From contig NZ_CP041091.1 of the NCBI RefSeq assembly GCF_006494815.1, positions 4,292,501 through 4,356,500 of the forward strand: a DNA stretch of 64,000 nt, written 5' to 3'. A program made the translations under genes and the position numbers. How positions within the stretch are numbered: the first letter of the stretch is position 1; each line of letters opens with the position of its first letter. Below the pieces are notes generated by a model that searched no databases, was not told the DNA's origin, and saw only the letters and a program-made list of their open reading frames with translations. Source of the stretch: Nocardioides sambongensis. GTDB lineage: Bacteria; Actinomycetota; Actinomycetes; Propionibacteriales; Nocardioidaceae. Positions 1-64,000 of the stretch are shown one piece after another.

Positions 1-144
1 CGCCTCCTCGGACAACGACAACGTCACCGGACTGCCGGGTCGGTTGAACCCGTCGACCGGCTGCAGTCCACCGTTGGAGAGCAGCTCCAGGTCGTCGAGC
101 TCACGCGGCGTCGGGCAGTGCTGAGGCGCGGCGTTCGCAGACAT
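1..144 (-). CDS. N-terminus of a probable ATP sulfurylase (sulfate adenylyltransferase), cut by the window edge
   Basis: An open frame reads from an ATG at 144 down to position 1 without a stop (48 codons). The protein contains DDLELLSNGGLQPVDGF, which resembles the N-terminal PUA-like domain of sulfate adenylyltransferases (pattern DLE-L--NG-F-PL-GF), the enzymes that make adenosine 5'-phosphosulfate from ATP and sulfate. A CAGGA about 8 bases upstream of the ATG could be the ribosome binding site. The gene is divergent from the XRE regulator to its right. Only the first 48 residues are visible, so the assignment rests on one motif. A fusion with APS kinase, or another PUA-like protein, cannot be excluded. 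Confidence 0.5.
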   Translation of the reverse strand, partial: MSANAAPQHCPTPRELDDLELLSNGGLQPVDGFNRPGSPVTLSLSEEA

Positions 145-256
145 GCAGAGCATCCTGCCAAAGAAAGTCGAATCACTAGGCTTTTCGAGACGCCGTGCGA
201 GGTGATGCCTGCTACCCGACGCCGCCGGAGCCGGTGTGAACGGACTCACCTCCCGA

Positions 257-286
257 TTGCTTGCAAGTTGCTTGCTTCTGCAAGCA
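257..286. promoter_or_regulatory. Inverted-repeat cluster, probable operator of the XRE regulator
   Basis: A perfect 8-bp palindrome CTTGCAAG (260-267) is followed at once by TGCTTGC-TTCT-GCAAGCA (269-286), two 7-bp arms with a 4-bp spacer. Both carry the same half-site (CTTGC/GCAAG). The cluster ends 10 bp before the regulator's ATG at 297, a position expected for autoregulation. The site is seen in the sequence; its function is inferred. Confidence 0.45.
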
Positions 287-296
287 CGATGGACGC

Positions 297-725
297 ATGG
301 CGATGGGCAAGGTGACGAAGACCGTCGGAACGCTCGGCGACTACCTCAAGGAGCAGCGGGTCGCGAGCCGGCTCTCCTTGCGGCAGCTCTCCGAGCTGGC
401 CGGGGTCTCCAACCCTTACCTGAGCCAGATCGAGCGCGGGCTCCGCAAGCCGTCCGCCGAGGTCCTCTCGCAGATCGCGAAGGCCCTCCGGATCTCAGCG
501 GAGCAGCTCTACGTCCGTGCGGGCATCCTCAGCCCGGACGACGGTGTGGGTGGATCGGTCGAGCTCGCCGTCCTCGGCGACACCGGCCTCACCGAGCGGC
601 AGAAGCAGTCGCTCCTCGATGTCTATTCGTCCTTCCTGGCGCTGAACGCGGCCGAGTCCGCGGTCCACGCCGAGATGGATGCACATCGCACCTCCGACCA
701 GATTTCCGACCACGCAGAAGGGTGA
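297..725 (+). CDS. XRE-family helix-turn-helix transcriptional regulator (Rv0474-like)
   Basis: A protein of about 142 residues. Residues 10-65 form a Cro/CI-type helix-turn-helix; the segments LRQLSELAGVSNPYLSQIER and LRKPSAEVLSQIAKALRI are typical. The C-terminal half is short and probably mediates dimerisation. Start choice: ATG at 297, with a second ATG at 303. An upstream TTG at 261 would begin inside the palindromic operator and is less likely. The next two genes encode an HbhA-like protein and a DUF2516 protein, the same order as Rv0474-Rv0475(hbhA)-Rv0476 in Mycobacterium tuberculosis, so it probably controls that operon. The inverted repeats just upstream suggest autoregulation. Confidence 0.85.
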   Translation: MAMGKVTKTVGTLGDYLKEQRVASRLSLRQLSELAGVSNPYLSQIERGLRKPSAEVLSQIAKALRISAEQLYVRAGILSPDDGVGGSVELAVLGDTGLTERQKQSLLDVYSSFLALNAAESAVHAEMDAHRTSDQISDHAEG

Positions 726-733
726 CACGCACT

Positions 734-1564
734 ATGCCGAAGCTGGACCTCCCCAAGATCGAGATCCCGAAGGTCGACCTCCCCAAGGTCGAGCTCCCCA
801 AGGTGGACCTCTCCAAGATCGACCTCCCGGCCGGCGCCGCCAAGCCGGTCTACGCCTACATCGGCGCCACCGACCTCGCCGTCGAGGCGGTCAAGGGCTA
901 TGTCGTCAGCGTCCAGGAGACCGTGCAGACCAAGGTGCTGACCACCGTCGCCGCGGTGCAGAAGTCCGTGAAGGGCTTCGAGCTGCCCGAGCCCAAGGAC
1001 CTCCAGGGCAAGGCGACCTCCTCGCTGGCCGACTCCCGCTCCAAGGTCGAGGCCTGGATCGCCGAGCTGCAGGCCGACGCCGTCGCCTTCCCGGGCAAGG
1101 TGCAGACCACGGTGAAGAGCCGGTACGACGACAACGTCGCCGTCGCGACCGCCACCTACGCCGACCTGACCAAGCGCGGCGCGGCCGTCGTGGTGAAGCT
1201 GCGCGGCGAGGTCGCCGACGCCGCCGCCCCGGTGGTGGAGACCGTCGAGCCGACCCCGGCCGAGAAGGCCGCCGCCACCCGCGCCAAGAAGGCCACCGCG
1301 ACCAAGGCGCCGGCGAAGAAGGCGAGCGCCACGACCACCGCGAAGAAGGCGCCGGCGAAGAAGACGGCCGCCAAGAAGTCGACGTCCACCACGAAGTCGA
1401 CCACCGCGAAGACGACCACCGCGAAGACGACCGCGAAGAAGGCGCCGGCCAAGAAGGCCCCCGCCAAGAAGGCGCCGGAGTCCACGCCCGCCACCCCGGC
1501 GAGCACCCCGGCCAGCAGCGCCGCCACCACCCCGGCCAGCGAGTCGACCTCGACCGACTCCTGA
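734..1564 (+). CDS. hbhA: Heparin-binding hemagglutinin-like (HbhA-like) surface protein
   Basis: 276 residues from an ATG at 734, preceded by AGAAGGG. Three parts are visible. Residues 1-32 are six copies of a five-residue unit [IVL]-[DE]-[LI]-[PS]-K. Residues about 35-175 are a helical, charged segment like the coiled-coil body of HbhA. From about 180 there is a Lys/Ala/Thr-rich tail with repeated KKAPAKK blocks, ending in Ser/Thr/Pro repeats. The tail matches the C-terminal lysine-rich heparin-binding repeats of mycobacterial HbhA, and gene order supports the call. There is no signal peptide, as in HbhA. The N-terminal pentapeptide array is not part of the classical family. The tail could equally bind nucleic acid or anionic cell-wall polymers. 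Confidence 0.75.
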   Translation: MPKLDLPKIEIPKVDLPKVELPKVDLSKIDLPAGAAKPVYAYIGATDLAVEAVKGYVVSVQETVQTKVLTTVAAVQKSVKGFELPEPKDLQGKATSSLADSRSKVEAWIAELQADAVAFPGKVQTTVKSRYDDNVAVATATYADLTKRGAAVVVKLRGEVADAAAPVVETVEPTPAEKAAATRAKKATATKAPAKKASATTTAKKAPAKKTAAKKSTSTTKSTTAKTTTAKTTAKKAPAKKAPAKKAPESTPATPASTPASSAATTPASESTSTDS

Positions 1565-1581
1565 TCGTCCGGATCGCGCGC

Positions 1582-1611
1582 GAGGCCCCCGGGACGACAC
1601 CCGGGGGCCTC
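1582..1611 (+). terminator. Strong hairpin downstream of hbhA
   Basis: A perfect 12-bp stem (GAGGCCCCCGGG at 1582-1593 paired with 1600-1611) with a 6-base loop, 18 bp after the hbhA stop. There is no T-run, which is usual for actinobacterial terminators. It probably separates hbhA from the DUF2516 gene or lowers read-through. Confidence 0.7.
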
Positions 1612-1656
1612 GTCGCGTCGTTCCCGGTCGCAGATGCCCGCTAGGATCGAGCCACC

Positions 1657-1956
1657 ATGAACAACGGTTTCGTCACGCCGATCGCTGACGTGGAGTTCTG
1701 GGTCAACGTCGGCATCTACTACGTGCTGCTGATCGCCAAGATCTACGCGTTCGCCAACTCCCTGCTCTACTCCGGGGAGTCCTACGACGCTGCCGGCAAG
1801 CTGAACAAGGTGACCTGGACGATCCTGCTCGGGGTCGCCGTGGTGCTGCAGTTGGTCCCGCTGCCGCTCTCCATCATCAACCTGGCGATGACCGTGGTCG
1901 CGCTGGTCTACCTCGCCGACGTCCGCCCGGCGCTGGCCGGGCTACGGCGTCGTTGA
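1657..1956 (+). CDS. DUF2516 family small membrane protein (Rv0476-like)
   Basis: 99 residues from an ATG at 1657. Three hydrophobic segments are visible, at roughly residues 14-38, 52-70 and 72-90, and the C-terminus is basic. Length, topology and position after an hbhA homologue match the DUF2516 family (Rv0476 in M. tuberculosis). Its function is unknown; a role linked to the neighbouring surface protein is only suggested by conserved gene order. Its last 15 bases overlap the 3' end of the convergent rml fusion gene. Confidence 0.75.
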   Translation: MNNGFVTPIADVEFWVNVGIYYVLLIAKIYAFANSLLYSGESYDAAGKLNKVTWTILLGVAVVLQLVPLPLSIINLAMTVVALVYLADVRPALAGLRRR

Positions 1957-3383
1957 CCCGTCTGCGCTCTCCTCGCGCAGATACGCCACCAGGGCCTGGT
2001 CGGCGTCGGTCGGGGTGAAGCCGGTCGCGGTGAGCTTGTCGAGCGCCAACAGGCTGTGCAGCGGGCGGGGCGCGAGGTCCTTGCCGGCGCCGTACTCCTC
2101 GGTGGTGACGGGGGTGACGTCGGCGGCGTCGCGGCCGGAGAGTTCGAAGACCCGGCGCGCGATCTCGGCCCACGATCGGGCGGGGCCGCCGTTGGTGGCG
2201 TTGTAGAGCCCGTACGGCGCGCGCGCGTCGACCAGGTGCCGGGTGGCGCGGGCGAGCTCGGAGGTGAAGGTGAGCCGGCCGACCTGGTCGTCGACGACGC
2301 CGGGGGAGACGCCGCGTCCGGCGAGGTTGCGCATGGTGCGGACGAAGTTGTTGCCGTCCCCGATCACCCACGAGGTGCGCAGCACGTAGTGCCGGTCGCT
2401 CTGCTGGACCGCGAGGTCTCCGGCGGCCTTGGTCTGGCCGTAGACGCCGAGCGGGCAGAGCGGGTCGTCCTCGCGGTGGCCGCCGGGCTTGTGGCTGCCG
2501 TCGAAGACGTAGTCGGTCGAGTAGTGGACCAGGGTCAGGCCGTGCATGTCGGCGACGCGGGCCAGCGCGGCCGGCGCAGCGGCGTTCGCGGCCCACGCGG
2601 TCGTCCGGCCGTCGGTCTCGGCGCGGTCGACGGCGGTGTAGGCGGCAGCGTTGAGGATCAGGTCATACTCCGGCCACGGCCACGCGGCGAGCGCCGCAGG
2701 GTCGGTGAGGTCCAGCTCGTCGAGGTCGACCTGGTCGGCGTCGGGCCAGAGCGCGGCCAGGGCCCGTCCGAGCTGTCCGCGGCACCCGGTGATCAGCGTC
2801 CGGCGCGGTCGGACCGGCTCGACGTCCTCGAGGCGCGGGTTGAGCTGGTCCTTCGCGGAGACCTCGACCTCGGGGGAGTCCAGGGGATCGGCCAAGCGAT
2901 CGCGGCGGACTCGTCGGCGAGGTGCAGGGCGGGATAGCTGATCCCGGGTCGCCAGTGGTCGTTGACCAGGTAGGAGTAGAGGGTGCCGTCCTCGAGCGCC
3001 TGGTAGGAGTTCCCGACCCCGCGTGGCACGTACACCGCGGTGCCGGGGTCGAGCTCGATGCTGAACGTGGCGCCGAACGATGTGCCCTCCCGCATGTCCA
3101 CCCAGGCCGCGAAGACCCGCCCGGTGGCGACCGAGACGAACTTGTCCCACGGCTCGGTGTGGATACCGCGAGTGGCGCCGCGGCGGGCGTTGAACGACAT
3201 GTTGTTCTGCACCGGACCGAAGTCGGGCAGCCCGAGCGCGACCATCTTCTCCCGCTGCCAGTTCTCCTTGAACCAGCCGCGGTCGTCGTGGTGGACCGGC
3301 AGGGTGACGACCAGGAGCCCGGGGACCGGGGTCTCGGTGACGGTCAGGTCGGCGGCGCCGCTCGCGGTCGCTGCGTCGTCCAT
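1942..3383 (-). CDS. Bifunctional dTDP-4-dehydrorhamnose 3,5-epimerase / reductase (RmlC-RmlD fusion), frameshifted
   Basis: The first ~165 residues (ATG at 3383) are an RmlC cupin that epimerises dTDP-4-keto-6-deoxyglucose; GWFKENWQREKM, NARRGATRGIHTEPWDK and YVPRGVGNSYQAL are visible. The rest is RmlD, an NADPH reductase of the SDR fold, with GCRGQLGRAL near its start, STDYVFDGS, and YGQTKAAGD carrying the YxxxK pair. Together they would convert the RmlB product to dTDP-L-rhamnose. Fusions of this type are known in actinobacteria. The two halves lie in different frames: one base is missing in the G run at 2883-2886, and restoring it gives a single 480-residue protein. The start lies 3 bases from the rmlB stop, so the two are coupled. 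Confidence 0.85.
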
Positions 3384-3385
3384 GG

Positions 3386-5331
<1,946 letters not shown>

Positions 5332-5530
5332 GACCCGGCCGGCTGGGTCGGCCGCAGAGCAGGTCGAGGCGCGACACCGCGGCGGTCGCACACCCCAAGT
5401 GGTCCATGTCACGACGCCTGGAATTCACCGAAAACCAGGTATGTGACGGCCCTCGCCCCTAGACTCGGACCGCGTTCGGGGGACATGGGGTTCTCCCGGG
5501 CACGTCATCTTTGTCTGGGGGACAATCCAC

Positions 5531-7372
5531 ATGCAGCACCACATCGGGGGGATGACGGCGCGCCTTCGCCGGTTCCGCGTCCCACTTCTGATCGCCACCG
5601 ACGCGCTCGCGATCGTCGCCTCCTACGCCGCGCTCGGCATCCTGCGCTACGACGCGGTCCAGGTGCCGTGGGACGGGCTGGCGATCGTGTGTGCCACCGC
5701 TCTGGTCGTGCACTTCGGCGTCGGCTGGCTGGTGAAGCTCTACCGCGGTCGCGCCATCGTCGCGAGCAGCGAGGAGACGGTGCTGCTCGGCGGGGTGGCG
5801 GCGGTGGTCAGTGTCCTGGTCTCGTTGATCAACCTCCTGTGGGAGCCGCAGCCGGTGGCCCGGCTGGTGCCGTTCGGCGCTGCCTTCGCGTCGACCGCCT
5901 TCATGATCGTGGCGCGCGCCGCCTGGCGTCGTTATGCGATGCGCGCCGGCTGGGTCAGCGGGGACAACGTGCAGGCCACGCTGGTCGTCGGCGCCGGCGA
6001 TGCCGGCCAGCAGCTCGTGCTCTCCATGCTCGGCACGGCGAACTCGCCCTACCGCCCGGTCGCCTTCCTCGACGACGACCCGTGGCGCCGGCACTTCCGC
6101 TACGAGGGTGTCAGCGTGCAGGGCACGCTGGCCGATCTGGAGTCCGCGGTCGAGGGCTACGCCGTGGACACCGTGGTCGTCGCGATCCCGTCGGCGCCCA
6201 GCGAGCTTGTCACCGAGCTGTCCGACCGTTGCACCGCGCTCGGGGTCGAGGTCAAGGTGCTGCCGCCGGTCGATGAGATCCTGGGCGGGCGGATCACCAT
6301 CCGCGACGTCCGCGACATCAACATCGCCGACCTCCTCGGCCGCAACGCCATCGAGACCGACATCTCCTCGGTCGCGCACTTCCTCAACGGCAAGCGGGTG
6401 CTGGTCACCGGCGCCGGGGGCTCCATCGGCTCCGAGCTGGCCCGCCAGATCTCGAAGTGGCACCCGTCCGAGCTGATGATGCTGGACCGCGACGAGTCCG
6501 GCCTGCACGGCGTGCAGCTGTCGATCCACGGTCACGCCCTGCTCGACTCGCCCGACGTGGTGCTCTGCGACATCCGCGACGCCGACGCGCTGAACCGGAT
6601 CTTCGACGAGCGCCGTCCGGAAGTCGTCTTCCACGCGGCCGCGCTCAAGCACCTCCCGATGCTGGAGCAGTATCCGCTGGAGGCCGTCAAGACCAACGTC
6701 ATCGGCACGGCCAACGTGCTCGAGGCGTCCCGGCGGGTCGGGGTCGAGCGGTTCGTCAACATCTCCACCGACAAGGCCGCGGACCCCACCAGCGTGCTCG
6801 GCTACTCCAAGCGCGTCGCCGAACGCCTGACGGCGGACTATGCCCGCAAGGACGACGGCTTCTACATGAGCGTCCGGTTCGGGAACGTGCTCGGCAGCCG
6901 TGGCTCGGTCCTGACCACCTTCGCCGGCCAGATCGCCGCCGGTGGCCCGATCACGGTGACCCACCCCGACGTCACCCGCTACTTCATGACCATCCCCGAG
7001 GCGGTCCAGCTCGTGCTCCAGGCCGGCGCGATCGGCCGGGACGGCGAAGTGCTGATCCTCGACATGGGCGAGCCGGTCAAGATCGACGACGTCGCCAAGG
7101 AGCTGATCCGCCAGTCGGGTCGCCGCATCGAGATCGTCTACACCGGCCTGCGTGACGGGGAGAAGATGGACGAGATCCTGCGCTCCGACGCGGAGCTCGA
7201 CCACCGCCCGCTGCACCCGCTGATCTCGCACGTGCAGGTCGAAGCGGTGCACACCCCCGACACCCTTTCGATCCTCGGCTGCGTGTCTGCGACTCGAGCG
7301 ACGGAAGCCCTGAAGGACCTGTGCGACGTGATGGTGTCCGATTCCGAGATGAACGAAAGTGTCAACGCGTGA
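5531..7372 (+). CDS. Polysaccharide biosynthesis nucleotide-sugar 4,6-dehydratase (WbpM/CapD/FlaA1 family)
   Basis: 613 residues. The N-terminal ~130 residues contain four hydrophobic segments (membrane anchor), as in long WbpM/CapD proteins. A Rossmann-like domain (LVVGAGDAGQQLV) follows at about 150-260, and the SDR catalytic domain starts with VTGAGGSIGSELARQ near residue 290, followed by STDKA and YSKRVAERL. The family removes water from UDP-GlcNAc at the inner membrane face to give UDP-4-keto-6-deoxy-HexNAc. It is the first gene of the coupled glycan operon, and the next start overlaps its stop. With the WbpL-like transferase downstream it suggests a QuiNAc or D-FucNAc first sugar; that substrate is inference. 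Confidence 0.88.
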   Translation: MQHHIGGMTARLRRFRVPLLIATDALAIVASYAALGILRYDAVQVPWDGLAIVCATALVVHFGVGWLVKLYRGRAIVASSEETVLLGGVAAVVSVLVSLINLLWEPQPVARLVPFGAAFASTAFMIVARAAWRRYAMRAGWVSGDNVQATLVVGAGDAGQQLVLSMLGTANSPYRPVAFLDDDPWRRHFRYEGVSVQGTLADLESAVEGYAVDTVVVAIPSAPSELVTELSDRCTALGVEVKVLPPVDEILGGRITIRDVRDINIADLLGRNAIETDISSVAHFLNGKRVLVTGAGGSIGSELARQISKWHPSELMMLDRDESGLHGVQLSIHGHALLDSPDVVLCDIRDADALNRIFDERRPEVVFHAAALKHLPMLEQYPLEAVKTNVIGTANVLEASRRVGVERFVNISTDKAADPTSVLGYSKRVAERLTADYARKDDGFYMSVRFGNVLGSRGSVLTTFAGQIAAGGPITVTHPDVTRYFMTIPEAVQLVLQAGAIGRDGEVLILDMGEPVKIDDVAKELIRQSGRRIEIVYTGLRDGEKMDEILRSDAELDHRPLHPLISHVQVEAVHTPDTLSILGCVSATRATEALKDLCDVMVSDSEMNESVNA

Positions 7373-8388
7373 CAAGTGCTTCCAACGGACCTGTTCTCGT
7401 CACTGGAGGGACAGGCTCCTTCGGTCGGACCATGGTGCGACGACTCCTGGCTGCGGGTGCCGAGGAGGTTCGAGTCTTCAGCCGGGATGAGTTGAAGCAG
7501 CACGACTTGCGGGTCGCGCTCGATGATCCGCGGGTGCGCTTCCACATCGGGGATGTGCGCGACCGTGACAGCGTCGACCGCGCCATGCGCGGAGCCGAAC
7601 TGGTCTTCCACGCCGCCGCACTGAAGCAAGTTCCGTCGTGCGAGTTCTTCCCCATGGAAGCTGTCCAGACCAATGTCATCGGCAGCCACAACGTCATCGA
7701 GTCGGCGGACGCTCACGGCGTTCGTTCCGTGGTCTGCCTCGGCACCGACAAGGCTGCTTATCCGGTGAACGCGATGGGCATGTCCAAGGGACTGATGGAG
7801 AAGGTCGCCCAGGCCTTCGCCCGCAACAACCCCGGCTCGGCGACGACGGTCTCGACGGTCCGTTACGGCAACGTGATGTGCTCGCGCGGTTCGGTGATCC
7901 CGCTCTTCGTGGAGCAGCTCAAACGGCGGCGGCCGCTCACCCTGACCGACCCAGACATGACACGCTTCCTGATGTCGCTGGACGAGGCGGTGCTGCTAGT
8001 GGAGCACGCCTTCACCCACGCTGCTCCCGGCGATCTCTTCATCCGCAAGGCGCCCGCTTCGACGGTCGAGGTGCTGGCGCGTGCGGTGGCGAAGGCAATG
8101 GGAGTGGAGGCCGAGCTCCAGGTCATCGGCACTCGACACGGCGAGAAGTTGTACGAGACGCTGGCGACGCGTGAGGAACTGGCCCGCTCGCAAGACGTGG
8201 GGGAGTACTTCCGCGTGTCCGTCGATGCGCGCGACCTCAACTACGGCCAGTACTTCGACGAGGGCGACGAGCACGAGTCGGAGATAGACGACTACCACTC
8301 GCACAACACCGAGCGCCTCGACGTCGACGGTGTGGTCGAGCTCCTCAACGGCCTGCCGGCCTTCCGGGCGCTGCTGGCCACTAGCTGA
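7369..8388 (+). CDS. capE: UDP-N-acetylglucosamine 4,6-dehydratase/5-epimerase (CapE/FnlA/WbjB)
   Basis: 339 residues from a GTG at 7369 that overlaps the previous stop by 4 bases. Motifs: VTGGTGSFGRTMV near the N-terminus, FHAAALKQVPSCEFFP, LGTDKAAYPVNAMGMSK (catalytic Lys/Asp region) and RYGNVMCSRGSV. These are characteristic of CapE/FnlA, which turns UDP-GlcNAc into UDP-2-acetamido-2,6-dideoxy-L-arabino-hexos-4-ulose, the first of three steps to UDP-N-acetyl-L-fucosamine. The two partner enzymes, CapF and CapG, are encoded at 11472 and 12587 in the same operon. Confidence 0.9.
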   Translation: MTSASNGPVLVTGGTGSFGRTMVRRLLAAGAEEVRVFSRDELKQHDLRVALDDPRVRFHIGDVRDRDSVDRAMRGAELVFHAAALKQVPSCEFFPMEAVQTNVIGSHNVIESADAHGVRSVVCLGTDKAAYPVNAMGMSKGLMEKVAQAFARNNPGSATTVSTVRYGNVMCSRGSVIPLFVEQLKRRRPLTLTDPDMTRFLMSLDEAVLLVEHAFTHAAPGDLFIRKAPASTVEVLARAVAKAMGVEAELQVIGTRHGEKLYETLATREELARSQDVGEYFRVSVDARDLNYGQYFDEGDEHESEIDDYHSHNTERLDVDGVVELLNGLPAFRALLATS

Positions 8389-9344
8389 TGGTCCCGTTCC
8401 TCCTCTCCTTCGTCCTCTGCCTGGCGCTGGTCGGCATACTCATCCCGGTGCTGCGTCGTGCGCAGTTCATGGACGTCCCTAACCATCGTTCGTCGCACTC
8501 CGCCTCGGTGCCGCGTGGCGGCGGATTTTCGGTGATCCTCACGCTGGCGCTGATGCTGCTGGTCTTCGGCCGCGACGGCGACGGGTGGGGCGTGGTCCTG
8601 GCGGCGATGCTGGTGATGACCGGGGTCGGACTGGTCGACGACCTGCGGAGCCTGGGGAGCGGCATACGGCTGACGTTGCAGTTGGCTGCGGGCGTCGCGC
8701 TCGCTGTCTGGGCCGTTCACGCGGGGGTCTCACTGTGGTGGGCGCCGGCCCTGGTGATCGGTGTCGCGGGCTACATCAACGCGTTCAACTTCATGGACGG
8801 CGTCAACGGCATCTCCGGCCTGACCGGAGCGGTTGTTGGCGGATGGTGGTGGGCCGTGGGCGCCGCGCACGATCTCGGGCTCGTGACCGTTCTCGGCGCG
8901 GCCCTGCTGGGGGCTTCACTCGGATTTCTGCCATGGAACGCGCCGCGGGCGAAGGTTTTCCTGGGCGACGTCGGCAGCTACGGCATCGGTCTGGTCGTCG
9001 TCGCGCTGTCCGTTGTGGCGTGGGTCGGCGGTGTCGACCGCTGGATGGCAGCGGCACCGCTGGTTGTCTACTGCGCCGACACGGGCTGGGTGTTGCTCAA
9101 GCGTGTCCGAGGTGGCCGTTCCTTGACCGAGGCGCACCGCGAGCATGCCTATCAGCGTCTGACCGATGCCGGCTGGCCGCACCTGGCCTCGGCAGGATTC
9201 TGCGCGGCGGCGGGTGCGGCGGTCTGCGCGGCCTCCCTGCTGGCTGAGGAATCGCTGGGTCTGGCCGTGGCGCTGGGTGCTGCAGCGGTGGCGGCATACC
9301 TCGCGGCACCGTCGGTTCTCGTACGGAAGAGGGTGCAGGCGTGA
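8388..9344 (+). CDS. Undecaprenyl-phosphate HexNAc-1-phosphate transferase (WecA/WbpL family)
   Basis: 318 residues with about nine to ten membrane segments. It starts the lipid-linked repeat unit by moving a sugar-1-phosphate from UDP-sugar to undecaprenyl phosphate. Visible family motifs are GLVDDLRSL (first Asp pair, about residue 82-90), NAFNFMDGVNGI (about 131-142), FLGDVGSYGIG and the cytoplasmic HREHAYQRL loop. The ATG overlaps the previous stop by one base (TGATG). A WbpM-type dehydratase in the same operon suggests a 6-deoxy-HexNAc donor as for Pseudomonas WbpL, but UDP-GlcNAc or GalNAc remain possible. Confidence 0.88.
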   Translation: MVPFLLSFVLCLALVGILIPVLRRAQFMDVPNHRSSHSASVPRGGGFSVILTLALMLLVFGRDGDGWGVVLAAMLVMTGVGLVDDLRSLGSGIRLTLQLAAGVALAVWAVHAGVSLWWAPALVIGVAGYINAFNFMDGVNGISGLTGAVVGGWWWAVGAAHDLGLVTVLGAALLGASLGFLPWNAPRAKVFLGDVGSYGIGLVVVALSVVAWVGGVDRWMAAAPLVVYCADTGWVLLKRVRGGRSLTEAHREHAYQRLTDAGWPHLASAGFCAAAGAAVCAASLLAEESLGLAVALGAAAVAAYLAAPSVLVRKRVQA

Positions 9345-10570
9345 AGATAGGGATGATCACCCAGTGGTACGAGCCTGAGACCGGCTCGGCGGCTCATCCG
9401 ACCGCCATCGCCCGCGCCATCCACGCGCGGGGGCACGATCTGAAGGTGCTGACAGGCTTCCCTAGTTACCCCCAGGGCGCCGTCCACTCCGGCTACTCGA
9501 TGAGTCTGCGTCACCACGAGACCCGGGACGGGATCCAGGTGATGAGGGTTCCAGACGTCCCCAGCCACGACCAGAACGCGATCCGGCGGGCGTTGAGTCT
9601 GGTGTCGTTTGCCGGTGCTGCCACAGCGAACGTGGGCTGGCTCAAGGACGTCGACGTGATTCTGACGTATCTGACTCCAGCAACGGTCGGCGCCGCGGCG
9701 TGGACGCTGAACCGACTGCACGGCGTTCCCTACGTGCTCTACGTACAAGACCTCTGGCCGGAGACGGTCACCGCGAGCGGGTTCATCCGCAACGAGCGGA
9801 TGTCGTCGGTCGTCGAACGCTCTCTGACTTCCATGTTGCGTCGCCTTTACTCCCGCGCCGCGGGCGTCGTGACAATCAGCCCGTCCATGGCGAAGACCCT
9901 CTCCACGCGAGGCGCACGCAGTGAGCCGATCTCCATCCCCAACTGGGTTGAGGGCGACGTGTTCCGACCGCCGGCCCCCGGCTGGACTCCGCAACTCCCG
10001 CCTGGGCGCACCTGGATGATGTACGCCGGTGGCATTGGGGACGTCCAAGCGCTCCACAACTCCGTGCGAGCCATGAGCCTGCTCAGCGACCGTCCCGACA
10101 TCGGCATGGCGTTCGTCGGCGACGGAGTGGCCCGCGCAGGCCTCGAGCAGTTGGCCCGTGAGCTCGACGTCCACGATCGTGTGACCTTCCTCGGCCCCCG
10201 GCCAATGGAGCAAATGCCCGCGCTGATGGCGGAGGCCGCCGCCCAAGTCGTGTCCTTGCTTGACCTTCCGCTTTTCCGCGCCACGATCCCCAGCAAGGTG
10301 CAGGCGTCGATGGCTTGCGGTGCTCCCGTCGTGTGCGCAGTCGCGGGTGACGCGGCCGACCTTGTGACCGCCAGCGGGGCGGGCATCGCTGTGCTTCCCG
10401 AGTCCGCGGACGCGCTGGCAGCAGCCTTCCGCGACATGGCGGACCGAGGCGAGGAGGGACGTCGCCAACTGGGCGAGGCAGGATTGCGGGCTTACCGGGC
10501 GCAACTATCTGCTGAGGTTGGTGCCGCCCACCTCGAGCAGGTACTGCAAACCGCGGCGAGGTCGCGATGA
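9341..10570 (+). CDS. GT4-family glycosyltransferase, WbuB-like
   Basis: 409 residues from a GTG at 9341, overlapping the previous gene by 4 bases. The N-terminus KIGMITQWYEPETGSAAHP and the segment YVLYVQDLWPETVTASG are typical of WbuB-like GT4 enzymes that act on N-acetyl-L-fucosamine. The donor-binding half has FVGDGVARAGLE, VTFLGPRPMEQMPALM and PSKVQASMACGAPVV. In E. coli O26, wbuB lies next to fnlABC, and here all three fnl-like genes are in the same operon. Transfer of L-FucNAc to the lipid-linked first sugar is therefore the leading, unproven, guess. Confidence 0.85.
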   Translation: MKIGMITQWYEPETGSAAHPTAIARAIHARGHDLKVLTGFPSYPQGAVHSGYSMSLRHHETRDGIQVMRVPDVPSHDQNAIRRALSLVSFAGAATANVGWLKDVDVILTYLTPATVGAAAWTLNRLHGVPYVLYVQDLWPETVTASGFIRNERMSSVVERSLTSMLRRLYSRAAGVVTISPSMAKTLSTRGARSEPISIPNWVEGDVFRPPAPGWTPQLPPGRTWMMYAGGIGDVQALHNSVRAMSLLSDRPDIGMAFVGDGVARAGLEQLARELDVHDRVTFLGPRPMEQMPALMAEAAAQVVSLLDLPLFRATIPSKVQASMACGAPVVCAVAGDAADLVTASGAGIAVLPESADALAAAFRDMADRGEEGRRQLGEAGLRAYRAQLSAEVGAAHLEQVLQTAARSR

Positions 10571-11475
10571 GCGTCGTCGGCGTCCTTGGCGGCAGCGGGT
10601 TCGTGGGCGCACACGTGGTGCGCGCGCTCGAACGGGATGGAGTCGAGGCGCGGATCGTGAAGTCACCGCGGCTCAGTACCTCTGGCCGCGACCTCGCGGC
10701 GGTGACGGCAGACCTCGACCGCCCTGAACGAGCCGGCGTAGTGCAGGAGCTGCGCGAACGGCTGCTCGGCTGCTCGGCAGTGGTCAACGCCGCCGGCCTA
10801 GCGACTGCCACCGCTCACGGTGACGACCTGTTCGGCGCCAACTCGCTGCTTCCCGGAGTTGTCGCGCGGGCGCTGTGTAGTGACGTTCGCTTGGTCCACG
10901 TCAGTTCCGCCGCCGTGCAGGGTCGACGCGCACCACTTGACGAATCGGAGGTCTATGAGCCATTTAGCCCGTACTCCGCCTCGAAGGTCGTTGGCGAACA
11001 GATCATGCTCAGCTCCCACAGGAACGCCGTCTGTTATCGACCGACGTCGGTACACGGACCCGGGCGGGCGGTGACCGAGCGGCTCGCACGGTTGCTGGGC
11101 AGCCCGGCCGCTTCCGTCGCAGGTACTGGTGACGACCCAACCCCGCAAGTCCTAGTCGAAAACGTCGGAGATGTGGCGAAGTTCCTCGCGCTGGTCCCGT
11201 CGCCGGTGCCTCGGATAGTCCTCCACCCTTCGGAGGGTCTGACGACTTCGGAACTAGTCCGGCGACTCGGCGGTCGGGAGCCACGTCACGTGCCGGTCTC
11301 CGTAGCCCGAGCCGTCATTGTCTCCGCACGGACGGTAGGCAGCCGGAGCGCCCGTGCCGCAGGAGAGGCGCGCCGGCTCGAGATGTTGTGGTTTGGTCAG
11401 GCTCAAGAGCCTGGCTGGCTTGAGGGACGCTGGAGCGCTCCCCAGTCGTTAGAAGCGTGGAAGGAACTGAGATGA
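10567..11475 (+). CDS. NAD-dependent epimerase/dehydratase, probable UDP-4-keto-sugar reductase
   Basis: 302 residues. The N-terminal VVGVLGGSGFVGAHVVRAL is the nucleotide-binding loop of extended SDR enzymes; VHVSSAAVQG and YSASKVVGEQ (YxxxK) supply the active site, followed by YRPTSVHGPG. Its location between a WbpL/WbuB pair and capF suggests the WbpV/WbpK role, reducing the 4-keto product of the WbpM-like enzyme to UDP-QuiNAc or UDP-D-FucNAc. That role comes from context only. Its start overlaps the previous stop by 4 bases and its stop overlaps the next start by 4. Confidence 0.75.
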   Translation: MSVVGVLGGSGFVGAHVVRALERDGVEARIVKSPRLSTSGRDLAAVTADLDRPERAGVVQELRERLLGCSAVVNAAGLATATAHGDDLFGANSLLPGVVARALCSDVRLVHVSSAAVQGRRAPLDESEVYEPFSPYSASKVVGEQIMLSSHRNAVCYRPTSVHGPGRAVTERLARLLGSPAASVAGTGDDPTPQVLVENVGDVAKFLALVPSPVPRIVLHPSEGLTTSELVRRLGGREPRHVPVSVARAVIVSARTVGSRSARAAGEARRLEMLWFGQAQEPGWLEGRWSAPQSLEAWKELR

Positions 11476-12590
11476 GGGTCGGGATCACCGGGGGCTTCGG
11501 CTTCCTCGGCTGGCACACGTCGTGCCGGCTGCAGGCTGTGCACGGCGTAGAGGCCGTGCGACTGGGCCGTGGCGACTTCGCCGACCCCGAGCGCCTGGCT
11601 GCTGCGCTGACCGGGGTCGACACGGTGCTGCACATCGCCGGGATCAACCGGGCCGACACCGAGGAGACGGTCGAGCAAGGCAATGTGGACCTTGCGGAGA
11701 CCCTGGTCGAAGCCCTGCGTGCCAACGATCGGCCCGTCGATGTCGTCTACGCCAACTCCGTGCAGGCCGACCTGAACAACGCCTACGGCCGCGGCAAGGC
11801 TCAAGCGGCGGGTCTCCTGGCTCGGTCGGCACACGCGACCGGTGGACACTTCGCGGACCTCCTGCTGCCCAACTTGTACGGCGAGCACGGCAGACCGGGC
11901 TACAACTCATTCGTGGCAACGTTCGCCCATGAGGTGGCCGCGGGCCGCACGCCGACCGTGAGTGGTGACCGCGAGATCCCGCTTCTGCACGCCCAGGACG
12001 CAGCGGCCGCACTGATTGCGGCCGCCGGCAGCGACGTGCGGGAGACAATCCCAGCCGAGGCCGTCAGAATCAGCCGCGTGTTGGAACTGTTCGAGGAGTT
12101 CTACGCGCTTTACCACCAGCGCGGTGAGGTACCCGATATCTCGACACCGCTGCTGCGCAACTTGTTCAACACCTACCGGGCGGCGGCGTTCCCCGAGATG
12201 TGGCCGCTGTCGGCGCAGGTGCACGCGGACAACCGAGGAGATCTGTTCGAGACTGTCCGCGCTCACGGTGGTCCAGGCATGGCGTTTATGTCGACCACGC
12301 TACCCGGCCAGAAGCGCGGCGAGCACTACCACCTGCACAAGGTGGAGAGGTTCTTCGTGGTGAAGGGCGAGGCGGAGATCGAACTGCGCCAGCTGTTCCA
12401 CGACGAGGTCGTCCGTTTCCGTCTGAGCGGGGACACGCCGTCATTTGTCGACATGCCCACCCTGTGGGTGCACAACATTCGTAATGTCGGCGACACGGAG
12501 CTCGTCACGATGTTCTGGGCGGACCAGTTGCTCGACCCTGTCAACCCGGACCAGTACCCCGAGACGATTGCCCAGGAGGCATCCGCATGA
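11472..12590 (+). CDS. capF: UDP-2-acetamido-2,6-dideoxy-L-hexulose 4-reductase/3-epimerase (CapF/FnlB)
   Basis: 372 residues from an ATG at 11472 (ATGA overlap). The N-terminal SDR domain starts GITGGFGFLGWH and contains HIAGINRADTEE and NLYGEHGRPGYNSF. The C-terminal ~110 residues are a cupin with GQKRGEHYHLHKVERFFVVK, whose His residues bind the metal. This SDR-cupin architecture is diagnostic for CapF/FnlB, the second enzyme of UDP-L-FucNAc synthesis. Capsule polysaccharides of Staphylococcus aureus types 5 and 8 use the same CapEFG route. capG follows with an ATGA overlap. Confidence 0.92.
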   Translation: MRVGITGGFGFLGWHTSCRLQAVHGVEAVRLGRGDFADPERLAAALTGVDTVLHIAGINRADTEETVEQGNVDLAETLVEALRANDRPVDVVYANSVQADLNNAYGRGKAQAAGLLARSAHATGGHFADLLLPNLYGEHGRPGYNSFVATFAHEVAAGRTPTVSGDREIPLLHAQDAAAALIAAAGSDVRETIPAEAVRISRVLELFEEFYALYHQRGEVPDISTPLLRNLFNTYRAAAFPEMWPLSAQVHADNRGDLFETVRAHGGPGMAFMSTTLPGQKRGEHYHLHKVERFFVVKGEAEIELRQLFHDEVVRFRLSGDTPSFVDMPTLWVHNIRNVGDTELVTMFWADQLLDPVNPDQYPETIAQEASA

Positions 12591-13702
12591 AGGTCATGAC
12601 CGTCGTCGGCACGCGCCCGGAGATCATCCGTCTGGCGCGGGTGATCGACCGTCTGGACTCGACTCCTGGCATCGAGCACGTGTTGGTGCACACCGGGCAG
12701 AACTACGACCACTCGCTCAACCAGGTCTTCTTCGACGACCTCGGCCTGCGGGCCCCCGACCACTACCTCGGCGTCGACACCAGCTCGCTGGGCGCGGTCC
12801 TCGGCGGGGTCCTTGTCGGCACGGAGAAGGTCCTGCTCGAGGAGCAGCCGGACGCCCTGCTGGTGTTGGGTGACACCAACTCCTGCATCGCGACGGTGAT
12901 GGCGAAGCGGATGCGGGTGCCCACCTTCCACATGGAGGCTGGCAACCGCTGCTTCGACGAGAACGTGCCGGAGGAGACCAACCGTCGCCTCGTCGACCAC
13001 GTCGCGGACTTCAACCTTGCCTACACCGAACACGCGCGCCGCAACCTGCTCGCCGAGGGCCTGCACCCGCGCCGGATTGTGGTCACCGGCTCACCTATGC
13101 GTGAGGTGTTGAGTACGTATCGTGAGAACATTGAAAGGTCAACCGTTCTTGAGCAGCTCTCGCTCGCTCCCAAGAAGTACTTTCTGGTCAGTGCGCACCG
13201 CGAAGAGAATGTAGACTCGGCCCCGCGCTTGGTGCAGTTGATCGATTGCCTCAAAGCCGTCCATCGAGAGTGGCAACTGCCGGTGATCGTTTCCACGCAC
13301 CCCCGAACCCGAAAGCGACTTGCACAAGTTTCGCTGGATACCGGTGCTGACATACGTTGGATGGAGCCGTTCGGCTTCCATGACTACAACAATCTCCAAA
13401 AGAACGCCGCGTGTGTACTCTCCGACTCCGGCACGATCGCCGAGGAATCGTCGATTCTGGGATTCCCGGCACTAACTCTGCGTGACTCGATTGAGCGGCC
13501 CGAAGCACTTGACGCCGGATCGATTGTGATGACTGGTCTGGACGCCGCTGATGTTGTCCGTACCATCGGCGTACTGCTGCGTGAGGAATCAACGTCGATT
13601 CCGCAAGGGTACGACATTGAGAATACGTCCCAGAGGGTCGTGCGTTTCATACTGTCGACCACCAAGCGTCACAAGCAATGGGCCGGGGTCCGAGAGTTGT
13701 GA
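12587..13702 (+). CDS. capG: UDP-N-acetyl-L-talosamine 2-epimerase (CapG/FnlC), UDP-GlcNAc 2-epimerase fold
   Basis: 371 residues, ATG at 12587. The non-hydrolysing 2-epimerase fold is clear: MTVVGTRPEIIRLARVI, HTGQNYDHSLNQVFF, VLGDTNSC, FHMEAGNRCFDENVPEETNR, SAHREENVDS and LSDSGTIAEESS. The segment after HMEAGNRC distinguishes FnlC/CapG types from plain WecB. It yields UDP-N-acetyl-L-fucosamine, the final step of the CapEFG route. From about codon 165 (near 13080) the DNA shifts to lower-GC codon use that continues through the next two genes, so this gene spans a compositional boundary. Confidence 0.9.
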   Translation: MKVMTVVGTRPEIIRLARVIDRLDSTPGIEHVLVHTGQNYDHSLNQVFFDDLGLRAPDHYLGVDTSSLGAVLGGVLVGTEKVLLEEQPDALLVLGDTNSCIATVMAKRMRVPTFHMEAGNRCFDENVPEETNRRLVDHVADFNLAYTEHARRNLLAEGLHPRRIVVTGSPMREVLSTYRENIERSTVLEQLSLAPKKYFLVSAHREENVDSAPRLVQLIDCLKAVHREWQLPVIVSTHPRTRKRLAQVSLDTGADIRWMEPFGFHDYNNLQKNAACVLSDSGTIAEESSILGFPALTLRDSIERPEALDAGSIVMTGLDAADVVRTIGVLLREESTSIPQGYDIENTSQRVVRFILSTTKRHKQWAGVREL

Positions 13703-14898
13703 CTAGATCGCTGCGGGTATGGGTGGCAACAGACGTAACCGTTCATCGCGACAGTCGGGGTCGATTTAGAGCCAACCATAATGCCGCAAGCTTTGCTGCT
13801 TGGGCGCCGTTCGTGGCCGCATTTGGCTCGATAACTGTCGTTGCACGTCTCGATCCCACTGTTTCCGACGACGGTCCTCTCGTTGACGGGGATGGAGTAG
13901 AGGTAGAGACCCTGCCGCGATATCAGGGCCTCCGTGGCCTTGTCTTAACACTCCCGCGATTGGTACTCGCGGTGTCTCGAATCGGATCTAAGGCCGACGT
14001 CTTTATAGGACGCCCTGTAGAACCTCTGGCTCTGTTGCTGTTTGGACGTAGTTTCATGGCCGGAGCTAGATATATCGCGTTTATGGCCACTGACCCCGCT
14101 TCAATTGGCGCTGCCTATTTTGGCGGAGAGTCAAGAATGGGTCGCCTGTTTGGAAGCTTGGCGACCCTCTTTGCCCGGGCAATCGTCCGGCGCTCGGTGG
14201 GAGTCGTATACGTTTCGCAGGAATGGTTGCAGGCGCGATATCCGGCACCCATCGGGGTCCCCGTGTTAGCCAGATCCAACGTGGTTCTCGGTGATGAGGC
14301 GTATGTAGATGCTCCGCGATCTCTAGATCTATCTCGCCCGATTCGGCTTTGCAGTATTGGCGCGATGAACGGAAAGATCAAAGGGCACGACGTTCTCATC
14401 GAAGCGACCCAGATTCTCAATGGACTTGGCTTGAAAACCACCCTCTCCTTAATAGGAGATGGACCGCGAATGGCTGAGCTCGCGAATATCTCAGCCCATC
14501 GAGGCATAAGAGGTGACGTAAATTTTCTGGGGCAGGTTCACGCTCCCGAGCGGGTGCGCGAGATACTCGATGAATCAGATATATACTTGTCGGGAAGTTA
14601 CTCTGAAGGCCTGTCCCGTGCGATGGTGGAGGCTATGGCGCGCGCCCTCCCAGTAGTCTCGACTGACGCCGGTGCTGTAGGTGAACTCATTGAGAACCAG
14701 TACATTGTGGCGCCTGGCGATGCCACGGCTATTTCTGGCAAGGTCGCAGCCCTGGTCGAGAACAGCGTCCTGTACGAGTCCGCTTCCCGCGCCAATCTCG
14801 CATGCGCAAAGAATGTCGGCGCTCTGGCCTCCCCGGGTCGCCTAGCCAACTTCCTGCGCTCGGTGACCGAAGGTTCGTCGGGCAAGTGCGGGCGTTGA
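13699..14898 (+). CDS. GT4-family glycosyltransferase
   Basis: 399 residues from a GTG at 13699 overlapping the capG stop by 4 bases. An ATG 21 bases upstream, at 13678, is an alternative start. The C-terminal half carries the GT-B donor site: IRLCSIGAMNGKIKGHDVLIEA, SLIGDGPRMAELANI, VNFLGQVHAPERVREIL and the EGLSRAMVEAMARALPVVS segment with the conserved E-x7-E pattern. Acceptor and donor cannot be predicted. Codon use is much less GC-biased than in the first operon genes. It is one of only two clear glycosyltransferases in the locus. Confidence 0.85.
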   Translation: MTRSLRVWVATDVTVHRDSRGRFRANHNAASFAAWAPFVAAFGSITVVARLDPTVSDDGPLVDGDGVEVETLPRYQGLRGLVLTLPRLVLAVSRIGSKADVFIGRPVEPLALLLFGRSFMAGARYIAFMATDPASIGAAYFGGESRMGRLFGSLATLFARAIVRRSVGVVYVSQEWLQARYPAPIGVPVLARSNVVLGDEAYVDAPRSLDLSRPIRLCSIGAMNGKIKGHDVLIEATQILNGLGLKTTLSLIGDGPRMAELANISAHRGIRGDVNFLGQVHAPERVREILDESDIYLSGSYSEGLSRAMVEAMARALPVVSTDAGAVGELIENQYIVAPGDATAISGKVAALVENSVLYESASRANLACAKNVGALASPGRLANFLRSVTEGSSGKCGR

Positions 14899-14917
14899 AT
14901 ATCGAGGACGTTCTGTC

Positions 14918-16168
14918 TTGAAGTTGCGTTCTAGCCTGTCGCTTCTGGACCAGATGGTGGCGAGTGCGAGCAACATGGCCTCGGTTCTCGCTTTGGCCGC
15001 GGCATACAGTTCGGACGAGTTCGGTCTATTCGCGACCGTATATGCGGTCATGACCCTAGCCTTAGGCGTGACGCGAGCATATCTTGGCCTGCCTATTGCC
15101 CTCGGAGCGAGTTTATCGCGGGTTGAGCAAGGTGTGCTGTATGGGAGTTCTGTCGCTGCGGCAATCTATATCGCTGCGGTCGCAGCGTCTGGGGTCCTGG
15201 TACTCGGTATCGCAACCTCCACTTCTGCTACGGGTGTATCTATCGTGGTGCTGATGAGTGTGGCGGTGCCCATACTTCTCGTGCAGGATCTCGCGAGATT
15301 CCATGCGGTCGCGACTAGAAGGACCGGCGTTGCTGTGGCTTCTGACAGCCTTTGGCTGATGGGCGCGCTCATCTTATGGGTGAGTGGGAGTTCGCTCTCT
15401 CCAGTGACTGCGACTCTTCTTTGGATTCTGATCGCTGCTGGCTCTATGGTCGTAGCGGTTGGATGCCTGACTCCGAGTGTCGACTGGTCGGGCGGGTGGC
15501 GAACCCTCAGACCGGGGCGCGGTGCCCGCGAAGCCTCGGTCGCGCAAGTTGCAATGTCAGGCGGCGTTACCGTGGTCACGGCGCTAGTTGTAGCTCCCGT
15601 CTATGGCGCGGGTGCGGTGGGTGCGCTCCGGGGTGCTGGAACCGTGCTTGGGCCACTGAACACGCTTATGACGTTCCTTGACTTTGGAGTTCTGGCGGCG
15701 CTTGCCCGACGCTCACGTTCGAAAGATGTCCGCGCTCTTGTATTGGTCATGTTGGTCTTGCTAGGCGCACTCGTCCTGTGGGCTCTTATCCTGCTGATGC
15801 CTTCGTCTCCAGTTGGCCGAGCCATGTTTGCGGATAGTTGGCCAATGGTGCGAGATATCCTCCCGATCACCTGTGTCGAGTACGGATTTCTGCTTTTTAT
15901 TGCGACGGCCGGGATCTTCTTTAAGCTGCGTGATCAAGGTCGGCAGATTGTTGTCGCGAAGATACTGTCGGTGGTTGTAGTGTTGATTGGTGTCGGGTGT
16001 GCCGCAGTCTCAGGGCTTACCTTTATTGCGATCCCGCTGGTTCTGGCGGGGCGGGGCTCGTCTCAGCCGTATACCTTTTGGTACGAGTCATTCATCAAAT
16101 GGCGAGGGATAAGCAGGGGCTCGCGGATCGCGAAACTTGTTGAACTCCGGTCGGACGGTCGCGCCTGA
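14918..16168 (+). CDS. Wzx-like polysaccharide flippase (MATE/PST family)
   Basis: 416 residues from a TTG at 14918 with GAGGAC about 8 bases upstream. Ten or more hydrophobic segments alternate with short charged loops. The first ~30 residues (LLDQMVASASNMASVLALAA, then EFGLFATVYAVM) resemble the start of O-antigen/teichoic flippases of the Wzx/PST group, which move lipid-linked repeats across the membrane. Position at the end of the glycan operon supports the role. Sequence conservation in this group is poor, so the call rests on topology, the N-terminal pattern and context. Low-GC composition suggests transfer. The nested IS block begins 154 bp downstream. Confidence 0.72.
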   Translation: MKLRSSLSLLDQMVASASNMASVLALAAAYSSDEFGLFATVYAVMTLALGVTRAYLGLPIALGASLSRVEQGVLYGSSVAAAIYIAAVAASGVLVLGIATSTSATGVSIVVLMSVAVPILLVQDLARFHAVATRRTGVAVASDSLWLMGALILWVSGSSLSPVTATLLWILIAAGSMVVAVGCLTPSVDWSGGWRTLRPGRGAREASVAQVAMSGGVTVVTALVVAPVYGAGAVGALRGAGTVLGPLNTLMTFLDFGVLAALARRSRSKDVRALVLVMLVLLGALVLWALILLMPSSPVGRAMFADSWPMVRDILPITCVEYGFLLFIATAGIFFKLRDQGRQIVVAKILSVVVVLIGVGCAAVSGLTFIAIPLVLAGRGSSQPYTFWYESFIKWRGISRGSRIAKLVELRSDGRA

Positions 16169-16322
16169 TAATGAACCGCCCTGGGTCTGATGGAGGCTAG
16201 GACCTCCCTTCGAACTCTGCTGGCGGTATGCCGGACCGAGTGGGAGCCGCCCCGATGGGCTACCTGGCTCGCGGGTGTCGTCGCCGGCAAGCACGGTCGT
16301 GGCGACGCGACGCTGGTTTATG

Positions 16323-16780
16323 GGCTCTTCCTACCTGAGGTGGGGGTGAGTCAGGCAGCCGCCGATGAGCAGCATTCGTAGTCGGTAATGATCGCGGTTG
16401 CGGAATCCGCGGGCGACGCGGCGGTGGAGCTCGAGAGGCCGTTGATCGCCTCCGTGCCGCCGTTGCTGGCACGGCCGGCGTCGATATAGGCCAAGAATGC
16501 TTCGCGCCACTGCTTCAGAGTCTTGCCGTGTGGCTTGATCTCCGGGATCGGGCAGGTCGGCAGCGACCGGATGAGCTCTTCGGCGGTCCGGCGTCTCTGG
16601 GCCGGGTTCTTCGTTGTAGGCCGATCGAAGCTTCTGTGCGCACAGCCAGGCGACGAGGACCTCGTCGTGGCGTCCGTCGGCAGCGATCGCGCGTTCGAGT
16701 CGTGCGCGTTGGCGGTCAGTGAACTTCTCGGCGCCGCAGCGCAGGATCGTGCGGATGCCGTAGAGCTGGTCGTCGATGGC
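16323..16780 (-). pseudogene. C-terminal piece of the ISL3 transposase
   Basis: Read on the minus strand it starts at the IS256 target site with AIDDQLYGIRTILRCGAE and continues FTDRQRARLERAIAADGRHDE, then, after frame changes, ELHRRVARGFRNRDHYRLRM near the end. These are typical ISL3-family C-terminal sequences. At least two frame changes occur after EEPGPE. The first half of this fragment is also present at 18648-18834 because of the IS1634 duplication. It is inactive. Confidence 0.75.
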
Positions 16781-16982
16781 GGTCAAGTCCCGGGTAGTGG
16801 TGTAGCGCTGCGTTCCTTCGGTCGGGGTGGTTAGGCGGTCAGTGCGGGCAGGTCGTCGGCTCCGATCTCGGGTTCGGGGGTGGGGACGATGGTGACGCGG
16901 GAACGGGCCAGGACGTCGAGTCCGAGGTAGCGGCGGCCTTCGGCCCATTCGTCGGTCTGTTCGGCCAGCACGGCGCCGACCA
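16594..16982. repeat. Left copy of a 389-bp direct repeat flanking the IS1634 element
   Basis: Identical, as far as I can read, to 18648-19036 at a constant offset of 2054 bp. It contains part of the ISL3 transposase, one IS256 target-site copy (16773-16780) and the left end of the IS256 element with its transposase C-terminus. It abuts the IS1634 left end. Interpreted as a long target-site duplication. Position 16593 also matches 18647, so the boundary is uncertain by one base. Confidence 0.85.
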
Positions 16983-18647
16983 CCTGAGTTGCACAGACTT
17001 AGTGGGTCACGCGGTCGATGAGTTCTTGGGCCTCGGGCGGGATCTGTGGTTGGGCGGCGATCGACTGGCCGGCGACGCTGACTGTGATCTCCTGCAGCGG
17101 GCGCAGGGTCTGGACGAGCTTCTTGATGCTGACGCCGCTGCGTTGCTGGAGGTAGCGCGCGACGGCGAGCGCGGCGAACACGATGGTGAGGTGGGCTTCG
17201 ATCGATTCGCGCTTGTGGTGGAACATCGGCCGGGCGCGTAGGTCGGTCTTGGACATCCGGAACGACTGCTCAACGCGCCACAGGTCGTGGTAGCTGCCGA
17301 TGACCTCGTCGGGGTCCATCACGCCTGCGGGGATGTTGGTGACGTAGCCCTTCAGCCCGACCAGCCGACGTGCCCGCGTCAAGGACGCCTCATCGAGTGT
17401 CTTGGTGCCGTTGGTGGTCTTGACGAACCGCGGTGTCCGGGCGGTCTTCTCGCCCGCGATGACTTCCTTGGCGCGGTTCTCCTGCAGGGTCAGCGTCTTG
17501 CCGTCACGGGCGGCGCGTTTGGCCGAGTAGGCCCACACCGCCCGCCAGGATCCCGGGTGCTGTTCCGGGTCCCAGACCGGCTCGCGCTTCTTCTTCGTGT
17601 CGTTCTCGATGCTGCGTCGGTTCTTCGGGGTGATCGTGTCGATGAGTTGCCCGTCGCTGAGGGCGTCGCCGTGCCAGCGGAAGTGGGACTCCAGATCGAC
17701 CGGCGCCTTGGTCACCCGGGAGCCGACGATGAACCGCAGACCGGCTTGGTCGAGTTCGCGCAGGTTGGTCGCGGACAGCATCCCGGCATCAGCGACGACA
17801 GCCATGTCGCTCACGCCGTGGCGCTTCTGGAAGGCCTTGATGATCGGGATCATCGTGAGCGTCTCGGCCTTGTTGCCCTCGAAACAGCCGATCTCGAGCG
17901 GGAAACCGCGCCGGTCGACCAGGAGCCCGACGACGACCTGGGGATCGACACGGCGTTCTTTGGAGTAGCCGACCTTCCTGAGGTCGTCTTCCTTCTCGGC
18001 CTCGAAGTACAGCGTCGTCACGTCATAGAGACACAGCGACACGTCACCCCACGCGGTGGCATCGCGGAAGCAGGCGGCCGCGATCTGGTCGCGGTAGCCG
18101 CGCTGTCCGGCACGGCGCAGGGTGGCGCTGAAGGTGTTGCGGTGCGCAGGCGTGAGGCCGAGCTCGCTCAGCACCCGCCCGGCATCCAGCATCGACGTCG
18201 GCTCGACGATCCGGGCCAGCACGAGCTGGAAGAACGCCTCGTCGTTGATCACACCGAACCCCAATGTCTGCCACGCCGACTCGATGACCGCGACCAGCAG
18301 CCGCGAGGCCTTGGCCTGCACGATCGTGGCGCGCGGATCCTGCTCGGGCTCCAGTCCGAGGTCGAGAACGCCTTGGCCTTCCTCGATCTTGCGGCGCCCG
18401 ACCTGCATCAACGCCGCGAGCTCGGCTTCGGTGTGCGCGGAACCCAAATGCTCGATGACGACGTCGCGTCGATGTTCCCGGCGGGCGATCTGCACGGCCG
18501 TCGCGCCCGAGGCCGTCTTCACCTTCCGCAGGAACACCACCCCGGAAACGTAGCCGCTTAGTGTGTCACCACCGACACCCGCACCGGCCCTGACCAGCGC
18601 AAACGCTGAGCCGGCCCCAGAATCACGCCCGACCTGTGCAAGTCAGG
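16983..18647 (-). mobile_element. IS1634-family insertion sequence (about 1665 bp)
   Basis: It is bounded by imperfect inverted repeats CCTGAGTTGCACAG (16983-16996) and, reading inward from 18647, CCTGACTTGCACAG: 13 of 14 match. It contains one transposase gene on the minus strand and nothing else. It is inserted inside the IS256 element near the IS256/ISL3 junction. The flanking 389-bp direct repeats fit the unusually long and variable target duplications described for the founder IS1634 of Mycoplasma mycoides. Confidence 0.85.
16999..18540 (-). CDS. IS1634-family transposase
   Basis: 513 residues from a GTG at 18540, intact. It is a DDE transposase of the IS4-like superfamily. The N-terminal KVKTASGATAVQIARREHRR and IEHLGSAHTEAELAALM are typical of IS1634/IS1549-like proteins. 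Acidic residues in the expected contexts are CLYDVTTLYFEAE, MAVVADAGMLSATNL and YHDLWRVEQSFRMSKTDL. The intact frame and identical flanking repeats suggest a recent, possibly active, insertion. Unlike its neighbours it has no frame break. Confidence 0.93.
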   Translation of the reverse strand: MVFLRKVKTASGATAVQIARREHRRDVVIEHLGSAHTEAELAALMQVGRRKIEEGQGVLDLGLEPEQDPRATIVQAKASRLLVAVIESAWQTLGFGVINDEAFFQLVLARIVEPTSMLDAGRVLSELGLTPAHRNTFSATLRRAGQRGYRDQIAAACFRDATAWGDVSLCLYDVTTLYFEAEKEDDLRKVGYSKERRVDPQVVVGLLVDRRGFPLEIGCFEGNKAETLTMIPIIKAFQKRHGVSDMAVVADAGMLSATNLRELDQAGLRFIVGSRVTKAPVDLESHFRWHGDALSDGQLIDTITPKNRRSIENDTKKKREPVWDPEQHPGSWRAVWAYSAKRAARDGKTLTLQENRAKEVIAGEKTARTPRFVKTTNGTKTLDEASLTRARRLVGLKGYVTNIPAGVMDPDEVIGSYHDLWRVEQSFRMSKTDLRARPMFHHKRESIEAHLTIVFAALAVARYLQQRSGVSIKKLVQTLRPLQEITVSVAGQSIAAQPQIPPEAQELIDRVTH

Positions 18648-19036
18648 TCTCTGGGCCGGGTTCTTCGTTGTAGGCCGATCGAAGCTTCTGTGCGCACAGC
18701 CAGGCGACGAGGACCTCGTCGTGGCGTCCGTCGGCAGCGATCGCGCGTTCGAGTCGTGCGCGTTGGCGGTCAGTGAACTTCTCGGCGCCGCAGCGCAGGA
18801 TCGTGCGGATGCCGTAGAGCTGGTCGTCGATGGCGGTCAAGTCCCGGGTAGTGGTGTAGCGCTGCGTTCCTTCGGTCGGGGTGGTTAGGCGGTCAGTGCG
18901 GGCAGGTCGTCGGCTCCGATCTCGGGTTCGGGGGTGGGGACGATGGTGACGCGGGAACGGGCCAGGACGTCGAGTCCGAGGTAGCGGCGGCCTTCGGCCC
19001 ATTCGTCGGTCTGTTCGGCCAGCACGGCGCCGACCA
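18648..19036. repeat. Right copy of the 389-bp direct repeat flanking the IS1634 element
   Basis: Same sequence as 16594-16982. In this copy the IS256 part is continuous with the rest of the IS256 transposase to the right, so it shows the pre-insertion arrangement on that side. The copies appear identical, which argues for a young duplication. Confidence 0.85.
18827..18834. repeat. 8-bp target duplication of the IS256 element, left copy
   Basis: TCGATGGC, repeated at 20250-20257 on the other side of the IS256 element. Joining the flanks through one copy restores the ISL3 reading GYKNAI-DDQLYGIRTIL. IS256-family elements typically make 8- to 9-bp duplications. Confidence 0.85.
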
Positions 19037-20249
19037 GACGCACGATGGCCTCGCGGGTGGGGAAGATCCCGACCGCGACGGTGCGGCGACGGATCTCCTT
19101 GTTGAGCCGTTCGGTGGGTTGTTGGACCAGATCTGGGTCCAGATCTCCTTCGGGTACGCGTTGAACGACAGCAGGTCCGCGCGGGCCCGGTCGAGGTGGT
19201 CGTGAACCTCGGGGAGCTTGGGCTCGACGTAGTCCAGGAGTCGGTCGAACTGGGCGTGCACGGCGGTCGCGTCGGGCTGGGCGTAGACGCTGTGCAGCAT
19301 CGCGTTGACCGCCGGCCACATGCTCTTCGGGGTGACGCCCATCAGGTTGAACGCGTAGTGGGTCCGGCACCGCTGCCAGGCCGCTCCAGGAAGGTTCGCT
19401 GCGATCGCCTCGACCAGGCCGCGGTGGGCATCGGAGGTGACCAGCCGTACACCGGACAGGCCACGAGCGACCAGGTCGGCGAAGAATTCGTTCCACGCCG
19501 CACCGGTCTCGGCGGTGGCCACGCGCATGCCGAGGACCTCACGGTGCCCGTCGCTGTTCACCCCGGTCGCGAGCAGCACGACCGCGTTGATCACCCGCCC
19601 TCCTTCGCGGACCTTCATCGTCAGTGCGTCCGCGGTGACCAAGGTGAACGGCCCCGCCTCGTCGAGCGGTCGGTGGCGCCAGTCCTCGACGATCGCGTCG
19701 AGCTCTTCGGCCATCCGCGAGACCTGCGACTTCGACAGGGAGTCGATCCCGAGGGTCTTCACGAGCTTGTCCATCCGACGCGTGGACACGCCGGCGAGGT
19801 AGCAGTCGGCGACCACGGTGATCAGCGCGGTCTCTGCTCGTTTGCGGCGCTCGAGCAGCCACTGGGGGAAGTAGGTGCCCTTGCGGAGCTTGGGGATCGC
19901 GACATCGATGGTCCCGACCCGGGTGTTGAGGTCGCGGTGGCGGTAGCCGTTGCGCTGGCTCGTGCGGCCCGGGGTAGGCCGCCCGTACTCGGCACCGACC
20001 ACCGCGTCGGCGTCAGCGGACAGCAGTGCGTTGATGATCGTTTGCAACAACGTGCGCATCAGATCCGGGCTGGCTTCGCCGAGCAGGCGTGCTGGGTCGA
20101 CAATGTGTGGAGCGGTCATCGTGATGACTCCGTTCGAGGATTCTGTGGAAGGTTGACTCGAAGGATCACGCGGTGGCCGCGCCTGCGTCCGGCGTACACG
20201 CCGGTGACGATCTCGGCGACCGCGCTACACCACTATCGGGGACTCAACT
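18835..20249 (-). mobile_element. IS256-family insertion sequence (about 1415 bp)
   Basis: Terminal inverted repeats of about 28 bp lie at 18835-18862 and 20222-20249. They share GTCCC and the 14-bp inner core TAGTGGTGTAGCGC, with about five mismatches further out. It is flanked by the 8-bp duplication TCGATGGC and inserted in the ISL3 transposase gene. It carries one transposase on the minus strand. A second copy of its left end lies at 16781-16982 because of the later IS1634 insertion. Confidence 0.88.
18885..20119 (-). pseudogene. IS256-family (mutator) transposase, one-base frameshift
   Basis: About 411 residues if the frame is restored. The DDE triad is visible as D164 (VTADALTMKV), D230 (RLVTSDAHRG) and E337 (NNPTERLNKEIRRRT). 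The frame breaks just before the third catalytic residue, at the G run 19116-19118, where one extra base would give NNPTERLNK. This may be a sequencing error rather than real inactivation, because every other conserved block is intact. The stop is at 18885. Upstream flanking sequence to 20249 is the element's terminal region. Confidence 0.88.
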
Positions 20250-20916
20250 TCGATGGCGTTCTTGTAGCCGTGGAACGGGTCCAGGGTGGCCACCTCAACG
20301 CCGCCAGTGGACTCCTCGCCGCGCTCCGCGAGCCAGTCGCTGTACGCCTTGCCCGACCGGCCCGGGACCAGGTCGAGCAGCCGCGCCTCCGGATTCCCGT
20401 TCCCGTCGGGGGTGAGGTCGACCATCCCGGTCAACAGCTTGGGTCCACGGCCGCCGTCGGCGATGGGGAACTCCGACACGTAGTGCCACACCTGCTCGTC
20501 CACGCCGAGCCGCTTCACGCCGGCGAACCGAGACTCGTCGTCAGCCATCTCCCTCAGAAGCGGCTCGATCGAGGTCCACACCGTGTTCCACGTCGTCCCC
20601 AACTGGCGAGCGATCCCGCGGATCGAGGCGTGCCCGCGGCGGATCTGGCTGATCGCCTACCAGCACGCGTCAACGAGCCTCACCTCGCGCCGGCCGTCGT
20701 GATCGAAATCAACAGAGGTGACGTGATGGCAGCGCGCAGCGATACGCGCCGCGCGGAGTCGTCGTGCCCGACCAAGGCGTGGCTGTGCGCAACCACACCG
20801 CACTCCCCGGAACCCCATCGGTCCTGGCGGCGACTCGTAGGCTCGGACACACGTCGAGGCCCTTCGGAACGGTGTGCTTGGTCGCCACTGATCCTGTGCG
20901 CCTCGACGTCCTTCAC
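20250..20916 (-). pseudogene. N-terminal and central piece of the ISL3 transposase
   Basis: The minus-strand frame at 20250-20602 reads IARQLGTTWNTVWTSIEPLL, then VKRLGVDEQVWHYVSEFPI, LTGMVDLTPDGNG, LLDLVPGRSGKAYSDWL and VEVATLDPFHGYKNAI. This is the catalytic core of ISL3 transposases up to the IS256 insertion point. Upstream of 20602 a TAG replaces an expected Trp codon within ACW-AISQIRRGHAS, and the zinc-finger region beyond (around ECGVVAHSH) is decayed and frame-shifted. The gene is therefore broken by mutation as well as by insertion. Confidence 0.75.
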
Positions 20917-20976
20917 CCCGACATCACGCCGTCACCCGGCGCGCCGCTCACCCCCCACCGGAACTCAGAAGAGCCG

Positions 20977-22365
20977 CTAATTGGGCAGCCCCCTGAATCG
21001 GCTGTAAGCCCGTTGCACCCGGGGTGACCTTCTCCCTGAATGGGTGGCGCTCATCAGGTTGCTGGTGCGACGGCGATTCCAAGCGAGAACGATATACACG
21101 GCGGCTAGAACCAACAGGCGCTGTCCTGTGCGCGACATGTATCCGAAAGTGCCGACCCAGACCAGGTCCAGCAGGCCAGCAGTTGCCAGCACGGTTGCGG
21201 TCAGTGTGAGGATCTGCATCGGACTGCTGACGAGTTGGCTTTGCGCATTGGACAAGCGTCTATCAAGAAAACGGACAAAGTAGGAAAGGGGAATAATTAT
21301 AAGAAGCGAAAGTAGTCCGAAGTTGAATATAAGTTCGCCATGGACTAGCGCGGCCTCGGAGTGTCCAGTACCCACCAATTCGGGACGGAATATCTCCGTA
21401 AGTTCGGCGCCAAACCCAATGGGCTTTTCGGGCCAAAGGGAACGCGGGAAGAAGAGCACTGCGGTTGCGTAGAAACTCGATCCCTCGCCGTGGGGCAACT
21501 GGCCAGCGGTTGACAGCTGAAGAAGTTGGGCGAACCGCTCGAAGGGCCACACGACAGATTCTAGGCCAGTTTCAACACCGCCCAAGGTTGCCGTTCTTTC
21601 TGCGCGGTTCGCTGCGAGTAGGCTCAAGCCGACCGGAAGTGTGACGGTGACCAGAGACTTCGCGAACCGGCCGCTCTGTCGAGTAATTGCCACGGCAACA
21701 ACCATTGCTAGCCCGCCCAAGACGAGACGCCCGCCGCCACTAAACATCGTCGCAACGTAAAAACTGCAAGCAACCGCTGCAAATGCGAAGCGCCAGAGGG
21801 ATAGTTTCGCATTATGCAGCGCCGTAACTGCCACTAGGGCGGCACCGCTGAATGCGGTCGCTCCGGCGAGGGTGGAACTGCCTAGGCCGAAGATTCGCTC
21901 AAGCGAGTATCCGGCTACTATTAGAGCGACCCCTAGATTCGTCGACCAGATCGCAACTGGTTCCGCGACGCCGACACTCGCAGCGAAGCCAAGCTCACGT
22001 TGAGGTTCGCTGGTGAGGTGGTACATGATCACTTGGGAAAAAAAGACCAATATGATGGCGCCTGGAATATCTCGAGGCTCTGCGAAGGAGATTCGTTCCG
22101 TCGCTACATAAACGGCTGGAAAGTAGACAAACGTAACCAATCCGAGCATGAACACGCCAGTAGCTGTTATGTTGGCGCCGCCATGCATCCAGAATGAGCT
22201 GAATGCATGTGTTCCTCCCAGCAGCGCTAGTACGACTGCGGCGTCCTCTGCCGACCCCAATAGACCATTAAGATAGGCGCCCGTCAGGACGATCCCTGCG
22301 ATGCACCAAAGAATGGTTGCTACGGTGGATGCGCCATGCTCTCTGAGCATGCCGCCCGTTGGCAT
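20977..22365 (-). CDS. Wzy-like polysaccharide repeat-unit polymerase
   Basis: About 462 residues from an ATG at 22365 (a GTG directly upstream at 22368 is possible). Eleven or more hydrophobic segments. The segment FFPRSLWPEKPIGFGAEL followed by GHSEAALVHGELIFNFG matches the periplasmic loop of oligosaccharide repeat-unit polymerases (pattern P-R--WP-KP ... G--NFG). It would join lipid-linked repeats outside the membrane. Its stop codon is one base outside the ISL3 inverted repeat, so the native C-terminus may have been altered by that insertion. It is translationally coupled to the CapK-like gene upstream. Low-GC composition. Confidence 0.75.
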   Translation of the reverse strand: MPTGGMLREHGASTVATILWCIAGIVLTGAYLNGLLGSAEDAAVVLALLGGTHAFSSFWMHGGANITATGVFMLGLVTFVYFPAVYVATERISFAEPRDIPGAIILVFFSQVIMYHLTSEPQRELGFAASVGVAEPVAIWSTNLGVALIVAGYSLERIFGLGSSTLAGATAFSGAALVAVTALHNAKLSLWRFAFAAVACSFYVATMFSGGGRLVLGGLAMVVAVAITRQSGRFAKSLVTVTLPVGLSLLAANRAERTATLGGVETGLESVVWPFERFAQLLQLSTAGQLPHGEGSSFYATAVLFFPRSLWPEKPIGFGAELTEIFRPELVGTGHSEAALVHGELIFNFGLLSLLIIIPLSYFVRFLDRRLSNAQSQLVSSPMQILTLTATVLATAGLLDLVWVGTFGYMSRTGQRLLVLAAVYIVLAWNRRRTSNLMSATHSGRRSPRVQRAYSRFRGLPN

Positions 22366-23671
22366 CACTGAACGAAGAGGGCGTGCTTACCCGCCCGCGT
22401 CAGTGCTGGTTGATCCACCTGCAGGAACGTGACTGCGGTTCGGTCGTAAGTCGGATGGTCCCTTCCCAGCTCTAGGGAGAAATGTTGTTGGACGCTTTGC
22501 AGGTCCAAGGGGCGTGTTGCAGTAAGGAGGATTTCGACTGAGTTCTGCACTTGGCGAAATTGGACCGCAGTGATTCCTGGCATGGTCTTCAGTATGTGAA
22601 CTGGAAGTATGGCCGATAAGTGAAGACGCCCCCGTTTGAGTCCCTGAGGGTGATCGTATCTTGGGATCGTCCGGTGACAGCCGATAGTCGGAGGGCGTTG
22701 CCGCGTTCAACATCGATTCCCACGGCTCGATCCCCGACAGCGTAGTTTATCAGCGGAAATAGTCGGGGATTGAGCGTTGTTACTTGGATATCATCAGTTT
22801 CAGTCAAGTGAAGTATGCAACTTGCCCACAGGACCTGCATATTCCAAGTACTCTCGCGCGACACTGCCATGTCGCCAACTTCGGCGGCGCCATATTCGTT
22901 GATTAGCGGGGCCCCAAAGACTCGTGAGATAGTTTCTGCGTCCGCTTGGCTTACAGTTTCAGCCGTTGCCACTACTGCACGGATGCTTGGAAGCCTGGAT
23001 CCTGGGTGGTTGTTCTCGATGTGCCGAGCAAGCCTGAATAGAGCGGAAGTGTATCCGACCAGATATGCCGGTGTTGCATTCTGATACGTGCGAAAATGTC
23101 GTTCCAATGCTTCATTGGACATGTCGTACGCGTTCAGTCGGGTGGCCCCGACTATTCGATCTGCGGCCGCCCTCTTAATTTGGGCGATCCGACTTCCGCC
23201 GAACAAATGGGAGTGCCCCCAGAGGTGGATGTAGGGGTCGAGCGGGCGGATTCCCCACCAGCCTCGGGCTGTATAGACATCGGCGTATATCGAGAAGAAG
23301 TCACGATCGCCACGCGGGTATCGGGTGGGAGTGCCCGTTGTTCCCCCGGTGGAGTATGCGGAAGTAATGCGCCCGTTTCGAAAGATCTCTTCAGAGTTGT
23401 CGACTATGTCGCGTTTGGTTAGAACCGGGAACGACGCAAGGTCGGCGATGACTTCAATCCGTGGGGGCAGCGCGTGCTTTGCTGCCCAGGACCTGTAGAA
23501 CGGGATCTCTTCAAGGCACGTAGTCCATGTTGCGTTGAATGCTGACAACTGGTACTGCTCAATACGGCCACGGTCCAGAAGGCCTTCGTAAAGCGCCGCT
23601 CGGCGCGAGATCTCGCTTTGACGACGGCTGAAGAGAGTTGCGCGGAATGCTCTCGCGTGAACGTTGGACAT
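22365..23671 (-). CDS. CapK-like (phenylacetate-CoA ligase-related) protein, one-base frameshift
   Basis: 435 residues if one base is restored. ATG at 23671 with GGGAGAA upstream. The adenylate-forming fold is visible: TEEIPFYR-type N-terminus, AYSTGGTTGTPTRYPR (phosphate loop), YLVGYTSALFRLARHIE, INEYGAAEVGDMAVS and the hinge VTGRSQDTI. After TYRPYF the frame breaks at 22603; adding one base gives YFPVHILKTMPGITAVQFRQ and then the normal C-terminal domain. CapK-like proteins are common in capsule and exopolysaccharide loci, but their substrate is unknown. It lies directly upstream of the Wzy-like gene with overlapping stop and start. Confidence 0.75.
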
Positions 23672-23813
23672 TTGCTTTTCTCCCAAGACCTCGACGGGTT
23701 TGCCTAAAAAAATCAAACCACCAAGGTGTGGCCTAGCTTGCGGGCGAGTGCGGAGGCCTGATCAGATACGTTTATTTGGGTCACGCTGTTGATGCAGTCG
23801 CATTGCGATGGCT

Positions 23814-24758
23814 CTACCTAGACTTCCTCTCGATTGTTTGTTGAAACCAGTCGACGGTGTGGCGCAGCCCTTCGGCTAGTTGCGTGGGCTCTATGCCTGG
23901 TATTAGCGAACGCAGAGCTTCATTCTCGGCTTGAGAGTGTGGGACGTCTCCGGGCCGCGGTTCGCGGAACTGTAATTGCACTGGGAATTCAAGTGCGGCC
24001 TGTAACTCGGCGATGAGTTGTGCAAGTGTGGTGTTTGTTCCGAAGGCGAGGTTCACTGGTTCTGGATGGCTTGTCCGTCGCTCCGCGGCGGATAGCAGCA
24101 CTTCGCAAACCGTCCCAACATAGGTGAAGTCTCGCGAGTTGCTGCCGTCACCGTTCACGAAGAGTGGCCGCCCATTTAGTGCGGCATCAATCCAAGTGGG
24201 AATTACGGCTGCGTAGACGTGGCCAGCGCGCTGTCCAGGCCCATAGACGTTGAAGAATCGGAACGCGAGCGTTTCGAAGCCGTAGGACTGCTGGAAGGCG
24301 AGTGTGTACTGCTCGGTCGCTAGTTTGCTGACGGCGTAGGGGCTCATCGGTCGGACCCACTCACGTTCGTTCTTCGGAAGCGCTGGGTTCATCCCGTATA
24401 CGGAACTGGAGGACGCGCACATCACGTGGGTGACGTCGGCACGACGGGCCCGATCAAGCAGGGTGAGAGTGCCGGTCGCATTGGCGTGGTGGCTCCGGAG
24501 GGGGTCCTTGATGCTGCGCGGCACGCTGCCGAGGGCGCCGAGGTGGACGATGGAGTCCACGCCCTTAACGGCCGACCCGACGGCTTCTTCATCGAGGAGT
24601 GATGCCTCTCGGAAATCCACGTCGAGGCCGTCGAGGTTGTCGCGGTATCCGTTGGACAGGTCGTCGAGGATACGGACTTCGTGTCCGGCCGCCAACGCCT
24701 CTCGCGCCAAGTTGTGGCCGATGAAGCCGGCGCCGCCGGTGATGAGGATCTTCTTCAA
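23814..24758 (-). CDS. NAD-dependent UDP-sugar 4-epimerase (TviC/WbpP-like)
   Basis: 314 residues from a TTG at 24758 preceded by GAAGGGAA. Motifs: [44 protein letters not shown] and YAVSKLATEQYTLAF (YxxxK), then FRFFNVYGPGQ. The SVPRSI-DP segment is characteristic of UDP-N-acetylhexosamine 4-epimerases such as WbpP/TviC. Together with the TviB-like dehydrogenase 34 bp upstream it could supply UDP-GalNAcA. A plain UDP-glucose 4-epimerase is the alternative. The 142 bp downstream, up to the CapK start, is AT-richer and holds nothing recognisable. Confidence 0.8.
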   Translation of the reverse strand: MKKILITGGAGFIGHNLAREALAAGHEVRILDDLSNGYRDNLDGLDVDFREASLLDEEAVGSAVKGVDSIVHLGALGSVPRSIKDPLRSHHANATGTLTLLDRARRADVTHVMCASSSSVYGMNPALPKNEREWVRPMSPYAVSKLATEQYTLAFQQSYGFETLAFRFFNVYGPGQRAGHVYAAVIPTWIDAALNGRPLFVNGDGSNSRDFTYVGTVCEVLLSAAERRTSHPEPVNLAFGTNTTLAQLIAELQAALEFPVQLQFREPRPGDVPHSQAENEALRSLIPGIEPTQLAEGLRHTVDWFQQTIERKSR

Positions 24759-24792
24759 GGTGTTCCCTTCGGTGCAGCGGGGGCGCGAGTAG

Positions 24793-26073
<1,281 letters not shown>

Positions 26074-26206
26074 AGCCTTGCCAATCTAACTAGAGAGATA
26101 CAACGAGGCCGTTCCATGCCCCCAAGGGACAATCGTAACGATCGCGGCGGTTGACGTCTGTCGGTTGGAGTGAACGACGGTCGAACGCCTCGGTAAGGTC
26201 GGTCAC

Positions 26207-27211
26207 ATGAAGGTCCTCGTCACCGGCGGCGCCGGCTACCTCGGCTCCATCACCTGCAAGGCACTCGAGCAGGCGGGCCACACCCCGGTCGTCCTCGACT
26301 CACTCCTGGTCGGTCCGCGCCAGTTCACCGAGGGACGCATCTTCTACGAGGGCGACATCGCCGACCGGGCGATGGTGCAGCGGGTGCTCGAGGACCACCC
26401 CGACATCGAGGCGACGGTGCACATGGCGGCGCGGATCGTCGTACCGGAGTCGGTGGAGCTGCCCTATGAGTACTACCGGGACAACGTGGCGAAGTCGCTG
26501 GAGCTCTTCGACCACCTGGTCGCCCACGGCAAGCCGCGGATCCTGTTCTCCTCGACGGCCTCGCTCTACGCGCTGAAGGACGAGTTCGAGGTGCGCGAGG
26601 GGGACGGCCTGGCCACCAACTCGCCGTACTCGCGGACCAAGCGGATGATGGAGCAGGTCCTGGAGGACATGTCGCAGGCCACGGACCTGCGGGCGATCAT
26701 CCTGCGCTACTTCAACCCGATCGGGGCCGACCCCGACCTGGAGACCGGCTATCACCTCAAGGACGCCACCCACGTGGTGCCGCTGCTGGCGCAGACCGCG
26801 CTCGGCCAGCGCGACGTCTTCACCATCACCGGCACCGACCTGCCCACCCGCGACGGCACCGGCATCCGCGACTACATCCACGCGTGGGACCTGGCCAAGG
26901 CCCACGTCAAGGCGATCGAGAAGTTCGACGAGGTGATCGAGGCCGAGGGTGCGCCCACGGCCTACATCAACCTCGGCGCAGGCGACGGCGTCACCGTGCG
27001 CGAGCTGATCGCGGCCGTGGAGCGGGTCGTCGGCAAGCCAGTGCCGACCCGGGAGGCGCCCTCGCGTCCGGGGGATGCGGTCGGCGCCTTCGCGAACGCC
27101 GACAAGGCGGCCCGGGTGCTCGACTGGCGCACCGAGCTGTCACTGGACGAGGCGATCGCCTCCGCGCTCGCCTGGGGTGAGAAGCGCAGGTCGATCCTCG
27201 GTTACGACTGA
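26207..27211 (+). CDS. galE: UDP-glucose 4-epimerase
   Basis: 334 residues from an ATG at 26207. KVLVTGGAGYLGSITCKALE is the NAD loop; MAARIVVPESVELPYEYYRDN, FSSTASLYALKDEF and NSPYSRTKRMMEQ (YxxxK), then ILRYFNPIGADPDLETGYH and DGTGIRDYIHAWDLAKAH are all characteristic of GalE. It interconverts UDP-glucose and UDP-galactose for galactan or exopolysaccharide synthesis. GC-rich host-like codon use resumes here, so it is probably a chromosomal flank rather than part of the exchanged segment. Confidence 0.92.
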   Translation: MKVLVTGGAGYLGSITCKALEQAGHTPVVLDSLLVGPRQFTEGRIFYEGDIADRAMVQRVLEDHPDIEATVHMAARIVVPESVELPYEYYRDNVAKSLELFDHLVAHGKPRILFSSTASLYALKDEFEVREGDGLATNSPYSRTKRMMEQVLEDMSQATDLRAIILRYFNPIGADPDLETGYHLKDATHVVPLLAQTALGQRDVFTITGTDLPTRDGTGIRDYIHAWDLAKAHVKAIEKFDEVIEAEGAPTAYINLGAGDGVTVRELIAAVERVVGKPVPTREAPSRPGDAVGAFANADKAARVLDWRTELSLDEAIASALAWGEKRRSILGYD

Positions 27212-27255
27212 GGACAGGTCATGCTGAAGGCGTTCCGGCCGCTGCGGGGGCCGCG

Positions 27256-27612
27256 GTGACGGCGACCTCGATCGTGGTGCTCGTGGTCGCGGGCGCCGTG
27301 CTGCTGCTGGTGTCGACGCCCGTCGGGTTCCCACGGTCACCGAGTGACGAGGTGGGCCGCGCCGAGGCGGAGGTCGGAGGAGTGCCGCTGATCTACTGGC
27401 GGCCGGGGTGCTCGTTCTGTCTCCGCCTGCGCCTGGCCCTCGGGTGGCGGGGACGCCGGGCCGTCTGGGTGAACGTGCGCCGCGACCCGGCTGCGTCGGC
27501 GCGGGTGCGCGCGGTCAACGGTGGCAACGAGACGGTGCCGACGGTCTTCGTGGGCGATGAGCATCGCACCAACCCCGCACCGGCCTGGGTGCGCCAGCAG
27601 CTGGTCCGGTAG
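27256..27612 (+). CDS. Membrane-anchored glutaredoxin-like protein
   Basis: 118 residues from a GTG at 27256. Residues 3-21 are one hydrophobic anchor. The remainder is a small thioredoxin-fold domain with a CSFC redox site (GCSFCLRLRLALGW) and the cis-Pro segment ETVPTVFVGDE that binds the thiol cofactor. Actinobacterial relatives (mycoredoxin-like) use mycothiol. It starts 44 bp after galE; functional linkage is not evident. The active site faces the cytoplasm if the anchor is N-in, which the sequence alone does not settle. Confidence 0.75.
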   Translation: MTATSIVVLVVAGAVLLLVSTPVGFPRSPSDEVGRAEAEVGGVPLIYWRPGCSFCLRLRLALGWRGRRAVWVNVRRDPAASARVRAVNGGNETVPTVFVGDEHRTNPAPAWVRQQLVR

Positions 27613-27641
27613 GGCCGTGTCGCTCCCGAGCGCGCGACCGC

Positions 27642-29270
27642 TCAGGGGACGGTGACCGCGGCGGTGTTGTCGTGCGGGTCGCTGTCGTGCCCGACCACGG
27701 TCAGCCGGGCGTGCACCGCCGCGACGGTGCCGGGGTCGAGGTAGAAGACCACCTCGGAGTCACCGGCGCCGACGTCGAAGGACGCCTGCCAGACGCTCTC
27801 GGAGCCGAGCAGCACGCAGTCGGCCAGGCTGTAGCAGTAGCCGTCGATGCCGGAGGCGGTCACCCGCACGGTCCCGGCCCGCGCCACGCTCTCGACCTGG
27901 ACGCCGATCCGCCACCAGCCCGGCAGCAGCGACTCCTGGACGCTCACGCTCGCGACGCGTGCGCTGGCCGCCGTCTCGGTCTCGGTCGGGCTGACACTCG
28001 GCTGGACGCCGATCCCGCCGCTGCCGGACTCGGTCGGGCGCGGCTCGGTGGTCGGTCGCTGGGTCGGTGAGGGCGTCGCGCTCGGGGCCGGCGTGGTCGG
28101 GTTGGTCGGCGTGGGCGTCGGGGTGGGGGGCGGCGTGCTGGCCGGGGTGGTCGCCGGAGCGCTGCTGGTCCGGGTCGGGTCGGGGACCACCGGGCCCGTG
28201 CCCGGGCGGGTGGTCGGGCCCGGGCGGGCCGGCGTGGCCACCGCGTCGGTCTGGTCCACGGCCGTGGTGCTGGGTGCGACGCGGGGGACCACGTCCGCGG
28301 ACGTCGCCGAGTCGTCGCCGCTGATCAGGCCCAGCGCGAACCAGCCGCCGGCCACCACGGCCGCGCTCGCGGCCACCGCCGCGGTCGCCTTCACCAGCCC
28401 GTCGGTGAGTGCGCCGAACGGGCCCGACCCCTGGGTGCCGGCCGCCCCGGCCCCGGCCGCGCCGGTGCCGGCCGCGGCGCCGAGCAGCAGCCCGCCGCCG
28501 GAGGCGGCGCCCAGGGCGGCGATCGCCGGCAGCGGCAGGAGCAGCCGCAGGTCGGCGGTGACGGTGCGTAGGCCGAGCAGCGCCGCGCGGCACTCGTTGC
28601 ACTCCTCCAGGTGGGCCTCGACCTTGGCGGTCGCGGTCGCGCTGGCCCGGCCGTCGGCGTAGGCGGGCAGCAGCTTCTCGATCTCCTGGCAGGCCGCGGT
28701 GTCGGGCCGGCCGACCAGGTGCTGCTGCAGGTAGGACTCGCGCAGGCCGCGGCGGGCGCGCAGTGCGAGGGCGGCCACGCCGTTGGCGGAGAGGCCGACC
28801 AGGTCGCCGACCTCCTGGTTGCCCAGGCCCTCCACCTCGGTCAGCCACAGCACCTGCTGCCACCGCGCGGGCAGCGAGGCCATCGCGCCGACCAGCACCT
28901 CGACCTCGGCCCGACGACCCGACCCGTCGGTCTCGGTCAGCAGCGGTGCCAGCTCGTCCATCTCCACCGCGACGTCGCGGTGCTCGCGGCGGGCCAGGTC
29001 GTTCCACGCGTTGGTGACCGTGGCCAGCAGGTAGGGACGGAACGCGACCGTCGGGCCGGACCCGTTGTCGATCGCGCGCAGCACCCGCGCGAACGCGTCG
29101 GAGACCACGTCGTCGACGTCGTCGCGACCACGGGAGCCGGCGATCCGGCGGGCCGCCGCCTCCGCGGCCGCGGCGTGACGGCGGTAGAGGGCGTCGTAGG
29201 CATCACGGTCGCCGGAGCGGAGCTGGTCCAGGAGGTCGGCGTCCGACAGCGCGCTGTCGTGCATCTCCAC
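27642..29270 (-). CDS. ECF sigma factor fused to a zinc-finger anti-sigma and membrane domain
   Basis: About 542 residues. GTG at 29270 lies about 10 bases from a strong GGAGGAGG; an ATG at 29264 is the alternative. Numbered from that ATG: sigma region 2 at about 20-95, region 4 at about 120-180 (LPARWQQVLWLTEVEGLGNQ, VGLSANGVAALALRARRGLR), then a zf-HC2 anti-sigma module with C192, H218, C222 and C225, a Gly/Ala-rich stretch, one membrane helix at about 310-335, a Pro/Thr-rich linker and an extracellular beta-type domain of about 110 residues. Sigma and its inhibitor are thus one polypeptide, as in some ECF groups with C-terminal extensions. Release of the sigma part would need proteolysis or a conformational change. 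Confidence 0.85.
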   Translation of the reverse strand: MEMHDSALSDADLLDQLRSGDRDAYDALYRRHAAAAEAAARRIAGSRGRDDVDDVVSDAFARVLRAIDNGSGPTVAFRPYLLATVTNAWNDLARREHRDVAVEMDELAPLLTETDGSGRRAEVEVLVGAMASLPARWQQVLWLTEVEGLGNQEVGDLVGLSANGVAALALRARRGLRESYLQQHLVGRPDTAACQEIEKLLPAYADGRASATATAKVEAHLEECNECRAALLGLRTVTADLRLLLPLPAIAALGAASGGGLLLGAAAGTGAAGAGAAGTQGSGPFGALTDGLVKATAAVAASAAVVAGGWFALGLISGDDSATSADVVPRVAPSTTAVDQTDAVATPARPGPTTRPGTGPVVPDPTRTSSAPATTPASTPPPTPTPTPTNPTTPAPSATPSPTQRPTTEPRPTESGSGGIGVQPSVSPTETETAASARVASVSVQESLLPGWWRIGVQVESVARAGTVRVTASGIDGYCYSLADCVLLGSESVWQASFDVGAGDSEVVFYLDPGTVAAVHARLTVVGHDSDPHDNTAAVTVP

Positions 29271-29554
29271 GATCGAGGACACCTCCTCCGGTGTGTGAGC
29301 AAGCCCGATGTGGGCCCTCATCCAATCATCTGCCCCGGCCGCCGCCGCGATCTGCGGAGATCGGCCGTGGACCGCCGGGATCAGGGTGTCCAGGCGGGAC
29401 CCGAAAAAAACTTCCAGAAAAGTTCCGCGGACCGCGTCATGGATCGCGGACCTCCACGTCTCTACCTCTGCAAGGGCGGCGCGGAAGCGCTGCACTCCGG
29501 TGGCTCGGCCGCTCCGAACCACCTGCGAGGACCGTGCGAGAAGACGTGAGGACG

Positions 29555-30037
29555 ATGAACGAACACCCCAATGGCGAGGGCATGCTCCCCCCGCCCCCCG
29601 CTCCGGCACCGACCGGTGGCGACGAGCCCGGACGCCACCGGGACGCAGGACGAGTCCAGTGGCTCTCGCCGCGCAACCGCGTGGTCCTGGTCGGCGCGCT
29701 GCTCCTGCTGCTGCTCTGCGTCGGTGTGCCGGTCGCCGCCCAGTCCGTGGCCGCGGAGCCGGCGGACGGCGCCGCGGACACCGTCACCGCGGAGGCCATT
29801 CTCACCGCCACCCGCTCCACCGCGCCCGCGCCCGCAGCCGAGGTCGCGGGCTCGGAGGTCGCCGAGGGGAGCGTCGCCGACGAGCGGAGCGAGGAGATCG
29901 CCGAGGTCGTCGACCCGGGCACCGCCGACACCGCCTCGGCCGAGGAGGACGGCTCGGTCGTGGCGTGGCTCGGCGTGGGGCTCGCCGTCGCCGCCTTCTG
30001 CCTGCTGATGGTGCGCGACGGGAGGGACCGGTCATGA
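29555..30037 (+). CDS. Protein of unknown function with two membrane segments
   Basis: 160 residues from an ATG at 29555 with GAGGAC upstream. A Pro-rich cytoplasmic N-terminus is followed by a hydrophobic helix at about 44-64 (VVLVGALLLLLLCVGVPVAA), an acidic Ala/Glu/Thr-rich extracytoplasmic stretch, and a second helix near the C-terminus (VAWLGVGLAVAAFCLLMV) ending in RDGRDRS. No family was recognised. It is divergent from the fused sigma factor across about 280 bp and overlaps the next gene by 4 bases, so it may be a target or partner of that sigma factor. Confidence 0.65.
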   Translation: MNEHPNGEGMLPPPPAPAPTGGDEPGRHRDAGRVQWLSPRNRVVLVGALLLLLLCVGVPVAAQSVAAEPADGAADTVTAEAILTATRSTAPAPAAEVAGSEVAEGSVADERSEEIAEVVDPGTADTASAEEDGSVVAWLGVGLAVAAFCLLMVRDGRDRS

Positions 30038-30558
30038 CGTGGGAGCCGGCAGGGGACCAGCACGGGCGCTCCGGTGACGGGCGCTCCGGTGACGGGCGGT
30101 CCGACGACGGGGGGCCGGCCGACCCGTTCGTGGGGGTGGTGCCGACCACCATCGCCGACTTCGTGGTGCGCACCATGCTCGAGGAGATGGACCGCCCGCA
30201 CGTGGTGATCTGCCACGACCTGGTCAGCGGCGGACAGAGCGTCTCCGGCCCGTACGCCGACGGGCTGGCCGCGCTGCGCGCCGTCGAGCACGAGCGGCGG
30301 CTGGACCTGGCCGTCGCCGGTCCGGACCACCGGTATGTGGTGCGCCCGCTGCTCGACCCGGTCACCGAGGGGGAGCTGCCCGCGCTCCCGGAGCTGCCCT
30401 CGGTGCCGGAGGACGCCCGGGGCCTGCCGGGGAGGCACCGGGCGTCGACGGACCGGTCCGGCGGGGCCGACCGGTCGGGGGAGAACGGCACGTCGGGTGG
30501 GGCCGACGGGTCTTCAGGGTCCGGTGGGTCGGAGGGAGACCGACCGGACCCTGACTGA
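30034..30558 (+). CDS. Hypothetical protein with acidic repeat and low-complexity tail
   Basis: 174 residues, ATG overlapping the previous stop (ATGA). It begins with three tandem GRS-[GD]-DG units (residues 11-26). A conserved-looking core follows (PTTIADFVVRTMLEEMDRPH, VVICHDLVSGGQSVSGPYAD), and the last ~40 residues are Gly/Ser/Asp-rich. No signal peptide or membrane helix. Function unknown; coupling with the two-helix membrane protein upstream suggests they act together. Confidence 0.6.
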   Translation: MTWEPAGDQHGRSGDGRSGDGRSDDGGPADPFVGVVPTTIADFVVRTMLEEMDRPHVVICHDLVSGGQSVSGPYADGLAALRAVEHERRLDLAVAGPDHRYVVRPLLDPVTEGELPALPELPSVPEDARGLPGRHRASTDRSGGADRSGENGTSGGADGSSGSGGSEGDRPDPD

Positions 30559-30589
30559 CGGGGTGCCGGCGGCGGGAGGGCCGTCGGCT

Positions 30590-30617
30590 GTTCGGCCGGA
30601 AATGGGGCCGGCCGAAC
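30590..30617 (+). terminator. Hairpin downstream of the 29.5-30.6 kb gene pair
   Basis: A perfect 10-bp stem, GTTCGGCCGG (30590-30599) with CCGGCCGAAC (30608-30617), and an 8-base loop AAATGGGG. It lies 31 bp after the stop codon and is probably a transcription terminator. Confidence 0.6.
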
Positions 30618-30673
30618 ACCCCGTGGGGGAGTCGGGGGAATCGGGGGAACGGCCGCGGGAGGGCGGCCACGGG

Positions 30674-30715
30674 CACCGGGTGCGCTGCGGATTTGGGGCC
30701 GCGGCGCACCCGGTG
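30674..30715. promoter_or_regulatory. Long hairpin upstream of the rhamnosidase promoter
   Basis: 17-base arms (30674-30690 and 30699-30715) pair at 16 of 17 positions around an 8-base loop ATTTGGGG, resembling the loop of the hairpin at 30590. It ends 31 bp before the -35 element. It could be a second terminator or a regulator site. The rest of this 315-bp gap also holds three GGGGGAA-type short repeats near 30625-30650. Confidence 0.45.
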
Positions 30716-30745
30716 GCCGGATCCGGACACCGGGCCGTGTGACCG

Positions 30746-30807
30746 TTGACACAGGAGGCCGCGGGCTCCTAACGTCTACCGTTCCGGCCTGCCTTAAAAC
30801 GTTTCAA
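30746..30807 (+). promoter_or_regulatory. Promoter and LacI-type operator of the rhamnosidase gene
   Basis: TTGACA at 30746-30751 and TAACGT at 30770-30775 (18-bp spacing) form a plausible housekeeping promoter. At 30794-30807 lies TTAAAACGTTTCAA, one base from the perfect palindrome TTGAAACGTTTCAA with the central CG typical of LacI-family operators. Its position about 20 bp past the -10 element would block transcription, so induction by a rhamnose-containing sugar is likely. No matching LacI gene is adjacent. Confidence 0.6.
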
Positions 30808-30873
30808 CACCGCAACGGCTCAACTCGGGTGGAGCGGCGGCCGGGAACGACTCCTCGAACGCAAGGACGCTCC

Positions 30874-33800
30874 ATGAAGCCCCGCTCCACCCTGATCGCC
30901 GCGCTCGCCGGAAGCCTCGGGCTCGGCCTCACCGTCGGCACCCTCGGCGCGGTCACCCCCGCGAACGCCGCCCCGGTCACGATCGCCGCCGCCCCCGGTA
31001 GCGCCGCCGACGGCGACACGTCCGCGCCGTCCGCGCCGTCCGCGCTGACCGTCAACGGCATCGACGGACCGGTCGACGTCGAGGGCGCGCCGAGCTTCGG
31101 CTGGCACGTCGGGTCGGCCGCGCAGACGGCGTACCAGGTGGTGGTGGCGACCTCGCAGTCCGCCGCGGGTGCCGGCGACGGCGCGGTCTGGGACAGCGGT
31201 CGTGTGGACTCCGATCAGCAGACCAGCGTCGCCTACGACGGTCCCGCGCTCGACCCCGCGCAGCGCTACTACTGGAGCGTGCGCACCTGGGACGGCGCCG
31301 ACGCGGCGTCCGACTGGGCGCCCGCCGCCTCCTTCGGCACCGGCCCGGGCAACGACTGGGACGCCAGCCCGATCTGGGCGGAGGCCGACACCGACAACTG
31401 GACCGACTACGAGCTGGAGACCGACTTCACCGTCGTCCAGAACGCGGCCTCGGTCACCCTGCGCGCCACCTCGACCTCGGCGTTCTACCTCTGGCAGATC
31501 CGCGCCGACACCAACAGCCTGAAGGCCCACGTCGGCACCACGCTGCTCGAGGACATCCCGATGCCCGAGGGCCTCACCATCGGCACCGGCACCACCCACC
31601 ACCTGAAGGTGCGGCTCGAGGGCAGCACCATCACCACCTGGATCGACGACGTCCAGGTCGACCAGCGCGCCGACGACACCTACGCCGCCGGTGGCTTCGG
31701 CTTCCGCACCGGACGCACCGAGCAGGCCCGGTTCGACGACCTCTCGGTGACCGACCTGGACGGCACCACGCTCTACAGCAACGACTTCGCCGACGGCGCC
31801 GTCCCCGAGCTGCCCAGCCTCAGCGTCGCCGACGAGCAGCTCGTCGTCGGTGTCAGCAAGAACGACGTGCTCCCGGGCGCCTGGTCCGACTACACCCTCG
31901 CGGCCACCCTGCGGGTCGACGAGGTCGCCGGCAGCGTCCGGTTCCGCGGCGCCGACGCCAACAGCTCCTACCTCTGGCAGTTCCGTCCCGGGGACAGCCA
32001 GCTCAAGCTGCACAAGCAGGTCAACGGCGACTACAACAACGTCCTCAAGACCGTCGCCCTCCCCGCCGGCACCCTGACCGTCGGCGAGCCCGCCGCCATC
32101 CGGATCGAGGCGGTCGGGTCCACCATCAGGACCTGGATCGACGACGTCCTCGTCGACACCACCACCGACGCCAGCGTGCGCCGCGGCGTCATCGGATTCC
32201 GCAGCGGCTCCACCGAGCGGGCCACCTGGAGCGACATCCGGGTCACCGACGCCCACACCGACGCCGTGCTGCTCGAGCCCACCCTGGGCGCCGCCGACCG
32301 TACCTTCGGCTGCGCGGCCGCCCAGGGGGCGCTGAGCGTGGGGAAGGGCCAGACCTGCCAGATGGCCGTCGAGAACGCCGACTGGTCGTTCCTCCGCGAC
32401 GAGGTCACCGTCGCGGACAAGGACGTCGCCTGGGCGTCGGTCTACGCCACCGGCGCCAGCCCCAAGCCCGCCAAGCAGTACGTCTACAAGCTCTACCTCG
32501 ACGGCGAGTTCGTCGGCATGGGCCCGACGAACCCGATCGGCAGCGAGGTCCGCTACGACGGCTTCGACGTGACCGACCAGGTCGGTCGCGGGGAGACCCT
32601 CGCCCTCGGGGCCCTCGCCTACACCACCTCCGACCAGCGGTTCCTCGCCGAGCTCGTGGTCGGCTACGCCGACGGCACCACGGAGACCTTCGGCACCGGC
32701 GAGGCGTGGACCGGGATGCCCGGCAGCGCGGTCTACCCGGAGGCCGGCGACATCGGCACCTGGTCGTTCAAGGCGCCCCAGGAGGACCTCGACGCCCGCG
32801 CCTGGCCCACCGGCTACGCCGAGCCCGGCTTCGACGCCGCCGCCGAGGCGGGCTGGTCGCCGGTCGAGGTGAAGGACGACTTCGAGGAGCTGAAGGCCAC
32901 CCCGACCGACAAGGTGGTCGAGCAGCTCCACGAGCCGGTGAAGATCGTCGACAAGGGCGACGGCAACTACTTCGTCGACTTCGGTCGCAGCTGGATCGGC
33001 GGCGTGCGCTACACCGTGGCCGACGGCACCGCCGGCGACCGCGTCGACATCCGCTTCGGCGAGACCACCTCCGCCGAGAACACCGTGCGCTACAACCTCA
33101 ACACCACCAACACCTACCAGGACATCGTCACCCTGCGTGACGGCGAGCAGGCCCTGGAGACCTGGGGCGCGCGCGTCTTCCGCTACGTCGAGATCGTCGG
33201 TGCCCCCGAGCCGGTCACCGCCGACAACCTCCAGGCCCTGGCGATGGTCTACCCGTTCGACGCCGAGGCCTCGGAGTTCGCCGCCTCGGACAGCGACCTG
33301 GTCGACGTCTACGAGCTCTCCAAGCACTCCATCGAGGCGCTCAACCTCAACTTCTACACCGACTCCTGGACCCGCGAGCGGATCAACTACGAGGCCGACG
33401 CCTACCTGCAGCAGATGTCGTCGATGTACCTGATGGACGACCTCTCGCTGGCCCGGTACTCGATGAACTACTTCCGTTCCAACCGGACCTGGCCCACCGA
33501 GTGGCCGATCTACGTGATCCTCGCCGTCGCCGACGCCTGGCGCCAGACCGGTGACACCTCCGAGCTCGCCGACTACTACCCCGAGCTGCAGAACAAGCTC
33601 GAGCGCGGCTGGCTGGAGGAGTCCACCGGGCTGATCCGCAAGGACAGCGGCTCCAACGGCGGCAACAGCAAGACCGACGACGACATCGTCGACTGGCCCA
33701 CCAGCGAGCGCGACGGCTACCAGTTCCGGCCGTACAACACGGTGATCAACTCGATCTACTACCGCGCGTTCACCGACATGGCGCAGATCGCCACCGAGCT

Positions 33801-35219
33801 CGGCGAGGACGCCGACGCTGCGTCGTACACGGAGCGGGCCGAGCGGTTGCGCAGCGCCGTCAACGACACCTTCTACAACACCGAGACCGGCGCGTACGAC
33901 GACGGCATGGACGCCGGGCAGAACCTGACCGGCCACTACTCGCTGCACGCCAGCGCGTTCGCGCTCGCCTTCGGGGTGCCGACGGCGGACATCGCCGGTG
34001 ACGTCGCCACCTACGTGGCCTCGCGCGGGATGTCCTGCAGCGTTTACTGCGCGGCGTTCCTGGTGAAGGGCCTCTACGACGGCGACCGCGGCCAGGACGC
34101 GCTGAACATGCTCACCGACGGCACCGGGGTGCGCAGCTGGCTGAACATGATCCGGCTCGGCGCCGGCGCCACGATGGAGGCCTGGGACCCGTCGCTGAAG
34201 AGCAACCTGACCTACTCCCACCCGTGGGCCGCCTCGCCGGCGTTCAACATCCCCGCCGGCACCTTCGGCATCCGGCCCACCGAGCCCGGCTACGCCACCT
34301 TCCAGGTCAAGCCGCAGCCCGGCGAGCTGGAGTGGGCCACCATCCGCACGCCCACGGTGCGCGGTGACGTCGGCGTCGGGTTCGACACCCGCCAGGGCGG
34401 CTCCGACGGCGGCGCGACGGGCGGCTCGGAGGGTGCGATGACCGTGGTCACTGCGGTGCCCGGCAACGCGGTCGGCACCGTCTCGCTGCCGACCACCGCC
34501 GAGACCGAGACCACCGTGTACGTCGACGGCGTCGCCCAGCAGGTCACCCCCGAGGGCGGCTACCTGACCGTCCCGGCGTCGCCACCGGCTGCCACGTGGT
34601 CTCGACCGTCGAGGACGTCGAGCTCGCCGACGAGCTGCTCGAGATCTGCGACCCGGACGCCGGCGAGACCCCGGCGGCCACCGCGCCGCCCACCATCGGC
34701 GGGGACGCCACCGTCGGCGCCCGGCTGCGGGCCACCGACGGGGAGTGGGACCGCGACGGCCTCACCCTCACCCGCCAGTGGCTGCGGGACGGGACCCCGA
34801 TCGACGGGGCCACCGGTCGGACCTACCGGGTCGTCGCGGACGACGTACGGGCGCGGCTGTCGGTGCAGGTCACCGCGACCGCCGGCGACGCGGCCGGGAT
34901 GGCCACCTCCGAGCCGACCGCACGGGTCACCAAGCGTGCGAGCCTCACCCGCGCCACGCTGAACCGGAAGATCGTCAAGCCCGGGAAGAAAATGCGGCTC
35001 AAGGTGCGGGTCCTCACCGGTCCGGTGAAGGCCGACGGCAAGGTGCGGATCCGGCGCAGCGGAGCCACGCCGGTCGTCCGAACGCTGCGCAACGGGCGCG
35101 CCAGCCTCACCTTCACCGCCCGCGGCAAGGGCCGGCAGACCGTCCGGGTCGCCTACCTCGGCTCGGACGGCACACAGCGGTCGGCCGCCAGGACGCTGGT
35201 CTACCGGGTCCGCCGCTGA
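30874..35219 (+). CDS. Large secreted multidomain alpha-L-rhamnosidase (GH78), one-base frameshift
   Basis: About 1448 residues if one base is restored near 34575-34580. Residues 1-32 are a signal peptide ending ANAA. An Fn3-like domain follows (about 50-160), then two homologous sandwich domains at about 170-300 and 335-470 (both with YLWQ and a TxIDDVxVD segment), a rhamnosidase N-domain (about 540-610), and the (alpha/alpha)6 catalytic domain at about 810-1125 with DSWTRERINYEADAYLQQMS and GAGATMEAWDPS, which carry the acidic residues of the family. The C-terminus has Ig-like repeats ending in a basic SLTFTARGKGRQTVRVAY segment. It should release L-rhamnose from plant or microbial glycans outside the cell. 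A LacI-type operator precedes it. Confidence 0.9.
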
Positions 35220-35237
35220 CGGAGCGGGTGATGAGCG

Positions 35238-35269
35238 AGGTGGTCGGGGCGGGCTCGCCCCGACCACCT
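35238..35269 (+). terminator. Strong hairpin after the rhamnosidase gene
   Basis: A perfect 14-bp stem, AGGTGGTCGGGGCG (35238-35251) paired with 35256-35269, around a GGCT tetraloop, 18 bp after the stop. A factor-independent actinobacterial terminator is the simplest reading. Confidence 0.75.
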
Positions 35270-35291
35270 ACGGACCGGTAGGTTTCGCCCG

Positions 35292-36192
35292 GTGCGACGG
35301 GGATCGAGTGCAGTGGTGGGGCGTGCCCGGCGACCGCGGATCCGACTCGCGGTGACCCCGATGGTCGCGCTCCTGGCGGCGGTCGCGCTCTCCACGGGGT
35401 GCGGCGCGCAACCGGTGGCGCCGACCATGGAGGCCACCGGCGCACCCACCCGCGGCTCCGGCGACGAGGCGGCCGCGGGACCGGCGGGGCCCGAGGCGGC
35501 CCGCGCCGAGCGGCACGCCGAGCCGGCGCGGCCGCTGGCCGGCAAGGTGGTCGTGCTCGACCCCGGCCACCAGCTCGGCAACGCCCGCTTCCCGACCGAG
35601 ACCAACGCCCCGGTCGACGCCGGCGGCTTCAGCAAGGCCTGCAACTCCACCGGCACCGCCACCGACGACGGCTACCCCGAGGCGACCCTCGTCTGGGAGG
35701 TCGCCGCCCGAGTGCGGGCACGGCTGGAGGAGCGCGGCGCGACCGTGGTGCTCACCCGCGCCCGCAACAGTGCGGAGGAGTGGGGGCCGTGCATCGACGT
35801 ACGAGGTCGCGCCGGAAACCCGGGGAGCCCGGGCCGACCGCCAACCTCAAGATCAGCCTGCACGCCGACGGCAACCTCGGCGCCGACGCGCGCGGGTTCC
35901 ACGTGATCGCGCCGGCCGGTGACGACGCGGTGGCGCGCAGCTCGTGGCGGCTGGGCCGTGACGTCCGCGACGCCCTCGCCGCGGCGAAGCTGCCGATCTC
36001 GACCTACACCGCCCAGCGGGGCTCCACACACGTGACGACCTGGGCACCCTCAACCTCGCCCGGATCCCGTCGGTGATGGTCGAGCTGGGCAACATGCGCG
36101 ACCCGGCCGACGCGGCCCGGATGGTCTCCGACCGGGGGCAGCGCACCTACGCGCTGGCCGTGGCCGCGGCCGTCGAGGACTATCTCGGGTAG
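35292..36192 (+). CDS. N-acetylmuramoyl-L-alanine amidase (Amidase_3), lipoprotein, two one-base frameshifts
   Basis: 300 residues if two bases are restored. GTG at 35292. Residues ~18-38 are hydrophobic and end in STGC, a weak lipobox. The catalytic domain begins VVVLDPGHQLGN (Zn-binding His) with the next ligand region DDGYPEATLVWEVAARVRARLE, then NLKISLHADG and, in a third frame, DLGTLNLARIPSVMVELGNM with the catalytic Glu. The frame changes near 35819-35825 and again near 36028-36031; one added base at each point joins all conserved blocks. It cleaves the bond between muramic acid and the stem peptide, as does Rv3717 of M. tuberculosis, to which it looks similar. Confidence 0.85.
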
Positions 36193-36202
36193 ACCGGGGG
36201 CG

Positions 36203-36307
36203 TCAGGGACGCCTCCTCCTGCCGTGCGGCTCCAGGTGCGGGCACCGGTCGCCGTACTTGCGCCGGCACCGGACCTTGCGGCGCCACCGCCGGAAACGTG
36301 CTGACAT
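36203..36307 (-). CDS. Possible 34-residue basic protein with Cys/His cluster
   Basis: ATG at 36307 preceded by GGAGAAGG; stop at 36203, 10 bp from the convergent amidase. From codon 5 on, nearly every third position is G or C, as in real genes here. The product has 13 Arg and the pattern C-x7-C-x-H-x3-H (C14, C22, H24, H28), which could bind zinc. No known family was recognised. It may still be a chance frame in GC-rich intergenic DNA. Confidence 0.35.
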   Translation of the reverse strand: MSARFRRWRRKVRCRRKYGDRCPHLEPHGRRRRP

Positions 36308-36472
36308 CGACCTTCTCCGCCTCGGTGTGCAACGTGTTCTCCCGAGGACGCCATGCTGGCACGCGGCGGCACGGCGTGCGGGCGGTTGCGGGCGAGGCGG
36401 GACGGAACGGGACGAACGTCCTGCGCCGACGTCGCCGCGGAGGCGGCGGAGCGGTCGCATAGGGTCGCAGCC

Positions 36473-37378
36473 ATGTCCGACGTCCGCACCGCGCACTGGG
36501 ACGACTGGACGATCGAACAGCTGATCGCGGCCAAGGGCGACCGGCGGGTCAGCCTGGTGGTCCCTGCCCGCAACGAGGCCGCCACCGTCGGCGACGTGGT
36601 CAGCCGGGTGCGGTCCGCGCTGGTGGAGACCGTCGACCTGCTCGACGAGATCGTGGTGATCGACTCCGACTCCACCGACGCCACGTTCGAGGTGGCCGCC
36701 TCGGCCGGCGCGGTGGTGCACCGTGCCGCCGAGATCCGCCCCGACCTCGGCACCCGCCCCGGCAAGGGCGAGGCGATGTGGAAGTCGCTCTTCGTCACCA
36801 GCGGCGACGTGCTGGTCTTCATGGACGCCGACCTCACCGACTGGGACACCCACTTCGTGCCCGGCCTGCTCGGGCCGCTGCTGGAGCCCGGCTCCGCGGT
36901 CGAGCTGGTCAAGGGCTTCTACGCACGGCCCGGCGTCGGGGGACCGCTCGACGGTGGCAGGGTCACCGAGCTCGTCGCCCGGCCGCTGATCGCGCTGCTC
37001 TTCCCCGACCTGGCCGGGCTGGTGCAGCCGCTCGCCGGCGAGTGGGCGGTACGACGCTCGCTCTTCGCCACCCTGACCGTCCCGACCGGCTATGCCGTGG
37101 AGCTCGCCGCACTGGTCGACACCGTGCGGCTGCGGGGGGTCGAGACGATCGCGCAGGTGGATCTCGGCGTACGGGCTCATCAGCACCAGGCGCTGCACGA
37201 CCTCGGTGGGATGGCGACGCAGATCCTGGCGGCGGGGTTGGCGCGGTCCGGTGGTGCTGGTGGTGGCGCGCCGACGACACCGGCCACGCTGCGGCAGTTC
37301 CGGATGGACGGCGGCCCCACACCGCACGACCGCGCCGTACCGACCGACGAGCGACCACCAGCGGAGGAGTATCTGTGA
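36473..37378 (+). CDS. gpgS: Glucosyl-3-phosphoglycerate synthase
   Basis: 301 residues from an ATG at 36473. GT-A fold: VSLVVPARNEAATVGDVVSR near residue 22, IDSDSTDATFE, PGKGEAMWKSLFVTSGD and the metal-binding FMDADLTDWD, then VKGFYARP and LVQPLAGEWAVRRSLF. This matches GpgS (Rv1208), which makes glucosyl-3-phosphoglycerate from UDP-glucose or ADP-glucose and 3-phosphoglycerate, the first step of methylglucose lipopolysaccharide or glucosylglycerate synthesis. It is followed by folP2 with a GTGA overlap, as next to Rv1207 in mycobacteria. Confidence 0.93.
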   Translation: MSDVRTAHWDDWTIEQLIAAKGDRRVSLVVPARNEAATVGDVVSRVRSALVETVDLLDEIVVIDSDSTDATFEVAASAGAVVHRAAEIRPDLGTRPGKGEAMWKSLFVTSGDVLVFMDADLTDWDTHFVPGLLGPLLEPGSAVELVKGFYARPGVGGPLDGGRVTELVARPLIALLFPDLAGLVQPLAGEWAVRRSLFATLTVPTGYAVELAALVDTVRLRGVETIAQVDLGVRAHQHQALHDLGGMATQILAAGLARSGGAGGGAPTTPATLRQFRMDGGPTPHDRAVPTDERPPAEEYL

Positions 37379-38244
37379 GCGGCCCGATGAGGTTCCGACG
37401 GCACCACGTCGACGCCGACGCCGACCTGATGATGGCGATCGTGAACCGCACCCCCGACTCCTTCTTCGACAAGGGCGCGACCTGGGCCGAGGACGCCGCG
37501 TTCGCACGGGTCGAGTCGGTGGTGGCCGAGGGCGCGGAGATCGTCGACATCGGCGGCATCAAGGCCGCTCCGGGCGTCGAGATCGGGCCCGAGGAGGAGC
37601 GGGCGCGGGTGGTCGACTTCGTCGCCCGGGTCCGCGCGTCCTTCCCCGACCTGGTGATCTCCGTCGACACGTGGCGCGCCTCGGTCGGCGCCGCGGTCTG
37701 CGAGGCCGGGGCCGACATCCTCAACGACGCCTGGGGCGGCGCGGACCCCGAGCTCGTCGACGTCGCGGCCCAGTACGACGCCGGCATCATCTGCACCCAC
37801 ACCGGCGGGGTGACCCCGCGGACCCGCCCCTACCGGATCGAGTACGCGGACCTGATGGGTTCGGTGCTCTCCGACTGCCTCGGCTATGCGGAGCGCGCGC
37901 TGGCGGCGGGCGTGGCCCGCGAGTCGATCGTGATCGACCCGGCCCACGACTTCGGCAAGAACACCTTCCACTCCCTCGAGGTGACCCGCCGCCTCGGCGA
38001 GATGGTGGAGACCGGGTGGCCGGTGCTGGTGTCGCTGTCCAACAAGGACTTCGTCGGCGAGACCCTGGGGATGGAGGTCGGTGACCGGCTGATCGGGACG
38101 CTGGCGGCGACCGCCTGGTGCGCCCAGGCCGGCGCCCGGATCTACCGCGTGCACCAGGTCACCGAGACCCGCCAGACCGTCGACATGGTCGCCTCCATCG
38201 CGGGACGGCGACCGCCGCTGCGGGCGATCCGGGGGATCCAGTGA
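37375..38244 (+). CDS. folP2: Dihydropteroate synthase homologue, FolP2 type
   Basis: 289 residues from a GTG at 37375 with GGAGGAG about 6 bases upstream; an ATG at 37387 is the alternative. TIM-barrel features: MMAIVNRTPDSFFDKG, ISVDTWRASVG, DILNDAWGG, HTGGVTPRTRP, VIDPAHDFGKN and RIYRVHQVTETRQ. The pterin/pABA loop reads DIGGIKAAPG instead of the catalytic DIGGESTRPG, as in mycobacterial FolP2, which is reported not to replace true dihydropteroate synthase. A role linked to gpgS is suggested by conserved adjacency but is unknown. Confidence 0.88.
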   Translation: MSGPMRFRRHHVDADADLMMAIVNRTPDSFFDKGATWAEDAAFARVESVVAEGAEIVDIGGIKAAPGVEIGPEEERARVVDFVARVRASFPDLVISVDTWRASVGAAVCEAGADILNDAWGGADPELVDVAAQYDAGIICTHTGGVTPRTRPYRIEYADLMGSVLSDCLGYAERALAAGVARESIVIDPAHDFGKNTFHSLEVTRRLGEMVETGWPVLVSLSNKDFVGETLGMEVGDRLIGTLAATAWCAQAGARIYRVHQVTETRQTVDMVASIAGRRPPLRAIRGIQ

Positions 38245-38765
38245 ACGCGGTTCCACCGCCCACCGGTGCACCGGCGCGGTCGACGGCGTCGGTGGTGCCG
38301 GTGGTGTTGGTGCCGGGGGTGCCGGCGCTGCTGCCGGAGTATGCGTCGCTGGAGGACCCGGTGGCCGACCTGCGAGCGGCGTGCCGGACCGCGGTCGAGC
38401 GGCTGGGCCCGCGGGTGCGGGTGGTCGCCTCGGCGCCGTCAGGCGGGCGGGTGGGTGCGGCTCTGGTCGAAGCATCCGCCGGGCAGGTCGTCGACGACGG
38501 GGAGACCGGCGTGCTGCTGGTCGGCAACGGCTCGGCGAAGCGGACCGAGAAGGCGCCGGGTCACCTCGACGAGCGGGCCGAGGCGTTCGACGCCGCGCTC
38601 GCGGCAGGGCTGCGCGGCGGGACGGTCGCGGTGGACGCCGCCCTGGCCGACGAGCTGTGGGCCGACGTCGGGGCGCTGGCGGCCGTCGACGGGCTCGGTG
38701 CCGGCGAGATGCTCTACGACGCGACGCCGTTCGGGGTGGCGTACTGGGTCGTCGGCTGGCGCTGA
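38241..38765 (+). CDS. LigB-like (class III extradiol dioxygenase subunit B-like) domain protein
   Basis: 174 residues from a GTG at 38241 that overlaps the folP2 stop. VPGVPALLPEYASLEDPVAD at the start and LLVGNGSAKRTEKAPGHLDE in the middle match a family of short actinobacterial proteins related to LigB-type dioxygenases. The usual metal-binding His residues of true extradiol enzymes are not evident, so catalytic activity is doubtful. It ends MLYDATPFGVAYWVVGWR. It is the last gene of the gpgS-folP2 group. Confidence 0.6.
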   Translation: MNAVPPPTGAPARSTASVVPVVLVPGVPALLPEYASLEDPVADLRAACRTAVERLGPRVRVVASAPSGGRVGAALVEASAGQVVDDGETGVLLVGNGSAKRTEKAPGHLDERAEAFDAALAAGLRGGTVAVDAALADELWADVGALAAVDGLGAGEMLYDATPFGVAYWVVGWR

Positions 38766-38884
38766 CGCCGTCGGCGGAAGCGGCTTCGGCTCTCCTTCTC
38801 CGCTCACCATCTCCAATGCGTCGGAAGTCCTGCATTGCGTCGGTGGTGCTGCTTAGCCTGGAGGCCTGGTTCGGAGGAGGTTCC

Positions 38885-39469
38885 ATGGCACGTCTCGTCG
38901 CGGTGCTGTGCTCAGCGCTGTTGCTCATCGCCGGATTCGACGCGCCGGTCGCCGGAGCATCGGCCAGCGCGAAGCCGCAGATCGGCGACACCCGGGTCGA
39001 GCGCGCCCCGATCGGCAAGAAGGGTGGGCTGATGAACCCGGTGGTGTGGTGCCCCTCGGGTCAGGAGCCGCGCATCCGCACCGAGGTCACCGGCCTCGAC
39101 ACTGATTTCCACGTCGTGTGGCGCTACCGCGGCACGCTGCCGGGCATGTTCTTCCCGCGGGTCGCGGTCGGCCGCTACGAGCTCGCGACCAAGGCGAGGT
39201 GTGGTCGGCGGACCGCCACCCGGGTGGAGACCGTTCGAGTGAAGGAGAAGACGCACGCGACCACCGTCACCCGGTCCGAGTTCAAGCGGATCAAGCGAGG
39301 GATGACCCGCTCGCAGGTCACGAGGATCATCGGCTACGACGGCTGGGGCACTTCGTACGCCGGGACCATGTGGCGCACCTACGAGATGATGGCGTTCTGG
39401 GGCCTCTCGACGGTCGAGTTCCGCGACCGGCGGGTGGTCAGGAAGTTCTGGAAGGTCGGACACGACTGA
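38885..39469 (+). CDS. Secreted protein with BLIP/SmpA-like domain
   Basis: 194 residues from an ATG at 38885 with GGAGGAGG upstream. Residues 1-27 form a signal peptide (cleavage near GASASA). A basic middle part with two Cys (WCPSG, ARCGRR) is followed by a C-terminal ~70-residue domain: FKRIKRGMTRSQVTRIIGYDG, then YEMMAFWGLSTVEFRDRRVV. That pattern is found in SmpA/BamE-like and beta-lactamase-inhibitor-like repeats of actinobacteria. The function is unknown; a cell-surface binding role is plausible. Confidence 0.6.
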   Translation: MARLVAVLCSALLLIAGFDAPVAGASASAKPQIGDTRVERAPIGKKGGLMNPVVWCPSGQEPRIRTEVTGLDTDFHVVWRYRGTLPGMFFPRVAVGRYELATKARCGRRTATRVETVRVKEKTHATTVTRSEFKRIKRGMTRSQVTRIIGYDGWGTSYAGTMWRTYEMMAFWGLSTVEFRDRRVVRKFWKVGHD

Positions 39470-39530
39470 CCGTCGCGGTTGGCGGCGGCGCTGGTCGGTC
39501 TGGTCGCCACCGCCGCGCTTGCGATCTCTG

Positions 39531-39556
39531 GGCACGATCTCTAGGCACGATCTCTA
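39531..39556. repeat. Two tandem 13-bp repeats before the acyltransferase gene
   Basis: GGCACGATCTCTA occurs at 39531-39543 and again at 39544-39556, with a third partial GCGATCTCT just upstream. It ends 10 bp before the NeuD-like ATG. It could be a regulator site or a replication slippage product. Confidence 0.6.
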
Positions 39557-39566
39557 GGCTGAGCCC

Positions 39567-40217
39567 ATGACCCAACCGGTGGTGGTCGTCGGTGCGGGCG
39601 GCATGGGCCGCTGCGTCCTCGACGTGATCGATGCGGTGAACGAGGCGCAGCCGAGCCCGGCGTACGAGGTGATCGGTGTCGTCGACGACGGCGACCCGGA
39701 CCCGGACCTGCTGGCGGCACGCGGTGTCGACCTCCTCGGCGGGGTGAATGCACTGGAGGATCTCCCGACCGAGGTCGGCTATCTGATCGGGATCGCGAAC
39801 ACCGCTGTGAAGCGCCGCCTCGACGAGAGGCTGTCCGTGATCGGCCGCCCCTCGCCGGTGCTGGTGCACCCCAACGTGCACCGGGGGTTCGACGTACGTC
39901 TCGGGCCAGGGAGCGTGATCTGCTCGCACGTCAGCATGGAGAACCACATCCGCGTCGGACGGCACGTGCACGTCAACCAGAACAGCACCGTCGGGCACGA
40001 CACGGTCCTCGGTGACCACAGCACGGTCAGTCCGCTGGTGGCGGTCTCCGGCAACGTGGTGATGAAGGACGAGGTGTTCGTCGGGACCGGTGCCTCGATC
40101 CGTCAGGGTGTGCAGCTCGGCCGCGGATCGACGGTGGGGATGGGTGCGGCCGTCGTGCGCGACGTCACCGTCGGATCGACCGTGCTCGGGGTGCCGGCCA
40201 GGCCGGCCGACGCCTGA
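39567..40217 (+). CDS. NeuD/PglD-like sugar O- or N-acyltransferase
   Basis: 216 residues. The N-terminal Rossmann-like part (VVVVGAGGMGRCVLDVIDA, then GVVDD) is followed by a left-handed beta-helix of hexapeptide repeats from about residue 105 (VHRGFDVRLGPGSVICSHVS through GMGAAVVRDVTVGSTVLGVP). This is the PglD/NeuD architecture, which acetylates amino- or hydroxyl-sugars on nucleotide carriers. The active-site His is probably in VNQNSTVGHDTVLGDH. It stands alone, 13 kb from the polysaccharide locus, so its substrate is unknown. Confidence 0.82.
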   Translation: MTQPVVVVGAGGMGRCVLDVIDAVNEAQPSPAYEVIGVVDDGDPDPDLLAARGVDLLGGVNALEDLPTEVGYLIGIANTAVKRRLDERLSVIGRPSPVLVHPNVHRGFDVRLGPGSVICSHVSMENHIRVGRHVHVNQNSTVGHDTVLGDHSTVSPLVAVSGNVVMKDEVFVGTGASIRQGVQLGRGSTVGMGAAVVRDVTVGSTVLGVPARPADA

Positions 40218-40241
40218 GCCGTCCCAGGCGTCGCGACGCGA

Positions 40242-40751
40242 TCAGGGCGCGGCCATCCCACCCTCGCTGTCCCACAGGTCACGCCCGAGGCCCTCGGCCG
40301 GGTCCTCCGCGGCGAGCAGCTCGTTCGCCGTACGGAAGTCCTTCTGGTCGCTGGCCCAGCGCATCAGCCGATCGGCGCGGGCCGGGCTGGTCTCCGGCGG
40401 GATCACCAACAGCTCGATCAGCTGCCCGGTGAGCATCTTCACCGACATCACGTGGGTGTCGTCGCGCGGGAACGACCCGACCTTGACCGGCCCGCGGGCC
40501 GTCAGCACGTGGCGGACCGACGGCCGGCCCGGCGCGGCGTCCCAGTCGGGGCGGGAGAAGAGCAGCCGGGCGATGCGGCCGGACGGCGGGAAGTGGTCGA
40601 CCAGGTCGGCCGCCTCACGCTGGAAGTCGCGCGACCGTGGCCACCACGCGCCGTCGACGCCACCGGTCGGCATCCGGTCCTGCACCTCGAACCGGAGCCG
40701 GAGCTCGTCCGTGGGGGTGGTCGCGACGGGCTGAGCTGGTGACGTCGTCAT
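40242..40751 (-). CDS. DUF5994 family protein
   Basis: 169 residues from an ATG at 40751 with GGAAGGTGG upstream; a GTG at 40760 is an alternative. Motifs: GGVDGAWWPRSRDFQREAAD, RLLFSRPDWDAAPGR, VKVGSFPRDDTHVMSV and LLVIPPETSPARADRLM. These match DUF5994, a widespread actinobacterial family of unknown function. No signal or membrane segment. Convergent with the acyltransferase, 24 bp apart. Confidence 0.7.
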   Translation of the reverse strand: MTTSPAQPVATTPTDELRLRFEVQDRMPTGGVDGAWWPRSRDFQREAADLVDHFPPSGRIARLLFSRPDWDAAPGRPSVRHVLTARGPVKVGSFPRDDTHVMSVKMLTGQLIELLVIPPETSPARADRLMRWASDQKDFRTANELLAAEDPAEGLGRDLWDSEGGMAAP

Positions 40752-40833
40752 GACGTCCACCTTCCGTGCCGTCCTGGCGACCCGACGGGTCGTGGGTTGA
40801 CGGCTGATTGCTTTCCACAGTACGCCGCACCTG

Positions 40834-40861
40834 GGCGCGGGGCGCGGGGCGCGGGGCGCGG
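40834..40861. repeat. Four tandem GGCGCGG units
   Basis: Four perfect copies of a 7-bp unit, located between the DUF5994 gene and the divergent enoyl-CoA hydratase gene. Copy number of such repeats varies by slippage. No other signal was recognised in the 179-bp gap. Confidence 0.7.
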
Positions 40862-40930
40862 GGCACTGGACGCGTCTCGCGGGGCCGCCGGGTCGAGCAG
40901 GCGGGCGGGGTTCGCCGTACCCTCGTCGCC

Positions 40931-41746
40931 GTGCCTGACGAGACCGCCGCCTTCGCCGACGCCGCCGAGACCGCCGACCTGCTGATCCACCGCGACCGTA
41001 TGGCGCCCGGGGTGCTCGAGGTGACCTTCAACCGCCCCGAGCGGCGCAACGCGTTCACGCAGGGGATGTACCAGCAGATGCTCGACCTCTTCACCGACCT
41101 CGCCGGGGACCGTTCGGTGCGGGTGGTGGTGCTGCGTGGCGCCGGCGGCAAGGCGTTCGCGGCCGGGAACGAGATCTCCGACTTCCTCGCGGCGGACCCG
41201 GTGGACTACGAGAACTGGATCCGCGAGATGTTCGAGCGGCTCTGGGCCCTGCCCCAGGTCACCATCGCCGCGATCGACGGGGTCTGCGTCGGCGGCGGCC
41301 TGGCGGTGGCGACCCACTGCGACCTGCGGGTGGCGACGACGGCGTCGCGGTTCGGCTACCCGATCGCACGGACCTTGGGCAACGCGCTCTCCGGCACCGT
41401 CCTCTACCGCTGCCAGTCGATCTTCGGGGAGTCGCTGACCCGCGAGATGCTGCTCGCCTCGCGGCTGATCGGCGCGGATCGCGCGTACGGCGTCGGCGCG
41501 CTCGTCGCCGCCGTGGACGACGTCGCCGCGCTCGATGCCGAGGTGCTGGCGCTGGTCGAGGGGATCAGCCAGGCCTCGACCGCGACGCTGGAGACCACCA
41601 AGACGCAGCTGCGGGTGCGGGCCACCCGCGCGGAGGCGTCGATGCCGAACGAGGAGGCGATCCTGCGCGAGGTCTACGGCGGTGCGGACTTCGCCGAGGG
41701 CGTGCGGGCGTTCCTGGCGAAGGAGAAGCCGGCCTTCGGTCGGTGA
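40931..41746 (+). CDS. Enoyl-CoA hydratase/isomerase family protein
   Basis: 271 residues from a GTG at 40931. Crotonase fold: VTFNRPERRNAFTQGMYQQM, FAAGNEISDFL (first oxyanion-hole segment), AIDGVCVGGGLAVATHCDLR (second oxyanion-hole Gly) and SRFGYPIARTLGNALSG. The usual catalytic Glu positions of mitochondrial-type hydratases are not obvious at ARTLGN, so it may be an isomerase or act on another acyl-CoA. It is followed by a toxin-antitoxin pair. Confidence 0.85.
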   Translation: MPDETAAFADAAETADLLIHRDRMAPGVLEVTFNRPERRNAFTQGMYQQMLDLFTDLAGDRSVRVVVLRGAGGKAFAAGNEISDFLAADPVDYENWIREMFERLWALPQVTIAAIDGVCVGGGLAVATHCDLRVATTASRFGYPIARTLGNALSGTVLYRCQSIFGESLTREMLLASRLIGADRAYGVGALVAAVDDVAALDAEVLALVEGISQASTATLETTKTQLRVRATRAEASMPNEEAILREVYGGADFAEGVRAFLAKEKPAFGR

Positions 41747-41778
41747 CGTACGTCCGGATGGGATGAGTCGTACGTACG
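41745..41778. promoter_or_regulatory. Twin CGTACG palindromes upstream of the antitoxin gene
   Basis: Two perfect 10-bp palindromes, GACGTACGTC at 41745-41754 and CGTACGTACG at 41769-41778, are spaced 24 bp centre to centre. They lie directly before the antitoxin ATG at 41795. This is the expected place for the autoregulatory operator of a type II toxin-antitoxin operon. Confidence 0.5.
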
Positions 41779-41794
41779 GCGTATCGTCGTGGGT

Positions 41795-42043
41795 ATGGGA
41801 ACGAGCGTGACTCCATCGCAGCTGCGGGCAGACATCTACCGCCTGATCGACGCCGTGCTCGAGACCGGTGAGCCCTTGGTGATCGAGCGGAAGGGAAGGA
41901 CGTTGCGGTTGGTGCCAGACCACGGGGAGGGCAAGTTGTCCAGACTGCGGCCCCAGCCTGAGGTCATCGTGGGGGACCCGGAGGATCTCGTGGAGATCGA
42001 CTGGATGGCCGATTGGGATCCCGATCGGGCCCTCAACCCGTGA
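41795..42043 (+). CDS. Type II antitoxin (Phd/YefM-like)
   Basis: 82 residues from an ATG at 41795; a GTG six bases upstream is possible. The N-terminal half, VTPSQLRADIYRLIDAVLET followed by GEPLVIERKGRTLRLVP, has the beta-alpha pattern of Phd/YefM-type DNA-binding antitoxins. The acidic C-terminus (EDLVEIDWMADWDPDRAL) would wrap the toxin. Its stop overlaps the GTG of the PIN toxin. Confidence 0.78.
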   Translation: MGTSVTPSQLRADIYRLIDAVLETGEPLVIERKGRTLRLVPDHGEGKLSRLRPQPEVIVGDPEDLVEIDWMADWDPDRALNP

Positions 42044-42420
42044 TCCATCTCGACACCCACGTCGCCATGTGGCTGTGGGTCGGTGAGTTGGATCGGCTGC
42101 CCGCGCGCCTCAAGTCCCGGCTCGAGTCCGACGATCTCGCGGTCTCGCCGATGGTGCGCCTCGAACTCGCCTACCTTCATGAGGTCGGCAGGAGCACACA
42201 CGCCGCGGAGCGGGTGCTCGACGGGCTGGCGCGGCTGATCGGCGTCGTCGAGGACGCGACCCCGTTCAGCGACGTCGTGGCCGTCGCAGCGCAGGTGGGA
42301 TGGACCCGGGATGTCTTCGACCGGATGATCGCGGCGCAGGCACTGGCCGCCGGTGCGCACCTCGCGACGCGCGATCGGGTGATCCGAGCGGCGATTCCGG
42401 AGCACACGCTCTGGGACTGA
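42040..42420 (+). CDS. vapC: PIN-domain ribonuclease toxin (VapC-like)
   Basis: 126 residues from a GTG at 42040 overlapping the antitoxin stop. Acidic PIN residues are visible: HLDTHVAMWLWVGE (first Asp), VSPMVRLELAYLHEVG (Glu), and FDRMIAAQALAAGAHLATRDRVI (two Asp). VapC toxins cleave tRNA or rRNA when freed from their antitoxin. The pairing with a Phd-like antitoxin is a known hybrid type. Confidence 0.85.
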   Translation: MIHLDTHVAMWLWVGELDRLPARLKSRLESDDLAVSPMVRLELAYLHEVGRSTHAAERVLDGLARLIGVVEDATPFSDVVAVAAQVGWTRDVFDRMIAAQALAAGAHLATRDRVIRAAIPEHTLWD

Positions 42421-42426
42421 CGCTGT

Positions 42427-43433
42427 TCAACCGTCCAACGCGGCCGCGAGCGCCGCGATCTGCTCGGCCGGCGGTTGGTAGCCGGGGAAGTAGCAGCAGA
42501 TCCTGTCCGCCTCCTCGCCGAAGCGTCGGTGGATCTCCGCGGCGCACTCCTCCGGGGTGCCGACCACGCCGATCGTGGCCACCATCGCGTCGTCGACCAG
42601 GCCGAACATGCTGGCCACGTCCCCGACCTTGGAGAGCCGGTTGAGCTCCGGCTGGATCTGAGCCCATCCCTCCACCTCCAGCACCGGGAGGTACGCCGGC
42701 GTCGAGGCGTAGAAGGCGATCAGCCCGCGGACACCGGTGATCGCGGCCTCCCGCTCCTCCTCGGTGCGGTACATCGCGGTGATCGCCGCGGGCAGCACGG
42801 CGAGGTCGTCGGGGCTGCGCTGCGCCCGTTCGAGGCCCTCGGCCACTGCCGGCATCGTCCGCTCGCGGAAGTGGCGCTCGGTGTGGAACGGCATCACCAG
42901 CACGCCGTCGGCCACCTCGGCGGCGGTCCGGGTCATCAAGGGCCCCAACGCACCGAGCAGCACCGGGGGAGGGCCGAAGGGGTTCGGACCCGGCACGAAC
43001 GTCGGCGGCATCAGCGTGTGGGTGGTGTGCTTGCCGCGGAACTCCAGTCGCTCACCGGTCTCCCACGACCGCAGGATCGCCTTGACCGCACCCACGATCT
43101 CCCGCATCCGAGCCGCGGGCGGCGACCACGTGGCGCCGTACCGCTTCTCGATGTGGGGGCGGATCTGGCTGCCGAGCCCCAGCCGGAACCGGCCACGGCT
43201 CATCAACTGCAGGTCCCACGCGGTGTGAGCCAGGTGCATCGGGCTGCGCGGCATCGCGATCGCGACGTTGGTCATCAGGTCGGCGTCGACCTGCCCCGCG
43301 ATCGCGGCCAGGGGGTGAAGACGTCGTGCGGTCCTTCGAACGTGAAGAGCCCGTCGGCCCCGGCCTCGGTGAGTTCGCGGGCACGGGCGAGCGCCTCGTC
43401 GGGTCGGCCGTCGAGCTGGAGGTCGAGCTTCAT
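42427..43433 (-). CDS. LLM-class F420-dependent oxidoreductase (TIGR03617-like), one-base frameshift
   Basis: 335 residues if one base is restored in the G run at 43311-43315. ATG at 43433; the N-terminus MKLDLQLDGRPDEALARARE and ADGLFTFEGPHDVFTP is in one frame, and LAAIAGQVDADLMTNVAIAM continues in the next. Luciferase-like TIM barrel: RGRFRLGLGSQIRPHIEKRY, PPPVLLGALGPLMTRTAAEV and the late VGTPEECAAEIHRRFGEEAD. These proteins use F420 to oxidise or reduce unknown substrates. Other genes nearby are for fatty-acid metabolism. Confidence 0.83.
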
Positions 43434-43466
43434 CGTGGGACTCCTCGGTGGTTGCGGTCGCTCGGC

Positions 43467-43521
43467 GCCCCATTCGGATTGGCTGACTTTTCGGCGATTT
43501 CCGAGCCAATCCGAATGGGGC
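43467..43521. repeat. Dispersed hairpin repeat, copy A
   Basis: Perfect 18-bp arms (43467-43484 and 43504-43521) containing CCATTCGGATTGGCT, with a 19-base loop. It lies between the F420 oxidoreductase start and the acyl-CoA synthetase stop. Copies B and C are at 45185 and 46370. Confidence 0.85.
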
Positions 43522-43530
43522 TCGCCGGGC

Positions 43531-45130
43531 TCACTCGCCCACAGCCAGGTCCGCGTGCGCGTCGCGCAGCTGCCGCTTGAGGATCTTGCCGCTCGGGTTC
43601 TTCGGCAGCGCCTCGGCGACGACCACGTACTTCGGCGCCTTGTAGCCCGCGAGCACCGACCGCGCGTGCTCGAGCACCGCCTCCGAGGTCAGCGCCACCC
43701 CTCCTTCGGTACGACGACCGCAGCCACCGCCTCCACCCAGCGCGGGTGACTCACCCCGAAGACGGCGACCTCCGCCACCCCGTCGAGGGTGTAGATCGCC
43801 TCCTCGACCTCACGGCTCGCCACGTTCTCGCCGCCGGTCTTGATCATGTCCTTCTTCCGGTCCACCACGAACAGGTGGCCGGTCCCGTCCACGTAGCCGA
43901 GGTCGCCGGAGTGGAACCAGCCCCCGCGGAACGCCTCGGCCGTCTTCGCCTCGTCCTCGTAGTAGCCGAGCGTCGCGTGCGGGCTGCGGTGCACGATCTC
44001 CCCGACCGTCCCGGCCGGCACCGGCTCGTCGTTGTCGTCGACGATCCGGGTCTCCACGTTGATGGAGGCGCGGCCCGCGGAGCCGGCGTAGGCGAGCTGC
44101 TCGTCGGGGCCGAGGATCGTGGCCAGCGGCGACATCTCGGTCTGCCCGTAGAAGTTCCACAGGCTGACCTCGGGGAGTCGCTCGCGCAGCTCCTTGAGCA
44201 CCTCCACCGGCATCGGGCTGGCGCCGTAGTAGCCCTTGCGCAGGCTGGAGAGGTCGGTGGAGTCGAAGTCCGGGTGGCGCAGCAGTCCGATCCACACCGT
44301 GGGCGGCGCGAAGTACTTGGTGATCCGGTGGGTCTGGATCGTGCGCAGCACCGTCGCCGGGTCGGGGCCGGGCAGGATGACGCTGGTCGCGCCCAGGTAG
44401 ACGTCGACGCCGAGGAAGCAGTCCAGCTGTGCGCAGTGGTAGAGCGGCAGCGTGTGCAGCTCGACGTCGTCGGCGGACATCTCGCCGTCGATCACGCACG
44501 AGACGTACTGCCACATCAGCGCCCGGCTGCTCAGCAAGGCCCCTTCGGACGCGACTCGGTGCCGGAGGTGAACATCATCCGGACCGGGTCGTCGTCACCC
44601 ATCGGCACCGGCTCGCCGCGCGGGCCGTCGTGTTCGAGCCAACCGGTCAGGTCGCTCCAGCCCTCGGGGGTCGGGTGCTCGGCGCCCGGGAAGGTGATCA
44701 CCTGCCGGGTGGTGATTTGCGGACGCTCGGCCGCGGCGATCGCCGCCTCCGCGGTCCCGACCAGCGCGTCCTCGACCACGAACCCGGTGGCGCCGGAGTG
44801 GTCGAGGATGAACGCGATCTCCTCCGCGCCCAGCATGAAGTTCACCGGCACCAGTACGACGCCGGCGCGCGCGGCCGCGAAGTCCAGCACCGCGAACTGC
44901 CAGCAGTTGTGGCTCAGCAGCGCCAGCCGGTCACCCTTGCCGAGACCGGCCGCGGTGATCGCGGCGGCCGCGCGGTCGACGTACCCCTCGAGCTCGGCGA
45001 AGGTGATCCGCTGGTCGCCGTCGATGATGGCGAGCTTGTCGGGGACCCGCTGTGCGGTGCGGCGCGGGAGGTCGCCGAGGGCGTGCTGGCGGGCGTTGGC
45101 GATCGTGGAGACGAGGGTGGCGTCGCTCAT
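43531..45130 (-). CDS. Acyl-CoA synthetase (AMP-forming), two one-base frameshifts
   Basis: 533 residues if two bases are restored. ATG at 45130. Conserved blocks: FTSGTESRPKG (phosphate loop), NFYGQTEMSPLATI, FRGGWFHSGDLGYVDGTGHL, VDRKKDMIKTGGENVAS and the C-terminal PKNPSGKILKRQLRD with the catalytic Lys. The frame changes at the C run 44540-44543 (adding one base gives RPKGALLSSRALMW) and again at 43699-43702 (PKEGVALTSEAV). All domains are otherwise intact. It activates a fatty or aryl acid to its CoA ester. Confidence 0.88.
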
Positions 45131-45184
45131 GGGCGCAGCCTAGTGATCCGCACCACAGCGGGTGGTGGGGGTGGGTGGGGTGTG

Positions 45185-45247
45185 GCGCGCCCCATTCGGA
45201 TTGGCTGGGAGATCGCCGAAAACCCAGCCCATCGGAATGGGGCGCGC
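45185..45247. repeat. Dispersed hairpin repeat, copy B
   Basis: 25-base arms (45185-45209 and 45223-45247) with two mismatched positions; each holds the CCATTCGGATTGGCTGG-type core and a GCGCGC outer end. It lies between the acyl-CoA synthetase start and the 3' end of the next gene. Confidence 0.85.
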
Positions 45248-45274
45248 GAAACGCCCGCCACCCACGCACCCCGC

Positions 45275-46312
45275 TCACCCCACCCGCCAGCCCAGCCAGC
45301 GCCGACGCTGCTCGTCGTCCAGACCTCGTCGCAGCGCGACGGTGGAGGTGTCGACCCACCGGGGTGGCTGCTCGATGGTCCACGCGCGGCGGCGACCGCG
45401 CACCTCCCCTGCTCGGCGGTACGCCGCATCCAGCCGCCGGCCGAACGCCTGCTCGTCACGCAGGTCCGTCGAGATCATGGTGACCACCTGCAGACCGAGC
45501 TCGCGACAGGTCTCCTCCTTCGCGAGGTCACGGCGGCGCACCTCGCGAAGATCGTGGACGGTGCCGTCGTACTGGCCGACCACCCCGGCCGCCGGGTCGA
45601 GCAGGTCGGGCGTCAGCAGGTGGCGGCCGTCGCGGTCGAAGACCGGCCGGTTGGCGAGGGGGCGGGGGTGGCCGCGCTCGATCCATCGCAGCAGCATCGT
45701 CGCCTCCATCGGCGACCACAGGTTCTCGTCGGCCAGCTCGACGGTCATCCGCATCCGTCGGATGTGCTGCCGAGATCCCAGGCGCGCGGTGTAGCGGGCG
45801 AGCTCCCGCAGCGAGACCAGGTCGGCCGCGCACGCCATCGCAGCGACCTGGAGGCCGAGCTCGAACCAGGGGGCACGGGTGACCGCGTTGAACACCGACC
45901 GCTCGGGTCGGGTGATCGGGAGTCCGTCGACCGCGATCACGTCGTCGTCGAAGAGCCACCCGTGCAGCAGCTCCAGCCCGTCCCGCTGGCGCAGTCCGAC
46001 CTGGTCGCCCGTCGCGATCGGCACTGCGAGCGGCTCACCACCCGCGTCGATCCCGTTGAACCAGCGCTCGCCCTGCCAGTGCAGGGCGGCCCACCCCGTC
46101 GCCGCGCAGCCGGCCGGCATCGCGGCCACGCGCTCCGCGATCCGCTGGTGGGCGTTGCCGGCGTCGACCTCCGCGGGTACGACGCGGCGGGGCGACGTCG
46201 TACGCCATCGGCGGCCGCGGGCCTCGCCTCGGCGCGGTCCGGCCCGGCCGGTGGGGTCGATCCGGACGGGCGCGACCACGCCGGGGCGGGTGAGGTGCAG
46301 GTCCACGACCAC
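45275..46312 (-). CDS. Hypothetical protein with DUF559/PD-(D/E)XK-like C-terminal domain
   Basis: 345 residues. The N-terminal part (HQRIAERVAAMPAGCAATGW, then LPITRPERSVFNAV) resembles AbiEi-like regulator proteins common in Nocardioides and relatives. The C-terminal ~110 residues follow the order of Vsr/DUF559 nuclease-like folds: NLWSPMEATMLLRWIERG, PVFDRDGRHLLTPDLLDPAA and VVGQYDGTVHD, then VVTMISTDLRDEQAF. The usual E-Y-D-G motif reads QYDG, so one acidic residue is missing and activity is uncertain. The biological role is unknown. Confidence 0.6.
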   Translation of the reverse strand: MVVDLHLTRPGVVAPVRIDPTGRAGPRRGEARGRRWRTTSPRRVVPAEVDAGNAHQRIAERVAAMPAGCAATGWAALHWQGERWFNGIDAGGEPLAVPIATGDQVGLRQRDGLELLHGWLFDDDVIAVDGLPITRPERSVFNAVTRAPWFELGLQVAAMACAADLVSLRELARYTARLGSRQHIRRMRMTVELADENLWSPMEATMLLRWIERGHPRPLANRPVFDRDGRHLLTPDLLDPAAGVVGQYDGTVHDLREVRRRDLAKEETCRELGLQVVTMISTDLRDEQAFGRRLDAAYRRAGEVRGRRRAWTIEQPPRWVDTSTVALRRGLDDEQRRRWLGWRVG

Positions 46313-46369
46313 AGGGTCCGCCCGGATCGAGGTCGTGGGTATCGGCTATCCACAGCGGGGCCGGACAGC

Positions 46370-46434
46370 GGCGCGCACCATTCGGATTGGCTGGGAATTG
46401 GCCCGAAAGCCAGCCAATTCGAATGGGGCGCGCC
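46370..46434. repeat. Dispersed hairpin repeat, copy C
   Basis: 25-base arms (46370-46394 and 46410-46434) with two mismatches around a 15-base loop. It lies between the endonuclease-like gene start and the LacI gene stop, and shares the ATTCGGATTGGCTGG core with copies A and B. Confidence 0.85.
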
Positions 46435-46468
46435 ACACCACCGCAACCACCGCACCGGCCGGACGCGG

Positions 46469-47575
46469 CTACGCGCTGCCGCGCCGCACCAGCGCCGGCG
46501 GGAAGATCACCCGCAGCGCCCGCGGCACCCGCTCGTCGTCGATCTGCTCCAGCAGCATCCGGGTGGCCTGCTCGGCCATCTCGCCGATCGGGTTGCGCAC
46601 GGTGGTCAGCGATGAGGTCTCGGCGAGGCCGAGGTCGTCGTACCCGACCACGCGCACGTCCTGCGGCACCCTCCGGCCGGCGGCCTCGAGCACCCGGAGG
46701 GCGCCGGCGGCCATCAGGTCCGAGGCGGCGACGATGCCGTCCAGGTCGGGGCAGCGCTCCAGCAGGGCCTCGGCCGCGGCGCCGCCGCCGGCCTCGGTGA
46801 AGTCGCCCGGCTCGACCAGGTCGTCGGCCAGACCCGCCGCCCGCATCGCGCTGCGCCACCCGTCCAGCCGGTCCCGGCCGGCGGCCATGTCGTCGGGGCC
46901 GGCGATGTTCGCGATCCGCGCGCACCCCTGCTCCACGAGGAGCTCGGTGGCCGCGCGGCCACCGCCGAGGTTGTCGGTGTCGACGTAGGCGACCTTGTCG
47001 GCGCTGGTCCACGGCCGGCCCACGAAGACGCACGGCAGGCCGAGCGCGGCCAGGTGGTCGGGGAGCCGGTCGCTGCGGTGGTGGGAGACCACGATGGCGC
47101 CGTCGATGTGCCGGCGCCGCAGGTAGCGCAGCATCCGCCGCTCCTCCTCGCCCGGCTGGGCGAGCAGCAGCACCAGCTGCAGGTCCTTCGGCGCGAGCAC
47201 CCGGTTGACCGAGCGCAGGGTGTGGATGAAGAACGGGTCGGAGAAGACCCGCTCGTCGGGCTCGGGCACCACCAGCGCCACCGAGTCGGTACGACGCGTG
47301 ACCAGGCTCCGCGCCGCCGGATTCGGCGTGTAGCCCAGCGTCGTCACCGCGGCGTCGACGGCGGCCTGCGCCGCGGCGGAGACCCGGTTGCCGCCGTTGA
47401 TCGCCCGGGACGCGGTCGCCCGGGACACCCCGGCCAGGCGGGCCACCTCGTCCAGGGTCGGGGCACCAGAGCCGTTGCTCGCGGCGGTGCCGGTGCCGCC
47501 GCCGCTGCCGGTGCTGCCGGTGCCGCTGCCGGAGCCGTGCCCGCCGTCGGGAGCCTCGGACGGCGGTGTGGTCAC
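46469..47575 (-). CDS. cebR: LacI-family regulator, probable CebR
   Basis: 368 residues from a GTG at 47575; an earlier in-frame start would add 15 residues. After a Gly/Ser/Thr-rich N-terminal extension (about 38 residues) comes the DNA-binding region LDEVARLAGVSRATASRAIN with the hinge NPAARSLVTRR. The sugar-binding domain follows with VALVVPEPDERVFSDPFF, VYVDTDN-type region and VVGYDDLGLAETSSLTTVRN. It is the last gene of the cellobiose operon, 10 bp after the beta-glucosidase stop, and two CebR-like boxes lie at the operon's promoter. It is probably the repressor released by cellobiose. Confidence 0.78.
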   Translation of the reverse strand: MTTPPSEAPDGGHGSGSGTGSTGSGGGTGTAASNGSGAPTLDEVARLAGVSRATASRAINGGNRVSAAAQAAVDAAVTTLGYTPNPAARSLVTRRTDSVALVVPEPDERVFSDPFFIHTLRSVNRVLAPKDLQLVLLLAQPGEEERRMLRYLRRRHIDGAIVVSHHRSDRLPDHLAALGLPCVFVGRPWTSADKVAYVDTDNLGGGRAATELLVEQGCARIANIAGPDDMAAGRDRLDGWRSAMRAAGLADDLVEPGDFTEAGGGAAAEALLERCPDLDGIVAASDLMAAGALRVLEAAGRRVPQDVRVVGYDDLGLAETSSLTTVRNPIGEMAEQATRMLLEQIDDERVPRALRVIFPPALVRRGSA

Positions 47576-47585
47576 CCGCGGCACG

Positions 47586-49097
47586 TTAGTCCACCCCTGG
47601 AGCGACCCCGGGCAGCCCACCCGCGCCGATCACCGCGCTGAACCACAGCGCGCTCGACTTCGGTGTGCGCACCTGCGTCTCGTAGTCGACGTGCACGATC
47701 CCGAACCGCTGGCCGTAGCCGTAGGCCCACTCGAAGTTGTCCAGCAGCGACCACGCGAAGTAGCCGCGCACGTCCACGCCGGCGTCGATCGCCGCCGCCG
47801 TCGCGCGCAGGTGTCCCTCGAAGAAGTCACACCGGTCCGCGTCGTCGACCCGGCCGTCCACCACGGTGTCGTCGGGGAAGGCCGCGCCGTTCTCGGTGAT
47901 GTAGATCGGCGGCACCTGCTGCCTGTCCGCCAGCGGCGCCAGGTAGTCGTCGCGCAGCCGCTGCAGCAGCACCCGCAGCCCGTCGGGCTGGATCTCCCAG
48001 TCCTGACCGGTGGTGGGCAGGCCCCGCCGCGGGAACGACATCGGCACGCCCGCCGGGTAGGGCGACACGGTGGGCCGATCGGGGCGCCGGCCCCGCGTGT
48101 CGACCAGGTCCTCCGGGGTGTGCTCGGCGGTGGAGGGCGCGTCGCCGTGGTAGTAGTTCACGCCGAGGAAGTCCAGCGGGGCGGAGATGACCTCCAGGTC
48201 GCCGTCGCGCACGAACTCCTGCCACTTGCTGCCCTGCCAGGTCCGGCCCTCGGTGCGCTCGGCGAGGCGGGGCTCGTAGGTCCCGGTGAAGATCGGGTCG
48301 AGGAACATCCGGTTCCAGAACGTGTCGACGTCGGCGGCCGCCTCGACGTCGCCGGGACGGGACGGGTCGAACGGCTCCGGGACGGTCAGGTTGAGCGTGA
48401 TCCCCACCTCCTGGTCGCCCCCGGCACCCGCCGACCGCGCGCCCATCCGCTCCCGCAGCGCCGCGGTGGCCTTGCCGTGGGCGAGCATCAGGTGGTGGGC
48501 GGCGACGATCCCCGCGATCCCCTCCTGGCGTCCCGGCGCGTGCTGCCCGCCGGTGTAGCCGAGGAACGCCGAGCACCAGGGCTCGTTGAGGGTGGTCCAC
48601 CGGTCGACGCGGTCGCCGAGGGCGTCGTACAGGGTGAGCGCGTAGTCGACGAACCGGTCCGTCGTGTCGCGGTCGGTCCAGCCGCCGGCGTCCTCGAGGG
48701 CCTGGGGCAGGTCCCAGTGGTAGAGGGTCAGCCAGGGCGCGACGCCGGCGCCGAGCAGCTCGTCGACCAGCCGGTCGTAGAACGCGATGCCGGCCGGGTT
48801 CGGCGCCCCGCCGTCGGGGCGGACCCGCGGCCACGCCACCGAGAACCGGTAGGCGCCGAAGCCGAGCTCCTTGATCAGCGCCACGTCGGTGGGGTAGCGG
48901 TGGTAGTGGTCGCAGGCCACGTCGCCGGTGTCGCCGTCGATGACCGCGCCCGGCACGCGGGCGAAGGTGTCCCAGATGGAGGTGGTGCGTCCGTCGGCGT
49001 CGACCGCCCCCTCGATCTGGTACGACGCCGTGGCGGCGCCCCAGACGAAGTCGGCCGGAAAGCGGGTGCCGGTGGAGGTGCTGGTGGGTGGGTTCAT
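47586..49097 (-). CDS. bglC: GH1 beta-glucosidase
   Basis: 503 residues from an ATG at 49097 overlapping the upstream permease stop (ATGA). Motifs: FPADFVWGAATASYQIEGAV, YRFSVAWPRVRPDG, WTTLNEPWCSAFLGY with the acid/base Glu, DFLGVNYYHGDAP, PPIYITENGAAFPDD with the nucleophile Glu, and YFAWSLLDNFEWAYGYGQRFG. No signal peptide, so it hydrolyses imported cellobiose or another beta-glucoside in the cytoplasm. Position after cebEFG-like genes matches Streptomyces bglC. Confidence 0.93.
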   Translation of the reverse strand: MNPPTSTSTGTRFPADFVWGAATASYQIEGAVDADGRTTSIWDTFARVPGAVIDGDTGDVACDHYHRYPTDVALIKELGFGAYRFSVAWPRVRPDGGAPNPAGIAFYDRLVDELLGAGVAPWLTLYHWDLPQALEDAGGWTDRDTTDRFVDYALTLYDALGDRVDRWTTLNEPWCSAFLGYTGGQHAPGRQEGIAGIVAAHHLMLAHGKATAALRERMGARSAGAGGDQEVGITLNLTVPEPFDPSRPGDVEAAADVDTFWNRMFLDPIFTGTYEPRLAERTEGRTWQGSKWQEFVRDGDLEVISAPLDFLGVNYYHGDAPSTAEHTPEDLVDTRGRRPDRPTVSPYPAGVPMSFPRRGLPTTGQDWEIQPDGLRVLLQRLRDDYLAPLADRQQVPPIYITENGAAFPDDTVVDGRVDDADRCDFFEGHLRATAAAIDAGVDVRGYFAWSLLDNFEWAYGYGQRFGIVHVDYETQVRTPKSSALWFSAVIGAGGLPGVAPGVD

Positions 49098-49935
49098 CCC
49101 TTGACGGCTCCTTGCATGATGCCGGCCACGAGCTGGCGGCCGGCGACGACGAACAGCAGCAGCAGCGGGATGGTGGCCATCCCGGTGCCGGCGAGGACGA
49201 GGGCGTAGTCGGTGGTCTGCCCCTGGCCGGTCAGCGCCAGCCGGTCGAGCGCGAGCTGCAGGGTCTCGGTCTTCTGCAGCGCGACCAGCGGCCACATGTA
49301 GTCGGTCCAGACCTGCATGAAGGTGAACAGGAACAGGATCGCCATCGCGGGCCTGGCGGCCGGCATCGCGACCGTCCAGAAGGTGCGGATCTGGGTGCAG
49401 CCGTCGACCCGGGCGGCCTCGATCAGCTCGGTCGGCACTGCGTCGACGAGGTACTGACGCATGAAGAAGACGCCGAACGCGGTGACCAGGGTGGGCAGCG
49501 CGACCGCGGCCAGGGTGTCGAGCAGGTTGTAGTCGCGCATCAGGATGAACAGCGGCACCATCGCCAGCTGCACCGGCACCGCCATGGTGAGCACCACGAA
49601 CGCCATCAGCGCGTTGGAGCCGCGGAATTGCAGCTTGGCGAAGGCGTAGCCGGCGAGGGTGGAGAAGAAGACCACCGAGACCGCGCAGACGGTCGAGACG
49701 ATGATGCTGTTGAGCATCGCCTGCCAGAAGTCGACGGTGTCCAGCACCCGCTGGGCGTTCTCCAGGAAGTGGCCCCGGGCAGGATCGGGGGCGGGAAGCT
49801 GTCGGCCTCCTGCTTGGTGTGGGAGCCGATCACGAACGACCAGTACAGCGGCAGCGCGGAGCCGATCACGAACGCGGTGAGCAGGCCGTAGACGAGGAAG
49901 CCGGGACGGTCGGAGTAACGGGTGCGGGCGTTCAC
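49094..49935 (-). CDS. cebG: Sugar ABC transporter permease (CebG-like), one-base frameshift
   Basis: 280 residues if one base is restored in the C run at 49773-49776. GTG at 49935 overlaps the previous stop. Six membrane segments; the EAA loop reads ELIEAARVDGCTQIRTFWTVAMP, the MalG-type contact to the ATPase. The N-terminal frame runs ARTRYSDRPGFLVYGLLTAF to SFPPPILPG and continues GHFLENAQRVLDTVDFWQAM. It pairs with the CebF-like permease. Confidence 0.88.
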
Positions 49936-50990
49936 GAGGCACTCCTGCGGGTGAGCAGCCGGGTGATCGCGAAGTTGAGGATCGCGATCCCGACGATGAT
50001 CAGGAACAGCACCCACGCCGCGGCGCTGGCCCGGCCGTAGAACTGGTCCTCGATGCCCTTGACGTAGATGTAGAGCGTCGAGGTCATGTACTGGTGGTCC
50101 GGCCCGCCCTCGCGGTTGGGGGTGTTGTCGAAGAGCCGCGGCTCGGTGAAGATCTGCAGGCCACCGATGGTGGAGGTGATGATGACGAAGATCATCGTCG
50201 GCCGGATCAGCGGCAGCGTCACCGAGAAGAACTGCCGGATCCGTCCGGCGCCGTCGATCGCCGCGGACTCGTAGAGCTCGCGCGGCACCGCCTGCATCGC
50301 GGCCAGGAAGATCAGGGTGTTGTAGCCCGTCCAGCGCCAGTTCACCATCCCGGAGATGGCCAGGTGGCTCCACCAGCGGTCCACGTGCCACCGGATCGGC
50401 TCCAGGCCGATCGACTCCAGCAGCTGGTTGATCAGGCCGTACTGGTCGGCGAAGAGACTGCCGAAGATCAGCACGACGGCGGTCGGCGCGACCACGAACG
50501 GGAGCAGCACGCTCATCCGCCAGAAGGTCTTGGCCCGCAGGTGGCGGTCCAGCAGGGCCGCCACGCTGACCGCGACGATCACCTGCGGCACCGACGACAT
50601 CAGGAAGATGGAGAACGTGTTGACCAGCGACTTGATGAAGACCGGGTCACCCAGCACGAACCGGTAGTTCTCCAGACCGATGAAGTCGCCGCGCACGTAG
50701 TAGGCGCGGTTCCAGTCGAAGAGGGAGAGGTAGCCGGTGTAGAGCAGCGGGTAGAGCCCGACCAGGCCGAACAGGATGAAGAACGGCGAGATGTAGAGAT
50801 AGGGGCTCAGCTTGAGGTCCCACCGGGACCGGCGCTGTCGGCGGATCAGCCGTCGGGTGTCGGCCGCTGTCGTCGTACCGGAGCCGGAGGGGGCGGTACG
50901 ACGACCGCGACCGCCGGGGGAGGACGGCCCGCCCGCCGGGTCGGTCGCGGTGGCGACGTCTCCGGCGGGCGGTTCGGCGTGGTGCGTCAT
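49932..50990 (-). CDS. cebF: Sugar ABC transporter permease (CebF-like)
   Basis: 352 residues from an ATG at 50990. A hydrophilic Gly/Ser/Arg-rich N-terminal tail of about 60 residues precedes six membrane helices. LSPYLYISPFFILFGLVGLY begins the first helix, and the EAA loop is ELYESAAIDGAGRIRQFFSV. MalF-type permease. Intact. It starts 93 bp after the binding-protein gene, separated by a strong hairpin. Confidence 0.9.
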   Translation of the reverse strand: MTHHAEPPAGDVATATDPAGGPSSPGGRGRRTAPSGSGTTTAADTRRLIRRQRRSRWDLKLSPYLYISPFFILFGLVGLYPLLYTGYLSLFDWNRAYYVRGDFIGLENYRFVLGDPVFIKSLVNTFSIFLMSSVPQVIVAVSVAALLDRHLRAKTFWRMSVLLPFVVAPTAVVLIFGSLFADQYGLINQLLESIGLEPIRWHVDRWWSHLAISGMVNWRWTGYNTLIFLAAMQAVPRELYESAAIDGAGRIRQFFSVTLPLIRPTMIFVIITSTIGGLQIFTEPRLFDNTPNREGGPDHQYMTSTLYIYVKGIEDQFYGRASAAAWVLFLIIVGIAILNFAITRLLTRRSAS

Positions 50991-51048
50991 GGGTGCTCGT
51001 CAGTCCTCGTGGGTCTCACAGGGTCACTGGCAGGTGGGCGGTGGAGCG

Positions 51049-51078
51049 GGGTGAGCCCGGGGGAGGCCGGGCTCACCC
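51049..51078 (-). terminator. Intercistronic hairpin between the binding-protein and permease genes
   Basis: A perfect 12-bp stem, GGGTGAGCCCGG (51049-51060) paired with 51067-51078, and a 6-base loop. It lies 6 bases past the binding-protein stop. In many sugar transport operons such a structure keeps the binding protein more abundant than the permeases by partial termination or RNA stabilisation. Confidence 0.6.
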
Positions 51079-51083
51079 TCGTC

Positions 51084-52421
51084 TCACTGGAGTGCTTCGA
51101 CCTCGGAGACGAACTTGTCCCACGACTCGTCGGGGTCGGTGCCCTGGTCGACGCGGTTGATGGCGTCCTGGAACTTGCCGAGGATGTCGGAGTACAGCGG
51201 ACCGTGGTAGGGCTGCACGTCGATCGCGTCGGCGCGGTTGCTGTAGATCTCACCGGCCGGTGCGTCGTTGAAGTACTCGTCCGTGGACTCCAGCACCACC
51301 GGGTCCTCGAGCGCCTCGACCTGCGAGGGGAAGTTGCCGGTCACCTCGAACACCTTGGCCTGCTGCTCGGGCGCGGTGATCCAGGCGGCGAACTCCTGGG
51401 CCTCGTCCTGGTGGGTGGAGGTCTTGGGGACGGTCAGGTAGGAGCCGCCCCAGTTGCCGCCGCCGCCGGGGAAGGCGTCGGCGATGTCCCAGACCACGCC
51501 CTTGGGCGCGGGCTCCCCGGTGTTGGTCTTGATGTTGGCGCGCATCCAGCCCGGGCAGGGGATGGTGGCGAAGCCGTCGTTGGTGTAGCTGGCGTTCCAG
51601 TCGTCGCTCCACTGGGCGTTCTTGGTGGAGAGCGCCTCGGTGTGGGAGGTGACCGTCTTGTAGACCGCCTCGAGCTCGGGGTTCTCGACGTTGACGGTGT
51701 TGTCGGCCTCCTCGAAGGGGTACTCGACCTGGTTCAGCATGGCCTGGGCGATCGAGCCGGAGGCGTCGTACCAGGCGGTCTCGGGGACGGCCTTCACGAA
51801 CTTCTCGCCGAGGGCGTAGTAGTCGTCCCAGGTGGTCATCATCCCGGCCACCTCCTCCCGGTCGGTGGGCAGTCCGGCCTTCTTGAAGAGGTCGGCGCGG
51901 TAGCAGATCGCCTCGGGGCCGGCGTCGGTCGCGTAGCCGAGCAGGGCGCCGTCGGAGGTGGTGGCGGCCTCGGACTTGAACTCCAGCCATCGGCCGTCGA
52001 CCTCGTCGGAGGAGAGGTCGACCCAGCGGTCGGGCGCGGCGACGATGGCCGGCATGAAGTCGCCCTCGATGGCGACCACGTCCGGCAGACCCTCGTTGGC
52101 CTGGAGCAGGGTGTTGAGCTCGTTCTTCCAGTCGTCCCAGAGGGAGACCTTGGTCTGCTCGACCTGGACGTCGGGGTTGGCGCTGTTCCACTCCTCGATC
52201 AGCGCGTCGTAGCCGAACTCACCGAAGGTGGTGATGGTCAGGGTCTCGCCCTCGGAGAGCTCCTCCTGCTCCGCGGACTCGGTGGGGTCGCTGCCCCCAC
52301 CGCAGGCGCTCGTGACACCGAGCACGAGAGCGGTGACGGCCGAGGCCGCCAGGAAACGGTTGCGCCGGCTCGAGCCGGTGATGGCCGACCCGGACCGGGG
52401 CCGGTGGTTGGTGGTGCGCAC
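51084..52421 (-). CDS. cebE: Sugar-binding lipoprotein of the ABC transporter (CebE-like)
   Basis: 445 residues from a GTG at 52421 with AGGAG 8 bases upstream. The signal peptide ends with the lipobox VTSAC, followed by GGGSDPTE. The mature protein is an extracellular solute-binding protein (family 1): TLTITTFGEFGYDALIEEWN, WDDWKNELNTLLQANEGLPD, GPEAICYRADLFKKAGLPTDRE and FAAWITAPEQQAKVFEVTGN. The PTDREEVA segment resembles Streptomyces CebE, which binds cellobiose and cellotriose. It is the first gene of the operon after two CebR-like boxes. Confidence 0.88.
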   Translation of the reverse strand: MRTTNHRPRSGSAITGSSRRNRFLAASAVTALVLGVTSACGGGSDPTESAEQEELSEGETLTITTFGEFGYDALIEEWNSANPDVQVEQTKVSLWDDWKNELNTLLQANEGLPDVVAIEGDFMPAIVAAPDRWVDLSSDEVDGRWLEFKSEAATTSDGALLGYATDAGPEAICYRADLFKKAGLPTDREEVAGMMTTWDDYYALGEKFVKAVPETAWYDASGSIAQAMLNQVEYPFEEADNTVNVENPELEAVYKTVTSHTEALSTKNAQWSDDWNASYTNDGFATIPCPGWMRANIKTNTGEPAPKGVVWDIADAFPGGGGNWGGSYLTVPKTSTHQDEAQEFAAWITAPEQQAKVFEVTGNFPSQVEALEDPVVLESTDEYFNDAPAGEIYSNRADAIDVQPYHGPLYSDILGKFQDAINRVDQGTDPDESWDKFVSEVEALQ

Positions 52422-52516
52422 GGATGGGACTCCTGCCTTGGCGTACGACGTTGGACTGAGGTGGTGGAACTCCCGGATGGAACTGGGTGCTGCGGGTGAA
52501 ACCGGATGGAACGTTG

Positions 52517-52530
52517 TGAGAGCGCTTCCA
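52517..52530. promoter_or_regulatory. CebR-like operator 1
   Basis: TGAGAGCGCTTCCA, 11-12 of 14 bases like the Streptomyces CebR box TGGGAGCGCTCCCA, with the central AGCGCT palindrome intact. It lies 96 bp upstream of the binding-protein start, on the operon side of the 354-bp divergent region. Confidence 0.65.
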
Positions 52531-52649
52531 CTTCTTGATCGGTGCTCACCATGACATGCGTCACATGAGTCGTCAATGCTTCCGCGAGGAATCACCAAAT
52601 CTGAGCGTGGTCCGCGGCAGGTGGCCGTGGAAGGCACCCGTGGAAAGTA

Positions 52650-52663
52650 TGGGAGCGCTTCCA
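52650..52663. promoter_or_regulatory. CebR-like operator 2
   Basis: TGGGAGCGCTTCCA, one base from the CebR consensus TGGGAGCGCTCCCA. It lies 113 bp upstream of the ATPase start. With operator 1 it would let one repressor control both divergent units; the remaining bases between 52422 and 52775 hold no other signal I recognise. Confidence 0.72.
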
Positions 52664-52775
52664 CTAGACGGGGCGATGGCGGCGACGTACTGTGAGCGCA
52701 GTCACGATGCCCGGCACGTCGCGGTCGACCTCGACCCACCGCCCGGCACCGCCGTAGGAGCGAAAGGGAACGGAC

Positions 52776-53917
<1,142 letters not shown>

Positions 53918-53966
53918 GTGCCGTCGGTGGTGGCGCGGGGAGTCGATGAGCGTTGCCGCCGCCTCG

Positions 53967-55345
53967 TCACCCGGCCCGGCGTGCTCCGGCCGCTGCACTT
54001 CCCGCTCCCGCCGCGGCACACACCGCCGCCAGTGACATCGCGGCCAGCGTGAAGGCGCGCCCGTCACCGCCGAACAGCTCCAGCAGCGCCACACTGCTCG
54101 CTGATCCCAGCGAGAAGCCCAGGTAGCGGAGCAGCTGGTTGAACGCCAGCACGCTGCCGGTCTCGGCCTGCGGCACGTGCGGCACGATCAGGCCCGGCAG
54201 GGAGGAGAAGGTGAAGCCGCTGCCCAGCCCGCCGACCGCCATCGCCAGCAGCACCTGCCACAGCGCGTCGTGGCGGAGGGCCAGGAACGCCATCGCGCAC
54301 GCGAAGACGGTGCACCCCGTCGGCAGCAGCAACGCGGGCGACCACCGCGACGCCACTGCGCGGGCGAGCCGGCTGCCACTGACGCTGAGCAGCGAGTACG
54401 GCACCAGGATCAGGCCCGCCACGGCGACGCCGTACCCGAGCCCGTAGCCGGAGCTCCCGTCCGCCTGGACCACCAGCACCACCAGCGCGAGCATCCCGTA
54501 CATGCCCAGCCGAGGGCGAAGGTGACCACGTGCGGCCCCACGACTCCCGGACGGGCCGCCAGGGCGAGGTCGACCAGCGGGTGGCCGCCGCGCCGCTCCA
54601 CCCGTAGGGTCCAGCCGATCCAGGTGGCCATGAGTGCCGCACCGACGGCGAAGAGCGTCAGCGTCCCGGCGCTGGCCCATCCTGCGTGCTCGCCCTCGGT
54701 GATGCCGAGCAGCAGGCAGATCGTGCCGGCGGTCAGCAGGGCCGCGCCGACCAGGTCGACCGGTTGCGGCGCGCCGGCATCCGTCCCGGGCAGGAACCGT
54801 ACGGCGAGCGCCCACGTCGCCGCCACCAGCACCGCTCCGAAGGCGAACGCGCCGGAGGTCCCCGCGAGGCTGGCGACCGTCGAGGTGATCGGATAGCCGA
54901 GGCCCGCGCCGGCCACCGTCGTCACCGACAGCAGCGACAGGCGTGTGGTGAGGGTGCGGCCGGTCCACGCGTCGCGGGCGACCGCGAGCGCCAGCGGCAC
55001 CAGCGCCAGCCCCACTCCTTGCAGGGTCCGACCGGTGACGAGCAGCGGGAAGCCGAGCGGCAGCGCCGAGAGCACGGTGCCGGCCAGGACGACGAGCAGG
55101 CCGCCCAGGATGACCGGCCGCCGCAGCCGGCCGCTGCCCAGCCGACCCAGGATCGGGGTCGCCACGGCGCCGGTGATCAGCGTCGCGGTCAACGTCCACT
55201 GGGCGGTGAGCACGGAGACGTCGTAGGACTCCGCGATCTGCGGGACCAACGGTGCGCCCAGGCTGCTGACGATCGCCGTGACGGTGATGACGGCGGCCAA
55301 CGCGGACAGCTGCCAGCGGTCCTCCGTCGTCGTCACGGCGGTCAT
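53967..55345 (-). CDS. MFS transporter, one-base frameshift
   Basis: 459 residues if one base is restored near 54509-54511. ATG at 55345. Twelve to fourteen membrane segments; motif A-like GAVATPILGRLGSGRLRRPV after the second helix and GRTLQGVGLALVPLALAV in the fourth. The frame breaks after PHVVTFALG and continues LGMYGMLALVVLVVQADG. The drug-efflux 14-helix family (EmrB/QacA) is the closest type, substrate unknown. It is divergent from a second MFS gene only 63 bp away. Confidence 0.83.
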
Positions 55346-55408
55346 TCTCTCCGCCTGCAGATGCCGTCCCCGTCGGCGGGGGAGGGCCCGGCAGCCGGCC
55401 GGGGGGGA

Positions 55409-56788
55409 ATGCGGTGGGCGGTCCGGCTGTTGCCACCAAGCGTGCCCAACGACTCCCGCCGCATCGCGCTGCTGCTCGGCCTGCTCTTCGGGCTGGCGGG
55501 CATGGGGTCGTCGTCGGCAGCGGTCGCGCTGCCGCTGCTCGGCCCGGATCTCGGGGTCTCCGTGGGCGCCGCCACCTGGACGATCAGCCTCTACGCGCTG
55601 ATGCTCGCGGTCACCACCGCGACCTACGGCCGGCTGGCGGACCTGATGGGCATCAAGCTGCCGCTGCTGATCGGGATCAGCCTGATGGCGGCCGGGGCGG
55701 TGGTCGCGGCACTCGCGCCGACCTTCGAGGTGCTCCTGCTCGCCCGCCTCTTCCAAGGAGCGGGCGCCGCGGCGGTCCCGACCTTGGGCGTGGCCATCAT
55801 CAGCGCTCGTTATGTGGACGAGGTCCGCGGGCTCGCCCTCGGTCGCCTCGCCGGCATGGCCGCCGCGATCAGCGCCCTCGGCCCGCTGGTCGGCGGCGTC
55901 GTCGAGGCCGCCTTCGGGTGGCGGGCGGTGATGGCGCTGCCCGTCCTCGGCATGCTGGTGGTCCCGTTCATCTGGCGGGCGCTGACCGACCAGGGCACCG
56001 GCGCCGCGCTCGACGTCTTCGGCGCGCTGCTCGTCGCTCTCACCGCCGGCGGTGTGGTGCTGCTGGTGCAGTCGCCCTCGAGCGGTCTGCTCGTGGCGGT
56101 CGCGGGCGCGCTGCTCGTCCTCCTCGGGGTCCCCGCAGTCACCTTCTGGGTGCGCCGCCGGCCTGACGGCTTCCTGCCGCTCGACGTGATCCGCAATGGT
56201 TCCGTGGTGCGGTGCGCGGCGGCGGCCGCCGCCATCCCGGCGGCCTGGTTCGCTTCGCTGATCGCGGTGCCGACGGTGCTCGTGGGCGAAGGATGGGAGC
56301 CCTATCAGGTCGGTCTGCTGCTGCTCCCGGCCTCGCTGCTGTCGCTGACCCTGCCGCGGTTGGCCGGGCGCCTGATCGCGACCCTCGGCCCGGCCCGGAC
56401 CATCGGCGTCGCCGCCTCCGTGGCGTCGGTGGCGATGCTGATCGGTGCGGCGGGTGCCCACTTCGTCTCGCCGGTGATGCTCGCCTTCACGCTGCTGGTG
56501 GTCTGCGTCGCGTTCGGCGTCGGTCAACCGGCCCTCGGGGCGGCGGTCGGGGACGCCGTCCAGGTGCACGTCCGCGGGGTCGCCCTGGGCGTGGCGACCC
56601 TGGTGTTCATGACCGGTGGTTCGGTCGGCTCGGCGATGGTCGGTGGCCTCGGTGAGCTGATCGGGGTGGACGGGAGCCTCCTGGTGCTCGCCGCGCTGCC
56701 CTTGCTCGCGCTGTTCGCGCTGGTGCCGGAGCTACGGCGCTCGCCGGCGGCGGAGCCAGCGGCCGACCTGTCGCAGGCCCGCGCCTAG
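55409..56788 (+). CDS. MFS transporter (14-helix type)
   Basis: 459 residues from an ATG at 55409; a GTG at 55442 is an alternative. Intact. Visible: MLAVTTATYGRLADLMGIKL (motif A), LLLARLFQGAGAAAVPTLGV and LGRLAGMAAAISALGPLVGG (antiporter motif C region). Low substrate predictability. The divergent partner and the TetR gene 75 bp downstream suggest a regulated efflux cassette, though no operator was identified in the 63-bp promoter region. Confidence 0.83.
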   Translation: MRWAVRLLPPSVPNDSRRIALLLGLLFGLAGMGSSSAAVALPLLGPDLGVSVGAATWTISLYALMLAVTTATYGRLADLMGIKLPLLIGISLMAAGAVVAALAPTFEVLLLARLFQGAGAAAVPTLGVAIISARYVDEVRGLALGRLAGMAAAISALGPLVGGVVEAAFGWRAVMALPVLGMLVVPFIWRALTDQGTGAALDVFGALLVALTAGGVVLLVQSPSSGLLVAVAGALLVLLGVPAVTFWVRRRPDGFLPLDVIRNGSVVRCAAAAAAIPAAWFASLIAVPTVLVGEGWEPYQVGLLLLPASLLSLTLPRLAGRLIATLGPARTIGVAASVASVAMLIGAAGAHFVSPVMLAFTLLVVCVAFGVGQPALGAAVGDAVQVHVRGVALGVATLVFMTGGSVGSAMVGGLGELIGVDGSLLVLAALPLLALFALVPELRRSPAAEPAADLSQARA

Positions 56789-56863
56789 GTCGACGCCCGT
56801 GCGGCCGTGAACCCGTGCAGCCGTTGACCCGCGCAGCCCGCTACGCAGTGTCACACTGTCCCG

Positions 56864-57508
56864 GTGGTGACCACGAGGAGCGCAGCCAACCCGGGGAAGC
56901 AGGTGCGCAGCGCCAATCCGGGGAAGCAGGTGCGCAGCGGACGCGGGCCGATCGTGGATGCCGCCATCGGACACTTCACCGAGCGCGGCTATCACGGCAC
57001 CTCGATGCGGGACATCGCCTCCGCGGCCGGCGTGACGGTGGCCAGCATCTACCACCACTTCCCGTCCAAGCAGGATGTGCTGGTGCACATCATGTCCGGC
57101 ACCATGGCGGACCTGCTCGCGCTCACCCGCCGAGCTGCCGCCGAGGCGGCGGAGGAGCCGGCGGCGCGCCTCGGAGCGGTCGTCGACACCTGGGTGCACT
57201 TCCACACCAGCCGCCAGCCCGAGGCGCTGATCGGTGCCTCGGAGATCCGCAGCCTGGAGGGTGAGGGCCGAGCGCTGGTGATCGGAATGCGCGACGAGCA
57301 GGAGGACCTGTTCCGCGGCATCGTGACCGACGGCGTCGAGTCCGGCGCGTTCGCGACGCCGTACCCCCGGGAGGCGGCGCGGGCGATCCTCAACATGGGG
57401 TCGGCCGTCTCGACCTGGTATCGCCCCGACGGTGGCGACGTCACGCCCGAGCAGATGGCCGAGCGCTACCGCGACTTCGCGCTCGGCACCGTCCGCGCCG
57501 GAGCCTGA
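56864..57508 (+). CDS. TetR-family transcriptional regulator
   Basis: 214 residues from a GTG at 56864, with a second GTG three bases later. Residues 8-25 are two exact copies of the 9-residue unit ANPGKQVRS encoded by a 27-bp tandem duplication (56885-56938). The helix-turn-helix follows: IVDAAIGHFTERGYHGTSMR, IASAAGVTVASIYHHFPSKQ. The C-terminal ligand domain resembles KstR2/FadR-type repressors of acyl-CoA metabolism. It is convergent with the phosphotransferase gene. Confidence 0.87.
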   Translation: MVTTRSAANPGKQVRSANPGKQVRSGRGPIVDAAIGHFTERGYHGTSMRDIASAAGVTVASIYHHFPSKQDVLVHIMSGTMADLLALTRRAAAEAAEEPAARLGAVVDTWVHFHTSRQPEALIGASEIRSLEGEGRALVIGMRDEQEDLFRGIVTDGVESGAFATPYPREAARAILNMGSAVSTWYRPDGGDVTPEQMAERYRDFALGTVRAGA

Positions 57509-57529
57509 GGGCCCGGTCGCCGGCGGGGG

Positions 57530-58600
57530 TCAGAGCCGCCGCAGCCCCGCCTCGAGCAGCGGCCCGACCGCGTCCCCGGCGGTGTCGAACCCGGCGCCGT
57601 GGGTGGCGCCGGCGCGGTAGCGATGGTCGATCCCGGCCGCGATCACGGCGAGCTTGTAGTGAGCCAGGGCCAGGTGCGCGTCGAAGTCGCGCAGCGGCAC
57701 CCCGCCCGCGCTCTCGTACGACGCCGCCAGCGTCTCGGCGTCCGGCAACCGCGGACTCGTCCACGCGCAGGGGGAGCCGATGATCAGGTCGAAGGACGGG
57801 TCCCGGTAGGTGCACATCATCGCGACGTCCGCGACCGGGTCACCGATCGTGGAGAGCTCCCAGTCCACCACCGCCGCGACCGTGACCTCCGGGCCCGCGC
57901 CGGTGCGGATCAGGGTGTTGTCCAGCCGGTAGTCGCCGTGCACGATGCCGGTGGCGTGCTGGGTGGGCAGCCCCTCGCCGAGCCGGGCGGCGAGACGGTC
58001 TGCGGCGGAGCGGACGTCGCCGGAGAAGTGCTCCCCGACGATCTCCCACTGGCCGGTCCACCGCTTGAGCTGACGCGCGGCGTAGCCGTCGGGCCGGCCG
58101 AACCGCTCGAGACCCACGGCGACGTGGTCCACGGCGTGCAGGGCGGCCAGGGTCCGGGTCAGCGCGTCGATCGCCGAGGTGACCTGGGCGTCGGAGAGGT
58201 CGGCGAGCTGGTCGGCGGTCTGCACGGTGCGCCCCTCGACGAAGTCGCAGATCGCGAACGCGCCGCCGATCAGGTCCTCCTCCGCGTACGACGCCACCGC
58301 CGGCGCGACCGGCACGGCGGTCGGGCCGAGGGCGTCGACGACCCGATACTCACGCACCACGTCGTGGGCCGAGGGGGTGCGGCCGGCGCGGGGCGGGGTC
58401 CGCATCACCCAGGAGGACGCGCCGTCGGTGAGCCGGAAGGTCAGGTTCGACTTGCCGCCGGCGATCAGTCGGGCGGTGAGCGGCGCGGCCGGCGTCGTAC
58501 CGGCGTCGGACATCACGCCGGCGACGGCGGCGAGCTCCTCGGTGCTGAGCAGCTCCCCGGTCTCCGCGCCGTCGCCGAGGTCCCCGGTCGTGCCGCTCAT
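57530..58600 (-). CDS. Phosphotransferase family protein (APH/ACAD10-like)
   Basis: 356 residues from an ATG at 58600 overlapping the acyl-CoA dehydrogenase stop. Kinase-like fold of the aminoglycoside phosphotransferase group: LIAGGKSNLTFRLTDGASSW, WVMRTPP, GIVHGDYRLDNTLIRTG (catalytic HGD-x3-N) and VVDWELSTIGDPVADVAMM (DW-E metal site). Fusion or adjacency with acyl-CoA dehydrogenase recalls human ACAD10/11, where it phosphorylates 4-hydroxyacyl-CoA. The operon with such a dehydrogenase supports the same role here. Confidence 0.85.
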   Translation of the reverse strand: MSGTTGDLGDGAETGELLSTEELAAVAGVMSDAGTTPAAPLTARLIAGGKSNLTFRLTDGASSWVMRTPPRAGRTPSAHDVVREYRVVDALGPTAVPVAPAVASYAEEDLIGGAFAICDFVEGRTVQTADQLADLSDAQVTSAIDALTRTLAALHAVDHVAVGLERFGRPDGYAARQLKRWTGQWEIVGEHFSGDVRSAADRLAARLGEGLPTQHATGIVHGDYRLDNTLIRTGAGPEVTVAAVVDWELSTIGDPVADVAMMCTYRDPSFDLIIGSPCAWTSPRLPDAETLAASYESAGGVPLRDFDAHLALAHYKLAVIAAGIDHRYRAGATHGAGFDTAGDAVGPLLEAGLRRL

Positions 58601-59748
58601 CGGGTGATCTCCCGGACCGCCCGCTTCGCCAGGGACCACCGGTGCACCTCGGACGGTCCGTCGTAGATCCGGAAGGGGCGGATCTCGCGGGCGATCTTGG
58701 CCACCGGCAGCTCGTGCGTGGTGCCCAGGCCGCCGCACATCTGCACCGCCCGGTCGGCGATCCGGTGCAGCGCCTCCCCGGCGAAGGTCTTCGCGATCGA
58801 GGTCTCCTTGCTGGCCCGGCCCCCGTCGTCGAGCACCCGGCACGCCTCCAGCAACAGCGCCCGGGTCGCCGCGATGTCGATCTCGTTGTCCGCGATCATC
58901 TGCTGCATCATGCCCAGGTCGGCCAGGCGGGTCCCGAACGCCTCGCGGCCGGCGACGTGGGTGACCGCGACCTCGTGGGCGCGGCGGGCGGCGCCGAGCC
59001 AGCGCATCACGTGGGTCATCCGGGCCGGTCCGAGCCGGATCTGGGCTCCGGCGAAGCCGCGGTCGACGTCGCCGAGCACGTCCTCGTCCGGGACGAAGAG
59101 GTCGGTGAACCGCATCTGGCAGTGGCCGCCGAGCATCGAGGTGTCCAGGCTCTTCAGGTGCCGCCCGACCTCGAGGCCCTCGCGGTCGGACGGGGCGAGG
59201 AACATCGTCGCGTGCTCGCCGGTGCGCGCCATGATGATGAAGAACCCGGCGCCGTCGGCGCCGGTGATGAAGTGCTTCTCCCCGTTGATCACCCAGCCGC
59301 CGTCCGCCTTCTCCGCGGTGGTGGCCAGGGCCGCCGGGTCCGAGCCGGCACCGGGGGAGGGCTCGGTCATCGCGAAGCCGGAGCGCACCTCGCCGCGCGC
59401 CAGCGGGCCCAGGTAGCGATCGCGCTGCTGAGCGGTGGCGAGGTGGTCGAGCAGGTGCACGTTGCCCTCGTCGGGAGCGTTGATGTTCAGTGCGACGGGG
59501 CCGAACAGCGAGTAGCCGGCCGCCTCGAAGACCGGGGCGCGGTCCACCATCCCGAGGCCGAGCCCGCCCAGCTCGCGGGACGCGTGCGGGGCGAAGACGC
59601 CGGCCTCGCGCGCGGCCTCCTGCAGCTGCAGTCGCGCCGCGTCCCCTCCGGCGGCGGCGATGTCGCCGTCGTACTCGTCGTCGACGGGGAGCACCCGGGT
59701 GCGGATGAGCTCCTCGGTCGCGCTGACGATCTGATCCACCGTGGGCAT
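58597..59748 (-). CDS. Acyl-CoA dehydrogenase (ACAD10/11-like)
   Basis: 383 residues from an ATG at 59748. FAD-dependent fold: FAMTEPSPGAGSDPAALATT (FAD/substrate binding), GWVINGEKHFITGADGAGFF, EAFGTRLADLGMMQQMIADN, QMCGGLGTTHELPVAKIARE and RIYDGPSEVHRWSLAKRAVR with the usual C-terminal region. It oxidises an acyl-CoA to the enoyl-CoA; with the kinase-like partner it may process 4-hydroxy acids. A TetR-type operator lies 43 bp upstream. Confidence 0.9.
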   Translation of the reverse strand: MPTVDQIVSATEELIRTRVLPVDDEYDGDIAAAGGDAARLQLQEAAREAGVFAPHASRELGGLGLGMVDRAPVFEAAGYSLFGPVALNINAPDEGNVHLLDHLATAQQRDRYLGPLARGEVRSGFAMTEPSPGAGSDPAALATTAEKADGGWVINGEKHFITGADGAGFFIIMARTGEHATMFLAPSDREGLEVGRHLKSLDTSMLGGHCQMRFTDLFVPDEDVLGDVDRGFAGAQIRLGPARMTHVMRWLGAARRAHEVAVTHVAGREAFGTRLADLGMMQQMIADNEIDIAATRALLLEACRVLDDGGRASKETSIAKTFAGEALHRIADRAVQMCGGLGTTHELPVAKIAREIRPFRIYDGPSEVHRWSLAKRAVREITR

Positions 59749-59790
59749 GGTGCCTCCTGCTGCTGGTTGGCGGCCGGTCCGGCCAGAAAA

Positions 59791-59806
59791 CCGAACGAGC
59801 GTTTAG
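59791..59806. promoter_or_regulatory. TetR-type operator upstream of the acyl-CoA dehydrogenase
   Basis: CCGAACGAGCGTTTAG, an imperfect palindrome of the form CYRAACG-AG-CGTTYRG, a shape common for FadR/KstR-like TetR regulators in actinobacteria. It lies between the dehydrogenase start and the divergent DUF2200 gene. The TetR encoded at 56864 is the obvious candidate. Confidence 0.45.
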
Positions 59807-59879
59807 ATATCAGGATGACGGATCATCCGTGCCGGGGCAACCCGGTGACCGTGCTGCCGCAGACCCCTAGGCTCTCCCC

Positions 59880-60221
59880 ATGCACCGCATCTTCACCACC
59901 AGCGTCGCCTCCGTGTATCCCCACTACGTCGCGAAGGCGGAGCGCAAGGGGCGCACCAAGGCGGAGGTGGACGAGGTGATCACCTGGCTCACCGGGTTCG
60001 ACCAGACCGAGCTCGACCGTCACCTGGCCGAGGAGACGACCTTCGCGGACTTCTTCGACGCGGCCGAGCTCAACCCGGCCGCCGAGCTCATCACCGGCAG
60101 CATCTGCGGGGTGAGGATCGCGGAGATCGAGGACCCGCTGATGAAGAAGATCCGCTACCTGGACAAGCTCGTGGACGAGTTGGCCAAGGGCAAGGCGATG
60201 GAGAAGGTGCTGCGCGGCTGA
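59880..60221 (+). CDS. DUF2200 family protein
   Basis: 113 residues from an ATG at 59880. [40 protein letters not shown] and [20 protein letters not shown] match DUF2200, a small family also found in enterobacteria (YdhR neighbourhood unrelated). Soluble, no signal peptide. Function unknown. Convergent with the VapC gene. Confidence 0.85.
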
Positions 60222-60243
60222 GCCTCGTCGCCCGGTGCGCCGG

Positions 60244-60633
60244 TCATAGCGCGCTCGCGATATCGGTCTGGCCGAAGTCGTCTCCCTTGAACAGCAGCGG
60301 GAGCCCGGCGATTCGGGCGGTGGCGTAGGAGAAGCAATCGCCATAGTTCAGCCCTGCGGGGTGACGTCCCTTGCCGAAGCGGCGCCATGCGCCGACCGCG
60401 ACCGCTGCGTGGTCGGCATCGACCGGCACGATGCGATCGGCCACCGAGCCAATGAGATGTTCGAGATCCCGCGTGGCGTCAGGTCCCTGTCGTGCTTCGA
60501 CGACGATCGTCGCCTCGACCACCGAAGCCGCCGAGATCAGGCACCGTTCCCGGACCAGCTCGGTGAGATGGCGCTCCGCGTCGCTCTCGCCGAGGACGAT
60601 GGCCACCAGGGGTGAGGTGTCCGCGACGATCAT
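60244..60633 (-). CDS. vapC: PIN-domain toxin VapC
   Basis: 129 residues. Acidic PIN residues: MIVADTSPLVAIVLGE (first Asp), ISAASVVEATIVVEAR (Glu) and LNYGDCFSYATARIAGLPLL, FKGDDFGQTD (Asp residues). It follows the VapB gene with a 4-base overlap, the standard VapBC layout. It is a ribonuclease held inactive by VapB. Confidence 0.92.
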   Translation of the reverse strand: MIVADTSPLVAIVLGESDAERHLTELVRERCLISAASVVEATIVVEARQGPDATRDLEHLIGSVADRIVPVDADHAAVAVGAWRRFGKGRHPAGLNYGDCFSYATARIAGLPLLFKGDDFGQTDIASAL

Positions 60634-60881
60634 GCGGGCAGGCCGTGCTCGTCGTACCCGACGATGTCCTCGCTCGTGCGGTCGTCGAGGATGCGTCGCG
60701 CACGCCCGCGGTCGATGATGGCCTGCAAGTCGTCGGTCCCGGCGACTGCGCGCCGGGCTCGCGCAACTGCGAGCTTGTCCTGCAGTGCTTCGCGCAGTGC
60801 GACGGTGATCGACTGCCCGGTCAGCTCGGCGAGCTCGCGTGCCAGGCGGTCGGTCTCCGCGTCCTTGATGTTGAGCGCCAT
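60630..60881 (-). CDS. vapB: VapB antitoxin
   Basis: 83 residues from an ATG at 60881. MALNIKDAETDRLARELAEL followed by TGQSITVALREALQDKLAVA is the ribbon-helix-helix DNA-binding start of the VapB group that partners this VapC type (Rv0623-like). The C-terminus DDRTSEDIVGYDEHGLPA binds the toxin. It overlaps vapC by 4 bases. Confidence 0.9.
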   Translation of the reverse strand: MALNIKDAETDRLARELAELTGQSITVALREALQDKLAVARARRAVAGTDDLQAIIDRGRARRILDDRTSEDIVGYDEHGLPA

Positions 60882-60930
60882 GAGTAAAGAATGACTGATG
60901 CCGAGGAAGACATCAAGGAAGAAGCAGGCT

Positions 60931-60948
60931 CGGGGGTCCTCGCCCCCG
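60931..60948. terminator. Weak hairpin between the ligase and vapB genes
   Basis: CGGGGG (60931-60936) and CCCCCG (60943-60948) around a 6-base loop, 15 bp past the ligase stop on the minus strand. It may terminate the ligase operon before vapB. Confidence 0.35.
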
Positions 60949-60962
60949 GGTCGAGGACTGGC

Positions 60963-62537
60963 TCAGCCCCTGACGTCGTCGCCGTCCCGGAGCGCGTTGC
61001 GGCGGATCTTGCCCGTCTGCGTCTTGGGGAGCTCCTCGACGACGTGCACCTCGCGGGGGACCTTGTACGCCGCGAGGCGGGCCTTGACGTGGGCGCGGAC
61101 CTCGTCGGGCTCGGCCGTCGTACCGTCCCGGAGAGCGACGTAGGCGACGACCGACTCGCCTTGGTAGTCGTCGGGTCGCCCCACGACCGCTGCCTCGAGG
61201 ACGGCGTCGTGGCTGACCAGGGCGTCCTCGACCTCGCGCGGCCACACCTTATAGCCGGAGACGTTGATCTGGTCCTTGAGGCGATCGACGAGATAGACCC
61301 AGCCGTCCGCGTCGATGACGGCGACGTCGCCGGTGCGCAGCCGACCACCGGGCATCGTCTGGCGGGTCGCCTCCTCGTTGCGCCAGTAGCCGGGCACGAC
61401 CTGCGGCCCACAGATCTCCAGCTCGCCCTGCTCGCCCGGAACGGTCTCCTCCCCGTCGGCACCGAGTGTGCGGACGGTCAGGCCGGAAAGCGGCTTGCCC
61501 ACCGAGAGGGTGCCGCTGGCCTCGTCGACCGGAGCCCGTTCGCCCAGCGGTACGGCGATCACCGCGGAGCTGGTCTCCGTCATGCCGTAGACGTTGTGGA
61601 CGTAGAGGCCGTAGCGCTCCTCGAATCGCTCCACGGTCGATGGCGGGATCGGGGCTCCGCCGGAGTAGAGCGCCCGGGAGCTGGCGAACGCGGAGGCGTC
61701 GTCGCCGGCGCTCTGGGCCAGAGAGTTGAACGCCGTGATCGATCCGATCGTGAACGTCACACCGTGCTCCGCGCACGCCTCGAGCACCACCTCGGGATGG
61801 AACCGGTGGGTGAGCACGAGAGGGGCGCCGTGGACCAGCGCGATGGTCGCGTTGATCACCACGCCGGTGATGTGGAACAGCGGGGCGATGGCGAGGACGA
61901 CGTCCCTCTCGCTCAGCTCGACCGCCTCGCCGTAGCTGTCGATCACGGCCAGCAGGTTGGCGTGGGTGTTCATCGCACCCTTGGGCGGGCCGGTCGTGCC
62001 GGAGGTGTAGGTGAGCAGGGCGAGGTCGTCGGCCCGCACCTCGACGCTCGTCGGTGTGCTGCCCTGGTGCTCCTCGAGGAGCCCGCGGAGGTCACCCTCC
62101 GCGGCGCTGAGCACCCGCTCGTCGTTGCGGGTCTGGAAGTCGGTGTCGGCCGCGGTGATCAGCCATCTCCCGTCCGCCACGGCCCGTGCCTCGGTCGCCA
62201 ACGGGGCGCCGCAGACGATCCCGCTCGCCCCCGAGTCGTCGAGGATGCGGCGCAGCTCCTCACCCCGGTACATCGGGTTGAGCAGCACCGCCGCCGCACC
62301 GATCCGCCAGAGGGCGAGGAGCGCCAGCGGATAGGCGGGCACGTTCTGCAGGTAGAGCCCGACGCGGTCGCCCTTGCCGACCCCTCGCTCCTGGAGGGCC
62401 GCGGCGAGGGCGTCGGCGTGGCTGTCGAGCTGCTCGGCCGTCAGCCGGCCGTCGAAGTAGGTGAGCGCCACCTCGGTCGGGTCGCGGTCGACCCGGGCCC
62501 GCCAGGCGTCGACGAGGGAGGGCTGGTCAACGGACAT
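60963..62537 (-). CDS. AMP-dependent acyl-CoA ligase
   Basis: 524 residues from an ATG at 62537, overlapping the end of the cupin gene by 11 bases. Intact adenylate-forming enzyme: LLTYTSGTTGPPKGAMNTHA (phosphate loop), NVYGMTETSSAVIAVP, GRLRTGDVAVIDADGWVYLV, VDRLKDQINVSGYKVWPREV and VEELPKTQTGKIRRNALRD with the catalytic Lys. It activates a carboxylic acid to its CoA ester. Its operon partners, a cupin dioxygenase-like protein and an Fe-alcohol dehydrogenase, suggest a catabolic route for a hydroxylated or aromatic compound. Confidence 0.9.
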   Translation of the reverse strand: MSVDQPSLVDAWRARVDRDPTEVALTYFDGRLTAEQLDSHADALAAALQERGVGKGDRVGLYLQNVPAYPLALLALWRIGAAAVLLNPMYRGEELRRILDDSGASGIVCGAPLATEARAVADGRWLITAADTDFQTRNDERVLSAAEGDLRGLLEEHQGSTPTSVEVRADDLALLTYTSGTTGPPKGAMNTHANLLAVIDSYGEAVELSERDVVLAIAPLFHITGVVINATIALVHGAPLVLTHRFHPEVVLEACAEHGVTFTIGSITAFNSLAQSAGDDASAFASSRALYSGGAPIPPSTVERFEERYGLYVHNVYGMTETSSAVIAVPLGERAPVDEASGTLSVGKPLSGLTVRTLGADGEETVPGEQGELEICGPQVVPGYWRNEEATRQTMPGGRLRTGDVAVIDADGWVYLVDRLKDQINVSGYKVWPREVEDALVSHDAVLEAAVVGRPDDYQGESVVAYVALRDGTTAEPDEVRAHVKARLAAYKVPREVHVVEELPKTQTGKIRRNALRDGDDVRG

Positions 62538-63069
62538 AGCGTTCAACGTAGTCGGCACCGAGTCCGACCTGTTGGTAGTGGCGTCGAGCCGCCTCGAGCT
62601 TGGTGAAGACGTCCTCGTAGCCGACCGCGTTCCCGTCCGGGTCGACGTAGACGTAGGTCCCCGTGACATGGAAGAGCGTGATCATCTCGTCCACGTCGTC
62701 GGGCACCACCAGGGTGTGGGTCTCGCCGGGTGGCTCGAAGGCGTAGCCGAAGGTCGTCGCCACCCAGTCGTGCTCGAGGTAATACCAACGGCCGCGGAGC
62801 GGGAAGGCGTGCACCGGGCCGGCGTGTCGGTGGCGGGAGAGGACGCCGGCACGACGGACACGGAGAAGGTTGACGAAGTATCCCTGGGTCACCGACAGCA
62901 ACAGCGGACGGAACGACACGCCCTCGGTCTGCGGAACCCAGAGCCGCTCGTCGCCCTCATCGAGTTCGAGGGCGCCGGTGATCACGAGGTCCTCGACTAT
63001 GTCGGCCGGTTGCTTGCCGCGGAACGGCTCGACGCCATTCGGTGTCGGCGGTCTGCTGGTGGTGGTCAC
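62527..63069 (-). CDS. Cupin protein, 2,4'-dihydroxyacetophenone dioxygenase-like
   Basis: 180 residues from an ATG at 63069 overlapping the dehydrogenase stop. ChrR/DAD-type cupin: GYFVNLLRVRRAGVLSRHRH, GPVHAFPLRGRWYYLEHDWV, FAFEPPGETHTLVVP-type region and MITLFHVTGTYVYVDPDG. Histidines in SRHRHAGPVHAF and GETHTL are candidate metal ligands. Relatives cleave 2,4'-dihydroxyacetophenone to 4-hydroxybenzoate and formate; the similarity is at motif level only and the substrate is unknown. Confidence 0.75.
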   Translation of the reverse strand: MTTTSRPPTPNGVEPFRGKQPADIVEDLVITGALELDEGDERLWVPQTEGVSFRPLLLSVTQGYFVNLLRVRRAGVLSRHRHAGPVHAFPLRGRWYYLEHDWVATTFGYAFEPPGETHTLVVPDDVDEMITLFHVTGTYVYVDPDGNAVGYEDVFTKLEAARRHYQQVGLGADYVERYVR

Positions 63070-64000
63070 GATGCCCTCCTCGGGGTCTGGCGCGGAAGTG
63101 CCTCCACCGCGGTCAGCGCGCGGACAACGGAGTCCGTGGTCGGCGCGGGAACGCAGTTGGCGACGTGGGGCGAGTTGGTGACGGCCATGGCGAGCCGCTG
63201 CAACACCTCATCTCCGACCGGGCCAGGGGAGAGGTCGACGTCGAGATCGTGGAGAGATTGCGGCAACTCCACCGCACCCAGGAGGGCGGCGACCTCGGCC
63301 AGGGACTCCGTATCTCCCTCGTGTGCTAACTGGACGAGCAACCCGTACGCCACGTGGTATCCGTGCAGGTGGCGGTCGGCCCCAGGGGTGATCATCAGGC
63401 CCCTCGTCAGGGCGTGCGCCATTGACAGACCGCCGTTTTCGAACGCCAGACCGGAGAGCAGTACGACGGCCTCGATCGTTCGTTCCAGTTCGGGTGACGG
63501 AGTGTCCCGCCCCAGAGACGCGAGTGCCTTCTCAGCATCCGCGACCAGGATGCTGCGGCATCCGGCGGCCACGATGCCTGCGACCGCCAGCGGCTCCTGA
63601 CCGGTGGTGGCCTTGCCTTGGGCGACTCGACATGCCCTGGCCTCGAAGTACTTCGCGAGGGCATCCCCGATGCCTGAACGGAGGAACCTGGGCGGAGCCG
63701 AGCAGATGATCTGGGTGTCCACCAGAACGAGTTCGGGGTTCATCGAGAGGTGCGGGGTGTCGACCAACAGGTGGTCCTCGTTGTACATCGCGATGACGCG
63801 GGACGTGGGCCCGTCGTTGGATGCGATGGTCGGCAGGGAAACCATCGCTGTTCGCAGCGCCCGGGATACGCCCTTGGCCAGGTCGAGAACCTTGCCCCCG
63901 CCGACTCCGACGACGGCGGACGGACGATCGGAGGCAGCATCTGACGCCAGGTGCTCGATGTGGCCCGGAGTCACCTCACCCTGGACTGCTCGCAACTGAT
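63066..64000 (-). CDS. Iron-containing alcohol dehydrogenase (GldA-like), N-terminus outside the window
   Basis: The visible 310 or so residues lack only the N-terminal Rossmann start. VVGVGGGKVLDLAKGVS binds NAD phosphate; TIASNDGPTSRVIAMYNEDH and PELVLVDTQII follow. Metal ligands are expected in SGIGDALAKYFEA (Asp), SMAHALTRGL (His) and HLHGYHVAYGLLVQL (His). Group III Fe-ADH with glycerol dehydrogenase-like order. It is the first visible gene of the cupin-ligase operon. Confidence 0.85.
   Translation of the reverse strand, partial: QLRAVQGEVTPGHIEHLASDAASDRPSAVVGVGGGKVLDLAKGVSRALRTAMVSLPTIASNDGPTSRVIAMYNEDHLLVDTPHLSMNPELVLVDTQIICSAPPRFLRSGIGDALAKYFEARACRVAQGKATTGQEPLAVAGIVAAGCRSILVADAEKALASLGRDTPSPELERTIEAVVLLSGLAFENGGLSMAHALTRGLMITPGADRHLHGYHVAYGLLVQLAHEGDTESLAEVAALLGAVELPQSLHDLDVDLSPGPVGDEVLQRLAMAVTNSPHVANCVPAPTTDSVVRALTAVEALPRQTPRRAS

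What the first reader, a model, noticed from the sequence alone, without database searches (positions are those of the whole stretch)
16594..19036. IS1634-family element flanked by identical 389-bp direct repeats
The element at 16983-18647 has its own 14-bp inverted repeats (13/14), and sequence from outside those repeats is present twice: 16594-16982 and 18648-19036, constant offset 2054, apparently without a mismatch. Removing the element and one copy restores both the ISL3 remnant and the IS256 end. Most transposases duplicate 2-14 bp. The IS1634 founder in Mycoplasma mycoides was described with unusually long, variable direct repeats. A comparable duplication in a high-GC actinobacterium suggests that the long-duplication mechanism is a family trait. 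How a DDE transposase makes such wide staggered cuts is not settled.
Basis: partly seen in the sequence, partly recalled or inferred. Interest (0 to 1): 0.78.

Follow-up and report, generated by a model that had tools for sequence, protein, structure and literature searches.

The report
Insertion sequence with long target duplications
A jumping DNA element duplicated 389 bases of its target when it inserted; this is a known habit of some of its relatives, and comparing 143 insertions suggests why: each end of the element seems to pick its own landing site.

Summary
It is a real target duplication. The other three copies of this element in the single-contig genome have 140-bp, 106-bp and no duplication. 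Three empty sites of relatives were compared, and each holds one copy of the segment. Long duplications in this family are already published, including in an actinobacterium (IS1549), with no model proposed as of 2008, so this is a new member of a known kind. The survey adds more. Of 143 insertions with clear ends, 77 have duplications of 11-738 bp, 19 exactly 5 bp, none 6-10 bp. Both edges of long duplications carry the same motif, CG|TSNNA, overlapping the TCNGA core of 5-bp insertions. A matrix from either edge recognises the other (AUC 0.80-0.81, p about 1e-20), and site qualities are uncorrelated. Copies without duplication carry the motif on both flanks. My reading: the two ends attack separate sites. 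Convergent attacks give long duplications, divergent ones losses, a shared site 5 bp. This fits the sequences but is not shown biochemically.

The parts
16594..16982 (.). left copy of the 389-bp target duplication (188 bp ISL3 remnant + 201 bp IS256 end)
   Evidence: identical to 18648-19036
18648..19036 (.). right copy of the 389-bp target duplication
   Evidence: identical to 16594-16982
16983..18647 (-). IS1634-family element, 1665 bp; one of four near-identical copies in the host genome
16983..16996 (+). terminal inverted repeat CCTGAGTTGCACAG
18634..18647 (-). terminal inverted repeat CCTGACTTGCACAG (reverse strand), 13/14 to the other
16999..18540 (-). transposase, 513 aa, DDE type (D173, D251, E424 invariant in the 29 aligned sequences; their catalytic role is inferred)
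   Evidence: NCBIfam NF033559 E 1.4e-119; alignment; Tn5 transposase is the best solved fold match
16592..16598 (+). target site at the 5' edge of the duplication: CG|TCTCT (junction after 16593); -2C, -1G, +1T and +2C match the clade motif, +5A does not
16978..16982 (-). target site at the 3' edge of the duplication, reverse strand: TC|TGGTC (the TC lies at 19037-19038); +1T and +2G match, -1G and +5A do not
18836..20249 (-). IS256-family element into whose end the IS1634 element inserted; only full-length match in the genome
16782..16982 (-). orphan 201-bp IS256 end produced by the duplication
   Evidence: 100% identical to bases 1-201 of the IS256 element, second place in the genome
18827..18835 (.). 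9-bp IS256 target duplication TCGATGGCG (other copy 20250-20258)
16331..16781 (-). ISL3-family transposase remnant (one part; outer boundary approximate)
20259..20602 (-). ISL3-family transposase remnant (other part; outer boundary approximate)

Best explanation
An IS1634-family DDE element of the long-duplication type inserted at the border of an IS256 copy and an ISL3 remnant and duplicated 389 bp of target. Shown by sequence: the duplication, its link to this element, and, across the clade, the shared motif at both edges. Inferred: in this clade the two element ends are usually not inserted in one concerted event. Each end attacks its own site of type CG|TSNNA, one on each strand. If the two attacks converge, the stretch between them is copied by strand-displacement synthesis and becomes a long duplication. 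If they diverge, the stretch is lost and no duplication is seen. If both ends use one symmetric TCNGA site, the result is the ordinary 5 bp. My confidence is about 0.97 that this is a real insertion-made duplication and about 0.6 for the two-site mechanism.
For: Own genome: the four copies have 389, 140, 106 and no duplication. Survey: of 143 insertions with clear ends, 77 are long (11-738 bp, median 81; 71 exact, 6 at 90-99.9% identity), 18 short (16 of exactly 5 bp, 2 of 3 bp), 28 have none and 20 had too little flank. Over all 143, 19 have exactly 5 bp and none has 6-10 bp; among the 126 with at least 300 bp of flank, 18 five-bp cases were seen against 0.8 expected. Both edges carry the same motif (n=77): -1G 50 and 40, +1T 33 and 38, +5A 37 and 37, against background G 0.32 and A/T 0.18; each binomial p is 1.7e-4 or smaller. 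A matrix trained on one edge recognises the other at AUC 0.80-0.81, p about 1e-20. It carries over between inverted-repeat groups of 41, 24 and 10 insertions at both edges; in a group of 2, one edge gave p 0.06 and the other 0.009. A matrix from the 5-bp sites peaks only at offset 0 of both edges, tested from -12 to +12 (p 6e-7, 1e-9). Site qualities at the two edges are uncorrelated (rho -0.01). The 24 strict no-duplication copies carry the motif on both flanks (p 9e-8, 7e-6). One of them, L102, lies between an integrase cut at profile position 140/172 and a DUF1508 frame that begins at profile position 8/48. Near-identical transposases L064 and L065 gave 94 and 5 bp. Empty sites: each of the 3 compared holds one copy.
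Against: The motif is weak at any single edge; the window copy has +1T at both edges but +5A at neither. Long copies (77) outnumber strict no-duplication copies (24); independent attack predicts equality unless losses are selected against or repaired poorly. No deletion was proven with an empty-site relative: in the rows listed none spans both flanks. Some no-duplication copies may come from recombination between copies; their sites are closer to the 5-bp consensus than those of long copies. Whether both ends attack one duplex or two sister duplexes cannot be told.
Confidence: 0.65

Rival explanations
1. Two ordinary 5-bp insertions of the same element at nearby sites on sister chromosomes, followed by unequal crossing-over inside the element, leave one long duplication and one deletion.
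For: It also predicts a 5-bp-type site at each edge and a matching deletion class, both seen.
Against: It predicts edges as canonical as true 5-bp sites. They are not: mean leave-one-out matrix score 4.2 for 5-bp sites against -2.25 for long edges (p 1.6e-7; p 8e-4 within the main clade); +4G 8 of 10 against 49 of 134, p 0.014. It also needs two nearby insertions for most copies.
Confidence: 0.08
2. The two ends attack two sister duplexes just behind a replication fork, giving a duplication on one sister and a loss on the other.
For: Short distances (median 81 bp), a motif at both edges, and a no-duplication class with the motif.
Against: Predicts equal numbers of duplications and losses; 77 against 24 were seen, though selection could explain that. 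Not tested directly.
Confidence: 0.2
3. One paired-end complex with a flexible or very wide spacing between its two active sites makes one concerted, staggered cut.
For: Both ends are normally paired in DDE transposition (established knowledge), and the best fold match is Tn5 transposase.
Against: Distances from 11 to 738 bp without clear 10.5-bp phasing (p 0.17-0.24); a distinct class at exactly 5 bp with nothing at 6-10; +5A at each edge, the symmetry mate of +1T, suggests a full 5-bp target core at each edge.
Confidence: 0.1
4. The repeat pre-existed, or is an assembly artefact.
For: Exact repeats can be artefacts of assembly; no reads were seen.
Against: The left copy includes an IS256 end whose only other 100% match is in the right copy. 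The same genome and many others show repeats of other lengths at the same element junctions. The 3 empty sites compared, of relatives' insertions, hold one copy each; no empty site was sought for the window copy itself.
Confidence: 0.02

Closest known systems
IS1549 (Mycobacterium smegmatis; Plikaytis 1998, paper not held, known here only through De Palmenaer 2008)
   Same: Actinobacterial IS1634-family element with long, variable direct repeats
   Different: No mechanism or edge motif is mentioned in the passages seen; direct sequence comparison with IS1549 was not done
IS1634 (Mycoplasma mycoides; Vilei 1999, paper not held)
   Same: Family founder with long, variable direct repeats
   Different: Its insertion sites were not examined here
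ISGka5 (Geobacillus kaustophilus, PMC8024623, passages seen)
   Same: IS1634 family
   Different: 6-bp duplication
Half-site (single-end) integration by HIV-1 integrase in vitro (PMC8742673, passages seen)
   Same: One end joined to one strand without the partner end
   Different: There described as aborting integration if it occurred in the cell; here I infer that two such events are combined into a stable insertion
Tn5 / IS50 transposase
   Same: Best solved fold match of the predicted transposase, E 1e-7
   Different: 14-15% identity; IS50 subgroup makes 8-9 bp duplications

Membership tests
IS1634 family | Transposase matches the family model | tested here: met
   NF033559 400 bits against a cut-off of 100
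IS1634 family | DDE motif with Y-(2)-x-(3)-E-(6)-K, the R of YREK mostly absent | tested here: met
   D173, D251, Y417, L420, E424, K431 invariant in 29 rows; absence of the R in most members, residue spacing of YREK recalled
IS1634 family | Size 1500-2000 bp, ends C-----YT | tested here: met
   1665 bp, ends CCTGAGTT / CCTGACTT; rule
IS1634 family | 5-6 bp AT-rich duplications (family norm) | tested here: not met
   389, 140 and 106 bp in this genome. The same source lists IS1549 and IS1634, two named members, as exceptions, so this does not exclude membership
Long-repeat members of the IS1634 family (IS1549/IS1634 type) | Long direct repeats that vary between copies | tested here: met
Long-repeat members of the IS1634 family (IS1549/IS1634 type) | Close sequence kinship to IS1549 itself | not tested
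   No record named IS1549 was fetched
IS4 family | Complete YREK motif | tested here: not met
   L420 stands in place of R

The most novel reading that the evidence does not exclude
A whole clade of DDE transposases normally inserts its two ends in an uncoupled way: each end makes a half-site attack at its own relaxed 5-bp-type target. Long duplications, losses and 5-bp duplications are then the outcomes of one reaction, and the long-standing puzzle of long repeats in IS1549/IS1634-type elements needs no unusually wide cut.
Probability: 0.5. Interest if true: 0.8.

Novelty: new member of a known kind. Interest (0 to 1): 0.6.

Why it matters
How a DDE transposase makes duplications of tens to hundreds of bp is a question from papers of 1998-1999, and a 2008 review states that no model had been proposed. 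My full-text searches listed no paper whose title or abstract start proposes one, but they cover open-licence papers only, and I looked at passages of five. If each end picks its own site, these elements are natural sources of half-site products, small deletions and tandem duplications, and the question becomes testable with a simple strand-transfer assay.

Tried and rejected
Helical phasing of duplication lengths (periods 10, 10.5, 11 at three length cut-offs) was tested. One of nine tests gave p 0.03, the other eight were above 0.1, so I do not claim it.

A single determinant in the transposase was considered. The long main clade has about 22 extra residues between D251 and E424, but rows without them also make long duplications (L136 307 bp, L138 23 bp), so I rejected it.

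Some apparent no-duplication copies turned out otherwise. Gapped comparison showed 4 of the 28 (L089, L119, L195, one copy in L169) to have imperfect long repeats; 24 remain. One of the 24, L153, has tandem-like repeats near the junction and was kept.

Empty sites for no-duplication copies: in the rows listed for L177 (8 of 47 records), L175 (8 of 28), L211 (12 of 32) and L201 (7 of 7) no relative spans both flanks. For L183 (47-bp duplication) none was seen in the 8 of 19 rows listed. Further candidate empty sites for L172 and L178 were listed but only three sites in all were fetched. For L151 I looked at the two truncated frames but did not test a homologue. The no-duplication copy in the host genome has, in its right flank, a diverged repeat of sequence 6.8-7.9 kb to its left; it does not abut the element on the left and was not counted.

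Rows dropped: 25 places without recognisable ends, and 9 of 152 with weak ends. The tree used 123 of the 143 rows (reading frame intact, at least 440 aa) and the quick method without bootstrap. Of 129 relatives found in genome contigs 80 were kept by the tool; of 41 plasmid records 23 were fetched as element loci. Many draft contigs end inside or at the element, so copies are missed.

Full report
Observation. The two 389-bp segments are identical and abut the element exactly. The element is 1665 bp with 13/14 terminal repeats and encodes a 513-aa transposase matching the IS1634 family model at 1.4e-119. The surroundings are nested: ISL3 remnants hold an IS256 copy with a 9-bp duplication, and the duplicated 389 bp span 188 bp of ISL3 remnant and 201 bp of that IS256 end. 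The genome has one full-length IS256 match, and its 201-bp end occurs a second time at 100% only in the left repeat. So the repeat was made when the IS1634 element inserted.

Other copies. The host genome (one contig) has four near-identical copies. Their duplications are 389, 140 and 106 bp, and none for the copy at C1:4181363-4183027, also not with about 9 kb of flank on each side. A second element, 66-71% alike in its best-matching protein stretches, has duplications of 60 and 47 bp.

Survey. Relatives came from a scan of one-genome-per-species contigs (80 of 129 kept), from searches of genomes (a match in 12 of 245, 23 of 394, and 38 of 38 genomes behind loci already fetched), and from plasmid records (41 with a match, 23 fetched, further copies). 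Ends were defined by the inverted repeats alone, not by the duplication. Of 152 distinct insertions with ends, 143 passed: 77 long (11-738 bp; 71 exact, 6 at 90-99.9% identity), 16 of 5 bp, 2 of 3 bp, 28 with none, 20 with short flanks. Over all 143, 19 have exactly 5 bp and none has 6-10 bp. Among the 126 with at least 300 bp of flank, exact lengths of 5 bp number 18 against 0.8 expected by chance, while 3-bp cases (2) are at chance level (2.6 expected). The 389-bp case is among the longest: 6 of 77 are this long or longer. Two long cases come from outside Actinomycetota, Persicobacter (406 bp) and Aliarcobacter (680 bp at 99.9%), with 31% and 29% identity to the window transposase.

Empty sites. 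For three plasmid insertions (147, 93 and 102 bp) a related plasmid lacking the element holds one copy of the segment, with the left-flank match and the right-flank match overlapping by about the duplication length: 143, 91 and 102 bp in the relatives.

Tree. In a tree of 123 transposases, the main clade of 101 rows holds 60 long, 17 none and 9 five-bp cases (the rest unknown or 3 bp), while a separate clade of five rows, three different proteins, has only 5 bp (SH-aLRT support only). Near-identical proteins give different lengths (L064 94 bp, L065 5 bp). Length is therefore not fixed by the transposase sequence within the main clade, but the tendency to make long ones seems to depend on the clade.

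Edges. Five-bp duplications read T-C-N-G-A: +1T 13 of 16, +2C 15, +4G 14, +5A 10. Long duplications carry, at both edges read inward, CG|TSNNA: -1G 50 and 40 of 77, +1T 33 and 38, +5A 37 and 37. A matrix trained on the 5-bp set scores the two edges above controls only at the exact junction. A matrix trained on one edge recognises the other (AUC 0.80-0.81, p about 1e-20), with no correlation of quality within an insertion. It also transfers between groups with different inverted repeats: 41, 24 and 10 insertions significant at both edges; in a group of 2 one edge was at p 0.06. A test for near-duplicate insertions removed none.

No-duplication copies. Of 28, four have imperfect long repeats on gapped comparison. 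The other 24 carry the 5-bp-type motif on both flanks (AUC 0.81 and 0.76). L102 lies between two truncated genes: an integrase cut at its C-terminal side, whose end I did not find in the 1.4-kb left flank by a simple motif scan in three frames, and a DUF1508 frame without its start. This is consistent with deletion but not proven.

Mechanism. The two edges look like two sites, each picked by the same rule. If two complete 5-bp insertions had recombined, long edges should be as canonical as 5-bp sites; they are clearly weaker (mean score -2.25 against 4.2; +4G 49 of 134 against 8 of 10). I therefore favour two separate single-end attacks with relaxed specificity, on opposite strands, and copying of the stretch between them. 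The +5A at each edge, the symmetry mate of +1T, suggests that the target core is still read as a 5-bp unit at each attack. Half-site integration by HIV-1 integrase in vitro is the nearest precedent (passages seen). The fold prediction (mean pLDDT 78.6) has Tn5 transposase as best solved match, so ordinary DDE chemistry is expected. Whether one duplex or two sister duplexes are attacked is open.

Known or new. Long variable repeats of IS1549 and IS1634, 8-514 bp, and the absence of a model were stated in 2008 (PMC2266710, passages seen). The phenomenon in a high-GC actinobacterium is therefore already known. The edge motif and the linked 5-bp, long and no-duplication classes were not in the passages I saw; my searches cover open-licence papers only, and the two founding papers are not held.

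Noticed in passing
L118 and L122 (host genome C1:665-667 kb and 680-684 kb): A second IS1634-family element in the host, 66-71% alike in its best-matching protein stretches, with 60- and 47-bp duplications, beside several broken copies at 680-684 kb.
   Followed up: partly
window 11457-24758: The nested insertion sequences sit between genes for epimerases, a UDP-GlcNAc 2-epimerase and a glycosyltransferase, probably surface polysaccharide synthesis; three of the seven proteins scanned had no Pfam match.
   Followed up: no
L201, 884-1378 (Pseudonocardia pBCI1-1): The 495 bp next to a no-duplication copy matches other plasmids while the sequence beyond matches a sister plasmid: possibly a one-ended or composite event.
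   Followed up: no
L047, L119, L195 (flanks of the element): Direct repeats of 455, 126 and 74 bp that do not abut the element on one side: damaged or unusual duplications.
   Followed up: no
L003, element 1501-3164: The 106-bp copy is one base shorter than the window element and its transposase match is split into two frames.
   Followed up: no
L090 (host genome C1:4172000-4191999): The no-duplication copy of the element lies beside a diverged repeat that also occurs 6.8-7.9 kb to its left, probably another insertion sequence.
   Followed up: no
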